From the NCBI GenBank assembly GCA_001247695.2, contig LGRX02003734.1, positions 1-64,000 of the forward strand: DNA of 64,000 nucleotides. Reading direction: 5' to 3'. A model generated the notes under the pieces. That model had not been told where the DNA came from. It did no database searches and worked only from the letters and a program-made list of their open reading frames with translations. The position numbers and the translations under genes were made by a program. Numbering within the stretch: the first letter of the stretch is position 1; every line of letters begins with the position of its first letter. Positions 1-64,000 of this stretch are shown here, piece after piece. The DNA is from Cymbomonas tetramitiformis (taxonomy: Eukaryota; Chlorophyta; Pyramimonadophyceae; Pyramimonadales; Pyramimonadaceae).

Positions 1-503
1 ACGAAACGCCAAGCGATCAGGGGGGCTACATCCTAAGAACGGTAAGGCTATATGCCTAAGGTGAGGGTTTAAAGTGGACTCATTTCCCCCCGATATCCTA
101 AAACACCTTGAGGGACGCCTCATCGGTGTAAGAAGACTGGCCAGTTCAACAACAAAGACATCAAATACATATACAAAGGTATGCACCCTATATTGTGAGG
201 TCACAATAACACTTCTAAGAGGGGAGATCTGTCAAGGATATGACCGATGACACATGTGTCATACATGTCATACCTATCATATCTATCATACATGTCATAC
301 CATGTCATACCATGTCATGTCATGTCATGTCATATGTCATAATGACATACAGTCGTCGAGTATTGTCAGTACGGTCGACTATGGCATGTACAGTCATAAT
401 GTCTGTCATCCACCTAAGGTGAGTGACATCTGTCATCGAGAGGCCAAGTATATGGCATCGAGATGGCGAAGCAAGACAAGTTCTTGAAGAACCGAAGGGT
501 ACC
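1..503. other. No gene; short-period simple repeats
   Basis: I see no supportable gene here. Positions 260-345 are a run of the words CATGTCAT and CATAC, which opens short spurious frames on the plus strand. The rest has no recognisable motif. Confidence 0.6.
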
Positions 504-754
504 GGAATATCCTAGTACACCAGATATCAGATAGTCCCGTACTCAGTGTGGATAAACTGTATAAGATAAATAAATCCTAAGCTAGATATATCCGGAACGG
601 TCTCGGACGGTCTCGGAGTCTAGCCTACCTGTGACACAGCGTGTGTCACAGCACGAACCTACAAATCAGTCAGCAGTCCAGTGTTGGCCTAGGAGTCTGT
701 CATAGGGGCCTGCACCGGGACTCCCGGTCAGGGCTGCCTATACAGATTTCAGCA
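504..754 (-). mobile_element. Truncated LTR of the gag-bearing LTR element
   Basis: This stretch matches 17855-18105 closely and in the same orientation, including the shared blocks ggtctcggacgg and tgtgacacagcgtgtgtcac. It stops at cagatttcagca. The remaining ~68 bp of the LTR, present at 18104-18172, is missing here but occurs alone at 4247-4314. The gag frames nearby run on the minus strand, so this is best read as a minus-strand LTR piece. The terminal CA seen at the right-hand copy is not conserved at 503-504. Confidence 0.7.
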
Positions 755-961
755 CACCACCCCAGCACTGTCTGTGGGTGGTGACTGACTAGGAGAGTCA
801 GAAAATGTAAAGCTGTTAGGGCAGGAGCCAGGGTGATAAGTCCTAACTGCTAATCCAGTTGTGCTATTCTGATACACAAATTGGAACCCTCTAGGTAGCA
901 CGTGATCAGAAACATACGGGCAAGTAAGGCCCCGCTAAACTACTGTTGTCTCTTACCCATC

Positions 962-1584
962 TTTATGTTGGCTGCAGCCAACATAAAACCCAAAGTTCCG
1001 AAGCATATTACTCATGGTTAATGATACATATTGCTCCAAAGCAACGTTGTTTGAAGGGCTACTAAACCTTTTAAAAATTGTCAATACGTGGTATACCTTC
1101 TTACACCCATGGGGGCTTGCATAATTGTGCCCTAGAGTTGGGGTATGATCGCGAAAATACAAAATGCTCCTTATGTTGGCTGCAGCCAACATAAGAAATT
1201 TGTGCAATGTGAGCGGCATGAGAAGGGCAGTGAAAAATCGAACATCTATGTTGTCAAGATCTCGAGCTGCTCTTTCTGCAGTGTCTTGTCAAAACTTTCA
1301 TCCGAGTTCATCTTGACCCTCAAAATATCGATCGAAGTAACATGGGTATGTAAACACCCAAAATTCCTTGGAAATTCCGCAGATTTTCACATTCTCTTGA
1401 ATAGTAACCCAAATTCTCGCAGATGACTTCGAGCGTCCCAATGGTGTTAACGCATGTGTGAAAGAGAACATCCCCGCCGTCTAATAAAATGTACAATCCG
1501 GTACCGACAGCTCCCGGCATTGTCAGCAAGGCTTATGTTGGCTCAAGCCAACATAAGGGGCCCTAATGTTGGCTATAGCCAACA
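962..1584. repeat. Four dispersed near-identical palindromes
   Basis: Perfect palindromes with the core ATGTTGGCTGCAGCCAACAT lie at 962-987 (26 bp) and 1170-1195 (26 bp). Related ones lie at 1532-1557 (same arms, two central mismatches) and 1567-1584 (18 bp, centre TATA). Arms are conserved while flanks differ, which suggests a repeated protein-binding or hairpin unit rather than a duplicated segment. No gene is supportable between 755 and 1900. Confidence 0.8.
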
Positions 1585-1901
1585 GATGAGTAACAGACAC
1601 TGTAGTGAAAAGAACCGTGCTAGCAAGTCAGATTGAAGAATATAAAGGAGTCAAAGGAAAACATAAACCAGATTGAAGAAGTTGTTGAGGTCACAGGAGC
1701 TCTGCACACCACCATGTTGGTGTGCCTCCAGAGTGATCAAGAGGTCAGCCGACGGCATCATAAAAGCCAACGGTGGCCCCACTCAAGCCCATGCCGTAGG
1801 GAGGATCCCCGAAAGGACCGCCCTCGCGCAGAGCCATACCGTAATAGGATGCCATGCCGTAACACAAATCCGCTTGAGCTAAATCCTGAAAGGCCAGGAT
1901 A

Positions 1902-2345
1902 GCTCCTCTGACACGCGACCATAAGAAGGTGTGGCCGGTAGGATGTATGTGGTTGTTTCGGGTTGGTGCGGCGGACCGTGGGCGCATGTGGGTAGAGCAC
2001 ACTGAATATATATGGTGCGGTGTGAGGACAGCTCCTCTGACACGCGACCATGAGGGGGTGTGGCCGGTAGGATGTATGTGGTTGTTTCGGGTTGGTGCGG
2101 TGGACCGTGGGCGCATGTGGGTAGGGCACACTGAATATATATGGTGCGGTGTGAGGACAGCTCCTCCGACACGCGACCATATGGGGGTGTGGCCTGTAGC
2201 ATGTATGTGGTTGTTTCGGATCGGTGCGGCGGACCGTGGGCGCATGTAGGATGGGCACACTAAATATATATGGTGCGGTGTGAGGACAGCTCCTCTGACA
2301 TGCGACCATGAGGGGGTGTGGCCTGTAGGTGTATGTGGTTGATTC
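1902..2345. repeat. 129-bp tandem repeat, about 3.4 copies
   Basis: Units begin with agctcctctgacacgcgacc near 1902, 2030, 2159 and 2288, giving a 129-bp period. Because 129 is a multiple of three, several frames on both strands stay open with a 43-residue period. I do not call these genes. The array abuts the C-terminal end of the minus-strand gag fragment. Confidence 0.9.
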
Positions 2346-2349
2346 GGGT

Positions 2350-3285
2350 CTATGCGGTATGGACCTCCGCGGCGATATCGTCCAGCCGCTGATGAATGTC
2401 GTCATCCGCGGGCTCGTCAGCAGGCTGCTGCGGCTCTACCGTGAAGCCGTAGGCGGACACGTCGATCCCGCCCACCGCATCCGCACAGAGTACCGCAGGC
2501 GGCCCGTACGTAGATGCCGCAGTGGCAAAAGCCTCGGCCCCATCATCCGCCGCCTGCTGGAACAGGGCACACATGGCCAATGCACGCACCCCCTCCGCGT
2601 CCTCCTCGTCGATGGGAATGCAGAATGCCGCGGCCGAGTGCGGGGGATGCTGACGCCCGCCCAACGGACAGTCGCGCGCGGTAGAAGTGGTACTGCTCAC
2701 CTTTACCTGCTTTCTTGCACCTTCCGCAAAAGGGCTTCGCCTTCTGGTCGTCACGGTCGAAACCGACCGCAGGCAACGGGTGCGTGCCGACACGGAATCT
2801 CCGCTGCGTGCTGCGCTGCTGCTGCTGCCGCTGCTGACGCTGCGGCTGCTGTCGCTGCTGCTGCGCCGGTGGCGCGTCCGGCCCGCGCTGCTGCCGCAGC
2901 AAATCCTGAAGCTCGTTGATCTTGTTGAGGAGGGCGCCGTACTCGGTGCTGGAGAGCTGCGCAGAGATGCCGCTCTTTCCCGAGACTGCCTTCCCCGTCC
3001 TCGTCTGCGCCCAAGCCTGATAAATCTCCACCACAAGGGAGCGGAGAGACGCCAGAGAGACATGGGCGAGGTCAGCTGCCAGAGGGTACCGCACCTTGAC
3101 CGCAGTGTAGAACACTGGGTCCAGCCGGTTGTACAGCGAGAGCTTCCTGGTCTCCTCGGTGGGCGTCCAGTCCGTAGCTTTGTTATCCCGCACCAGACGC
3201 TGTTCCCGAGCCAAGATGGGCTGCGGATCAGTGTCCGCGGGATAACGCAACGCGGCGTGCTCCTCCTGGTGCGACTCACGTAGCG
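2350..3285 (-). pseudogene. Gag fragment (middle and C-terminal part), LTR retrotransposon
   Basis: The minus-strand frame from about 3285 holds the middle of a Gag-like protein: a helical region with YNRLDPVFYTAV, then a Q/R-rich stretch, then a zinc-knuckle-like CGRCKKAGKG. Positions 2696-3285 match 16316-16905 with no indels and, by eye, four substitutions. After the knuckle the reading frame shifts near 2690: one frame ends early and another continues as an acidic, Ala-rich tail (AFCIPIDEEDAEGVRAL) to 2350. The N-terminal part is missing here but present in the 16.3-17.7 kb copy. No protease or polymerase follows. Assignment as Gag rests on the knuckle, the composition and the nearby LTR pieces, not on a strong family match. 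Confidence 0.65.
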
Positions 3286-3290
3286 GGGCT

Positions 3291-3438
3291 CAGTAATGAT
3301 CGGCACATAAGAATGTCACAAATTCCCGTTCGGTCCAGATATTCTTAGGCGATTTGGCCATTTCGTCCAAATTATTCTTAAGGATTGGCCATCGATCAAA
3401 TCGACGATACGCCACCTGGCGGTGCCAATATTCTTAGC
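3291..3438 (+). repeat. Left terminal inverted repeat and subterminal motifs
   Basis: CAGTAATGAT at 3291-3300 begins a 28-bp terminus matching the reverse complement of 16283-16310 at 22 of 28 positions without gaps. Inside it, TAAGAATGTC (3308), GATATTCTTAGG (3338), ATTATTCTTAAGG (3371) and AATATTCTTAGC (3427) recur. The same word clusters at the right end. This layout is typical of transposase-binding sites near transposon ends. The flanking dinucleotide here is CT rather than the TA found at the right end. Confidence 0.65.
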
Positions 3439-3598
3439 ATCGTGGATTCTATCATACCTTCAAAGTGGCACTGTGATCGACCGGTCGAGGCAGAAACCTC
3501 CCAAATTCGAAATTTGACCTCTTGAAAGCTCTTTCGAAAATAATGCATGAAGCACACACCTTGAGTACTGTAGGACAGTTGACTTCCCCTAACCAGTC

Positions 3599-4156
3599 AT
3601 GGACACCGAAGTTAGGAACGCGCTGAGGTTATTACTGCAAGATAAAAATGAAGGACTTATTCCGCAAGATCAGTATGCCCAACTCCGAGCCAGAACAGTC
3701 GATCAGATTTTTGCAGGTCCCCGTGCCTACGGCTATCGAGAACCACACCGTCGATCGACTTCCCCCCCCCAACCGCTCCAAGAGAAAGACAGTAATAAAA
3801 GTTCGCCTCAAACACAGTGCGACGGAAGCCTCCCACAACCAGAGCCAGGTCGTAAAAATACCCACGCTCTACTAGAACCCCAGCCACCTTTCCGCAATAC
3901 GCAAAAGAGCAAGAAGATTGTCGCCATTCAAGGGCAGCGTACACTAACAAGCATCTTGGGACCCGTCACCGTAACCGCTACAAATGGGAAGCGATATATG
4001 GGAGTTTTGCCCACAAGTCAGCCTGGGCAGATCGTGCCTGGGTTTCCGTGCCCATTTCCAAGTTGTGGAGGACGGCTATTTCTGTCAATCGACCAGCCGA
4101 TGCGGGAAGTTCACCTAGTGCTCTCGGGTTCACAACCCGATGGTGGTAACGCATGA
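3599..4156 (+). CDS. N-terminal exon of the pogo-like transposase (putative)
   Basis: This 185-residue frame starts MDTEVRNALRLL and has a short helical N-terminus (LIPQDQYAQLRARTVDQI), a Pro/Ser/Gln-rich middle and a C-terminal segment with PCPFPSCGGRLFLS that could be part of a zinc-binding fold. It is the only substantial plus-strand frame between the left terminus and the LTR insertion. It lies in the same orientation as the downstream DDE gene, so I read it as the transposase's first exon, now cut off by the 7.3-kb retrotransposon. A frame continuing past the stop in another phase (from 4158) might extend it. I do not recognise the domain; the link to the transposase is positional. Confidence 0.4.
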   Translation: MDTEVRNALRLLLQDKNEGLIPQDQYAQLRARTVDQIFAGPRAYGYREPHRRSTSPPQPLQEKDSNKSSPQTQCDGSLPQPEPGRKNTHALLEPQPPFRNTQKSKKIVAIQGQRTLTSILGPVTVTATNGKRYMGVLPTSQPGQIVPGFPCPFPSCGGRLFLSIDQPMREVHLVLSGSQPDGGNA

Positions 4157-4246
4157 GATGCGTGAGAGCATTAGAGTATATGAGGAGCATTGGGCTCAAG
4201 CAAGCACTTCTGGTCTACAGACTGCTGCACTCATATCCCACCAAAC

Positions 4247-4314
4247 TATTGCGTTTCGCTGTTACCGTTCAATAACAGCAGCGTCACATATATTGTTCGT
4301 ATAGAACCGTGACA
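4247..4314 (-). mobile_element. Isolated 68-bp LTR end fragment
   Basis: The stretch from tattgcg to the terminal gtgaca matches 18105-18172, the outer end of the LTR of the gag-bearing element. It begins exactly where the 504-754 LTR piece stops, so the two pieces would together make one full LTR. The 3.5 kb between them is unrelated to that LTR. Confidence 0.7.
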
Positions 4315-4383
4315 ATTTCCGAACAAGGGCTCTTTTGTTTCTCACTGAGCCTATGTCCATGAAGGCCTGCGGCATGTAGCACG

Positions 4384-4898
4384 TGTGCTAGGACAACACA
4401 CGGTGTCATGCGCGGATGACTCAGCAATGTCATACATGCCAGAAGTGTCATACGCGCCTTACAGCATTAGCGCCCGAGACCCCTGTGGAGGAAGAGACCC
4501 CCCTTATATGGGAGTACACAGTACCACTGTACTGTGTAATAATGTGACATGTAGAATACTGGCACATCATACTGCATGATAATGTAGTACAAGCATATGA
4601 TAGGCTGATGAGACTTGGCCATGCTGACTAGGATTACCTCAGAGAGCTGAGTGAATAAGTAATGGCCAAGGCCAAAGAAACAGTTGAGATTTCTAGAGTA
4701 AAACAGCCGCATGGCAAAAGTCAATATAATACCTAATTCTTACTGCAAATATATGCAATGAGTCTGGACATAGTTCCTAAGAATCGACATAGCTTGATTA
4801 GTCTTATATAGTGCATAATATAGAACCCTGCACTATATATGATCCATCAGTAGTTTCACAGTCACTGTCAAGTAGAAGGTTTAGTACTGCCTCCTACA
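4384..4898 (+). repeat. 5' LTR (515 bp)
   Basis: Starts TGTGCTAGGACAACACACGG and ends CTCCTACA, so it has TG...CA termini. It matches 11133-11648 with four substitutions and one single-base indel by eye. The five bases before it, GCACG, are repeated just after the 3' LTR, giving a target-site duplication. The near identity of the LTRs implies a recent insertion. Confidence 0.95.
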
Positions 4899-4901
4899 AA
4901 A

Positions 4902-4913
4902 TGGTATCAGTGT
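4902..4913 (+). other. Primer binding site, initiator tRNA-Met type
   Basis: TGGTATCAG begins three bases after the 5' LTR. It matches the first nine bases of the plant-type initiator-Met primer site (TGGTATCAGAGC); the following bases diverge. Confidence 0.7.
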
Positions 4914-6167
4914 GCTACGCACCACCACCACCACCACCGCTTCCACAAAATTTTTCTGCTTTGAGATTGTGACTTTTCCGCCGAATTTACGTGTGCCTCA
5001 GTTTTTCGGATGGAATTTGGGCTCTCGAGTTACTGGCGCGTTACATAACTTTGAGTCAGCACTGGCCAGTGACGTCGTTTGCGACTTCCTTCAGCGAGAT
5101 GACTTGTGGCAATGTCGAGGGTTCTTCTTCAGATTACTTGTAAAACGTATTCTTTCTTCGCGAGTTACTTCATGATGGTTTCTTCGTGCGACTGCGCGTG
5201 CTTTGCGGTCTTGGCTGTTGTGAGTGCCTAGTGAGCACGCGGTTCTTCACTCGAATGTTCGCTGTGGCGTTTGTTCCTCAGCAACAAAGATTCTTAAAAT
5301 TGTCAATTGCAACGTATACTCTCTTCGCGCCGTGATCTGTGATGGAAAATTTCGGCTCGCCATGGGAGGGGTCCTACTGTGGCACAGTGTGCCACAAATA
5401 AAGTAGCCCAGAGCTATCTTTCGTCTGGCGTTCGCTCTGCGCCTGGGACTCGCAAATTACCTTTACAAATTATGGCAATTTTTGCGGGTGCTGCTTAAAT
5501 TCGGGTTTGAGGATGGTCGAAATTCTGCTTCTGGCTGCTGGCCCTTGTGTTCGCACTCTGGCGCGCTGGACGACTCGGCGCTTTTCTTACTCGCTAGCAG
5601 TTTTGCGCCGTTAATTCCTCTCGGAAATTGTGCCGATTGGTCAGCGTTTTCCGCGGGATCTTCGTCTGCTCTCTACTCTGCGATTGGAATGTGTGCGCAA
5701 CGTTCTTCTTTGGCTCGGAATTGGCGTGATGCAGCTTCGAATTAGCGCTATTCCGCTGGCGTGCGTGCTCTTCGTCGAGTGTCTTTGCGACTGAGTGGGA
5801 TTACACTAATCTATGCTGTGGAATTCGAAAATGTTCTCTGAATGGGCAGATGCGACTTGCTTTCTTTGCCCTTGAGCTCTGCAGCGCTCTAGCGTTCTTA
5901 ACAGTGGCTGACCCTGAGTGGTATCGCGCGGCAGCGTTAATTTGACTTCCGTGGGCCGATCGTTGACCAATTTTGCTCAATTTGTTTTCGTCTTACCTCT
6001 TCGAGTTCGCTGGGAAACTTCGGTTGGGATTTGGTAACGGCAGTTGTTTGTTTGCTGTTGGACTTGCGTCTTCGCTCTTAACACTATACGCCTTTACGGC
6101 GGAAGCGCTGGCGGATTTTGCAGAATCAGATTGCTGCGTTTCTCCACCAGCTTAAGCAACTTTTTCA
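4914..6167 (+). other. Untranslated leader of the LTR element
   Basis: About 1.25 kb between primer site and ORF1. It is T-rich with only short, unpersuasive frames. A packaging or internal-initiation role is possible but nothing in the sequence shows it. Confidence 0.5.
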
Positions 6168-7914
6168 ATGTCCTCTTCACGGCGGGCTTCTTCGCTGTAT
6201 ATTCCGCCTCAGCGGCGCTCGGGGGTAGCGGGTGCTGCTTCTGGGCCCTCCGGGCTCTCCAGCTCGGCCCGGGTGTTTGAGCACCGGGGATTGGGGGAGC
6301 TTGGGGCTTTGGAGCCCACCCCGTACTTTGTCCCGGAATGGGAGGCGCCAGCCGGGGCGCGGCGGGGCAGCAGGGGGGGGAGCGGTACAACGTTCTCTGG
6401 AGGGCGAATACGCGCTTTTGGCGAGCGCGCCTCTACCTCAAGAGGAAAGTCGCACCCAAGCATCGCTGCCTGCCACGCCCACGAATTTCCCCGACGGCTC
6501 GCGTGACTCTCCTGGGCTGGTATCTTCCATTGTACGTACGTTTGAGTGCTACTCTACACCCCAGCAGCGTGCAGGGGGTGCAGGTGCCTCAGGTGCCTCA
6601 GGTCTACAACGTAGCCAACCAACTCTCGAGGAGCTCAACACGGTCGCTATAGCCACCGCTCATAATTTGAGATCATCTCCTCATAGCGAAGCTGTAGTTG
6701 ACCATTTGCCTTTGGCACCAGAGCATCACGTTGGAAACCTGACCCATGAGAGCAACATATTTACGCCTAGGCGTGAAAGTGCACCTCCAAGTGGCGAGCG
6801 CGGTTTGTCAAGCGTGAACGAGTGGAGCGTCAGGCTGGCACGCCAAGCTGTAGCAGTGGATATTCTAGCGGTATGTGCATTGCGTAATTGGTGGAGTACT
6901 TGGACAGCACGAGTGCTCAACGGGCGTGTTTCATCTGCGCTTACGACATGGCGCCTACGTGCCCGTCTCGCGCGCATGCGTGTTTCCCTTACAGCATGGC
7001 ACGAGCGAGCTCACCGCAAGAATCAGGTCCAACGCAAAAAGCAAGATTTTGCTGGACACGCAAGTTCACGATTGGCGTCCCAGCTCTTGAGTGCATGGCG
7101 AGAAGAACAACGTCGTGTAAAAGAGATCACCCTCGAAATCACGGTGTGCAACATCGCCCGGTCCGAGTTCTACGTGAGGAAGTGTATGAAAGCGTGGAAG
7201 GCTACCGTGGACTTCGCTTCCAAGTGCACCACCTTTACAGTCCAGCGTGAACAACATGTGAAGCGCGAAGTCCTCCACGAGTGGTCAGCTCTGACGGACA
7301 CGCCTGACGTGACCCCGAAGCAATGGGCGACCTTGCGTAGGCATCTTCGCCGCCTGTGTGGCCAAGAAGACTCCATTGCTGCAATCACATGGGAGGTGCA
7401 GCTGAGAACGAAGAGTGGAGAGCAACGCGTGATCCCATCTCGTGGACTCCTTCTGTCGCATGTTACCTCAGCAAGCCACCATTATCATCACCTCCACTCT
7501 GCACGACCACTCGTCACGACCATCCCAGCCAACCGGCCTGCAAGGCTGGTGCGGTTGGGAGTGAGCGTCGAGGAGGTGATAAAGACTCTAAGGCGTACAA
7601 CCACTTTGGGAGCAAGTGTTCAACAGCATGGCGTACAATCTGTACCTAGCCGCAACCCCTATGGCGTCTTGTCGTCTGAAGATGACTCCACGATCGATGA
7701 GGAAGACGTTCATTCCGCTGACGACTCCGCCCCACAACCACCTCGATCAAAAGCTTCATCCGCCCCACGACCCACACAACGAGAACGTGCTGTACGTGTC
7801 CAGGCTTTGACGGAGTTAGCCCACAAGAAGGAGGTGGCGAAGCAGGAGCGGAAGCGGCAAGTTCGAAGAGATCTCAGCGCAGTACGGCCCGTTCGACGTG
7901 GACGCGTGTTGTGA
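6168..7914 (+). CDS. LTR-element ORF1: Trp-repeat (Sfi1-like) protein in the Gag position, frame change at a G tract
   Basis: The likely start is ATG 6168 (MSSSRRASSLYIPPQRRS). This frame runs into a G8 tract near 6371-6378, after which the convincing sequence continues in the next frame to 7914. The other frame's own start at 6232 gives an implausible N-terminus, so a one-base change in the G tract is the simplest reading. The region encoded at about 6820-7290 has repeated hydrophobic-x-x-Trp units (LTTW, LTAW, LSAW, MKAW, LHEW) with basic helices between them, resembling centrin-binding Sfi1 repeats. The end is acidic, then Lys/Arg-rich (HKKEVAKQERKRQ). No CCHC knuckle, protease or RT is present. 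It could be a divergent Gag or a captured host gene. Its 3' end overlaps ORF2, which is read one base forward (+1). Confidence 0.6.
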
Positions 7915-10900
7915 CTCCATGGGCGTCAACCACCAGGTGGACACCTATTGGACGGAGTGCCTCAAGCAGCAATGGCGGGGAAAGCACGTCTGGTGCAACC
8001 CCCCCTACACCAAGGATAGCAACCTCATTGAGAGGATCCTACGCCACTTTATGGCTGAGTGGCGCGCCGACCCAAAAAACACGTCGGCGATGTTCCTACT
8101 GCCGGACTATGACGCGTCCTGGCGCACCCTTATCCAGCCCAAGTACGGCCTGCACGTGGTCAAGGTGTTCGACCTCAAGGATGCCAAGGGTCACCCCACA
8201 TGCTTGTTTGAGTCACCAGATGGAGGCCGACCAGCGCTGCGGTGGCCCGTGCTGCTGGTGTGGGCGCCAGCGGCCAGCCGGACTCGGCCTCGAGCGAAGA
8301 GTGCCCGTGCGCCCGCCGCTCAAAGTGCAAGCGAGCCTATGGTCACGTCAGGGCCAGCGGCCAAGGCACGCGCAACCAAGGGACCACTAAAGGCATGCCA
8401 GTTCGTGAAAGCACTACGCGCGGAGTACGAACGTAGCCCTTACCTCACGATGTTAAAGGAAGAGCTTTTGGCCGCCCCGCACCAGCGTACGGACACCTTC
8501 CGTATGGTTGACGACATGATCTGGCGCATCGCGGAGGGACGCTACCAGCTGGTGTTGTCGTCCGACTCTCCTCTTCGGGAGATAGTCGTGCGTGAAGCGC
8601 ACGAGTCTCCCGCGGCGGGACACACCGGGCGAGATAAGACTCTTGCTCGGATAGTGCGGCGGTTCTGGTGGCCCCGCATGAACAAAGACGTCACCGACTG
8701 GACCCGCTCGTGCTTGATATGCCAGCAGACCCGCCCGAGGAACAACTATCCGGATGGCCAGCTGAACCCCCTCCAGGTCCCGGTCAGGCTGTGGCAGGTG
8801 GTGAGCATTGACTTCGTCACAGGACTGCCGCGCACGGAGCGGGGCTACGACGCCTTCGCCACGTTCACGGACAAGTTGTCCAAGATGGTGCACGTGGTCC
8901 CCATGCTGTACTCTGACAGTTCCGCTGAGCAAGTGGCACGAATGTACTTCGACCATGTTTGGCGACTGCACGGTGCTCACATGAAGATCGTTTGTGACAG
9001 GGACTCTCGCTTCCGTGACGCCTTTCATATGGAGTTGCATCGCCTTATGGGTGTGCAGGTGGCCTCCACTACGCCGTACCATCCACAAGGGGACGGTCAA
9101 GCGGAGCACACAAACCACACGGTGGAGCGCATGTTGCGCGCCTACGTTGACGCAAACCAGACAGACTGGGATTTGTGGTGCACCCCAGTGGAGTACGCCA
9201 TTAACGACTCCAGGTCCGCAGTTACTGGATTCACACCCTTCGAGCTTTGCTATGGGCATGCCCCAGCGTCGCAGCTCGACTTCTTCGTAGAAGCTGCGTT
9301 GGCCTCTCGTAGGGGCCGCGCCAAGGGGGGGAGAGGAGACGTCGTGAAGAAAGGCACGGCCCACGAGACCGCCCGGCAGTTTGTTCAGCAGTTGCAGACT
9401 GCTCGCGATAGGTTGCTGGTAGCTCAGCAGCAGCAAGTGGCCCAGTATGACGCTCGCCATCGCGCTCGCCGGTACGCAATAGGTGACATGGTGTGGGTGG
9501 ACGCCACGCATCTCACCCCGCCCGGGGATCGGGGCCTACACAAGAAGTTGCTGAAGAAGCGCCTGGGCCCGATGGAGGTGCTGGAGGCCTTCCACAGCGA
9601 CCGGCAGATGGAGCTCGCCCCCGAGGACCGAGGGCCCCCCGCGGCTTACCGCCTGAAGCTACCACCACAGTGGAAGGTGCACGACGTCTTCACCGTGGAT
9701 AGACTCACCCCAGTGGAGTCGGGCCAGGACAAGTTCGCGGGCAGGAGTGCGGAGATTCCGCCTCCCCCTGTGGACGTGAGCGGTCGTAAGGAGATGGCGG
9801 TGGAGTGCATTGAGAGGTCACGCACGAGGAGACGTAGCGGGCGGACATGGACGGAGTACATGGTCAAATGGGTAGGTATGCCGCGCTCCGAGAATGAATG
9901 GAAAACTCGCGAGGACCTCGAGTTCGATGGAGTTGGCCGAATAGGGATACCTAACCGCGCTCTTCAGGAGTTCGAGAAGGTCGAGGCCAAGAGGCAAGAA
10001 CGTGAAAAGAGTAGAGTCACTCGCAAACGCGAGGAGTCAGCAGGAGCGATATGGTTGACGGATCCTGAAGAGTTACAGGCGGACGGAATGGCGTGGATCC
10101 CGGAAGAACGGGTCGACGACGAGGTGGGCACATTCGCGACGGTGTCGTCCACCAGTTTCATGCCATCCCAAGGACCTGGTCGAGGAGCGGCACGCCTACA
10201 GCCGTCTCGGCGCCCAATACGGATCTTGGTGTTGTTTTGTGGCACAGGCTCCGTCGAACGACAGTTCAGCAAGCAGTTTCCTGGGTGTGAGGTAGTCTCG
10301 GTGGACATCCAGAACCGATGGAAGCCCACTCACTGCGAAAACATCCTGCACTGGGACTGTCGGCAGTTCTCGCCCAAGCACTTTGACGTCATTTGGGCGA
10401 GCCCTCCATGCACAGAGTACAGCCACGCCAAAACGGTAGGGATACGAAACTTGCGTGGTGCTGACAGGCAAGTGCGGAGAACGCTGGAGATCATCAAGTA
10501 CCTCCAGCCGAGCTTCTACTTCATCGAGAACCCGCGTGGCCGAGCTCCTCATGGGTTACACACTCGCCGATGCATGCAAGGGTTGCCACCTCCGCATCTG
10601 GCTACGTATTGTAAGTATGGTATGCCCTACAAGAAACCCACCCACTTCTGGACCAACGCGCCTATCACCACCCTGAAGTCTTGTGACCCCGAAAACCCCT
10701 GCGACTTCAAACGCCGTTATGGGCGGCACGAGAAGATGGCGCAGAGCGGCTCCGCCAGCAGAGAGTCGGGCGACCCTAGACCAGGCATGGGAGCTGGATG
10801 GCACGTGTATGGCATCCCCGCAACCTTGCTTAAACAATTATTCAGCTCTCTACCGGTGGAACAACCCGTGGGGGCAATCGCAGCGGTGTGTGAATACCTA

Positions 10901-11077
10901 GCGGAGCTGCTCTGGAGAGATGAAAATGAGACAGATCTCAACGATGAAAGAGTCTGCGCTAATCCGGATGAAGCTGACGAGGAGCCGGTGACCTTGATGC
11001 CGGAGTACAGCCCTACGCCGCCTCCAGTGATGTCCGACGACAGCGAGTGGGACACCATGGGCTCCGAATCAGCCTAA
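7820..11077 (+). CDS. LTR-element ORF2: Dam-like / integrase / chromodomain / Dcm-like polyprotein
   Basis: The frame is open from 7820, just after TAG 7817-7819, so it overlaps ORF1 by 95 nt. Residue numbers here count from codon 7898. Residues 1-125 resemble phage-type Dam adenine methyltransferases, with YGPFDVDACCD just upstream and in frame, NPPY at 34-37 and FLLPDYDASW. Next comes an H2C2 zinc-binding domain (about 233-275, ending CLICQQTRP), then the integrase core with D305, D367 and E403. A chromodomain follows near 634-680 (YMVKWVGMP). From about 775 there is a C5-cytosine methyltransferase-like domain: LVLFCGTGS (motif I), VVSVDIQ, ASPPC with Cys838 (motif IV) and ENPRG (motif VI). 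Retroelements with Dcm-type enzymes are known from dinoflagellates and charophytes; both methyltransferase types in one polyprotein is unusual. Activity is inferred from motifs only. Protease, RT and RNase H are absent. Confidence 0.9.
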   Translation, partial: PTRRRWRSRSGSGKFEEISAQYGPFDVDACCDSMGVNHQVDTYWTECLKQQWRGKHVWCNPPYTKDSNLIERILRHFMAEWRADPKNTSAMFLLPDYDASWRTLIQPKYGLHVVKVFDLKDAKGHPTCLFESPDGGRPALRWPVLLVWAPAASRTRPRAKSARAPAAQSASEPMVTSGPAAKARATKGPLKACQFVKALRAEYERSPYLTMLKEELLAAPHQRTDTFRMVDDMIWRIAEGRYQLVLSSDSPLREIVVREAHESPAAGHTGRDKTLARIVRRFWWPRMNKDVTDWTRSCLICQQTRPRNNYPDGQLNPLQVPVRLWQVVSIDFVTGLPRTERGYDAFATFTDKLSKMVHVVPMLYSDSSAEQVARMYFDHVWRLHGAHMKIVCDRDSRFRDAFHMELHRLMGVQVASTTPYHPQGDGQAEHTNHTVERMLRAYVDANQTDWDLWCTPVEYAINDSRSAVTGFTPFELCYGHAPASQLDFFVEAALASRRGRAKGGRGDVVKKGTAHETARQFVQQLQTARDRLLVAQQQQVAQYDARHRARRYAIGDMVWVDATHLTPPGDRGLHKKLLKKRLGPMEVLEAFHSDRQMELAPEDRGPPAAYRLKLPPQWKVHDVFTVDRLTPVESGQDKFAGRSAEIPPPPVDVSGRKEMAVECIERSRTRRRSGRTWTEYMVKWVGMPRSENEWKTREDLEFDGVGRIGIPNRALQEFEKVEAKRQEREKSRVTRKREESAGAIWLTDPEELQADGMAWIPEERVDDEVGTFATVSSTSFMPSQGPGRGAARLQPSRRPIRILVLFCGTGSVERQFSKQFPGCEVVSVDIQNRWKPTHCENILHWDCRQFSPKHFDVIWASPPCTEYSHAKTVGIRNLRGADRQVRRTLEIIKYLQPSFYFIENPRGRAPHGLHTRRCMQGLPPPHLATYCKYGMPYKKPTHFWTNAPITTLKSCDPENPCDFKRRYGRHEKMAQSGSASRESGDPRPGMGAGWHVYGIPATLLKQLFSSLPVEQPVGAIAAVCEYLAELLWRDENETDLNDERVCANPDEADEEPVTLMPEYSPTPPPVMSDDSEWDTMGSESA

Positions 11078-11117
11078 CGACTGTGCATCTAAGCACAAGG
11101 GAGGACGCTTCCCACCT

Positions 11118-11132
11118 GAAGGGGGGGGGAGT
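11118..11132 (+). other. Polypurine tract
   Basis: A purine run with nine consecutive G residues ends one or two bases before the 3' LTR, the expected place for plus-strand priming. Confidence 0.85.
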
Positions 11133-11648
11133 TGTGCTAGGACAACACACGGTGTCATGCGCGGATGACTCAGCAATGTCATACATGCCAGAAGTGTCAT
11201 ACGCGCCTTACAGCATTAGCGCCCGAGACCCCTGTTGAGGAAGAGACCCCCCTTATATGGGAGTACACAGTACCACTGTACTGTGTAATAATGTGACATG
11301 TAGAATACTGGCACATCATACTGCATGATAATGTAGTACAAGCATATGATAGGTTGATGAGACTTGGCCATGCTGACTAGGATTACCTCAGAGAGCTGAG
11401 TGAATAAGTAATGGCCAAGGCCAAAGAAACAGTCGAGATTTCTAGAGTAAAAACAGCCGCATGGCAAAAGTCAATATAATACCTAATTCTTACTGCAAAT
11501 ATATGCAATGAGTCTGGACATAGTTCCTAAGAATCGGCATAGCTTGATTAGTCTTATATAGTGCATAATATAGAACCCTGCACTATATATGATCCATCAG
11601 TAGTTTCACAGTCACTGTCAAGTAGAAGGTTTAGTACTGCCTCCTACA
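11133..11648 (+). repeat. 3' LTR (516 bp)
   Basis: Partner of the 5' LTR: TGTGCTAGG...CTCCTACA, followed by the target duplicate GCACG at 11649-11653. Differences from the 5' copy are G/T after CCCCTGT, C/T in ATAGG(C/T)TGA, T/C in CAGT(T/C)GAG, A/G in AATCG(A/G)CAT, and one extra A. Confidence 0.95.
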
Positions 11649-12089
11649 GCACGGCTAGGTGGGCCCGGGTTGCATAATCGATGAAAATGACATTTAGAAG
11701 TCGCAAGAAGTTTCAAGAAGTACTTAGTGGTTAAAATAAATCATCTAGAGGCAATATTTTATATTTTTGATAATTGTAGTGGCCACAGGGCTGCTTACAG
11801 GTCGCGGATGGGCTGCCGTACATACATTGCATATCTTGCGGGCGCGTGAGATATGCAAATGATACGGAGAAGTTATTAGACGTGGTGAGAAGTATTTAGA
11901 GGTCATCCGTAGGCAATGAGAAGCGAAATTTCACATCGGGACATATTCACGGGGTGCTGGGGAGCTAATTTCGTCTGTAAAATGGCTGCAAAGCAGAAAT
12001 TGCATATATTGCGGGCGCGTGAGATATGCGAATGATACGGGGAAGTTATTACACGTTGTGAGCCCGTCCACCTAGCCGTGCTACATGCC
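11649..12089. mobile_element. MITE-like segment split by the LTR insertion
   Basis: If the LTR element is removed, GGCATGTAGCACGGCTAGGT (starting at 4371 and resuming at 11654) faces its exact reverse complement at 12068-12089, a 22-bp perfect inverted repeat bounding about 450 bp. Inside are two ~60-bp direct copies of a segment with gcgggcgcgtgagatatgc, at 11829-11888 and 12003-12062. The retrotransposon landed within the left arm, so the duplicated GCACG is part of it. A clear target duplication for this small element is not evident. It may instead be an intron-borne repeat of the surrounding transposon. Confidence 0.6.
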
Positions 12090-15079
12090 CTACAGAAACC
12101 TCCACCGCCAGCCGCATCTTCCAAACGACGATTGACTCAGCAAATTTTGCCCTGCGAGGACTTTGAACTCGAATGCGAAATAGTCCTATCTGGACTACTC
12201 GATGAGGTGTGCCATGCGTACGTACATACCTGCCACACCGCAACTCGTTTTGCCTGCGTGTGGTGGCTTGCACTCGGGTTTCAAGCAACTGAAGCGTGCG
12301 TATGGCTCACTTGCGATATTCTTCCGTCCATGTGTATGCAGGTTTCGGAGCCTGACGAAATTATGGCGAAGTCCTTGGTTGACGACCTGATCAACGAAGC
12401 ATTTGGCGAAGCGTGTCGACGTGCCCGCCAACGTAAGATTTCAAAAGTGCAGGAACGCATCACCACGCGGGAGGGGGCTCCCGTTGCTGCTGGTGACAAG
12501 ACCATTCGACAGTCAGGGAAGCGAAAGCAGGATCGCTTGTTGACTACGGTCCAGAAGCAGCAAAGTGCGCACTCATCTGCGATTGATCTCCGCGTCGAGA
12601 ATAAATGTAGCGCAAAGCGGAGGAAGTTCAACGATAAACAGCGGGCAGAAGTTTTGCATATGCTGGAGGATGTTGAGCAGGACCGTTCTATCAGTAACAA
12701 GATGGATCACGTTGCCAAGCTATCCGGGATCACCCAGGGCATGGTTTCTTCCTGGAGCAAAAAGCGGGATGAGATTTTTAAGGGCGCTGCTGATGAGACA
12801 CTTTCCAATCTGTTTCGCAAAGCGCAGACCAAACAGACGACTAGCTACTGGCCTCTTGCTGAAGCCCAACTTTTCAAAGAGTTTAAGGCAAGGCGTGCTA
12901 GGAGGAATCGGAGGGTGCCAAAACGGTGGCTCATCATACAGTAAACACTCGATTTTAAGAAAAAGGAATTTTAGGTCAGCCTAGCAACTTTCTTATTTAT
13001 ATAGAGATCTTAAATATGGAGTGTTATGTGTTAAATATTGTGAAGAAATCAAAAAAGCTGGCTACTTTCTTATTGGCGGGTTTTCTTATTACTGGGTGAT
13101 TACTGTACGCATGCGAGCCCTTATCCGTGAGCATCACCCTGACTCCTCTCACGAATTCCAGGGTTCCCACGGCTGGCGACAACGTTTTTGCCGGAGGTAC
13201 AAGCTTGCTCCTCGCAGGAAGTCAAACAAAAAAACCCAAACCTTTGGAGGAACGCCTTCCCGCCCTGCGCACCTTTCACACGAATTTGCGGCGTATGTTG
13301 TCGTATTCAGCAAGTGATCAAGCCCTAGCAATTCCACCTCGCGAGCTAGGGGCATGTGCAAGCGGAACGCCTTTCAGCACCAGCGTGGCGTCTGCTCCTA
13401 TTCGTGCCACAGACCGAGGCACGAAAAGGCGACCGGATCCGGACAACGATGCTTCTCTATTGCATGAGGACGACCTTCGTCACAGTAAGTGGGGCAGGTT
13501 CCCTCCGCATGCACGTTTGAATGTCGACCAGGTGCCCATGCCCTTCGTCTTCCACGCTGGGCGTTGCGATACTTATGAATTCAAGGGTGCCAAGCGGGTG
13601 CAAGTGTCGGGAAACGGTGGTGGCTCCATGTCCAAGAGGCAGGCGACAGCACAGTTGGCGTTCCGGCCGATACGTGCTATTCGTAAGAAAGACGGCTCGA
13701 TTGTCGAACTCCCACAACCACGCCCTGCTATGGTCTTCCGTGGTAAAGGGCGAGTGAAGCAGGAGGAGATTCTAGCATATAATCCTAACGTTGACGTTTA
13801 CTGGCAGGATAATGCTTGGGTCGACCGCGTCGTAGCTCCTGCGTGGGCGAAGCGTACTATGATGCAGTTTGCTAAGAATGACGCTGCTGTTTTTGCTAAA
13901 GCTGGACTCGGAGATCTTGTCCCCACTGAATATTTACTTTTGCAGGATAACTTGGATGCACAAAAGGAGGAGACCTACAAACAGGTGCTTCTGAGTGAAG
14001 TGAAGGCAACGTCGTGGTTTGGCCCAGCCCAAGCAACAGATTTGTGGCAACCTGTGGACCAAGGCTACGGTCGTGAGGTCAAGCGGGAAATGGATGTTTG
14101 CCAAGAGGATTGGCTCGAAGATGATCATAACTTGGAGCGTTGGGAAGACAACAAGCTCGCCACGAGTGACAAACGAGTTTGTCTAACGCACTGGTTGGGG
14201 GAGTCGTGTGAGACCGTGAATTCGGCATGCAACTTGTTTCGCTACTTTCAAAAGGGCGGTCTTCTGATGACAGTGAATGGGGAGGGCGACGGAATGATCA
14301 CGCCTGAGGGCACTGCGGGCTACACTTTCCCGGAACCTGACTTGGCACCCGATGCCGTGGAAATGCTAAAAAGTGTTGCAGAGATCCTTCCTGAAAGGAG
14401 TGATAGTGAAGATGAGGACCATTGTGATAGTGATGGTGGTGCGGAAGAGTATTTGGAGGGCGACGACGAGACCGAGGTTGCTTGGTATCTTCCTGCAGGT
14501 TTCGTTGTGCGGGAGCAATTTCGTGATCCGACCGATGCGAACGGGAAGAAAGCTCTGGTGGGGAGGTCCATCATGTTTTTTTGGGAGGGTGCTGGCTGGT
14601 GCAAAGGGGTCATCAAGACGGTGCTTACCAGCAGCCAACAGGCGAAGTGTGCAGGTAACTATGAAGTCCTTTATGTAGATGGCGACAAGGCCAACAACCT
14701 GCTGTTGCATCGAACCTACTCGTGGGGAGATGAAGCGGAGTATGGTAGCTGGGTGCTGTTGCAAAAGGCAGTGGTTGGGGAGGAACCGAAGTCCACGTGC
14801 AAGGAAGTGCGAGCCATGCCCAGCGAACAGCCTCAACCGCAAGAACTCGACGTGCATGCCGAAGGCGGTGGTGAGAAATTTAGTGCAGGTGCACGTGTGC
14901 AAGACGATATTTTTGGACCTGCGACTGGTTTGTATTTGGCTTGCACGCACTCAGTGAAAGCAGGTGAATGTAACAGTTGCTCCCGTAACGGCACAGACAA
15001 GGCCTATGCTGTTTTGAAGTTTGATAGTGGCAGAGTAGGTGATCGTCGGGGATGCGAGCATCTTTCTGTTCTGCAGTGA
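12078..15079 (+). pseudogene. Pogo/Tigger-like DDE transposase, frame-broken
   Basis: Three plus-strand frames make one family-like protein. 12078-12944 carries basic segments and a Psq-type helix-turn-helix (LSGITQGMVSSWSKKR). A phase-0 intron at 12207-12341 (gag|gtgtgc...atgcag) is plausible. A frame ending at 13317 has the CENP-B-type second helix-turn-helix (SHGWRQRFCRRYKLAPRRKS). From 13127 to 15079 lies the DDE_1 core: D134 in NVDQVPMPF, D274 in LLLQDNLDAQ, D311 in LWQPVDQG (residues from codon 13127), followed by an acidic region and a Tudor-like tail. The switch into the last frame falls at an A7 tract (13229-13235), where one base less would restore the frame. The 12945-13100 stretch is an intron or insertion. 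All three catalytic Asp remain, so inactivation is recent or partly due to sequence error. Confidence 0.8.
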
Positions 15080-15184
15080 AACCATTCACTTAACTTGCAA
15101 AAACTTAACTGGTTCTCCTATTATTGACTTATTGTGTGGTTCAAGCGCTGAAAATCTGCCTATTGTTTCGTTCCAGCGCTAAAA

Positions 15185-16163
15185 ATCTCCTTGTGCAAAA
15201 CCTTTATATAGGCTGAATTTCAGCACATATATAGGCTGAATTTCAGCTCATGTAATATAGGCTGAATTTCAGCTCATATATAGCCTTATATAAAGGCTGA
15301 AATTCAGCTCATATATAAACTGAATTTCAGCTCATATATAGCCTCATATATATATATATATATAGGCTGAATACCATATATAGGCTGAATTCCAGCTCAT
15401 ATATAGGCCGAGTTTCAGCTCATATATAGGCTGAGTTCCAGCTCATATATAGCCTCATATATATGCTGACTTTCAGCTCATATATAGGCTAACTTTCAGC
15501 TCATATATAGGCTGAATTTCAGCTCATATATAGGCTAAATTTCAGCTCATATATATAGCCTCATATATAGGCTGAGTTTCAGCTCATATATAGGCTGAGT
15601 TTCAGCTCACATACAGGCTGAATTTTAGCTCATATATAGGCTAAGTTTAAGCTCATATATAGCCTCATATATAGGCTGAATTTCAGCTCATAACTAGGCT
15701 GGGTTTCAGCTCATATATAGCATTATATATAGGCTGAATTTCAGCTCGTATATAGGCTGAATTTCTGCTCATATATAGGCTGAATTTCTGCTCATATATA
15801 TACTCATATATAGGCTGAATGCCAGCTCATATATAGCAGGCCGAGTTTCAGCTCATATATAGGTTGAATTTCAAGCTCATATATGGGCTGAATTTCAGCT
15901 CATATATAGGCTAAATTTCAGGTCATGTATAGGCTGAATTTCGGCTCACATATAGGCTGAGCTTCAGCTCATATATAGGCTGAATTTTAGCTCATATATA
16001 GGCTGAGTTTCAGCTCATATATAGCTTCATATATAGGCTGAATTTCAGCTCATATATGGGCTGACTTTCACTCATGTATAGGCAGAATTTCAGCTCATAT
16101 ATAGCCTCATATATAGGCTGAATTTCAGCTCACATACAGGCCGAATTTCAGCTCATTTTTCAT
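15185..16163. repeat. Minisatellite of ~23-bp hairpin-prone units, about 40 copies
   Basis: The unit is approximately GGCTGAATTTCAGCTCATATATA, with many single-base variants and occasional shorter units reading TAGCCTCATATATA. Each unit holds the imperfect palindrome GCTGAATTTCAGC. It lies between the transposase stop (15079) and the right transposon end. Confidence 0.9.
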
Positions 16164-16176
16164 TATCTCCGGTCCC

Positions 16177-16310
16177 GATATTCTTAGCTCCTGGCGGGTT
16201 AAGAATATCCCCATTTCTTTTTGCGCGGTGTTGATATTCTTAGCGATTTTTGCACAAATCCGCTAGCGATATTCTTATAGCATGATATTCTTAAACGCGA
16301 ATCATTACTG
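16177..16310. repeat. Right terminal inverted repeat and subterminal motifs
   Basis: GATATTCTTA occurs at 16177, 16233, 16268 and 16284, and inverted (TAAGAATATC) at 16200. The block ends ATCATTACTG at 16310, followed by TA. The last 28 bases pair with the left terminus at 22 positions. Confidence 0.65.
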
Positions 16311-17698
16311 TACTGCTCACCTTTACCCGCTTTCTTGCACCTTCCGCAAAAGGGCTTCGCCTTCTGGTCGTCACGGTCGAAACCGACCGCAGGCAACGGG
16401 TGCGTGCCGACACGGAATCCCCGCTGCGTGCTGCGCTGCTGCTGCTGCCGCTGCTGACGCTGCGGCTGCTGTCGCTGCTGCTGCGCCGGTGGCGCGTCCG
16501 GCCCGCGCTGCTGCCGCAGCAAATCCTGAAGCTCGTTGATCTTGTTGAGGAGGGCGCCGTACTCGGTGCTGCAGAGCTGCGCAGAGATGCCGCTCTTTCC
16601 CGAGACTGCCTTCCCCGTCCCCGTCTGCGCCCAAGCCTGATAAATCTCCACCACAAGGGAGCGGAGAGACGCCAGAGAGACATGGGCGAGGTCAGCTGCC
16701 AGAGGGTACCGCACCTTGACCGCAGTGTAGAACACTGGGTCCAGCCGGTTGTACAGCGAGAGCTTCCTGGTCTCCTCGGTGGGCGTCCAGTCCGTAGCTT
16801 TGTTATCCCGCACCAGACGCTGTTCCCGAGCCAAGATGGGCTGCGGATCAGTGTCCGCGGGATAACGCAACGCGGCGTGCTCCTCCTGGTGCGACTCACG
16901 TAGCGCCACTGGCACGCAGCCCTTGATGATGTCCACAAGAGCTCGCCGTCCATCACGGCCAGACGAGGCGTCGGTGCCAGTCAGCCAAACGTAGGCGTTG
17001 CTGTGTTTCTCGACAACCAGAGCCAGAACGTCGTAGAGCAAGCCGTTGACCTTGGTTACCACACGAGCCAGAGGGTCGTCGAGGTCAAAGGATGCCAGCT
17101 CCAGCCCAGCCGAATGAAACTCCGTACGCAGCTGCACCACCAGCTCGGAGAGGAGGCCAGCGTCGTCCGTACCGCGGAAGTGGTGCTTCTTGTCCCCAAG
17201 GACATCCTCGCGGACACCCTTGGCCCATTGGCGGTGTAGACGCGCTTTGTAGATGTCGTCAACCAGCTTGCTCTGCTCCTGTAAGTACTTCCTGGTCGCC
17301 ACGTCTGCATCCTCGTTGGAAGTCGGAGCGGGGGTCGGAACAGTTGGCGTACGCACCGTCGGACTGTTCCGAACCCCGTCTAATAGCCTCAGTGAGGCGT
17401 CAATGTCACTGTCCCTGTCCAGGGACTTCTTCGCTCGGGTCAACATACCCATGCTCTGAAAAGCCAGAGGGGAGGTGGTACGCAGTCGCGCGGTTGGGTG
17501 TGGTAGCGGGAAAACGGTAATGGTCAGCAGCGGAGAGGAGCCAAGAGAGTGGAGCGGCGAGGGGCACTCGAAGATGTCGTCGAAGTCGAAGGTGTCGCGA
17601 ACACCAGCCCAGAAAACAGTAACCAGCAGAGCCAGTGCCGGTGCAAAACTGGATCCGAACATTGCTAAGACTAGTCCGTAACGAGGCGCGGTCCCCAT
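16311..17698 (-). pseudogene. Gag fragment (N-terminal and middle part), LTR retrotransposon
   Basis: Read on the minus strand from ATG 17698 (MGTAPRYGL); an internal MGMLTRAKKS could be the native Gag start. The product has a Thr/Pro-rich linker, a long helical region (KYLQEQSKLVDDIYKARLH), a block shared with the 2.35-3.29 kb copy, a Q/R-rich stretch and the beginning of the CGRCKKAGKG knuckle. It is cut at the knuckle by the right end of the DNA transposon. LTR sequence lies about 150 bp upstream (17855-18172) in the correct orientation, which supports the identification. Together the two gag copies would cover the full protein. Confidence 0.7.
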
Positions 17699-17854
17699 GG
17701 CCGCCACTCCCAGTTGCTTACCGCAAACAGTTCATACCATAAGTCCTAGCCGCACCCAAACGCGCCCGCGCGCACCACCTCTCCAAGCGGCCGTTTAGCC
17801 AACCATGGCCAAATCAGCAAGTGGAATAAAAGCGTGGATGGGGCCACGACCTAC

Positions 17855-18172
17855 TGGAATATCCTAGTTCACTAGATATCAGAAACTCCCGAACTGTGTG
17901 GATAAACTCCTAAGATAAATAAACCCTAAGCTAGATATACCCGGAACGGTCTCGGACGGTTTCGGAGTCTAGCCTACCTGTGACACAGCGTGTGTCACAG
18001 CACGAACCTATAGATCAGTCAGCAGTCCAGTGTTGGCCTAGGAGTCTGTCATAGGGGCCTGACCGGGACTCCCAGTCAGGGCTGCCTATACAGATTTCAG
18101 CATATTGCGTTTTGCTGTTACCGTTCAATAACAGCAGCGTCACACATACTGTTCGCATAGCGAACCGTGACA
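17855..18172 (-). mobile_element. LTR (5' end) of the gag-bearing element
   Basis: On the minus strand it begins TGTCACGGTTCG at 18172 and ends at ATTCCA near 17855, a 318-bp LTR with TG...CA ends. Partial copies lie at 504-754 and 4247-4314. It includes an interrupted palindrome TGACACAGCGTGTGTCA. A primer site downstream is not clear. Confidence 0.7.
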
Positions 18173-18916
18173 TGAATAGCCCATCGGCCTTAAAAATGTA
18201 GATAATTAAATATTTCAACAAATGGTCAGTATTTAAAAAAAAATCCATTAATTAAATAATTGGTAGACAGGCTCCGCACTAAAAGAACAAAGAAAAAACT
18301 TTAAATATTCAATTGTTTTCAGCCAATCAACAAACTTTTGTCCCAAGTTTATTGCACCCGGATTCAGGAATAAAAATCAATAAAGTAGACACGGAATAAT
18401 AATAGTAAAACATTTACGCTAACAAAGGGGACAAAGTCCTGAGAGTGCGGTATCCCTGCAAAGCAGGCTAGTGAAAACACCAGGGGCTACTCCCTCTGCT
18501 ATAGCGCGCCCACAAAGGGGCTCCACCCACTTTTCAGCGGGGTGACATCTAGAGAAAAAGCTAAGTGCTAGGCAATCAAAAACTCTAGAAGATGGAGAAG
18601 CAGCCATGACCGGGTGGGTGGAGGGATGGTCAATCTGAGCGGTGGGAGGAAGTCGAAGAATTAAGGGGTTTTTGGAGACGTTGAGGAAGGTGGCCGTGGT
18701 GGGGCGGGGAGAGGGGTGGTGGCGGGGGAGGGGAGGGGGGGGACGGCCCCTTCCCTTGGGGAGACGAAACCATCTTAAATCGCAAGACTTTTGAAAATTA
18801 TTGCAGGAGGGTTTGAAGGAAGTCGTTTGACTGTTGCACGGCTTCTGTTTCTGTCATGGTTTCACTGCTCGAGATGTCAACTGTATGCGGGTCAGTGTTT
18901 AAGGTGGTGGTGGTGT
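18173..18916. other. Gene-free; G-rich tract on plus strand
   Basis: No gene is visible. Positions 18606-18760 are very G-rich (ggggcggggagaggggtgg and similar) and could form G-quadruplexes. On the minus strand this C-rich tract would be the 3' untranslated region of the element in the next entry. Confidence 0.5.
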
Positions 18917-20603
18917 TTAACAGAAAGATGTCTCTCGCCTATTTTTGGTGTGTTGCCTACAAATTCTTGAAAGTTTTTTAAGGAGTGGTTTAATCTTACC
19001 ACGGGGAACACCTATCGTGTTGAGGACAGTACCAAAATGAGGAGGGAGGTATCCCATGAGAGTAAGAACTTTGGGCCATTTCACGGTGCTTATGAAGGGC
19101 TTGGAATTTGCATTGGTGATTGTCGTGTCGTGGTGGCCACCATAATAAGGTTCAATATCACTCTGATGATAAAGAGGGTCTTGAGTGGGCCATGGGCAAA
19201 GCGAACAGGGAAGCACCTTGTCGCTTTCGTTCAGAACTTCATTCCAAATATCAGGGCTGACTCCTGTGTATTCTAGCCTCTTCTTCGTGACTCTGGACTT
19301 GGGAAGGACGTTAAGGAACCATTTGGCAATCTTTTTCTGTGTAGGCCTCCAATCAAAGGCTGGTTGAGTATCACTGGGTGCACTGTCTATAGCTATGATA
19401 ACAACATCCGAAAAGTCATCCTTATAGCATCCGCCACCTGGAAGAACGTAGGGGTCATCACCCGCCCAATAGCCATGTGGGATAAATGGAATAGTGTTAT
19501 GCGGGAATCTGAAAACAAGTTTAAAGCCTTTATCAAACCATCTTTTTTGGTTTTTGGGAGACAGCGGAAGAATCCATGTTCTTGAAAATTCAGAAACGGT
19601 GTTGGCCGCTTTATGTCCCATTTCCAAGGTAGTCATAACCGCCGAAGATTTGCCCTTATCTTTCCCATCAAAGGGGGGATTTCCGTAAACGATTCTGCCA
19701 ATGCCTGTTATCGGGTCCACGTAGGCATCCCAAGCGAGACCATCAAAGCCGATTTTCCCATGATGGCAGAAGGGCCCGAGGGCTTTTTTCATTCTTGTGG
19801 TGGGTATGCATCTTCTCGAGTGAATTCTAGGGTGGGCATTTAGTGGGTTGGAGAAAAGTTCACACCCGTTTTTGTCAAGGTTTCTGTCATCCACCAAAAT
19901 ATCTAAGAGGCTTCTCCTGATTGTGTAGCAGTTTTTAGGATCTCCCGAATCAAACTTACATGCATTGAGTGCTTCATGAATATCGTGTGCCCTATTCGAG
20001 TACTCCGCAAGTAAGCATGGGACTGCTTTGTTGGAAAGGCGGTGCCAGGCCAAAAGTTTCCAAAACTCTTTCTTTTGAACATATTGGAGTTCGGGATATT
20101 TAATTGTTCCCGTAACATGGTCCACTTCGGGTTTAGCGGTCACAGCGATGGTATTCTTTTTTGAACTTGATGGACGGTACATGCTAGCTTCCGGGAGAGC
20201 GTGTAAGTATAATTCCTCATTCATCTCCTGTCTTAGGTCAGCAAGTGGAAAAAAGTTTCGATGGTTGTGTTTTGATGTATGTGGTACCTTTTCCAGGGTT
20301 TAGTAGTTTGGGCTTTTCTAAGATTTCTTCAACAATGATTTTCCTTAGTTCGCTATCTTGGGTTGTTTTAAGACTATACAAACTATTATTATTATGTCCC
20401 GAGCATTCAAGTTGGATGTGTTCGAAGGTGCATTTTGTATTCGGTTGGCAGTAGGGGCAGTTTTCAGTTTCGATTTTCCCCAGTTTAAATAAACGTGCTG
20501 GAGAGGCTTGGAGACCCAGGCGTTCTATGCTTCTAGAAGCGGTGAAAGCTTTAGGTCTAGACACGGTAAGTAAGTAAGGTAAGGTAATTTGGTCCGGTTC
20601 CAA
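18917..20603 (-). pseudogene. Retroelement 3' part: RT-type zinc knuckle fused to a Dam-like domain, one frameshift
   Basis: Minus-strand frame 20603-20238 has a pattern typical of the zinc-binding tail of non-LTR reverse transcriptases (ENCPYCQPNTKCTFEHIQLEC). At a T6 run near 20250 the coding sense passes to the next frame, which reads NFFPLADLRQEMNEELYLHA without interruption and continues to 18917. That part contains NGCELFSNPLNAH, a catalytic-type NPPF (in RIVYGNPPFDGK), TWILPLSPKNQKRWF and FIPHGYW, a layout like Dam-type adenine methyltransferases and their retroelement relatives. I infer a 5'-truncated LINE-like element whose ORF ended in a Dam-like module. The polymerase core is not present. 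One frameshift breaks it. Confidence 0.65.
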
Positions 20604-21880
20604 ATCATAAGGAGCAGAGGTTACAATATAGCTACGCTTTTATCGAATTACTCCCCTTGGCACAGGGCAGGGCAGGGGAACAGGCGCAGCGCGCAGGCGG
20701 GCTGTGAGCACCGCAGACCAAGCGCCTTGAAGGGGAATAAACTTTTCCCCTTGCCGCAGACCACGCGCGTCCGACAGAAACACAAAGGTTCACGGGCGAC
20801 GCTCTCCGCCGGTTCTTCAGCTCGAGATCCGGCATGTGCTGGTGAGCTCGGGGTAGTCCCTTTTTCTTTCTCTTTTCGAAGATCTTTTCATCTTAAGATG
20901 CACCTTCGGTACGTAGGTACGACAAGATGCCGCTGCCGTCGTTGTTCTCGCGTCGTGTAGAAGCTCACCGCGGGGTTTGTTCAGTCACGGTGGCAAGCCG
21001 TTCAGCACGCAGGGGTTTCAAAATATTATCAATTGTGGTATGGGAAGTATCAAAGGGCAATATATAATCTCGGCACCACATTTGTCTTTTGTAGGACTTG
21101 GGCTGCTGTGGTTTCACGGCGCCGAGATCCTGGGCTATCAGTTCGAACAGCCACTTCCTAGATCTACGCCGTCATTGTCACTACAAGTTGTAAGGGCAGC
21201 CCAACGTTTGTAAGATCGAAGCCCACTAGCGCTTGAAGTACCTGAGGGCACTATGCGGCTTTAATCTGACGCAATTTGCTGCATCGTTCTGGAAACGCGT
21301 TGTCGACCAGAACTTTACACTCACCCGATCCCCTGGAATCTCAATACCTTTTGACGAACAGAATTAAGCCGAGCGAGTGCTTTTTGTACTTCTGTGGAAA
21401 ACTCTTCAGTAGTAGGCCTGAAAGTGGCTACCGGTACCGACTCATGATGTGCAGTGAGTTTTAATCTTCCGAGAAGAGCAGCCGTGGTTTTCGACGCGCA
21501 CTTTTTAAGACGTTAGGTCGCGGTGAAGCGTTTAGTATTTACCACCCTTGGACCATATGTGGTTCATAACGAAGAGAAGGGGTGCACAGAGAGAAGTGAA
21601 GATATTTTCCCCAATTTAGCAGCATTCCCGACTCTTTAAAACTAGATCAGATAAGCCAGACCGCAGAGGAAACAACATCAGATCCGTGACCAAAAATATT
21701 TTTCGCGCCGTCGCGAAACCAAGGAAGTTCTCTGAACGGTCCTTTGAGCATTGCAGTCACTTGCGCGACATCATCTTCTTTTATTGCTGGCGTGGATGCA
21801 AGAACGGCAGGTGTTTTGGCTTCCTGTGTTGTCTATACAAGGTCTTCTGCTACTTCAAAGAACTACAAATTCCTTGACTG
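20604..21880. other. Upstream region of the GYF/RS gene; no gene assigned
   Basis: No convincing frame is seen. It may contain 5' untranslated exons or the promoter of the next gene. A 62-codon Cys/Phe-rich frame (21686-21877) ends two bases before that gene's ATG and is not persuasive. Confidence 0.4.
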
Positions 21881-24800
21881 ATGGCCGGCCCTGCTTCTAC
21901 ACTCGAAGCCTCAGTGTCTGAGATCACCGCTGCCAAAAATACTAGAAGGTATCCTCAGGAAGCCCACATTTCGAATACTGCAGTCGACGGAGTCGTTGCT
22001 TGTTCCCCTTCACCTGCCCTCGATGGCGGCGTCGAGAGGCGACATATCAGTCGCTGTGATAAAGTGAGGCCAGATAGCTCCTCGAGTCCGGCCAAACGCA
22101 GCCGGTCCCGGAGTCCGAGGCTGGCTCGTCTCTCATCCCCAGACTCAAGGCGCAGACGTAGCCGCACACCAAGCCCAAGGAGCAAACGACGACGCTCACG
22201 CACTCCCAGCCGCCGCAGCCGGTCCAGGACCCCGAAGTTTCGCCGCAGCCGCTCGCGAAGCCCTAGGGGTCAACGCGCCCGCCATACCCCTCCGAAAACT
22301 TCGACCCAACCTGATCGATCCACAGACGACGGGACCACTCGGACCGAAGGCGCCCCTCGGGAAAAGAGGGCCGGAACAGCTTCTCTCGAAGATCCCACGG
22401 CAAGTACAGATCACCTCAGGCAGACAGGGAGCCCGCGACTGAATTTCTCGTGCGATAAGCCGCCGGAGGCATGTCCCTCTTCCCCTTCGTTACTCTCTGT
22501 CCTCACTACACACGTGTTCTCTCCGCGAAACTTGGAATCTACGTGGGCCGTTCGATTTCCAAAAGTTGGAGGCACTTGTTCACAAAATTCGGCGTGTAGA
22601 ACGCGGCGTGTGAAACTCTTCCTTCTCAGGAAGATCTTTCGCGGCCGGCGAGATTTGCGCAGGTGGCGCTGAGTTTCCGCTCTAAGAAGCAACGTGTCAG
22701 GGTTGTGCCGCGTGTGCCTCCGTGCCAGGGAGAGGCGGCTCGAGCTGAGGAGGAGCTCAGTGCCAGGGAGAGGCGGCTCGAGCTGAGGAGGAGCTCCGTG
22801 CCAGGGAGAGGCGGCTCGAGCTGAGGAGGAGCTCAGTGCCAGGGAGAGGCGGCTCGAGCTGAGGAGGAGCTCAGTGCCAGGGAGAGGCGGCTCGAGCTGA
22901 GGAGGAGCTCAGTGCCCGCAATGAGAACCCCCGAGGCTTTTCAGCAAGCTTTGTTTCTACCAGCGAGCTAGGCATTGGAGCTCGAAGCTCAGCTTGCCTG
23001 ATGTTTTGATCCCTTTGGAATACGGGTCGGGTTGTTGTGCAGGCGAACTCTGTCAATGTCGGCACGTCCCAGGGCTCGAAGACTGCGGACGGCTCAGGGA
23101 ACGAACATTTAAGCCGTCCCGGGCGCTTCGGTGAGGCTCACGGCGACGACTCCTTGAGGCGGAGGGTGGCTGGCTTGTCAGATGAGACGGCGGAGCGACG
23201 AGATGTGCGCGGTGAGGACGCCGCCGGCGGCAGCCACCGTGGCTCGAGCTCCCCCGCAGGAAAAGGCTCCTCTGGGAGGGAGCGGAATGCCGGTAGCCCT
23301 GTGCGGACCCGGGATATCCGGCGGCGCACCGGCTTCTCTGACGCTATCCCCGCCGATCACGAGGCTGCGAAGAGGGCCGTGGCGGCGCCGGTCAACGGCG
23401 CGCCCTCCTCCTTGAACTCTCCGCGGGACCTGGGCGACTCCTCGCGGCACAAGACGGGTACCAGCCGGGGCGCCGATCTTTCCGGTGCTGGCACTGGTCC
23501 CGCTCGCAAACCTGACCGCCGGCGCCGAACTGGGTTCTCAGACGAGCCCCCAGCTGATACTGAGCCGGCTAGGCGAACGGGATTCTCCGACGGGCCGGTC
23601 CCCTCTTTGGCCTTCTCGGCTCCGGACCGGTCGCGACGCACGGGTTTCTCGGACACTCCTCCACCTGGCGCCCTGAGGGAAGCGCTGGCTCGGAGGCCGG
23701 TTGTGCCGGATGTCCCTCCCCACAGCGGCAGGGCGGATCTCCCCATCTGCAAGTCGGGGTTCTCAGATGCGCCTCCCATGGTGGTGGGACCTGGGGCGCC
23801 GCGCTGGGACCCTGCGGGCCGCGGAGGTGCTGATCGCTGGATGACGGAGAAGGGCGGTGGGGGTCGGAAGGGCGGGCGGAAAGGCGGTGCCGGTGCGTTT
23901 GCTGGGCGTGGTTACGTGCACGGCGCAGGGAAAGGCGGCGACGACCCGCACTTCTCTGGCAGAGCCGGAGGCTTCGCGAGCGGCCCCGGCGGGCGCGGCA
24001 GCGAGCAGGAAGCGACGCGCAACTGGGCGGGGTTTGCCGACGTCGCGCACGTGGACAAGCCCAGTTACGGCGGAGCGCGCCGTGCGGGCTTCCCGAGCGC
24101 CGGCAGCCGCGGGGAGCTGGGCGGCGCCGAGTGGCACCGAGGTGGGTTCGGGTTGCAGCGCGGGCCTCCCAGTCGTCACCGGGGAGGCGCCTTGGGCGGG
24201 CCCGAGGAGGAGCCGCACGGCATGGCCTGGGGGGCGCGATGGAACGGGGGGACGGATTTAGGGCCCTCGCGAGCGGAGGAACCCCCGTACACCGGCAGTG
24301 GCGCGCATAGCTCGTGGGGAGGTGGAGCCGTCCCAGCGCTGAAGGATGCGAAAGGTAGCTCGGAGGCGCGCTCCTGGAGCAGGGGCAGCCCCTTCACAGA
24401 GACTCCGGAGGCTCTCGCACGGTGGACGGACGGCAAGGGGCGCGTGCTTGCCGAAGCAGGTCCGCGCCCGCCCCGGCATACGTGACAGGAGCCTTGCTGG
24501 ATGAAGCCCTCTGAGAGGAGGTGGAACGGTGCTCAAGCCATCGCTGAGGCGCTTCGCACCCCGCATTGTGTCACGGTATCGCTCCTAGGCGAAGATCCGC
24601 TGCAAGCTGCCAGCTGGCAGCCGCCTGCCGCACGCAGGAGCAGTGCCTGCCTGCGACTAGCTGCAAGCTGCCAGCTGGCAGCCGCCTGCCGCACGCAGGA
24701 GCAGTGCCTGCCTGCGACTAGCTGCAAGCTGCCAGCTGGCAGCCGCCTGCCGCACGCAGGAACAGCGCCTGCCTGCGACTAGCTGCAAGCTGCCAGCTGC

Positions 24801-27091
24801 CAGCCGCCTGCCGCACGCAGGAACAGCGCCTGCCTGCGACTAGCTGCAAGCTGCCAGCTGCCAGCCGCCTGCCGCACGCAGGAACAGCGCCTGCCTGCGA
24901 CTAGCTGCAAGCTGCCAGCTGACTTGGTGCGGTGTGACAGATGAAGGGAGGGATGCAGCTCGAGGCGATCTGGCGTGGCAGCAGCCCCAGGGCGTGGAGC
25001 CGTACTCGCAGTGGGAGCAGTCCTTCAACCACGGCGCTCCTTCCTCGAGCAGCGTGGCGGCCGCTGTGGACCAGGGCGTGGTGCCGGTGCTACCAGCCTC
25101 CACCGCGATAGATGACGGCATGTCCATGGCCCTGCTTGGCCAGCTGAGCGCAGAGGAGGAGAGGTGGGACCCCTGCCCCGGCGGCGAGGAAAGCCTTTCT
25201 TTGAGCCTTCACGCCCGCCACTTCAGCCAAGCTGTGCTCACATCGGGCACCTTCAGGGAGTGCTGTTTGCTCTGCCTTTTCCGGCGCAGAGGCAAGGCCG
25301 GGCCCATCTTCTGAGCAGCGCTGCGCCAGGACGGGGAGGAGAGTGCTTCATGTCAGACGTGCGGGTGGCTGCTTTCGTGCGTCAGTGTGAAGGAGTGGCA
25401 CTACATGGTGCCCGAGTCGGAAACGATATATGGACCGTGCAGTGTTGATCAACTGCACGAGTGGGAGCAGCATTTGCCGACTGCATTGCCGGTATGGACC
25501 ATTTTCCCATCAAGGGTGCCCCTTGCTGCCTTTTCCAGCTCTATCACGTTTGGTGCATTCTTCCAGGCCTGTGCTGCTTCCGTGCTGCTTCCGTGCTGCT
25601 TGTAGCGCAACAGTCCCGTTGAGGCTGCCACCGCTGACCTCCTCCGCGCTGATATGCACGTTGTAGGCTGCCACCGCTGACCTGCTCCGCGCTGATATGC
25701 ACGTTGTAGGCTGCCACCGCTGACCTGCTCCGCGCTGATATGCACGTTGTAGGCTGCCACCGCTGACCTGCTCCGCGCTGATATGCACGTTGTAGGCTGC
25801 CACCGCTGACCTGCTCCGCGCTGATATGCATGGCTGCCACCGCTGACCTGCTCCACGCGCTGATATGCACGCGTGTAGGCCGCCACCGCTGACCTGCTCG
25901 CTGATATGCACGTTGTGGTGCCGCCACCGCTGACCTGCTCGCGCTGATAGCACGTTGTAGGCTGCCACCGCTGACCTGCTCGCGCTGATATGCACGTTGC
26001 AGGCCGCCACCGCTGACCTGCTCCGCGCTGATATGCACGTTGTAGGCCGCCACCGCTGACCTGCTCCGCGCTGATATGCACGTTGTAGGCCGGCGACCGC
26101 TGACCTGCTCCGCGCTGATATGCACGTTGTAGACTGCCACCTGACTGCGCTGATACCTGCTCTGCGCTGATATGCACGTTGTAGGCCGCCACTGCTGACC
26201 TGCCCGCGCTGATATGCACGTTGTAGGCCGCCACCGCTGACCTGCTCCGCGCTGATATGCACGTTGTAGGCTGCCACCGCTGACCTGCTCCGCAGATATG
26301 CACGTTGTAGGCTGCCACCGCTGACCTGCCCGCGCTGATATGCACGTTGTAGGCCGCCACCGCTGACCTGCTCGCGCGCTGACGCGATATGCACGTTGTA
26401 GGCCGCCACCGCTGACCTGCTCCGCGCTGATATGCACGTTGTAGGCCGCCACCGCTGACCTGCTCCGCGCTGGTATTTGCTACGTTATTCGCGTGATTTG
26501 GTCACACTGGCGCCTGGTTTACAATATTCCACGTTGGACCTCGTCATTTCGTTAACTTTGGGGAGGGTTTTTTGGCAGATTTGGAAGGAAGGCGGCGCAA
26601 TGGTTCTGTGTAATCCGGGTAAGAGGCAGATGAGACGACCGCACAGTTTCTCAGGCTCGCACATCGGCAGTGCTCCAGGGCTACTGAATAATGGGAATAT
26701 TTCCAGCCGTGACAACTCAGAGGGTGCTAAGATAGGTCATGTTGATGAGGAGAGAGCCCTAGAGTCCGGCACTCCAGGGAGCTTTGCGTCTGGAATCGCA
26801 GCGCAAGAAGGAAGCCCGGAAGATGAAACAGAAGAATATTTCCGTAGACAAGTGACCACCATCGTGAAAGCCGCGCTGCATTCCTCATGGGAGAAGGGGC
26901 AGCTAACCCGGGAAAGCTTTAAAGCGGTATGCAGAAGTGCGGTGGACAAGGTGATGGGCGCTCATGGGCGGCATGCTTTTCCAACAACACCTGCCGTTGA
27001 CGAGTTTCTCACGGCTGCCCAAAAGGCAAAGGTTGCGAGCCTCGCAAGAAAATGTGAGAAATATCATCATGAAAAACTGCACCTTCAGTGA
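21881..27091 (+). CDS. RS-rich, GYF-domain nuclear protein (host gene, multi-exon)
   Basis: First recognised exon from ATG 21881: Ser-rich N-terminus, then an RS domain (SRSRSPRLARL, RRRRSRTPSPRSKRRRS). Its donor is unresolved. Exon 2 starts at 23043 (gttgtgcag|gcg) with at least five RRTGFSD-type repeats and a Gly-rich region, ending at 24354 or 24459 (both phase 1). Exon 3 is 24941-25163. Exon 4 (25386-25491) and exon 5 (26579-27091) join in phase as a GYF domain: WHYMVPESETIYGPCSVDQL, then LHEWEQ...LPIWKEGG. The C-terminal ~90 residues (EYFRRQVTTIVKAAL...FKAVCRSAVDKVMG) form a helical domain like the SRI-type C-termini of plant CCCH-38-like and PHRF1/SCAF proteins. RS, GYF (proline-ligand) and an SRI-like end point to a splicing or RNA polymerase II-linked role. 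That role is inferred. Upstream exons may exist. Confidence 0.75.
22722..22911. repeat. 38-bp minisatellite, 5 copies
   Basis: Units begin gtgccagggagaggcggctc at 22722, 22760, 22798, 22836 and 22874. It lies in the presumed first intron of the GYF/RS gene, between the RS-domain frame and the acceptor at 23041-23042. Confidence 0.9.
24599..24922. repeat. 61-bp minisatellite, about 5.3 copies
   Basis: Units start gctgcaagctgccagctggc at 24599, 24660, 24721, 24782, 24843 and 24904. It sits in the intron before exon 3 of the GYF/RS gene, ending about 20 bp before the acceptor. The GCTGCC/GGCAGC words allow local hairpins. Confidence 0.9.
25624..26472. repeat. 43-bp minisatellite, about 20 copies
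   Basis: The unit reads gctgccaccgctgacctgct, then ccgcgctgatatgcacgttgtag, with small deletions in the central copies. It fills most of the 1087-bp intron (25492-26578) that divides the GYF domain. Because 43 is not a multiple of three, all minus-strand frames pass through the same peptide sequences in turn and stay open for ~300 codons; these are not genes. Confidence 0.95.
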
Positions 27092-27420
27092 CACTAGAGC
27101 AGTGACCTAGTATATGGAGCACATTGGCTGGAGCCAGCTTGTAAGAATCCCTAGAATGATAACAAGAATTTGTCAATTTTGATCGGATTTGATGGGTGGC
27201 TTTTAAATCTAATTGCATTTCTGTCGTGTCTATGGTGATTGGTGATCGGTCCTCATACATTCAGCCTCCACTGGGGGGGGGGATGGCATCCAGGTATTAA
27301 TGTGCAACACAGTGTTAAGCTTCTGAAAGAAATTGTATGTACAACTACCCTATATATATGTAGATAGATAGATATCGGAATTGCCAAAATTGATGATTTT
27401 TAATAAAGAGCTAAATGTGC

Positions 27421-28045
27421 AGTACGCGTAGGCAAGTGCCATATATGGTAGAATGCGAGTAGGCAAATGATTTTAATGGTGGTTTGCGCGTAGGCAAATG
27501 AATTTAATGGCCATCTGCCCGTAGGCAAATGAAATTAATACTGAGATATCCGTAGACACATTCATAAGGGTGTGTATGGATGCAGATATCATTCTAGCTC
27601 ATGCCGAATGCATAGCTGGCTACATACATGCAAAACTGAATGCAGAATGCATGCAACAATGAATACAGATACACAGTATGCAGAAATCAATGCAAGAATG
27701 AATGCAGATACACATTATACATATGTCTTCACACAAACAATTGATTTAGGGGTTGTCCCGGAATTAATACGGGGTGAAGTCTTCTGGTTCAGCTCCTGTC
27801 GCTCCTGCTAAAAGTCTTTTCTTGCGAGCCATGCCGACTGGTTAATTCATGCGACCGGTGACCGTGAATGTAGAAGGCTGAGTCGACAGTGGAGTTAAAG
27901 CTTGTCCACGGTATGTCTACGAATTATCGCGTATTAATTTCATTTGCCTACGGACAGATGCTCATTACATTCATTTGCCTACGCGCAGACCACCATTAAA
28001 ATCATTTACCTACGTGCATACTACATTGAAATCATTTCACAACAT
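27421..28045. mobile_element. MITE-like element with ~110-bp inverted ends
   Basis: The left arm (27421-27540) carries GCGTAGGCAAATGA-type words spaced about 30 bp. The right arm (27932-28045) is its inverted copy at roughly 90% identity over the best 90 bp, both ending in GGCAAATGAAATTAATAC internally. The ~390 bp between them hold degenerate gaatgcag/atacaca repeats and no credible gene. A related single arm lies at 29908-29981. No target duplication was identified. Confidence 0.7.
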
Positions 28046-28958
28046 ATCTAGGTCCACTTCTCGACTTCGCGGTACCTTCGCGACGGGGTATTGATACTTT
28101 GCGCGGCAGATTCGAAATGGCGTTTCGCTTCCATTCTCAATCGTAGTGCTATCGTATTCCGTCTGTATCTCGACACGTTTCCCGCAACGGACCCCATCAG
28201 CTATCGCGACTCTGTCGAGAAAAATGCCTTGTCACCTTACTGAACCAATGAAAAATTGTTGCATACTTTCATACCAATTATCTGGCCGCGGTGTAGAGAA
28301 GGAAAAATGTAAAGATGCCGTGAAGATCTTGGTCATGAAAATTGCGTCCCATCCTAAAGTTATGACGTGGCAGACCCCACGCATGCCCCACATCCCCGTA
28401 ATTCTTGGAATTAGATTAATCCATCTGCACCGTTCAATAAATATTGTATAATATCTTTGTTCGATTCTGCGTGTCATAGTCATATATCGGTGGCTTTTCG
28501 CGTTGCGTCTGACCTTTGCCGCTTTTTGCAATGGATTGTCGTTTTTTACAGGCTCCTTGCTTAATTGTAATTTGTTAAATATTCAATTTTAAGTGAAGCC
28601 TTCTCCACCCCCGCAGTGTGCGTGCCCCGCCCAGAAAAGATCTCTAACGAAGATTATGTATTAATCTAAGTATCCGATTTCTATTAAATATTAACACATA
28701 TTCATACTGAATGTATTGGTACCCGCTTCGCCTAGGATGATAACGTATATCGCATCTTTTGGAGGTTTCAAAATCCTGAAATTCCGCCCGCTTCGTACCC
28801 AAATGAACGCGTCAGCCCACTGCGAGTTGTGTGGCTGACAGTTCACTCTGTGCAATTTATTCCGGGAATATGACGCATACGAAATACTATTTTTGCTAAC
28901 GCTCCCCTCATCCCATGCGCATACTCGCTTGCAGGCGAGAGCGCGGATGAGGGAAGAA

Positions 28959-29272
28959 ACCCTAGCGGAAATGTGGACGCGGTTGCCATCCGCGTTTCCG
29001 CTAGAGGTAACAGCGCACTGTGAGATGCTCAAAATATATTGCATATGCGTATGTGATATATGTGATATGTTGTGCAATGCTGTATGCGTCTCTGCTGGGC
29101 GTGAGTCGAGATGGCTGGCTCGACTCACGCGCATTACCCCCCCTCACAAGAACCGCCCAGCATCCTGATTGCTGCGCGGATCTTGCTCGCGCAAAAAATA
29201 TGTTGTTCCTAACACGCATTAGAACTCATCTGCAAAGCTATGCTGTGTTTGGTATACGCGAGTATACCAAAA
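28959..29272. repeat. Three strong inverted repeats in 310 bp
   Basis: GCGTGAGTCGAG at 29099-29110 pairs perfectly with 29119-29130 across an 8-base loop. TTTGGTATAC and GTATACCAAA near 29249-29272 pair across GCGA, and the pairing extends outward through TGCTGT/ACAGCA. CTAGCGGAAA near 28960 pairs with TTTCCGCTAG near 29000. Confidence 0.75.
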
Positions 29273-29907
29273 ACAGCAGCCGCTGGAGAGTAACTTACGG
29301 GGCGCTGTCCAGGATAAGCAGTTTAGCGTTTGCGTCTCTCACTCTCGCAATCTTACTTGACCCAAAAGTTTTGTATAAATGCCATTCCATACCAAATGAA
29401 GCGTACGCCACCCGCGATCACTTTATTACTGTACGCAGGATTGAATAATAATTTTAGTTGACGGTCAAGATGGATCAAATTATATAGCATTAGCCTGGTG
29501 GTAAAAAACGGCAGTTTATGGCGCCACATCGACAGACATGTCGGACGTCTGATATTTCAGACCTCTACTCGCCAATAGTAGGGATGGAAGATGGATACGG
29601 TAGGAATATTATGATTCAGGTACCTCATATTTAATATTTTATGTTTTTTGGACCAATTTAAGCCGTCGTAATTCTTTTGATCGGACTGTAATATGTGTGC
29701 ACCCTCGCCACGTATGCATGCCATGCTGGAATTCTCGAGTTGCGGTCGTCTCAGGGCACCTTCGCGATAGAACCGCAACGGGGATCATGACTCGTATCCC
29801 GACAATGTCCCGATATTTGCTAAGTCCGGTACGTGACATGCGTCGGCAGTGCATCAGATGAGATCGGGACATGTCGCGATATTGGAAATGGACCTAGATA
29901 CGTTGTG

Positions 29908-29981
29908 TTGCCTACGCGCATTCCACATTTAAATAATTTGCCTACGGGCAGTCTACCGTATATGACATTTGCCTACGCGCA
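29908..29981. repeat. Orphan MITE arm (TTGCCTACGCGCA units)
   Basis: Three copies of TTGCCTACGCGCA or TTGCCTACGGGCA, spaced about 30 bp, match the subrepeats in the arms of the 27421-28045 element. No inverted partner was seen nearby. Confidence 0.7.
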
Positions 29982-30652
29982 CTGCACATATAACCCTTTA
30001 ATAAAATTGTACGTTGTTCACATAATAGCTCTATCAAACCATGGACAGTGTAATAATCCAGTTAAAGATTTGGTGGTGTGATAGTCCATGGAGTGTGCTA
30101 CTCCAATTCTCTATTTATTTTTCTAAAAATAGCACCATATAATCGGTGGGTAGCAGTGTTTGTATCGTTGCCCAGACAGTCTCCTATCGCACCTATCGTC
30201 CTCTACCCGGAACAAGTAGGGCACATGTAGTTAGATGTTTGTTTTAAATCATGTGAACACTATGGTACTTTTCCCGGGGAGGGGGGTTGTATCTTGCTGC
30301 GGAGGGTTTGCACGGTCGTGTTTGCACCGAGCACGGCGGGGGCTATGCATGTAAACAGTTGCGCTCAAAACCACAGGTCCAAACATTGCTTTTTGCTAAA
30401 GTTGTGGCGGTTTGTTAATTTCGAACTGATTCATCTCATCTGATTAGTGGCAGAAGGTAATCGCTTGTCGATGGATATAAACGAACACGGATCGCATCAG
30501 GCTGTGCTGGTGAACAAAATAAATACACTACGCGGCGCATACGAATGTAGCATGTAAGGCGATTTAGCGTAAAGCAACCGAAACTCGCAAACCTCCTCAG
30601 TGGTGCCGGGTGGGATCATGTCGAGGTGGTGTGGGGCTCTATTGCAGCCACA

Positions 30653-30684
30653 TGTGTGTGTGTGTGTGCGCGCGCGCGCGCGCG
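30653..30684. repeat. Alternating TG/CG dinucleotide tract
   Basis: A (TG)n run passes directly into (CG)n, a 32-base alternating purine-pyrimidine tract of the kind that can adopt Z-DNA. Confidence 0.9.
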
Positions 30685-32345
30685 GCATCACAAACTTTTG
30701 TGCGGTCCGCGCCTGTGTGAAAATTGAACGGAAAAGTTATGACTGTTTTAAAATTTCAAACCCACTACTACCATAGGACCTTGAAAAATAATGGCGTCAG
30801 CCATTTAATGACGATGACGTTTGCCATTTAATGGTGTCATCCATTCAAGAAACTACGAAAACTAAAAATCAAAAGTGATATCGAAATTAGAATATCCTAC
30901 CTTGGAGATCACCTTGAGATAATGCGACGTGACTGAAGGTGATGACCGCGAGCACGAGCGCATGCGCGACCGAAGATTGGCGTATGAACTCGTAGGAGGC
31001 TCCGATGTAGCCAAAAAGCCAAGAGACCTCTGCTGAACGTTAGTCGTTTGTAACAGTTGTCAGTTTTGGGAAGGGTGACACGCGTGCGCGTGACATCCCT
31101 GATGCTCGTTAGATTGTGACCGATGAAAATCTTACGATGGTTAGTTGGTAACAGCAGCACAATGAGATATTTCGTGGGAATCGTCAACTGTGTTAACATT
31201 GACCAATGAAAATCGCAGTCGTTCGATGATCGATACGATACCGTGAACCTTTTATTGATTTTAAAATTAATATATTAATGACAACAATTTATACACGTTT
31301 CCGTTATTTTCTTTACTAAATATTGTTTAAAAATACGATATAATTAATCCCCGCCGACAAAAAATAAGATAAAAGATAAAAGTATCAATTAATCGTTTGA
31401 TTAATGGTTGTGTGTATGATTGTAGTGCATCTCGTATTCGACGCAGGGAACTTCGTATCTGTGGGGAATAAGCAGCCCGTGATTGGATGCAAACGCATGC
31501 ATGCCAAGTGAAGGTGTGTCATGACAACAACCGATTTTTGAGTTAGATCATGATGCTCAAGGATGGATTTGTTTTAAACGTAGACTGTAGTATAGAGGCG
31601 TAAGAGCGGGCTAACCTTGAAGGGGATATGAAATGTTGATTTCTAAATTTCAATATTGAAATCACTCTACATACACACCATACGACACTCTTGTGAAATC
31701 TTAATAATGCAGCAACCAAAAGAATGTTAGCGTTTGCCAAAAAAGGACTCCATACAGAAGGCTGCCCAAGCAATCTCATTATCCAAGTTACTGGAACAAG
31801 ACACCGCACATATGCAATTATGATTTCGTGCTATCTACTTCTGCCGCCGAATGTGTGTCGCAAGCACCTCTAGGACATATTCCGCCATTTCTTCTGGTAT
31901 GACACATGCACCTTCCACATGGACGACAATTTCAAAAACAACAAGCAAATATCGCATATATTGTAGCTTAAAGGCGGGACGCTCTTGGCAGAGCTATGGA
32001 CGATGTGGCCTTACACCCGACATCAGTTTTACCAACACGTCGAGGGGCTCTCATCGTCTCGCGTCGGCGTGGGGTGATCGGTTCCCAGGCCAGCGAAAAT
32101 CGTATGGAATTAGCGAGCGGCTCGAGGGATATTAAAAAGTAAGATCGTGGTAACTAAATATCTTAGAGCGGCTGTAAAATGAAAATGAAAAAAGAAAAAT
32201 AATTAGGAAACGATTAAAAAACAACTGAAATCTGCTCCTGATCTTTTTATTTTGGAACACTTTTATAAAGTTCCTCATTTTGGAATTAAGATCAATAAAA
32301 GGTTCACGGCACTTTGCTTTCGCAAATTTGACTGGCCTGGATTCA

Positions 32346-32421
32346 GTACAGGCTAGCCTGTACCAACGAAATCAGTACAAGCTAGCTTGCACCAACGAAA
32401 TCGGCACAGGTCGGCCTGTAC
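32346..32421. repeat. Three 18-bp palindromes at exact 29-bp spacing
   Basis: GTACAGGCTAGCCTGTAC at 32346-32363 is a perfect palindrome. Variants start at 32375 and 32404, separated by CAACGAAATC-type spacers. They lie about 245 bp beyond the 3' end of the minus-strand transposase gene. Confidence 0.85.
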
Positions 32422-32664
32422 CGGAATCGGCCGGTATATATCAGCGGCTTGCTCATATCGCAACATATATATCTGCTCTCCGGGCCCAAAAACAAACATT
32501 TGAGTATGGTTTGTTGCAGCAGCATGACATTTCAGCGCGCGATTTCAGCGATAATATACACACGGTTTACTTGAATGACAGTGCGCCGTTAAGATGCCGT
32601 CACTTTAAGGCGTACATTACTACGTCAATGCATCACGCATTGGCGTCAATTTACCGCCACTTCG

Positions 32665-34311
32665 TCAACCACGCGTTAACGCATATATTTTAAAGCGCCC
32701 TTCTCGGCGTGTTGCTGCGCCTGGCGTATGGCGTGGGAGGCCTGGAAACCGTGATTGTGCGTGAGGGTCTTCGTGAGCCAGGGAAGCCATATCCAGTTCA
32801 CGTTCTGCGTGTCGGCTGCGAGGGCACCAGCGGAGGTGTGTACGCCTTACTTTCCCAGAATAGCCTTCAAACTTTGGGTTTATGTGCGGCTCCAGCCAAG
32901 CCTTGAAGTCCAACTGTTGGCCTTGTACGTCCGTGATTTTGGTGAACTTCTCCACCGGCCAGCTTCGTAACCAGCCAATCCACGATTCCAGGGTCAATAG
33001 CCACACTCCAGATTTGCGCGCGTCTTTCCCAAATATGAACATTTTGATGAGTCCAAACCAACCGTCGCAGTCGTTATGGGTGTGCGCGACCATCAGACGG
33101 TGGAAGACAATCACGTTGTAAATATTGTAGTGCACCAACACCGCACAAAACGCAAACGCGTTCTTGTTCCAATTTTCTGAGCCACCATCCAGCTGCAAAT
33201 GAAGCTCCTTCCGGAAGTAGCGCTTGCCTGCGCGACCTTGTGCGGTGTAATGCAACAAGTTCCACAGTGTCGTGAGCAGCATGTTTGCACCCATCCAAGG
33301 GAGCCCAACGGAAAATAGAAGCAACGAGCCATGAAGTATCGTGAGCTGCAGGTGTAGGTTAAAGAAATGCTGTTTTTTCTCGCTGATGCCCTTAACTTGA
33401 TGCGGGGCATGCGGAACAACCGTGTTCTGATTTGCCGCGCCGTCCGCCGCTATGGAGTCGATCCGACCGTCAGGGTCAGAACCCTTCTTCCGCCTGAGGT
33501 CATAACACGTGCGTTGCATCCTGTGAATGTAGTCGTGTTGCTCGAAACGCGCAGAATAGGCGTTCCAGCGTACAGGATCGCGACCCTGTTGTCCAAGAAG
33601 CTGAGCCTTCTCTGCTCCCGGATCGTCACATGTCGTGCAGATTCCGGACACCTCCACCTTCGCCCTTACCGTTATGTGTCGAGCCTTGAGCAGGTTTTTC
33701 ACGTATATTTTGAACGTTTCAGCACATACTGCCCACTGGACCTCTGTGTCTAACCTATACAAGTCGTACTGCACACCATAATCGATGGGTGGAATTTGGC
33801 GCGCACCACTGACCGGCATCCTCTGTGGTGCTCCTTTCAACATATTCGTATCCGCCCAGTCGCGGAACACCTCCTCGTGGTAGGAAATCTTCGTCACCAC
33901 CGCCTTCGCCACAGGGAATGCACTTGTTGCCGGTAGTTCCCCCTTCTCATCAAGGATAAGTGCCTTATATCGCTGGTACGAGCTCCTGGGCAGCGCCCAC
34001 ACTATTCTGAACGCCTCCTCGCAGATCTCCTTTTCGAAAAGCTTCAGGGTGCCAATAACACGCTCTCCAGACTCGCGCTTCACCATCGCTTTGCGCATAG
34101 TTGCCATAATGTAAGACTTGAACTCAGTTTGGCCCATGCGCTGCTTATGGTCCATATTGCCCTTGAATGTGCTGAACAAGAAACTGCAGTTCCGATCGCA
34201 CCCACAGGTGAAACCGCCCTCGCATAGTTCGGGAATATTGGACTGTGCAATTCGAAGAGTCTTCTGCTTTGACAATCTCCTGCCGCTGGAGTTGCTGCTA
34301 TTGCTGCTCAT
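32665..34311 (-). CDS. DUF7869-type transposase
   Basis: An intact 548-residue frame on the minus strand. The N-terminus is Ser-rich, then Cys-rich (residues 30-42, CEGGFTCGCDRNC), with another CxxC at 225-228 (CTTCDD). The C-terminal half has the acidic motifs of DUF7869 proteins: IAADGAANQN (Asp290), HLQLDGGSENWNK (Asp375) and VAHTHNDCDGWFG (His410, Asp414, Asp416). This family occurs in large eukaryotic transposable elements and looks like an RNase-H-fold nuclease, so these residues are candidate catalytic ones. It is transcribed away from a 42-bp hairpin array that separates it from a divergent 827-residue gene. No stop or frameshift is seen. Terminal repeats of the element were not found, so mobility is inferred. 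Confidence 0.75.
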   Translation of the reverse strand: MSSNSSNSSGRRLSKQKTLRIAQSNIPELCEGGFTCGCDRNCSFLFSTFKGNMDHKQRMGQTEFKSYIMATMRKAMVKRESGERVIGTLKLFEKEICEEAFRIVWALPRSSYQRYKALILDEKGELPATSAFPVAKAVVTKISYHEEVFRDWADTNMLKGAPQRMPVSGARQIPPIDYGVQYDLYRLDTEVQWAVCAETFKIYVKNLLKARHITVRAKVEVSGICTTCDDPGAEKAQLLGQQGRDPVRWNAYSARFEQHDYIHRMQRTCYDLRRKKGSDPDGRIDSIAADGAANQNTVVPHAPHQVKGISEKKQHFFNLHLQLTILHGSLLLFSVGLPWMGANMLLTTLWNLLHYTAQGRAGKRYFRKELHLQLDGGSENWNKNAFAFCAVLVHYNIYNVIVFHRLMVAHTHNDCDGWFGLIKMFIFGKDARKSGVWLLTLESWIGWLRSWPVEKFTKITDVQGQQLDFKAWLEPHINPKFEGYSGKVRRTHLRWCPRSRHAERELDMASLAHEDPHAQSRFPGLPRHTPGAATRREGRFKIYALTRG

Positions 34312-34387
34312 CTTGCGAGACGCGTACCGTTGTTATGTTGTTTCATATTTGAACGCTTACCTGATCTGAGGGCCCTTGTTTCCTAGA

Positions 34388-35285
34388 ACTTGGGCGGGGC
34401 GATGACCGTGACCGCCCAAGTTTCCTAAGACTTGGGCGGGGCGATGACAGTGACCGCCCAAGTTTCCTAAGACTTGGGCGGGGCGATGACAGTGACCGCC
34501 CAAGTTTCCTAAGACTTGGGCGGGGCGATGACCGTGACCGCCCAAGTTTCCTAAGACTTGGGCGGGGCGATGACAGTGACCGCCCAAGTTTCCTAAGACT
34601 TGGGCGGGGCGATGACAGTGACCGCCCAAGTTTCCTAAGACTTGGGCGGGGCGATGACAGTGACCGCCCAAGTTTCCTAAGACTTGGGCGGGGCGATGAC
34701 CAGTGACCGCCCAAGTTTCCTAAGACTTGGGCGGGGCGATGACAGTGACCGCCCAAGTTTCCTAAGACTTGGGCGGGGCGATGACAGTGACCGCCCAAGT
34801 TTCCTAAGACTTGGGCGGGGCGATGACAGTGACCGCCCAAGTTTCCTAAGACTTGGGCGGGGCGATGACAGTGACCGCCCAAGTTTCCTAAGACTTGGGC
34901 GGGGCGATGACAGTGACCGCCCAAGTTTCCTAAGACTTGGGCGGGGCGATGACAGTGACCGCCCAAGTTTTCGAAGACTTGGGCGGGGCGATGACAGTGA
35001 CCGCCCAAGTTTTCGAAGACTTGGGCGGGGCGATGACCGTGACCGCCCAAGTTTTCTAGACTTGGGCGGGGCGATGACCGTGACCGCCCAAGTTTTCTAG
35101 AACTTGGGTGGGGCGATGACAGTGACCGCCCAAGTTTTCGAAGACTTGGGCGGGGCGATGACAGTGACCGCCCAAGTTTCCGAAGACTTGGGCGGGGCGA
35201 TGACAGTGATGACCGCCCAAGTTTCCGAGGACTTGGGCGGGGCGATGACCGTGACCGCCCAAGTTTCCGAAGACTTGGGCGGGGA
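34388..35285. repeat. 42-bp hairpin tandem array, about 22 copies
   Basis: Each unit contains ACTTGGGCGG, the loop GGCGATGACAGTGA, then CCGCCCAAGT, a perfect 10-bp stem, followed by a short TTTCCTAAG-like linker. Units start at 34388, 34430, 34472 and so on, with a 43-bp unit at 34682 and a longer one at 35186. Linkers drift from TTCCTAAG to TTTCGAAG toward the right. It fills almost all the space between two divergent start codons (34311 and 35337), so it should include or act as a shared promoter. Long frames inside it are artefacts. Confidence 0.95.
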
Positions 35286-35336
35286 GTTTCGCAGGGTTAA
35301 ACAGAGCCCGTTGTGCTGCATACAAAACTTTCCGCA

Positions 35337-37820
35337 ATGTCAGCTCTTCTAAAACCGATTGTAAAAGTCGTCTTGCAGGAGTTGTTTCAAGATAATGAAA
35401 AACTTATGGATGCTATCCGGAAGCTTGAGCCTAACGGCACGCAGTTGAAGACGGATTCGGCGGTGATAGCGCCGTGCGTCGGGAAGGAGAAGGCGGGTGT
35501 TGATAGGGCTACGCTAATAGAATTGGGCATTTCCATCGAGACAAAAGAAGAGCTCGCTCAGGTTGAATCCCTTAAGATTGTAGACGAAGAAGGGTTTGCG
35601 TATCTTCGGAAAGGTTTCCTGTTCAACTTGCACTCGGAAGATGCGTCGCGTCGACAGGTGGACATAGACATAAAGCGACGGTTCGATCGCTTAAAAGAAG
35701 TTTACGCACCTTGGAACGGAGACAGCGAGGACCAAAAGGCGAAAACGACGTGGGAATTACGAGCCCACATGACTTGCGTGGATCTTCTGGAGGATATCAG
35801 GGATATGGCAGCCGAGTCTGTCTCGTCTCAACCATCATCCCCAGGTACTGTTCGAAAACCTAATTTTCACTTTGTCGCGTCCTCCGTGTTCTTGATGGAA
35901 CATCGCGTGTCCCCAGGTTCGACGCCGGGAGATGCGTTCGTCCGCACGCACCTCTGCAACATTCTGAAAGAACCAAATGATGAAGAGACACCTCGCTTAC
36001 TTCGGGAGAACGATACGGACCGTGGGGAACTGGTTGCTTTCAATCTCGCCGAGGTTACGGACCCTCCGGACTATGTTTTGGGTGTTGTTTCTCGCACAAT
36101 AGAGGAGAAGAAGGTCATGGTCCGATATTTAGATCGTACCAAGTCAGAGAAGCATCTTGTGGAGGATGCTTTAGAAGTGGAAAACGACACACACTTCATC
36201 GTGCAGCCTGAAGGTCGCGAGGCTTTCAATCTGGGGCAGCGGATGTTGTGCCTGCTTCAGGATGCCCACAGTCGAAAGTTGAATGAGTCTGAACGGCAGG
36301 AACTTGACAGTTATTTCGACGAAATGGCTTACGAGGACGAGAAGTTTGCTGTATATATTGGGCAACAGTTGCCTGCCGAGTCCGCCTTCAGAGAAGTAGC
36401 GCTCATGACGAAAGACGAGATCGACACTGTGCACCAAGGGTTACCGTATGGCTCGGGGAAACCAGAAACACCAGCTGAACCAACATTTATCCAATCAGCA
36501 CCAGGGCATGATTGGGATTCGAACGGTAGGAGCCTTTATCGGATAAAGCTGCTGCAGAAGAAGTACGAGCTTCTGCAGGGCGGCAGTGACACCAGCGGAC
36601 AGGGCAGCGCGCATGCAAGCGAAACTACAGGCGTTGGTGATCCCCGAACAGTCGCTGAAATGGAAACCAAACGTCGCGACAGCCTTGCATCCACTGAAGT
36701 CTCGGATTTGGCTAAGACAGCGTCTGAAGCCTTGGAGCAGGACTTGGGGGAGACGGCGGTGTCCTCTGGCGAAGCCAGTGGTCCTACGCTGTTGAATCAG
36801 GTACCAGAAAACGTGGACCTCCCGGGCATCCTGTTGACTGGGTTGGAGGAGGAGACCGATCAAGGGTGGGATCTCGTAGCGCTGGGACAAATGATACTTC
36901 AAGACAACCCCATTGCCAGCCAAGAACACGAGACGAGGCGTGCGGTGGCTGGCCGGCCCGTGCAGGTAATTGACAATTGGACGTTGCAGGCGCCATACAC
37001 CTACGCTGACCTGGCCCCGATGTTGCAGAACAGTGGCTGTGAAATCAGCGAGCCATTTCGTTTTAACCACGAACATACCCTGGAGATGGAAGAAGTGCTT
37101 AAAGGTTCTGCAGCCTGCACGGACACCACCGACCCTTCGACCTGGGATCCCAAAAGCGAAATAAAGGAGACTGGGCCGCAACGATGGGGGTTTCTTCTGT
37201 CCTTCAAGCTGAAGAACAAAAGGCTGCAACCCGAGTTGGCGTTCGTTTCGACGGTGAAGACCATGTTGTACGAGATGCCAAAGGACTGTCCTTCCGCGGA
37301 CGCCATCCTTATAATGCATCCCCGACACGATTGCGAAGTATTGGCTAATGTTCGCGAGGCAGTACTTTTTTGTATTGAAAAGTTCCAGGACGTGGAGGGT
37401 ATTACCAGGATTGCACTGCCAGCAGGCAAAGGTCCTATAAAAAAGCTGAAAATCACGATAACAGCCGACCTGAAGACCGACCCGGCATATCTCGACGCGC
37501 GTCTTTCCGAGGAAGTGGGGAACACCGGGGTGATTGTCAGTTATCAGAAGTTTGTTCCTGATCAGCAGGTCAACAAGATACTGAACAAGAGCGGCATACT
37601 GGAGGCGAAGTCGATCATCCCAGCCTTCAAGGCTTCTATCAAGTGCGAGCGGCACCTGGAGTTCCGGTATGAAGTGGTGCAAGGGATGAGGGTGTCGACC
37701 ACCATGCACAAGGAGTTTCGTGGTGTCCACAGGTTCGTTTATTTGCCTGACCATGAACCTGTCACTGACCCAACTTCATTTGTAACACATTCGTTTGTAG
37801 TACATAGTCAAGATATATGA
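35337..37820 (+). CDS. Unrecognised 827-residue protein, divergent partner of the DUF7869 transposase
   Basis: ATG 35337 (MSALLKPIVKVVLQELF) to TGA at 37820, uninterrupted. I recognise no family. Visible features: a helical, charged N-terminal third; a segment with GVVSRTIEEKKVMVRYLD (residues about 240-260) that may be a small beta barrel; an acidic, low-complexity middle (about 400-520); and a compact C-terminal part beginning WGFLLSFKLKNKRLQPELAF, with alternating strands and helices (ADAILIMHPRHDCEVLA, LKITITADLK). There is no signal peptide or membrane segment. It shares the hairpin array as upstream region with the transposase, which suggests the two genes belong to one mobile element and may act together, for example as an accessory DNA-binding factor. 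A ~50-bp piece of its 3' end is repeated just downstream. Confidence 0.6.
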   Translation: MSALLKPIVKVVLQELFQDNEKLMDAIRKLEPNGTQLKTDSAVIAPCVGKEKAGVDRATLIELGISIETKEELAQVESLKIVDEEGFAYLRKGFLFNLHSEDASRRQVDIDIKRRFDRLKEVYAPWNGDSEDQKAKTTWELRAHMTCVDLLEDIRDMAAESVSSQPSSPGTVRKPNFHFVASSVFLMEHRVSPGSTPGDAFVRTHLCNILKEPNDEETPRLLRENDTDRGELVAFNLAEVTDPPDYVLGVVSRTIEEKKVMVRYLDRTKSEKHLVEDALEVENDTHFIVQPEGREAFNLGQRMLCLLQDAHSRKLNESERQELDSYFDEMAYEDEKFAVYIGQQLPAESAFREVALMTKDEIDTVHQGLPYGSGKPETPAEPTFIQSAPGHDWDSNGRSLYRIKLLQKKYELLQGGSDTSGQGSAHASETTGVGDPRTVAEMETKRRDSLASTEVSDLAKTASEALEQDLGETAVSSGEASGPTLLNQVPENVDLPGILLTGLEEETDQGWDLVALGQMILQDNPIASQEHETRRAVAGRPVQVIDNWTLQAPYTYADLAPMLQNSGCEISEPFRFNHEHTLEMEEVLKGSAACTDTTDPSTWDPKSEIKETGPQRWGFLLSFKLKNKRLQPELAFVSTVKTMLYEMPKDCPSADAILIMHPRHDCEVLANVREAVLFCIEKFQDVEGITRIALPAGKGPIKKLKITITADLKTDPAYLDARLSEEVGNTGVIVSYQKFVPDQQVNKILNKSGILEAKSIIPAFKASIKCERHLEFRYEVVQGMRVSTTMHKEFRGVHRFVYLPDHEPVTDPTSFVTHSFVVHSQDI

Positions 37821-38242
37821 ATAAGGAGGTTGTTGGTGCCCACAGGTTCGTTTGCCTGACATGGGCTGGCCAGTGGCACGCCACTTACATGGCGATAAAC
37901 GGCAGTGACCCCAAGCCGGGCCAGGTTACTTGCACGATGTTCCAGGCCCCCGCTCTGTATGACCGGAAGCTGGAGATGAAGCGAAAGGGGAAGCGCCTTT
38001 TTTGTGTCGCGAGGTGTATTTTTTTTGTCGTGTCGCAAACAGATCCGATTATACTCAACATTATACACCGACGGTTCGCAGCTTTTTCAAAAACAAGCTG
38101 CAAGGTCCTGCGTTTCCCTTATAGGAGCGAAACAGGTTTTCCTGGAATAAGTGACATCGACGCACACCATACTACCAGAACTGTCCACCTTGGGGCCCTT
38201 TTTTACGGAAACAGTGTGATTTCCCTGTCAGATCGGGAGTAA
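37817..38242 (+). pseudogene. Duplicated 3'-end segment with alternative tail
   Basis: ATGAATAAGGAGG at 37817 begins a copy of the stretch at 37703-37755 of the preceding gene: MHKEFRGVHRFV there, MNKEVVGAHRFV here. The following 125 codons (TWAGQWHATYMAING...) have no counterpart. It overlaps the stop region of the 827-residue gene in another frame. It may be a partial gene duplication or an alternative last exon. Confidence 0.4.
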
Positions 38243-39584
38243 CCGCCCATATATTATTATATTGCAGTCCACACCGGTCACCTTAAGATGGCAAGCAGGA
38301 GAGTTATACAAATCGGTGGAGCATTGCCGCCAATCAGAGACGCATAGAATATTCCTGGGCGTAGTATCGAATTATGGATATTCATGCAGAAGTGATCAGC
38401 GAGACAGATTTCAGATGGCGTATAAAAGATATTTCCGACCGATCGCCAATCAGAGAAGCCATGAGATTAGATAAACTCCATGAATATGGGTCACACGCGA
38501 AATACCATAAGCTGACTGTGCACGTACAAGGAGCACGTTTTTTTTGTATAATTATAGAAGGCGCACGTGCTACAGATTTCAGGGTGGCTTACATGAGATG
38601 TTTTGGACTGATCGCCCATAACCGCCAATAAGAAGTGCGAGCGCCTGAGATAGGCACCATGAATATGGGACGACAAGGGAAAGGGATCACACGACAAAAA
38701 CGAGATGGTTTTGCAGACGATGGATAAGCCAATCAGCGACGCGATCAGTTTCGATTTATATATTGGTAAATTAAAAAACTGCACCACAAAAAGCCCTTAA
38801 GTGTGGCTTCCTCGCGACAAATGCGATGCGACTGGTTCCAGACTTTCGCAACATGCTGACATGGCATGGGTTTGCGACACGACAAAAAAAATTCACCTGG
38901 CAGACATGCTGACATGGCATGGGTTTGCGACGAACATTACAGTGTCACAGTTGACCCGAAACACTGTCATCAACTTTCATTCTGAATTTTCGCTATCTCC
39001 ATCCGCTATCTTCATCCAGACATGGTACCAGACATGTGCCCTCCATCGCATAATCGCACATCCCACCCGAGCCCCGGATCATGACAACCAATCGGCATCC
39101 CACATGAGCGGGGTCATCGATGGCAACGAACATGCGGATCACGTCAAACTATTTTTGAACGTCGCGTCTTGAAGAACTCTTCATTGTTCAAGCCGCCGCG
39201 ACTGTCTCCACACACCTGGCAGACAGCACGTACTTTTTAAAAAAACACTTCTTCCGCCCCGTCGTCAGCGGCCTTTTACGCCCGCAAAGGATATTTTTCG
39301 CATTCCCCATGACCACCTTCCCGCCAGCTCCGTCCCTCCTCCCTGGATATTTTTCCCGCCCGCCAGACTGTCCGCATGTTCTGCGCTGGCATCTTCCAGC
39401 GCAGCGCTGGATATGGGACGTGTTCTAGAGGAGCCGACAATCCTCTAGATATTTTTCGCAGCGGATTCTGCTTTTAAGGTGACCTGCGTGCCCGCTCCTT
39501 TAATTCCTTGACCAGTGCGATCCTGCGACTTCCACATCCTTCGTGGACTAATTTTCTTTCAGATAATTTCTCTCGCACCCTGCA
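38243..39584. other. Gene-free region with degenerate duplications
   Basis: No supportable gene. A ~55-bp tandem duplication contains gctgacatggcatgggtttg (38854-38935). A degenerate ~170-bp repeat is visible around cagatttcag (38404 and 38574). The last 250 bp (39300-39580) are pyrimidine-rich with repeated atatttttc words and lead into the next gene, so they are probably its promoter and leader. Confidence 0.45.
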
Positions 39585-40783
39585 ATGAACACTGAGAACG
39601 AACGGCCAATGCACGAGCGCGTTTTACGCGCTGTGCAGTTGTATTGTGGCACCGCCAAATCTTTCGTTCCAGCGGTTCAAGCATTTGACATTTCCGAGGA
39701 ATGGTCACACGAAAACCTGCAGGTTGCCTTTCTGTGTTTCCCGCTTTCCTACCACGCCCTCCACTCTCACTGGGTTCGTTCATGTGGGGGTGCAGACTGG
39801 AGATGACTCTCGCGTCCGTCAACCTTTCCAACCTTCCTCTGGCCAGCAAAATGTTTCGCCCGCCCGCAGACCGTTGCTGTCTGCGGCGGGCAACCTGCCT
39901 GCGTACTCGCCTCCGCCCAGCCCTCTGCTTGCCAGTCAGCCCGTCCACTCTCCTTCGAAAAGCCCGGTGCCTAAGAAGGCGAAAAGCACGGGCATGGAGA
40001 CCGTCCTGCCAGCCCCTCCCGCTCCGGCTTCCACGAACCAGGTAATGCGTTTTCCCTGTGCTGCCAAATTGTTCTTGCCCTGCCAAATTGTTCCTGTCCT
40101 GCCTTTCGCCAGGACTGACCGGACTTGCTGTGCATGTTTCCGTGTTAGTTTTTCTTTGATGCTGACAGTTTGCTCGTGTTTTGCAGGCTCCATCTCACCG
40201 TTCACCGTGGATCCGTTTGGCCGGGCGGGTCCCTTTGTCTTCCTTCCAAGAACATCGGAAGCAAGGGGAGGAATCCGGGATCCGGTTGAGGCGTATCACC
40301 CAGTCCAAGTATTCTCGCACGTACGGCTGCAACACCCACGCCACCGCCGACGGCCTTGCATGCCCGTATGCCGAGAAATATGCCTTGGACCCCCATACCG
40401 GTTTATGGGATGTTTTCCAAAACGGTTACCCCCACGCCACTACCCTTTCCAGCGTGCCAGAGGTTGGCATCCCTGCACGTTTTCGATCTACCTTGGACGA
40501 TATTGCTGCCCTCCACCGTGGAAAGCCCGCACTCGTCCTCGATGCTGTCGTGAAAAAGTTCTGGGATGGGACTGACGAAATGAAGGCTGAGCTGCCGACT
40601 CTCAAGCAAGTACAAAACTACGTTACCCGAAAGAAAGCCGCCGATAGCCAAGCCATTGACACCGTTGCCCAGCTCACTGAATATGTTAGCAGGCATTCCA
40701 TGCCCGACAACTTTGATTCCTTCTCCCAATGGGCATCTCACCAAGAGCGCCACGCCTCGTTCATCGTCTCCTATGAAAGGTGA
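39585..40783 (+). CDS. MULE-like transposase N-terminal half, three exons
   Basis: Exon 1, 39585-39722 (MNTENERPMHERVLRAVQLY), ends ctgcag|gttgcc. Exon 2, 39796-40041, begins after ggtgcag and ends aaccag|gtaatg. Exon 3, 40187-40783, begins after ttttgcag. All junctions are phase 0 and the product is 326 residues. Exon 2 is Pro/Ser-rich. Exon 3 holds a zinc-binding-like region (YGCNTHATADGLACPY, FQNGYPHAT) and a helix-turn-helix-like stretch ending LPTLKQVQNYVTRKKA, a pattern I associate with the N-terminal halves of algal and oomycete MULE-type transposases. The MULE catalytic domain is not found downstream, so this is either truncated or domesticated. Family call is moderate; exon structure is firmer. 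Confidence 0.5.
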
Positions 40784-41229
40784 CGGTTTCCCCCCTTCTG
40801 CCACTTTGTGTGTACACGCGGATTAAAAAGTAGCACCGCCCGAAACGGGGCGAAAAATCGCCCGGAAACCCCAAATTTCGAGCTATACCCTAAAATTTCA
40901 AATTTTGAAATAACGTGTCATTATCTACTCTCCAAATGCTATTCAGTCATATTAAGAAAACCTCATTATCATAACTTTTTTTAAAAAATGAGAATATAAT
41001 GAGACACCCGCGTGTCTCATTTTTGCGATATGGTCGTTCTAAGCTGATAGGCCCTTATAACTTTCATGCACATCGCATAAAAACTCAAACAGCGGAGGGG
41101 TTCTCGTGCGTTCTAGCGCACGATACTTGGCAAACATATTGCTGACAGCAATATTGGTGCACCCTCAAACGCACAACCTCTGATGTAAGCTATGCGCAAA
41201 ACCAGTGTCGACAACGGAGCCAACGGAGC

Positions 41230-41430
41230 CACCTCGGAGCCTGGTGTCCACCGGCTCCTGCGGAGCCGGACCCTCATATTCGACGGCTCCTACGGAGCCG
41301 GGATGGGACGGAGCGTGGTGCTTGGCAGCTCCTCCGGAGCCGGAGCCTCATTTTTTTCGGCTCCTGCGGAGCCGGAGCTTGGCGAACCCTCACTTTTTCG
41401 CGCTCCTACGGAGCCGGAGCCTAAAGCTTT
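41230..41430. repeat. GGCTCC-N-GGAGCC palindrome array, left block
   Basis: Repeated GGCTCCTACGGAGCCGGAGC words with a ~50-60 bp spacing and A/T-rich spacers. The same words recur at 42812-43075 on the other side of the BED-finger gene. Confidence 0.85.
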
Positions 41431-41533
41431 CAAGCTCCGCCGGATTGCGCGGAACGAACGGATCCTACCGTGTTTTTGTGCATGTTTTAGAATGGCACCA
41501 AGCGTGCCAAGAAGCGCGTCGCTCGGACCGGGT

Positions 41534-42727
41534 TTAGACTCCTCGCCAGTGGATTCGGCATAGTCGAAAATGGTTTACAACGATGTCACCTGAGTGCGGG
41601 GAGCCGGTCCGTGCACCGCGCCTTAGCACCGCTTCGGAGCACACCACCGCCGGCGGAAATGCAACTGCAACTGCGGAAATGACCTTCGCGATAGCACGAT
41701 CCAGTGCACTTGACATAAGCGCAAAAATTATGAGCGCTATTTTCTCCGAGGTGTCGCGACAGCATGGAACATATCGCTTGTCGAGACCTCGAGAATACTC
41801 ACGGAAGGTAGTGCTACGACTTTTGTGGAAATGGTCGAGGTCCAAAATAACGTGCTGAACGAACAAGGTATGCTTAGGCAAAGCGTCTTGAAAAGAATAT
41901 AGCTCAGTAACCGATCCATCAGCTTCCACGCGAAGTTTACTGTGAACTGATTGGGTTCTCGCTTCTGTGTGCTCGACTGGGTGGCAACTCTTCAAGTGAC
42001 GAAATAGACCACCTGTTGAGCCCGAGAAAACCTTGAAGACACTGTCGCTGGTGGGGCACAACTTGCACTTCCATTGGGAACACTTGATCATCTTCCCCCG
42101 ATCTTTCCCCTTGACAACCAAATGTTCACCGGATCCCTTAAAGTTAAAAAACGTGTACACGAACGCAGTATTAGCTTCCCCTCGCGCGGTGTTGCCACCA
42201 TTGGCAGGGGCCACCGAGAGCTGGGTCGTATTCGGGATGAACTGCAACTCCTCGTCGCGACAATCCTTGTAGGTGTCGTGACGAAACCTATTCCACTGAT
42301 CGAGGCGCATCCAGTACCCTTCGTGGTTTGGCTGGTCCAAAACATCATCCGAAACCTATGACACGCACCGAGAATACGAATGCGATTAGGTAGTATGTTC
42401 TCAAGGTATATTAAGTACACTAATAACCGCACCGCTACTTACGAGCGTAGGCGGCTTGCTGATAGTATTAAAGCTGGATAATTATACCTGGAACCGTATC
42501 CCCTCGGTCTTGGCGCATGAGCGTCCAGTTCCGAACTGGCGAACTTCTTGATACTCCACCGCAGTCGCCGAGAACGTCTTGGCTCTCTCGCTCGGTGACA
42601 TGGACGTGAACCACGACCCCGGTATGTTCACCACGACAGCCATATCGACTTGTTCAGGACCTGGGTATTTTTTTATGATCTCGCAAGGGAGTGAGGTCTG
42701 AACAGCTGCAGGCCTTGGAGGGGCCAT
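41534..42727 (-). CDS. BED-finger (hAT-like) transposase fragment, two exons
   Basis: Minus strand. Exon 1, 42727-42488, 80 codons from ATG (MAPPRPAAVQTSL), ends ttccag|gtataa. Exon 2 begins at 42355 after gtcatag, in phase 0, and runs to the stop at 41534. The product has a BED-type zinc finger: CKLCPTSDSVF, then GSTGGLFRHLKSCHP. After the finger comes about 130 residues without a recognisable catalytic region. BED fingers at the N-terminus followed by an RNase-H core are typical of hAT transposases, so this appears to be the N-terminal portion only. Palindromic GGCTCC/GGAGCC arrays on both sides could be its subterminal binding sites. Total about 354 residues if no further intron exists. 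Confidence 0.6.
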
Positions 42728-42811
42728 GGTGAGATGGTGGGCGGACCGACTGCGCTATTCAAAGCTAACTCAGGATTTTTGTCTACCCCGTAAATTGTTG
42801 TTAGATCCGCC

Positions 42812-43075
42812 CGGATTCGGAGCCGGAGCGTGACAAAATATGAATCCGCGGAGCGCGGATCGCATCGGAGCCTAAATTTTCACGGCTCCGCGGGCTCGGA
42901 GGCTGATTATATTGTGCACCGTCGTCGGAGCCAGATCAGCACGGAGCTTGGACTCGGTTGGCTCCTACGGAGCCAGAGCCTGACTTTTCAACGCCCCGTC
43001 GGAGACGGAGCAATGCGAATCCTCGATCTCGCGGGCTCCTACGGAGCCGGAGCCTGGTAAAATCGGTGCTCCGTA
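42812..43075. repeat. GGCTCC-N-GGAGCC palindrome array, right block
   Basis: Same palindromic unit as the 41230-41430 block, including GGCTCCTACGGAGCC at about 42960 and 43036. Having the array on both sides of one gene suggests a single mobile element. Confidence 0.85.
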
Positions 43076-43142
43076 CAACGGAGACGGAGCTGCTCCGGAT
43101 CCGTTGTTGGCACTGCGCAAAACGCGTGCTGCACATCACGGT

Positions 43143-43880
43143 TTTGGGTACATGCAAACCCAAACATGCCAAGCAGCAAAGGGCCTCCCGTGAGTTCCAG
43201 CGCACGTAACTTTGCAAAAATATTACTCAGATATATATCTTTTAGTTGCCAAAGGCCCAAGGCCTCATACGCCTTGTGCACGAAGCCATCAATTTATTTC
43301 TTTGGCAGATTTATTGGGTTTGTGTTCGAGTTTACCCAAACCCAATACATGCCAAACTGAAAAGTATTTCCCGTGCGTTATAGAGCGCGAAACTATGCAC
43401 AAATATTTACAATACGTATATCTTTCAGTTCTCAGAAGCTCAAGCCCTGAGATAACTTGTTGGCAAAACCATCCATTTATTTCTTTGGCAGATCTATTGG
43501 TCTTGGGTTCGAATGTTTCCAAACCCAATACATGCTAAACAGCAAACGGCTTCCCATGCGTTCTAGCCCACGTAATTGCGTAGAAATATTGCCAAGATAT
43601 TTATCTCTGATATATTCGAAGCACAAGGTCTAAGAAAGTCTGTGCGCAAAATCGTATAACTATTTCTTTGACACAGATTTCAGCGTGATATTCAAACTCG
43701 TAAATCTGGGTCAAAGAAATAATATGTTAACTTCGCGCACAAGCGATCGCAAACCTTGCACTTCAGAAATGTGAAATATATACATCTTATCAATATATTT
43801 TGCAAACTTACGGTGCACTGGAACTCACGGGAAGCCATTTGCTGTTTGGCATGTTTGGGTTTGGGTTTCAAACCCAAAAG
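43143..43880. repeat. ~180-bp tandem repeat with an inverted copy
   Basis: Copies start near 43160, 43345 and 43522 with accCaaacccaatacatgcc-like words, each followed by a conserved tcccgtgcgttctagcgcac block and an agatatatatct block. From about 43690 to 43880 the unit appears inverted (ttgctgtttggcatgtttgg). The tandem-plus-inverted layout could fold into a long hairpin. No gene is supportable between 43075 and 46735. Confidence 0.8.
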
Positions 43881-44156
43881 GCATCATGCCAGCACGCGGC
43901 CGTCTTTAATATACTCAACGGCTTGCCATGAGCTCTTGAGGGTGCACTGATATTGCTATGAACAATATCACTGCCAAATTTCGTGAGAAGATTCTCACGA
44001 AAACCCCTATTATGCAAAGCCGCAAGTGGTTGAAACCATCTCACACCGCACCAACTTAGCTTGCAGTCGCGACTGAATGCTAAGCTGATGCGGTTGCGGA
44101 TGGGGCCAATCGATAGCTCAAACGAAAGGGGGTTTATATTATTCTGGTAGCAAATG

Positions 44157-44640
44157 TTGATTGTACCGGGAACAATCAAATTTTGCTGTATATTTCAGGA
44201 ACTATGGAAATTTCTGTAGTAAATATTAATTGTTTACGGTACAATTAATATTTGCTACAAAAATATGTGCTTTCTTATACATTTTCGGAACAATGAATAT
44301 TCCTGATGCAAAAGTTGATTGTATCGGAAACAATTAAAAACATTATTGGTTTCCGGTGCAAAACGTAGATTCTAGAAGCATAACTGGCGCTGGCGGTGCG
44401 CGGGTGGTACTCGGTAGTACTCGGTGGTACTCGGGCGGCGTTGGCCGGGGGTGGGGGTTTGGCGGCGGCGGCGGCGGGGGTTCACTCGGACGAGCCCACC
44501 CGCCCCACCGCCAACCCACCGCCTCCCCTCCCTCCCCCCGTAAATATACAAGTTTTTCATTGTTCCCGGTACCATCAACTTTTGCACCGAAGAGCTTTTG
44601 CACCGGAAATCTGCGCTGGAATCGAGGTGTCATGGTTTGC
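44157..44640. repeat. Inverted ATTGTACCG/CGGTACAAT repeats around a GC-rich core
   Basis: TTGATTGTACCGGGAACAAT at 44158 and related words near 44225, 44290, 44318 and 44562 recur in both orientations. Between them, 44400-44545 changes from G-rich (gggggtgggggtttggcggc) to C-rich (cccaccgcctcccctccctc), forming an imperfect inverted repeat with G-quadruplex potential. Confidence 0.65.
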
Positions 44641-46734
44641 ACTGGGAATCATCAAAATTTGCTCCCTGAAAAATTAAAACCTAACGAAAGGTATTCACGT
44701 AATGAATACAAACGCTTTTGAATCGAATGGCGGAAAAAATTATGCTTCATGCTACATGCAATAAATTGTTTAGAAGAAGGGGGTGTGCCAGACGCAAAAT
44801 ATTGCACACGCTGAACCGCTTGTACCTCCGCGGTACCTAGTGATAGTTCATAGTTGATAGTACAAACGATAAATGGCATGTGGCATATAATCTACTCCAT
44901 ATAAAATATAAGGCATACTTCACTTATATTTTATTTTCGTTTTGTGTCACTGAAACCAACCCCACACATAGATACCGCCTTAGCTACTCGCGACCGACGA
45001 TCGGCAAGTTCGCTACTAAAATCCCCAAATGAAAAATTGAAAGTGTTCTTTCCTTCAATAACATTCCGCCACAAATGCAAACAGGAACTCGTGGGTCACA
45101 GGCACCAAGTGCCAGACCTCACTCAAACCACTCGCTGCCTGATCACCATCATACAGCCAATGCCGTATAAGGTGTGGAGCGAAGGTGTTCCAAGGAAAAC
45201 GAAAGGCACAGTTGCAGCACTCCTCCAAAGAAGGAGAGTGCGAACACGTGCTTTTCACCACCCGGCTCAATCACCAATGTGTGGCCAAGGTGGTTTCCTC
45301 TTGTTCTCGGTGAGGGTTTAGGACACAATAACAGAGACAAGGACACGGTGATAAGGACTGTTTATAGGGGAACTCTTGGGCACCCTCTTATTTTGGTCGT
45401 CATCGTGATTTTCTTTTGTCGCCGTGCTGAATTTTGGGTTGGTTGCAGAATTTTCGGCTGCGTGCGGAATTTCCGGGGGTGATCGAACCCTTAGAGAATA
45501 CATTTCAGTTCTTGTTCTGTCATTTTTTTCTCAGGAAATTCTGCATCGCCATCGCCATCGGAAATTTGTCGCCATCACCATCGTCAACAGCATCAGCATT
45601 GCCACTTTGCGGTTACTTCAAGTATCACTTCAAACGAAAGGCCGCGAATAAGTTTATTTCCCCGCACATTGGTTTAATTCGCGTACTTTGGGTTTATTGG
45701 TTTCACGTACTCTTTTCACATACTCTTTTGTCTTTTTACGTATTTATTTCGCGTACTCATTTCGCGCACTTTGGGTTTATTTCGCGTACTTTGGGTTTAT
45801 CATTTTCGCGCACCGTTTGGGGTTTCCCGAAAAAAAATATCAAAACACGGGAGGTAAAAGCAAGGGACAAAACCTAAAGACATCACGTTCTGTGCGCTCG
45901 TGATGCGTGTGTGTGATACATCTCCACACTCGACCCTCAGTATAAAATTCCTAAGTTTTGCACAAATGTGCTCTACAAATACCTGCAAACACACTTCTAG
46001 GCATGTCTACTTCGCTTCAACATTTTGTTGGCTTGGCTCCTTGAGTACCTGTGCCACACTCCAAAGCCCACAAGTCAAGGGAAATTGCTCACACACAAGC
46101 ATGAACACACAAGAGATTCAAGCGATGAACACTCGACTGGGTGGGAGCATGCCTTTAATGCGACAGGGTCGGGTTTCATCCCGACGGAGGCGCGCCACGG
46201 AGGCTCACGCACTACCCTGCCTAATCACTTCATGGATAACCCTATTAGCCTTATACAAGGCTAACCACAACTCTAAACTTCGAGAAGGTAGCAAAGATCG
46301 TGCACTGTGGGTAGCTAAAGAATTTTAAAACACATTTTGATATATTGTCAAGAATGAAAATGCAACCTCTCACTGAGTTACGCATATCCACTTTCACCCA
46401 TATGACATCATCACGACATCACACTGCAGTCCGGCACACGTTCTGAACGTGGGCCGCCCATCCAACTTTGCGCTTGGTAAAAAAAAGCCAATTATTCCTC
46501 TAGATATACTTTGTAATCAAGTCAACTACCCACAAGTTTAAGGCAAAAGTGCTCGAACATTGTATACACCTACAAACCAAACCGAAACCCACAATTTCCG
46601 TCAGATGTGTCGTAAAAAGGGGGAACGTGAAAATATCAAAATTGATCAACCAGCAACCCTCCGGGCAACAGCCTGCGAGAACAGCAGCAGCAGCGCTCTC
46701 AGGCTTTAGCTGGTTCTCCACTTGAGCGCTCTCC
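44641..46734. other. Gene-free stretch
   Basis: No gene found. 45684-45815 holds degenerate ~24-bp repeats of ttcgcgtactttgggtttat. Elsewhere the frames are short and unconvincing. Confidence 0.5.
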
Positions 46735-46930
46735 CGCGCGCGTGATGGTGGTATCCGCGCGTGGGGCACTCCCGCCCCCGCGCGCGTGATGGTGGTATCC
46801 GCGCGGTATCCCCGCGCACGATGTGGAAGTCGGGGTACCGGCCGCACGGTGTGGAAGTCGCACGGGGGAAGGGGGGAGGGGGGAGGGGATGGGAGGGAGG
46901 GGGAGGGGGGAGGGGGAGGAGGGGGGTGTT
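46735..46930. repeat. GC-rich duplication plus poly-purine tract
   Basis: cgcgcgtgatggtggtatcc occurs twice (about 46738 and 46780) and tgtggaagtcg twice. This is followed at 46862-46927 by a G/A-only run rich in gggagggg, a candidate for G-quadruplex or triplex structure. Confidence 0.8.
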
Positions 46931-49900
46931 TATCAAGAACGCAGAGAGAGCATCGATTGAACGGGCATGCCATGTCATGCCATTATAGTGCCCTATGTTA
47001 CAGAATGCCAATTGTGAATTGAGGATTCCGGACTCTACCACTCGGTTGTACGTGACCTTCGCGACGATGTCACCAACTTTCATTCTGGGAGCTTTGTGCA
47101 AGTGCTTATATTTTTGAAATGCGTGTAAACTCATTCGACTTCGTGCTTCCTAACGGTTAAGGCATACGCAGTCGTATGAAATAGTTTGAAAAGATATCCG
47201 TGTGCGCAATCGTTTTCGAAGTGACATACTACTATTTTCTCCGCTTTCGCTTTCGGTTGAGTGAGAAGAAGCGTTTCGGATCTTTCCGATTCGCTTCGTA
47301 TGTATGGTCAAAGCTCGCATCTTTGCGAAAGGGTTGAAGGGTAGAGGTACATGAAACTTGATATTTGCGTGTGGAATAATAATGATAATATTATAATAAT
47401 AAACATGTACGTCGATGAGTAAGGCAAAGCCTTCGGAACGATCTACAAGAGTCGGTTCCCCTCATACATAACTGTCGGCTAGAGCAGGAAGCATTCCACA
47501 TAGCATGGAAGCAGGAGCGGCGCTGCACTTTGCGTGTGGAATAGGAAACTGTATTGTGACTCTGGGTGGAGAGAAAGTGACTGGCAACTGCTGGTGCCTG
47601 AGGTGCAGCTGAGGTAAACACCTCCCCCCCCCCTGAGCGGAGACGGCGTCGCCAAGCGAATTAGCTGCTGCATCGATCCGTGCAAGTCAGCCACCGAGGT
47701 CTCCAGCTGCCTAATCCGCCCGCCGGCCACATCGAAGTCCAGCGAGTGAGTATACTCACGGGGAACACCGTCGGAAACCTACGATTCCCGACGAACGGAC
47801 GAACGTCGGAGCCTCCGGCGGGAGTTCCGCGGAGCATCTGACCGTGATGGCCCTGAATTGCGGAAGAGCGCGGCAATCGGGAAGAGTCGTGCTGGTGCGC
47901 TGTCGGCAGGCCCGAGGGAAACTCACCACGGTGCGCCGTCAGCGCCCGTTCGAAAGTGCGCCGCCGGCTGCCCCGTCAAATCAACAGATTTCCGCGCGAC
48001 ATTCTCCGTGATCACCTGCGGGACCGCATATCCGAGCGGAAAGAAGAAACCGCAAGATCCGCCGGTGGGGACCGTTGATGATGGTGTACATCCCCATAAA
48101 AGTGCGGCGTGCGGCGGTGAAGAAATTATACCGATTCCGGCGAAGATTCTCCGCGACGGGAGCCCGGAGCCGAAGACGGTCTGGTCATTATTGTTTTTAA
48201 GTACGTTAAATTTGAATTCGCACGGAGCCTTACGGAAATAAGGCAGGAAGGAGCGGCTTGAAGCAAGAAGCCGCGATAAATTCTTTGGCACGGGCGAAAT
48301 AAAATAACGCCAACACCGCAAATTTGTACGTAGAAGAATTCCGAGTGGTACCCCAGTAACTGTCAAGAATTCGAATTCAGAGCGGAAACGGTCGAAAAGA
48401 GCGTCCGCGCCTGCGCAAGCTGTGCAAAAAGAACAGCGGATATGAAGATGGTGCAACGATTGGTACAACGTGATAACTACGATCAACGCGGCACCTAGCG
48501 GTAATGTACAGGCAGTGTAGAAGTCGTAGACGTTCCGAAGATACCAGTTGTCGTGGACACACTATGCGGATAGTAACCCATTGTATTAACTTATTAACTC
48601 TTACTTTCTAGCAGTCCTGCAGTGTGGTATATGATTACTAAATTAAAAGCCATCAGTCTGAGCGATCGCTCACCCTAAATAAATAAGCTAGAAGACTGCC
48701 ATGCCAGATTCTGTTAGATCCGTCATCTGTCATTTGGTAGCTGCATGTCAGTGACCCAATCTATAAAGGGGAACCCAAAATTTGAGGATTTTTTAATATA
48801 TGTATGAAATCAAGTCAGTTATCTATGAAAACAAGTCAGTTCTTCTTTAACGATATCTTTTTAATTATGATCTCTTAACTGATTCAGCATTTAGCATCAC
48901 TCATGCATATGACTCTGGATCGGTCATTCCTGTAAGTGTCATACAGTTCCTTTGTCATGTATCGTAGACTGATAATGTTGTGGCATCCTGCTATACTGGC
49001 ATACCACGTCATACTCTGTCCCCTAGTACATGTTGAGCTGGGATTTCGGCTACCCTTAATTGATGTATCCTCTCGTAAATTAAACATATCCTTGCTTCCA
49101 ACTTCAAACAACACCATATCACAAAATTTCCGATATGGTACAATAAGTTCTTATCCACACCCCCATCATCTTACAATTAAGGGGCACCCAAATTTTCAGG
49201 AAATAATTTAAAAAAGTTGTTGGTAGTTTGAATATTATGATGATAATGCATTTAGTTTGGGGAAACTTAAAGGTTTGCGAAAACGGGAGTTCAAAATTTT
49301 AATTTGTTTGCACGTGGTGTGACCTTTAAATGCAGGTTTTAATAAGTATTTAATAACTTTGAGATTGAGACTCCAGGTCTGTGTCGCATGCGCTGTTGAA
49401 ATTTCGAGTGTCGTGTAACGTGCTGAGTGATGACATGTCTCATGTGACGTCAGTTCGCCTCGCGGCGCATCGCGTGTCAGCTATCAACCTGTCATAAAAA
49501 TTTGATTGTCATGTCACATGTCACGCACTGACGCACACCGTGACACACCGCACAAGATCACTGAGATTCGTGAGGGACTGGTGTGGGTCACACACGAACA
49601 GCTCAAGACAAAGCGAGAAGCCTGTGCGTTAAGAATTTCACCGTGGCGGCTGAGCGGTTTATTTGTTTTGCTTGTTTGAGTTTGATCTGTGTTGAGTTTT
49701 GTTTGAGGATTATATGCTTGGAGGAAGTGTTTTACGGACGGAGTGCTGTTACAGACATCCAGATCTTTCGTGAACGAAGGAATCTTTGAACGAGATCTGC
49801 AAGGTTATTTGGGATGTTCACCTGTTGTGGCCTGATCATAGCGCTGTGTTCGCATCAGCAGGCTGTGGAGCGTTTGCGTACCCTGATCTCGTTTTTTTTT

Positions 49901-51218
49901 CTTCTCATTCTTCTTTCCATCTATAGTGATCGCGTGAAGGCTTGTGTTAGTTTGAAAAGCGTTTTGCAGCATTGCACCTCCGTTTGTTCGCTGATGAATC
50001 GTGGCAGCGTGATTGGGGTGTGCCCCTGGCGGGAATGTTCCCCGGTCTTTGCCGACCATGCCACCGAAAGAAGGGATTGATGGTGTCTTTGTTTCTTTGT
50101 GCTAGAGGTGTTTTTCATTCGTAACACTGACAAAAAATAAGATGTGTCCACGCAGGATCTGTAACGTGCGCGCAGCCACTACATGCACGACTGGGATGAT
50201 TCAGGTTGTAGAATTACAGTTGTAGCAAATTAATAGTAATTCTGCATGTTTTCGTTTTCATGCTGCTAGAAATGTATGAAGATCTCGTATGGGATCGACC
50301 TTGTGTTTGCAGTCGGTGATATCGTATTTATTCGAAGTAAGTGCGAATTAAGTATTAAAGTATATATTTGTTTGACTTGAACCTGTTCTATTTATCTCGG
50401 AACCCGCTTTTCCGTTTGACTCAATAATTTCGCGTTTCAGACCACTATCAGGGAGGTCATAAATAATATGTATGACAAGGCTCAGTAAAGTCTGCCTAAA
50501 CGTCTATTCTAGACGTTACGTACATCTTTTTTTAAAACGTGTAATAATTAAAATTTCGGCAAGAATAATGGAGACTCGTTAAGCATCAGCAAAATTTATA
50601 TAAATATAATATATTAAATCAGCAAAATTTATATAAATATAATATATTAAAGATAAATAGGGGCACGTGCTTCGTTGTACAAGGCAGGCACCTCCAATGA
50701 CCAAAGAAACCATTAAAGTATAGATGGCATACTGGCCATTCTTCCCTCACAACGACTTCACAATAAATGCAATATGAAATGTTAGAAAACAATAATTGGT
50801 GTTTCTATTGAGGAAAACATAAACATCATGCAAATTTTGCATCGATTGACTTTTGTCCACTGCAGAATCTGCAAGACAACCTCAGCAAAACATTGACCTG
50901 GGTTTCATCTAGCCCTTTAGCCAATTAATCAAAGAACACTTCCAGCAGTCATGTTGCTGGTGTGCAATATTCTCAAACTTCACAAAACTCGTCAACCAGT
51001 GATAGAGGGTCTACAAGAACTGCTTACACTCCCGATCGTAAACACGACACTATTCAAGTACATATTTCAAACACTCCATTCCCATATGGGATAAGCTACC
51101 GCCCTCCCGTGAACTGAGAATAAAAGTCTATGTGATGACAAGAAATTGTCACCACTACGCCTTGCCTGTGACAGGCATAATCTTCTGCATAGAATTGGGA
51201 CACTCGAAGTACAGCTTC
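46931..51218. other. 4.3-kb gene-free stretch
   Basis: No supportable gene. 50585-50649 is a 33-bp exact tandem duplication (atcagcaaaatttatataaa...). A frame at 49814-50080 with a hydrophobic run (FFFLLILLSIYS) lacks further support. The last few hundred bases lie downstream of YKT6. Confidence 0.45.
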
Positions 51219-53705
51219 TCAAACAATGATACAACACTGTGAAACCACACGCCTTCTTTCAGACCACTCTATGAAATACTTAATATAAACATACAGAACA
51301 ATAAAAACAGCAGCAACGTTTTTAAGTACCAGTCACTTAAATTGCATCTTGGGGCCGCGGGGAAGGACAAAGAGTCGAGCAAATGTTGTGTACGGAAACA
51401 ATACTCCAGAGTGGGCTGGCACTTGGGAAGCAGGGATGCTACCTGATTTTGCTTTCTCGCTTGCTTGTAAAATACCTGCAGGACAAGGGATCTACCAGCC
51501 TATCAGGCAAACAAATACACAGCTAGGGATAGACCGTGGCGAGCTCGAAACTATTCATCTAACAGGGGCACTTCAGAAACCTACAACAACAATAGACATG
51601 TACACAGACAGCTACCAGCAAAACAGATGACTGATAGCAAGATAGCCGAGCAGTAACTGAACACACGTAGACTCGAACACACCTGAGAGGCGAGACTGAG
51701 ATCGTTGCTCCTTTCCACCAAAGAGTCGAGCTTCTCTCCTCGTGCCAACACGCTATCAATAGTTTTATGCTGCGGAAATCAGGCCCCGGCAGCGCAACGT
51801 GGGCCCGTCACGAGGTGTTCTTCCCAAGGATCCAGCGCTTTTAGTGCAATCTGGAAGGCTGGTGGCCGTCTGCTACAGTCCGAAAGGACAACGGCAAGTA
51901 ACTCCACGGAACTCGGATTAAGAAGCTACACACGTGCAAACGAGACACTACACACCTTAAAGCCGTGCAAACAGCTAGCTATCGAGCTCAGGGTGGTTCC
52001 AGCGAAGTCACAACAATATTTTGGGCAGAACTGAGGTGACGTGGGATAACCCTTACCAAAATGACTTTGGTTTCGTCCAGCTCCCGTTGGATCTTTAGAA
52101 GCTTATCTGCAGCTGCAGGGTCCTGTGACATCACCACCAACCAGTTAAGAATGTTATAGGCCTTCAATATGGTTTCACAAATGTTTCCAGGCATATTGCC
52201 GAAGTGAGGAGAAAGAATGCAACGAAGTAATCTAAACGCCACAAACTTCGGCAGATACAACAAAGCGGCCTCACAAGCTTTGAACCGGAAAAAGCTTCAG
52301 GATAAGCTTAAAAATTGTCCAGGGGTGAAGCTAACGAAAGCGAGATGTCCGCTTCGTACAACCCTATTGTACAGCCACCCACCTGGAATTCTTTCAGGGC
52401 GGATTCACAAATAGGATTGGCAGCTTCGGTATCCTCACTGATTTTCTTCCAAACCTCACCGAACTTCTGCTCGTAATCCTCGATCACCTAAGGCACCTCA
52501 AAGACCTCGCGTCAGTGTTTGCGAAAGCTTGATTTCCTTGGGTATATTCTAAGGTGCTTTTAGCAGATCACGGGTGGTCTGAGTGGGAGATCGATTCTGC
52601 GCAAGAAAACAACTGCCTAGACCCCAAATCACTTCAGAACAAAGAAGAGAAGACATCGGTCACTAAAGGACCGGTACGTGAAGGTCCAACCGGCAGCCTC
52701 CTGCATGGGAGACTATTTGCTATCAACATACAACTGGTACCGGACCAAACTCAGCAACAACTCAAAGTGCGACAGGGGACGGCCAGTTCCGTTCAGCAAT
52801 CGTACGAAGCAAAGAGCACAACCACAAAGATCGCGAACCAAAAGTCTCAGTTGCATATTGCAAAAAAATATTTTCAAGGACGATACCGGACTATCAACGA
52901 CAGCGTCATACACTCATGTACAGTACCGAACAGAAGGAGTGAAGCTTTCTGCTTTCAGCATCGAGAAGCTCAGAAACAGAAACACAGTCACCCATAAGTC
53001 AGGTTATGTAGTCAGTTTATGCATGGCACTTCAGAACGCACTTAAACCTCGTGCTATTAACAACATACAACATAACTTAGCAGCTTCACGTAGAGCTGCT
53101 GAGTAAAACTTCCAAAATTTGGGAATATCTCCTTTTCAGACGTGTCTTGAATCCGAACCTACAGGTAGAACTTGGCATCTAAGTCTGGTGGCAGAAAACC
53201 CTTGTAGTTTCATACTCCCTTGTTGAGAAAAGCATAGAACTGCTTCAGTGGAACACGTTTAAAAACGGAGAGAAACGGGCCCGGCTCCCAGGATGGGATC
53301 ACTGTCAGAGAGAGGGGGAGCATCCTGTGTGGCACCTTGTTAAGGACGCAGAAGGTACTACGGGACGGGTATTCCCTATCCACAAATGCAATGGCAGAGA
53401 GACCATTTTTGTTACAAGAGTGAACCATATACTCTGCGCAACAGACGTTGAGTGAGTGTGAGGCCCGTTTTCGTTGTCGTCGAAAGAAAGCAAAGCATTG
53501 TAGGGAAGACACCTTCGTGCTCCACAGATTGACGTTGACCCGCGCAAGTTCGCCTGATGATAGTCCTTGAAACGAAGTTTAGCATTTCTTTCACGCCTCC
53601 GCGGTGGAAGTAGCCAAAACTGCTCAAGTCGCTCGCGATACCCAACAAATAAGGGTCGGTGTCTGGATCAATATGCCTCAGAATAGCGATACACGTTATC
53701 TTCAT
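51219..53705 (-). CDS. YKT6: YKT6 R-SNARE, seven exons, 199 residues
   Basis: Minus strand. Exons: 53705-53513, 53433-53336, 52487-52383, 52122-52057, 51769-51683, 51475-51443 and 51236-51219. All introns are GT-AG and phases close exactly, giving 199 residues, the usual YKT6 length. The N-terminal longin domain (MKITCIAILRH, FGYFHRGGVKEM, RQSVEHEEYMVHSCNKNGL) is followed by the R-SNARE motif: DPAAADKLLKIQRELDETKV with the zero-layer Arg, then VLARGEKLDSLVERS. The protein ends CCIIV, the double-Cys site for prenylation and reversible palmitoylation. YKT6 mediates fusion in ER-Golgi, vacuolar and autophagic transport and cycles between cytosol and membranes. The SNARE core is of land-plant/green-algal type. 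The last exon encodes only the lipidation motif. It shares its upstream region with the divergent PDI-like gene. Confidence 0.97.
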
Positions 53706-55057
53706 CTTTATAGCCTTTCAGAAATTTGACGTTTGATTCCCAACACAGGTGACACGCTTACGATAATATTTTCAGCTTAGGAGTGCTTCGGTTTACAGCC
53801 CTCAGGTCAAAGGCGTGAGAACTCAAGTTGTTTGCTTGCACCTGCAACAAACAGTTCAACAGTAAGCGGACGGGAGCCGGAGCGGAGCTGACGTGAGCTG
53901 GGATGTGGGAAGCTGTCCAACCGAACGTAATTGGTAATTCGCATTTGGCAATTCGTTTAACGTTGAACGATGAACGTAAGATGGCTAGTTTTAATAGAGT
54001 ATGTTACAGTATACAGTCATCACATCACAATCGAGTGACATGACATGACATGACATGACACAGAGGCGCGTGGCGCTGGCGCTGGCGCTGGCGTATGGGA
54101 CGCTGCGCTGCGCTGCGCTGGCGGACCGCGACCGTGCCGATATAAACTGCGACCAGTGAATGACAATGAGTGCCGATGCGATGCTGATGCTGATGTTCAT
54201 GTTGATGCTGTTGGTGTTGAGCTGCAGGTGTCATCACTGTCTCATCGTCTTCTCCTAGAGCCTATAGAATACAATTCAATAGCTGTCTGGAACTGACAGC
54301 ACACCCGCAGTCCCGCACCCAGATACCTATACCTCCGCTCGTACGGTATAAACCCGAAACCTCATCACGTCATCAGTGACCAACAAACATCATCACAGAT
54401 TCACAGCGCAGCGTCACCCTCAGGGAGCTAGGAACAAAGTGTCACGGTTCTATAATTTCGTAAAGACGTAAACAGCGTTGAGCGTGACACGGTGCGGTGC
54501 GGGATGCGGTGACACCCCGCCCCGCCCTGTAGATAGCAATATAAAGAATAGGTGACACCTCGTCATTATTCAGTCGTGTGTGTCTGTCGATCTGTCGCCA
54601 CCCTACAGGCGCTACAGTACGAGTAGGGTTTATGCTTGTGTTGTTGTCACACAATCGGTATCGCGTGTCTATCACTGTGCCTCTCTCTCTGCGCACCGTC
54701 AGTCGATGAATGACATCTCTCATCTGCGATCCACATCTTGAAAGTTGAAACCGCAACCGTTCAACAGTTGAACAGATCAACAGATGGAGATATAAATAGA
54801 GACACAATCGAATGATACATTCAACGTTGAACATTCGTCGAACAGTTTATACAGATCAACAGAAACACTAGCACTAGCGTATGAGCGTAGGGCTCTCTCT
54901 ATAAACAAATAACAATCAATGACGGGTGACACCGATTCGATTCTAGTCAAATAGAAATACAAAAGAAACACGTTTCGTATTGACAACTTCAGTAATAACT
55001 CTAAGCGCAAGCTGCATCAAAACGACCTCGTCCACGTTTTACTCAAAGCAAGTCGTC
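53706..55057. promoter_or_regulatory. Shared upstream region of YKT6 and the PDI-like gene
   Basis: The 1.35 kb between two divergent start codons holds no gene. It contains (TGACA)n at 54038-54062, (GCGCTG)n near 54071-54092, (GCTGC)n-type repeats near 54100-54123 and gatgctgat-type repeats near 54180-54215. A bidirectional promoter is likely from layout; no core elements were identified with certainty. Confidence 0.5.
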
Positions 55058-56689
55058 ATGAACTCCCGAAGCATTATTCTTTTTGCCGCGCTTAGTGCAT
55101 TTTCAGCTGTATGCCAAGCTGAACATGCCAACGTGGCCGCACTGTCAGACAGCGACTACCAATCTTCAGTATGTCCTGAATCCTGCCTGCCTCTCCGAAG
55201 TTGTACGATCTGATCGATGGACATCATTGACTTATGAGGTTGTGCAGATTGAAGATGGAAAAGTCTACTTCGTGAAGTTCTTCGCGCCGTGAGTATGAAT
55301 ATTTTCGTTTATGCTCTCCGAGGTTACCATCTTTTGCAAGCTCCTGACTAGAGTGGGTTGCGTTTATTTTCAGGTGGTGTGGACACTGGTACGGTATCTG
55401 TCATACCTCTGTTATCACTGTTCTTAAGTGCAGTTTCTCCTGTTTCTCCTGACACCTCCTTGCTGAAGAAGGCAGATCCAAATCGGAACACACAATGTTG
55501 CCCCTGGCACTCGATCGCTAACTTGTTCGGCGCTTGCCTCGTGGCCCTACCGAGTTGCGATTCTATACAGTTAGTAGCTCTTCTGACCAGCTACGATGAA
55601 GTAGTCATAAAAGCAGTTGATATTCTGGCGATTTACGTTTCATTCTTGTGCACACCTTCTTGATCTGCACTTCTGCAATGAACGGCGGATTGCCGCGCCG
55701 CGCATCCTCATCAACTGAACACTTTTAAACTGCTCAAATATGCTTGCAGTAAGCGCTTGGCTCCCACTTGGGAGCAGCTAGGCTCTGCGCTTTCGGGCAA
55801 CGCTGATATTGTCGTGGCCAAGGTCGACTGCACTGTATCCAAGGACATCTGCTCGAAGGCCGGGGTGCGTCTGCTCTTGGATATATATTTCCGCTTACAT
55901 ATCTACACGATTTTCGAGAGTTTGTCTTCTCGGCAGCGGAAATGTTTCGCGTCAAAATTTTGTGCATAGTCGCAAGATCCCGCTTGTTCTCCGGGTCGTT
56001 GCGTGAGGATGATCGAGGTGCAGAACTAGCTTAAGATGCAGAGGCTGCGAAGCTACTGTTGTTTGTAGAGTAGCCACCCTTTAAAATTCTCTTCTCACGT
56101 AACTAGCATCAGCATACACACATACTGTTCACACCAAATGAGGTTTACACGTTCTGAACTGGCTCCCTCCCGGCGAAGGTCGTTTAGAAGTAGTTGAAGC
56201 TTCTGGCTCTTTGTTGCCACGTCGACTGAAAAAAATAACACGCACTTTATTTAACTTTAACTGTTAACGTATAACGGTGCTCTTGATACGGCTATTTTCT
56301 TCTTCGCTACGCTACAGGTGAGAGGTTACCCAACTCTGAAGTTGTTCCACAAGGGTGCTGAGCAACAAGCGTACAAGGGTATGTGTCTCGAAGCCCTTCC
56401 TTCACACCAATAGCAATCACTTTGCTGTGGCTACATGTCATCTCAGTACCCATCGAAAGCAAACAACCCTTGACAATCTGAAGCCGCTTTTACGGGATAA
56501 CGTCGTGCAGTTGTGCGTATGAGTTACGATGGTCTCCGAATGTTCTACACTCCATATATACACTTGATTCTAGAATACTGTGTGCGCTGATAAGTTTTCT
56601 CTGATACTTTCTTAGGTGCTCGTGATCTCGCTGCCCTCAAGAAGTTTGCTGAGGATAGTGCATCCTCTCTGATTGAGACTACCAGTTAA
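55058..56689 (+). CDS. Single-domain ER thioredoxin/PDI-like protein, six exons, 138 residues
   Basis: Exons: 55058-55168, 55248-55288, 55374-55388, 55750-55864, 56318-56378 and 56616-56689. All introns are GT-AG and phases close exactly. The start MNSRSIILFAALSAFSAVCQA is a typical signal peptide. The mature part is one thioredoxin fold: [20 protein letters not shown] with the CGHC redox site, a mid-domain VAKVDCT, the cis-Pro loop VRGYPTLKLF, and a final helix. The match is to the thioredoxin modules of TXNDC5/PDI proteins. It should catalyse disulfide exchange in the secretory pathway. It lacks a KDEL-type retention signal (ends IETTS), so it may be secreted or held by partners. The CGHC site is carried mostly by a 15-nt microexon. 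Confidence 0.95.
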
Positions 56690-59600
56690 AGGCATCTGTG
56701 GAGTCGATGTTTTGCTGCAAACAAATAGACTTAGGAACGCACTATTACTTCTATTTTCAATGTAGTATTACGTCTAGTACTCATCACATTTAGGGACCTT
56801 CGTGCTACTTGCTATTGTCTTGTTGACAGTGTTCCGCGCTAGCACTTGAGTGTGTTTTGGGCGAGCATACATCCAAGATACAGAAGTCAACTATTGTTAG
56901 GTATCGAGCTGGTATGGACATCGTGTGGCGACAACGATCTTTCCTGAAATGTTAGGAGAGTTAGGAGTGCTTGCGAAAGCATCCTCGTCAATAGACTTCC
57001 ACATCGAATGCCAAGAGGAATCCTTCTGGGGAACTGCCCGGGGACCACCCCTAGTCTCTTGAACTTACTAGAAGCAAGAGATAGTATTTTAAAGTTGATG
57101 TTTCACATTGGTATGTGAAATTCTACTTAAAAATCGTACTGACCCACGCACACAATTTAATTTGTGCTTGACCGTTGCACCCGTACTTGCAGTAGTCGGG
57201 TGCATATAGCATCCCTTATGCTGTACACCATAAAGGGTTGCTTGCCAGATGATAACTTTGAAATAATGATCACTTTAAAGGTGAAATTTGCCATCTTTTA
57301 ATTTTTTGGCCATGACCTATCTAGAAATGTTGCAAATCCGGGTGATCCACATTGCCATATTCGGACGAGCGCGGTATACTTTCAGCGGTAAATTGCAGTA
57401 TTGTGGCGGCAGCATGACTGGAAATTGTAAGATAGCCCGGTGGCAACAATTTTTATTCCTATCTGGCCCGGTGGATTAAATTCTAATTCTAAAGCAGCCC
57501 GGTGGCTTAAATTTGATTTTGTAATGGCCCGTGGCTTTAAAACACAGCCCGTCGGCATGTTTGACATTTGTCTCAGATTGTGTCGTGATCATCCTTATGA
57601 TGCGTATACAAATAGCGGTTGCTCACGACATTGTGCAATACGATGCGATATAAGACGATTCCATACAAATTGATCCTGATGCGTGATGGCACACTAACGA
57701 TACCCGGTCGAATGTCATTTGATTCATGCCGACCTGATCATAGACATACTATTTCCATCTATACGCGCCGGGCAGCTTTGATTTAATCCTTATGGTTGCT
57801 GCTATAAAAACAAGGTTGGCAAGTCGTCTGCTGAATTCCGATCTGAATTCCGATCTGAATGGTCTGAACTGGACGTACTTGTCTGAATTGTCTGAATATC
57901 TCTGAATATGAGTCGTTGCATATTCATATAAAAGGCTATTCCCGCTTCTACACGACGAATTGAGAGCACTTAAGGACGATACCCCAACATACTAGGATGC
58001 CAACATGGCCCATAGATGATCCTTCAGGACTTGTCGCGGCCTCTGATCACCATTTGGAGACAATGCCGGCAATCAACCTGATATCCGCCTGATATCCGCC
58101 TGATCGGCATCTGATACCTGATTTCGGCCTGATTTTCCTGATCGCCGAAGTGCTCACCGAGGTCATTATACGTGTTGTAATGCCATAAAGGCCAACACCA
58201 AAATGTTTACCTAATTTTATCTGATTTTCACCTGATTTGTCTGATGTATAATTAATTGGAGAGACAATCCGCCTGATCTGATCTGATTCTGATTTCTGAT
58301 CATCCGTCTGATTTCTGATCGCTGTCTGATTAATCGGATTGTCTGCATTGTTTGGAGACCTCTGGAGGTCTCGGAGGCTCTGCAGGTGACTCGGTATTCA
58401 TCTATGAGGCTACTCCCGGCTCGACACGACGAATTGTGCGGCACCCGAGCGATATCCCAACATGCCAGGATGTCAACATGACCCATATATTATCGGTCGG
58501 GACTTGCCGTGGCCTCTGATTCGCAAACGTTCGAGTGTTGGAGACCTCTGGAGGCCCCGCATCAGTGTCTCAAGTCGCATTGACATCGCAAATCGCAAAC
58601 GGGTTACATCACATGACCCCGTCGGGCTTTTGGGGTCATCGACTCATCGTATGATATTTGCTTATTTGGTATATTGATACATGATGTTATTTTGCGCGTT
58701 ACTCGATTCTCTGGATCGCTGGTACCTGCGCCCAGGCCGCAGCAGGAACACGCGAGACAACGATCGGGGGGTCGTGAATCATAAAATGGTTGGCAATTCA
58801 GATTCAGAATCGGAATTCAGAGTTCATATCGAAATTCATATCGCAACGTAATTCAGACAAATTCAGACAAATGACATATGACAAATTTCAGGATTCGGGA
58901 TTGGGATTTTGAGTTCACAGTGTAATTTGCACCCGTCGTGCGGTCGTTATTGTGGCCATAATAGACTTTAACACTTAAAAGGCGATATGGGAAATACAGT
59001 ATGAATATCAGCAATTGTACATGTAGTTACGTTTCGGCACATTGTGGATGCATTAGGCACCCCGGTGAGGCGTATATGGTATCCCCTGTGAGTATACACA
59101 TATGCGAAATTATTTCTTTGACGAAAATGTCACCGAGCACTCAAATATCACCGGTTGTCCAAACCGAAAAGAAGGAATTTTCTCTGCTCCACTGCAAACG
59201 CCTCGTCCATGACCTGTGTAACGTGCGACGTTGCGTATAGTTCTATAGTAGGGATTGATTTTAAACCCCGGAGACGCAACCACAAGTAGGTATGCCACCC
59301 ATCTCTTAAATACGTCAAGATGGGCGTAAATGGACGAGTAATGTGCTGGAAGTGACGCCCCGACTGTCATTCCTATAGTTAGGGTGTATGACTGCCACCG
59401 GCCCCGGAACCCTAGACCCCGACCATATAACGGGAAGACTGAGTATTCTCACCGGTTATCTATTCTGATTATCTGTCTCACACCGAATATACAGTCCAGC
59501 TGATATATTCAGCAGGTTTGGTCCCACGCACTCTTAATTTTACACTGCGACTTTGGCCATGATTGGCTAAGCACCGACGCTTGAGATGGGGTGAGGAACC

Positions 59601-59908
59601 CGCGTTAGAGAGGTTTTCGGTATGGGCGGTATGGCTCAGTTACGGACGCGCGGTTGATTAGACATGATTGGGACGCGCGTTATGGCATCCTATTCTCCGT
59701 GCAGTATCGTTGGGCTGGATTTTGTTGTTTCTGGTCACTAATATACCGTCCGGCATTGATCACGCCCTTTCGTCCCACACGACCGCGGATTATTTGCTGT
59801 TTCCCCCGATTTATCCTCGGCGACCCGCCACAACTCGCAAGCCGTCGCCCAGACCGTTAGCCTCATCTAGCATTGTTCACCTCACCCTGTCTCTATAGTC
59901 ATTTCATC
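56690..59908. other. Gene-free stretch with degenerate repeats
   Basis: No gene supported. 57425-57560 has four or five AGCCCGGTGGCTTAAA-like units. A ~115-bp segment at 57936-58051 is repeated at 58405-58522 with about three-quarters identity (ctacacgacgaatt / ctcgacacgacgaatt). 58060-58330 is rich in CTGAT words on the plus strand. Confidence 0.5.
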
Positions 59909-60163
59909 ATGGGTACTTCTACGAGATCACACACTGCGGCCGCACGCCGCTCACTAGTTACCATTTTCGACGATGCCGCAGCCAGACATGCAACCACTCC
60001 AGCCAGTCCTACGGTTGCGACTGCGCCGGCTGCCCAATCAGCGGGAGCGATGTTCCTCGACGAGACTACATGTATGTCGCGTAGGGGTGGCATATGTCAA
60101 TGGATGACATGTGTGGTCTATGGTCTATGGTCTATGGTTTGTGTAAACATATATTTATGGTAA
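59909..60163 (+). CDS. Possible first exon of an unknown gene
   Basis: ATG 59909 opens MGTSTRSHTAAARRSLVTIF, then an Ala/Thr-rich stretch to about 60070, where ctacat|gtatgtc could be a donor. Beyond it the frame enters tctatgg repeats and is not coding-like. No further exon was found before the viral-like insert. Weak. Confidence 0.25.
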   Translation: MGTSTRSHTAAARRSLVTIFDDAAARHATTPASPTVATAPAAQSAGAMFLDETTCMSRRGGICQWMTCVVYGLWSMVCVNIYLW

Positions 60164-60325
60164 TCTTATGTATGTCATATGTATATTTTATGTAAGTCTA
60201 TGGTCTATGGTCTACGGTTTATATAAAGATATTTATTGTATTTTATATGTAAGATATATGTAAGATATATGTAAGATATATGTAAGATATATGTGAGTCT
60301 ACAGTCTACGGTCTACGGTTTACAT
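60118..60325. repeat. TCTATGG and GTAAGATATAT repeats
   Basis: Runs of tctatggtctatgg recur at about 60118, 60197 and 60297, each followed by a similar gtttatataaacatatatt block (period about 80-100 bp). Five gtaagatatat units lie at 60250-60296. Confidence 0.8.
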
Positions 60326-60434
60326 AAACATATTTCTTGTATATTTATGTATATCATATTGTCGATCTACTGATGTAAACACCACTATGTCATTTTTATT
60401 TCTTTTCGTATCTTATGATGACCCAGTTATTCCA

Positions 60435-60867
60435 CTATTTTAAAGATATAATATTTACCCATTCAAGATATGCCGAATATTCTTTTTCATCGTCATTTTC
60501 AATATTCAAATCATAGATTTGTTTAGTTTTTATATGTGTAGGGGAGTCTTTATGTTTTGAATCCAAATTATGCAAAAAAATGCCCTTTATCGTTTATTGC
60601 ATTAGTTATGTTTTCATATCCTTTCTTTGTAATTTTTGTTAATATCTTTGTAAATGTAGAATCCATTCTAAAATCACAACCACAATCATTTTTGTCGGGG
60701 TTATCTTTAACAATTCTTGGCTTGACATATATAAGTTCACAAAGAATGTTTTGAGATTCCTCTTCATGCCTTTCTTTGAGTAAATTGCAAAATTTTAAAT
60801 ACTCATCACTTGATAATTTTGTTTTAACTTCGTCAACAAGATTTTGGATATCATGTGAAGTAGTCAT
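60435..60867 (-). pseudogene. Virus-like small protein, frameshifted, unknown function
   Basis: Minus strand from ATG 60867 (MTTSHDIQNLVDEVKTKL): 99 codons to a stop at an A7/T7 tract (60574-60580). In the next frame coding-like sequence continues (DLNIENDDEKEYSAYLEWV) to a stop at 60435, so one base was gained or miscalled in the tract. The protein is charged and helical with a CGCDF motif. I do not recognise a family. AT-rich intron-free coding, unlike the host genes, and its position just downstream of the fibre-like ORF suggest the same viral insert. Confidence 0.5.
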
Positions 60868-60936
60868 TCTTGCTTTGTTTACCCTACTTAGTTACACTCT
60901 TTAGGTGGATTTTATCTTCATTTTTATTCATTTTAT

Positions 60937-61851
60937 TCATTTATTCATTTTTATAAAATTATTCTCGTCAACGTATAAACAACCTAACGGTAATGTTGAA
61001 GCATCAGTCGTAACTGGGAATTTATCAACTTGAAAGATAAATATAGTTTTATTTCTCGCTTGGTCTGGATCAGCCTCTAAAAAGAAAAAACTAAAACCCA
61101 AATCCCCGTTTGGTAATGTGTTATTCATGGAATTGGCACCGATCACAGATGCAGAATCATTAGTTTTATATAATATAATATCATTTGTTGATTTATTATT
61201 GACAGATGTAACCGATTGTAAATTTGGCGTTTGTACTGATGTGCCAAGATCAATCGCTTTGATAACATTGTTGTCCCATACCAAGACTTCTTGATTTGGA
61301 ACAGATGCTATTGTTGTCGGTTTCGACTTTACTTCCAATGCCGTTTCAGCTTGAATAGTAGTTGCTGCTACGTTACGAGCTCCAATAATATCACCAGACA
61401 TGTTAATTCTGAAAAACTTATTATCTAACCTATCAGGTTTCTTTTGCATTTGTACTAGATATATAGTTTCAGCATTTGTAAGGTCAACGTCGGCGGTATT
61501 GACATCTATGTATGTTGAATTATTAGATCTGTCTCCTCCCATTAGTAAAATGTCTTGAGAACCGAGTTTCGCAATTAATTCCGTTTTACCATACAACAGT
61601 GAAGGTCCATCCCCAACTGTCAAAGTATCATTGATTGTTGCAGTTTCAGCTATTAATTCATTCTTAACTATTACATTTCCATTTGTTCTTTCAATATTGT
61701 CATTTCCAACATTTGTCCATTTGCTCGATCCACCGTCTGGGGGATTGCCATTAATCGTATCACATGTTAAATTCTTACAAACTAAACTTTGTCCAAAGCT
61801 ACGTCCGGAAATTTGGAGGTTGTTGGACCAACGTAAAAAAGAGTTGTACAA
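60937..61851 (-). CDS. Virus-like fibre/tail protein in an AT-rich insert
   Basis: An intact 304-codon minus-strand frame. It is rich in Asn, Thr, Ser and Val with short beta-prone repeats (LTCDTINGNPPDGG, NVIVKNELIAETATINDTLT, NNVIKAIDLG), the style of fibre, spike or tail proteins in algal large DNA viruses, polinton-like viruses and phages. There are no introns. AT content and codon use differ sharply from the GC-richer host genes. The frame begins next to a 126-bp satellite, so its true N-terminus may be cut. I read it as an endogenous viral element; which virus group is unknown. It lies in tandem with the 60435-60867 relic on the same strand. Confidence 0.5.
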   Translation of the reverse strand: MYNSFLRWSNNLQISGRSFGQSLVCKNLTCDTINGNPPDGGSSKWTNVGNDNIERTNGNVIVKNELIAETATINDTLTVGDGPSLLYGKTELIAKLGSQDILLMGGDRSNNSTYIDVNTADVDLTNAETIYLVQMQKKPDRLDNKFFRINMSGDIIGARNVAATTIQAETALEVKSKPTTIASVPNQEVLVWDNNVIKAIDLGTSVQTPNLQSVTSVNNKSTNDIILYKTNDSASVIGANSMNNTLPNGDLGFSFFFLEADPDQARNKTIFIFQVDKFPVTTDASTLPLGCLYVDENNFIKMNK

Positions 61852-61859
61852 CGCCTACG

Positions 61860-62440
61860 TTGATCTACGATCTTCACCATCGACAACGTTGGTACATGAG
61901 GCTGTATATCAACGCTAAATCAACGAGTATGTTGATTGAATATTGATCTACTGCCATGTTGGATCGATGTCGGTCAGCATCAACGTTGGTCTACGGTCTT
62001 TACCATCGACAACGTTGGTACACGAGGCTGTAGATCAACGCTAAATCAACGAGTATGTTGATTGAATATTGATCTACTACCATGTTGGATCGATGTCGGT
62101 CAGCATCAACGTTGATCTACGATCTTTACCATCGCCGACGTTGACCAACGTGCCGTTTATGTAAGCGTTGGAATACGTTGTGTCGACGCCTACGTGCTGC
62201 CTATATTGCTCTACACCAACATGTCTCCGATATATATTCGACGGTCACATTGACTCAGCATTGGCCCGACCTCCACGTTGATATACGATCTTTACCATCA
62301 CCGACGTTGACCAACGTGCCGTTGATACACGCATTGGGCAACGTTGACTCGACGCCTACGTGTTGTCTACACCGTTATACACCAACGCACTTTCAACGTA
62401 GTTTCAACGTAGTTTCAACGTAGTTTCAACGTAGTTTCAA
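61860..62440. repeat. 126-bp satellite, diverged 157-bp units and a 12-bp array
   Basis: gacaacgttggtacatgagg (about 61882) and its copy (about 62008) mark a 126-bp unit, with diverged units containing ccgacgttgaccaacgtgcc near 62139 and 62296. At 62396-62443 the word caacgtagttt is repeated four times. CAACGT is the common hexamer throughout. The array abuts the fibre-like ORF. Confidence 0.85.
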
Positions 62441-64000
62441 CGTTCACATCGACTCAACATCGACCCGACATCCACGTCAATCTACGATACACATACACAC
62501 GCACGGGGCAGGCTTTGATTTAAGGCATTACAACACTATTCACAATAACGATGATATATACCATATTAACATGCAAGGCCATGTGAGTATTGTAGTCCTA
62601 TATTCATTTAGTCGACTAAAAAATAAGGTTTTTCTACATTACACAAAGTCACTTTAACAATACTCGCATATGGATACCATTTAAATTGATCTGTCCGGAA
62701 TCGGAAGTTTGCAATTATACTTCTATAGCCCTCCATGCATCATGGTGTCCTTCAAGTACTTCCTGAAACCACAGGAACTTGTCAACACGTAAATACCCAA
62801 TACATGTGTGACATGCACCGGATGCACATTGTACTCTCATGTAGCCACAAGTAGTCTCGTCATCACCAGCAAAAGCGATAAAGTTGCAGCATGTACGAAT
62901 ATATAGGTGGGGTGTTCACAGTTAGGTGATTCAGTGAATGACTGAGCGAGAGTGTACGTTTGTGCATGCAACTTAATAAATACGAAGGGTGCGTGTAAGT
63001 GTATGTACGTCGGCCAGCGGTATCGCGTACGAGAGGGTGTGTGGACAATTAGCTCGTGGTGAATATGTTGCTTAGACTATCAATCAGTCAATCATTTGCT
63101 CAATAATCAGTCAGCAGTATATAGTCAGGGAGTTGGTCAATCACGAACCATCCAGTCGCCCAAACAATAGTCCCGTTCTTGATTGACTGAATGACTCATC
63201 CATTCACTCACATGCCCACTCAATTAATCTATTAAGTCAATCTTGCGATCTTAATCACTCTGTCATTACCTCACCAATAATTACGTGTGCAATCTTAAGT
63301 AATTTGTGTGATGCTCTTAAGTCACTGCATTCTTAAGAATTTACTCATGCAACCTGAAGGCATTCATGCTAGCTTCAGTCGCTAATCTATCTAATCTTGG
63401 CTCCTTTGTGTGATTATAAGTATATCAACAGAATCGGTCAGTGAGCATCACAACAATCATTGTACCATCATAAACTTGTGGAATCTTAAGTCGCTTTGTC
63501 GGTATCTCATCAATCACTCATAATGATATCATCAGTCACGCATGCCATCTTAAGTAACACACCGTCTTTAGTTAGCAATGTAATTTTGAATTATTCATGC
63601 CATCTTACATCACTCTGTATGCGTATCATTAGACACTCAATATTGCATGCGTACAATCTCGAGTAACTCGTGCAATATTGAGTCATTATTGTGATGCAAT
63701 ATCAACTTGCTCAATCATCTCATCGGTCTCTCATAAAAGCTTGCTCGGATATTATGCCCTTCACGCAATCTTATATAAGTCACTCTGTCGGCGCATATTG
63801 CATCAAGGTATCATCATTCATTCAAGTCGTGATATCTGAAGTTCATGGCCACACATACAATTACAAGTAAACCAAAGTTACTTACTCATCAGTCATGCGG
63901 TTCTAAGTTATACATGTGTATGATGGTCTAAGTTGGCACATACCTTATGTGTCCCATAATAATTATTCCACTTCTTGATGGTCCACCAGTTCTAATGTTG
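62441..64000. other. Gene-free end of window with degenerate CTTAAGT repeats
   Basis: No gene supported. From about 63040 the words aatcttaagt and cactctgtc recur irregularly (63247, 63290, 63315, 63482, 63551, 63602, 63769), interspersed with caatcatt/catcagtca, suggesting an old, decayed satellite. Confidence 0.5.

Follow-up and report, generated by a model that had tools for sequence, protein, structure and literature searches.

The window, a 64,000-nucleotide stretch of Cymbomonas tetramitiformis DNA, contains an LTR retrotransposon whose ORF2 encodes a Dam-like adenine methyltransferase domain, a Ty3-type integrase, a chromodomain and a C5-cytosine methyltransferase domain in a single frame (Table 1). 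With a probability of about 0.9, we regard it as a deleted Ty3/Gypsy chromodomain LTR retrotransposon belonging to a lineage with the order protease (PR), RT, RNase H (RH), Dam, integrase (IN), chromodomain and C5. The sequence-only reading had described one retrotransposon polyprotein with both methyltransferases. Its domains and their order were borne out; however, the copy in the window is a deletion derivative without PR, RT and RNase H and not an intact element.

Table 1. Features of the element, in positions of the window
Feature	Position	Strand	Basis or remark
LTR retrotransposon, whole insertion	4384-11648		Bracketed by a 5-bp duplication; LTRs alike in 511/516 columns
Target-site duplication GCACG, left copy	4379..4383	no strand	Sequence
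5' LTR, TGTG...TACA	4384..4898	+	511/516 aligned columns identical to 3' LTR
Primer-binding-site-like TGGTATCAG	4902..4910	+	Read from sequence, after 5' LTR
gag-like region, ORF1	6156..7914	+	Relatives P0062, P0063, P0064; no Pfam family matched
ORF2, 1085 aa stop to stop	7820..11077	+	Reading frame; shuffle control
Internal deletion junction	7850..7862	+	gag left, Dam KFEEIS.. right; P0063 and P0024 diverge from the window here
Dam-like adenine methyltransferase domain, residues 14-150	7859..8269	+	Lacks its N-terminus; NPPY at 7997-8008
Ty3-type integrase, H2C2 zinc domain and core	8573..9256	+	Pfam, family profiles, motifs
Chromodomain, residues 658-702	9791..9925	+	Pfam Chromo, 28.8 vs 25.1 bits, E 1.1e-6
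Compact C5-cytosine methyltransferase domain, residues 799-1008	10214..10843	+	PPC residues 862-864, ENPRG from 903
Polypurine tract AAGGGGGGGGGAG	11119..11131	+	Read from sequence, before 3' LTR
3' LTR	11133..11648	+	511/516 columns vs 5' LTR
Target-site duplication GCACG, right copy	11649..11653	no strand	Sequence

The element is a recent LTR insertion. With regard to Ty3/Gypsy membership, the LTR pair has TG..CA ends and is flanked by a short target duplication; the PR-RT-RH part ahead of the integrase is missing from the window copy, but relatives, for instance P0007 and P0024, have it. The primer site resembles the initiator tRNA-Met type. A second copy of ORF1 or ORF2 was absent from the window (tblastn, E 1e-3). 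An empty insertion site was not found in the window either: the joined flanks hit a 70-base repeat without spanning the junction and gave two short chance matches. The surroundings of the element are rich in repeats.

ORF2 is far longer than expected by chance. When 7701-11100 was put through 300 mononucleotide shuffles, stop-free runs reached 316 aa at most, with a median of 175, which rules out a chance reading frame. The order of Pfam domains in ORF2, judged by bits against the curated cut-offs, is Dam, Integrase_H2C2, integrase core, SH3_Tf2-1 (33.2 bits vs a cut-off of 30, E 5.7e-8), Chromo and DNA_methylase, of which only the core is under its cut-off. Both ends are named "DNA methyltransferase" by PHROGs. 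The motifs that had been read from the letters, namely the NPPY type and the PPC/ENPRG type on the two sides of a Ty3-type integrase and a chromodomain, were all found in that order in a single frame. The profile check proposed for the two ends also came out positive, since both Dam (PF05869) and DNA_methylase (PF00145) scored above their cut-offs. Confident AlphaFold models of both ends match PDB methyltransferases.

The Dam match (35.3 vs 28.1 bits, E 1.1e-8) covers residues 15-73, and phrog_111 matches residues 15-96 (E 1e-12). The motif DVDACCD is at residue 26 and NPPY at residue 60. The mean pLDDT of the model of this part is 84.6. The nearest solved fold is the RNA enzyme PCIF1, which is ranked over the DNA enzymes in the PDB, so that an RNA substrate has to be considered. 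Among viral fold matches, four of the six best are named N-6-adenine methyltransferases, and PCIF1-like viral proteins are placed 12th and lower. It should be mentioned that the window copy does not hold a complete Dam domain, because its N-terminal residues were lost at the deletion.

The C5 end of ORF2 has the motifs LFCGTGS at residue 805, WASPPC at 859 and ENPRG at 903; that is, C5 motifs I, IV (PPC) and VI (ENP) are present. DNA_methylase matches residues 802-906 (24.4 vs 22 bits, E 2.4e-5) and phrog_757 matches residues 799-955 (E 4.8e-17). The model of this part (mean pLDDT 88.3) has the C5 methyltransferase fold by PDB match, with DNMT3 ranked first and M.HhaI close behind, and the sequence relatives found for it are viral. 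As to a target-recognition domain, the C5 part is only about 210 aa long; the stretch after the motif VIII-like part is short and holds the least confident blocks of the model. By its sequence, it is classed as the compact kind known in phages and other viruses. The two alignments used for folding contained one misplaced row each (P0040 in A1 and P0045 in A2). When the A2 profile was compared with the PDB, an integrase and a chromodomain came top because the A2 rows are full-length, and DNMT2 was found at E 4.6e-7.

Between these two ends, Integrase_H2C2 is matched with 77.8 vs 25.5 bits (E 6.9e-22). The core (rve) gives 20.7 vs 32.6 bits (E 5e-4), which is under the cut-off, with the three acidic D-D-E motifs in place. 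A loose D-D-E pattern occurs in 34 of 48 integrases, a count that is not evidence because the patterns are too narrow for several rows. The window integrase groups with relatives having Gypsy RT-RH. The chromodomain sits at the C-terminus of the integrase. At the aromatic-cage positions of HP1, the tryptophan is kept and methionine occupies the other two. This incomplete cage makes histone reading by the window chromodomain uncertain.

The internal deletion is seen where the two ORFs meet. ORF1 and ORF2 are in separate reading frames; the body of ORF1 is in the frame of 6229-7914, and its start (MSSSRR..) is in a different frame (6156-6506). The segment KFEEISAQYGPF begins at residue 1464 of P0024, downstream of PR, RT and RH. 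In the window it abuts gag sequence directly, and the gag relative P0063 runs on differently from the same point. Near 7859, the Dam N-terminus of the relatives (DRQDWKLV..) is replaced in the window. The deletion took the remaining gag, PR, RT, RH and the first Dam residues. None of the 466 stop-free fragments of at least 60 aa in the window matched the family profiles of PR, RT and RH, which rules out an intact autonomous element. In addition, the first methionine of ORF2 is residue 34, downstream of the DVDACC motif, with no earlier ATG. The window copy is accordingly described here as a broken, internally deleted derivative with a trimmed Dam domain.

The same domains are found in related proteins. 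The relatives comprised 61 proteins chosen by similarity to ORF2, with scores calculated for the 7990 candidates sharing the most words, and 12 (10 of them new) chosen by similarity to the C5 domain of P0036. The nearest proteins are named Cymbomonas tetramitiformis: P0024 shows 98% identity over 27% of ORF2, and P0001 shows 81% over 85%. Profiles for PR, RT, RH, Dam, IN, chromodomain and C5 were built from three to six family members each and applied to 65, later 75, sequences; those for Dam and C5 were rebuilt once from family members, and the calls of Dam and C5 presence are thus partly circular. P0007 (1846 aa) contains PR-RT-RH-Dam-IN-chromodomain-C5 within one ORF. All seven domains are also in a single ORF in P0015, where the RT match is a short piece only, and in P0069, P0070, P0071 and P0073; P0074 has the seven with a degenerate Dam. 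Pfam alone is weaker in four distant relatives: Dam is under the cut-off in P0069 and P0070 and unlisted in P0071 and P0073, and DNA_methylase is above the cut-off in P0070 and P0073 and below it in P0069 and P0071. The domain calls there therefore rest on the family-built profiles.

A C5 match was obtained in 42 sequences, among which are the window and the virus-like proteins P0059 and P0060; 39 of the 42 also have the integrase. RNase H, integrase and C5 occur together in 20. In 14 of these 20, a count that describes relatives picked by ORF2 or C5 similarity and not Gypsy elements at large, Dam is in the slot between RH and IN, with NPP[YF] in 11, SPPY in two (P0036 and P0065) and a degenerate motif in one (P0074). 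Two others (P0041 and P0067) have a degenerate Dam-like segment with NPVY after C5, and in four (P0045, P0066, P0068 and P0072) no Dam was detectable with the family profiles. The C5 domain of P0045 is placed between RH and IN. P0040 and P0043, which are without C5, have a Dam-like domain ahead of the protease, degenerate in P0043, and in P0073 a PHD finger (Pfam E 1.7e-12) lies in the stretch from Dam to IN. The order is the same in separate proteins at 30-50% identity, which means that the pairing of methyltransferases is real and probably old. In this lineage, the usual order of Pol is PR-RT-RH-Dam-IN-chromodomain-C5, and its two-enzyme order is common to strongly diverged elements. The Dam-IN-chromodomain-C5 order proposed for the window thus recurs in other elements; the profiles did not reject both ends, nor were the key residues lost everywhere.

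The two enzymes differ in conservation. PPC is kept in all 42 C5 matches (two of them the virus-like proteins and one the window) and ENP in 40; the two exceptions are short matches, at 98 and 102 aa. Among 38 Dam segments of at least 60 aa, the window included, 25 have NPP[YFW], three have SPP[YFW] and 10 have neither; P0002 and P0003 in the last group both begin after the motif position. In 63 distant pairs from 14 sequences, the median identity is 46% for C5, 44% for IN, 35% for Dam and 26% for the Dam-IN linker; the linker between chromodomain and C5 also has 26% (39 pairs). The values for 28 nearer pairs are 69% for IN, 58% for C5, 57% for Dam and 48% for the Dam-IN linker. At long range, C5 seems to be constrained about as the integrase is, and Dam less.

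In the integrase tree (34 rows), the C5-bearing rows form clades of 20 and 7 rows with support of 99/97 each. All of them lie to the same side of a weakly supported branch (79/74), in a tree with only seven outgroup rows. The first clade is recovered in the C5 tree (29 retroelement and five viral rows) with 22 rows and support of 97/92; of the second, the subgroups reappear, but the branch joining them is not resolved. In an unrooted tree, 17 retroelement C5 domains form one group (100/100) against 23 viral ones. The agreement of the C5 and integrase trees on the main split suggests one old capture of C5, and a single early capture of a virus-type enzyme followed by descent appears to be the simplest reading. 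In the Dam tree, which has long branches, three of 21 inner branches are well supported, and one capture is not separated from several.

Viral contigs often encode this C5 type: at least 600 stretches match, 545 among the matches listed encode a relative, and 80 loci were kept. Of 50,697 phage records (tblastn), 72 contain the C5 domain and 464 the Dam-like domain, all at less than 60% identity. Of the 160 viral loci retained on account of C5 or Dam, eight are matched by the profiles of both enzymes, and none by those of RT, RH, IN, chromodomain or protease (E 1e-3), so that no retroelement was found among them. In IMG/VR, patterns from the whole ORF2 gave no relative.

As to function, at least the C5 domain is probably catalytic in autonomous relatives. 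In such elements, the integrase would bring both methyltransferases to the fresh cDNA and the insertion site. The C5 enzyme would methylate this DNA, as would the adenine enzyme where its motif is kept. Such methylation might shield the cDNA from the host's surveillance of DNA, or fix its chromatin state when it arrives; the element would thereby persist in many copies and do little harm. The window copy would be incapable of this alone and mobile only with enzymes of autonomous relatives. That methylation in cis of cDNA or the insertion site is the selected role is given a little less than an even chance. A wider picture is put forward slightly more tentatively: the old chromodomain LTR lineage may encode a complete one-protein self-marking machine. 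Its virus-type C5 would have been acquired once, ahead of the divergence of the sampled lineages; a Dam-like domain fills the slot from RNase H to integrase, a chromodomain is included, and at least P0073 has a PHD finger in addition. The integrase of this lineage might read chromatin and write two different methyl marks, either on the insertions that it makes or at their sites.

The Dam-like domain is the part for which other roles have to be weighed. Its alteration or loss in several relatives, together with a closest solved fold that is an RNA methyltransferase, means that DNA adenine methylation is not a given. It might act on RNA as PCIF1/CAPAM does, on a cap-adjacent or internal adenosine of the element's own transcript, leaving C5 alone to act on DNA; the benefit might be in translation, packaging or escape from RNA surveillance. 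We consider this unlikely, because Pfam and PHROGs call a DNA adenine methyltransferase, the viral folds point the same way, and NPP[YF] is found in DNA and RNA enzymes alike. About equally improbable is a relic or non-catalytic nucleic-acid-binding part, with C5 as the sole active enzyme. The lack of [NS]PP[YFW] in 10 of the 38 segments (two truncated before it), including those of the long proteins P0022, P0041, P0043, P0067 and P0074, the absence of Dam in four of 20 and its lower identity than C5 in distant pairs would fit such a relic; however, 28 of the 38 retain the motif, among them the distant P0025 and P0069-P0073.

Action chiefly in trans, on competing viruses or host chromatin, corresponds to the defence role suggested by Morozov et al. 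2019 (PMC6338049). The many endogenous viral elements of Cymbomonas (described in PMC10675990) and the resemblance of both enzymes to viral ones would suit it, but fusion to an integrase favours local action, and this role seems more doubtful than either of the two above. A chance fusion or an assembly artefact of one copy is given hardly any weight. This copy is indeed rearranged, with frame changes in gag, in a repeat-rich region; nevertheless, it is bracketed by a perfect duplication and 99% identical LTRs, and its domain order is that of the diverged relatives. The LTR structure and the relatives thus rule out a one-off event.

Several known systems are close to this element. KnitGypsy-Dnmt3 of Klebsormidium nitens, with a C5, reported to be of the eukaryotic Dnmt3 type, in its Pol ORF (de Mendoza et al. 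2018, PMC5890265), likewise belongs to the Gypsy LTR elements and comes from an alga of the green lineage; however, the part of that paper drawn on here names no adenine methyltransferase or chromodomain, whereas the window element has a Dam-like domain and its nearest sequences are viral. Methylation of cDNA by single-enzyme elements is discussed in the same paper. SymbioLINE-Dnmt and SymbioDIRS-Dnmt3 of Symbiodinium also carry C5 enzymes, those of SymbioDIRS being reported as active on CG in yeast (PMC5890265), but they are of other element classes with, in the part of that paper drawn on here, one enzyme type each. In DIRS elements, an MT domain (Dam, PF05869) follows RNase H (PMC3783388). 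This resembles the Dam-type domain directly behind RT-RH here, a comparison made by description only; DIRS elements differ in having a tyrosine recombinase and no DDE integrase. In ORF1 and ORF2, Phage_integrase gave no Pfam match, and the integrase is of the DDE type. PCIF1/CAPAM, the cap adenosine N6-methyltransferase, shares a similar NPPF stretch with the Dam-like domain, but it is an RNA enzyme and the sequence match is not significant (E 0.42). According to the part of a survey cited here, PCIF1 is restricted to eukaryotes (PMC8868631).

Within Cymbomonas, Chlamyvir-like chromoviruses from a newer assembly (PMC10675990) are also described as Ty3/Gypsy elements with a chromodomain, but the word "methyltransferase" does not occur in that article. 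Three of the four Cymbomonas scaffolds with coverage above 10,000x (mode about 20x) are reported to have homology to a chromodomain, RNase H and cytosine methyltransferase (PMC5741210). These are very likely of the same family as the window element, and their coverage suggests a high copy number; in the section concerned, they are not described as a single element and no adenine enzyme is named. An opinion article places DAM- and DCM-encoding Ty3/Gypsy and DIRS elements in many eukaryotes, green algae included, in its relevant passage (PMC6338049). C5 enzymes embedded in retrotransposons are mentioned in a 2025 survey of the eukaryotic ones, in which the word "Cymbomonas" does not occur (PMC12344493). 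Among the matches listed in the open-licence PMC literature, none was found to report a Gypsy polyprotein with both enzymes.

The methylome of algae whose genomes are very large and full of repeats could be shaped by these enzymes, provided that they are active. The retention of both chemistries in one integrase polyprotein over deep divergence offers a natural test of why an element carries writers of marks usually held to be silencing. Because Dam is intact, altered, moved or missing among relatives with a constant C5, the two roles are separable by comparison. The published captures, as far as the cited parts of these sources go, comprise one enzyme type each: Dam in DIRS, and Dnmt3 or another C5 in DIRS, LINE and Gypsy elements. 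Retrotransposons bearing a methyltransferase are thus known, and the presence of both enzyme types in one Gypsy polyprotein seems to be new relative to the open-licence PMC papers.

The methyltransferase domains do not keep to one position in the relatives of ORF2, the Dam-integrase-chromodomain-C5 protein in the window. Profile mapping placed them in alternative slots in the Gypsy polyproteins P0041, P0067, P0045, P0040, and P0043: Dam after C5, C5 between RNase H and integrase, and Dam before the protease. In the related protein P0073, residues 1278-1322 form a PHD finger, which is located after the Dam domain and before the integrase. In a viral contig (L091), adjacent open stretches, approximately 500 bases apart, give a Dam-like and a C5-like match.

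Other features of the window are listed together with these viral matches in the table.

Coordinates of other features in the window and of the matches in viral contig L091
Feature	Coordinates	Strand	Remarks
460-aa ORF with GNPPF motif	18917-20299	-	
DDE_1 transposase-like ORF	13100-15079	+	Pfam 22/22 bits, precisely on the cut-off
ORF with DUF7869	32668-34332	-	E 3.4e-16
839-aa ORF	35301-37817	+	
Repeat, one unbroken and one split copy	17911-18160 (unbroken); 562-754 + 4247-4304 (split)		split at 754/4247
AT-rich minisatellite	15205-16170		period 23 bases; units GGCTGAATTTCAGCTCATATATA-like
Tandem repeat, 129-base spacing	1896-2329		three copies, 91-94% identical
Coding region, two copies	2350-3315; 16199-17731	- (both)	read as gag-like
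L091, Dam-like and C5-like matches	fragment starts at 5566 and 6067		fragments

The ORF with the GNPPF motif was matched neither in Pfam (E up to 1), PHROGs, and PDB sequence searches nor by the Dam profile built from the element family of ORF2. The 839-aa ORF gave no match in a Pfam search at E 0.01. The DUF7869 family (PF25273) is also found in the precomputed family list of P0010, a dual-methyltransferase protein.

The two copies of the minus-strand coding region, which we read as gag-like, share a 300-base stretch with 99% identity (2690-2989 and 16310-16609); a Pfam scan of the longer copy gave no family above the cut-off. The split repeat copy is interrupted at 754/4247, as if by an insertion of about 3.5 kb.

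In the AlphaFold model of the Dam part of ORF2 (m238bddbfe631; 7820-8290), the predicted fold is nearest, among solved structures, to that of PCIF1, the eukaryotic cap adenosine methyltransferase. Shared ancestry of PCIF1 and the Dam-like domains of retroelements is an idea that deserves a test.
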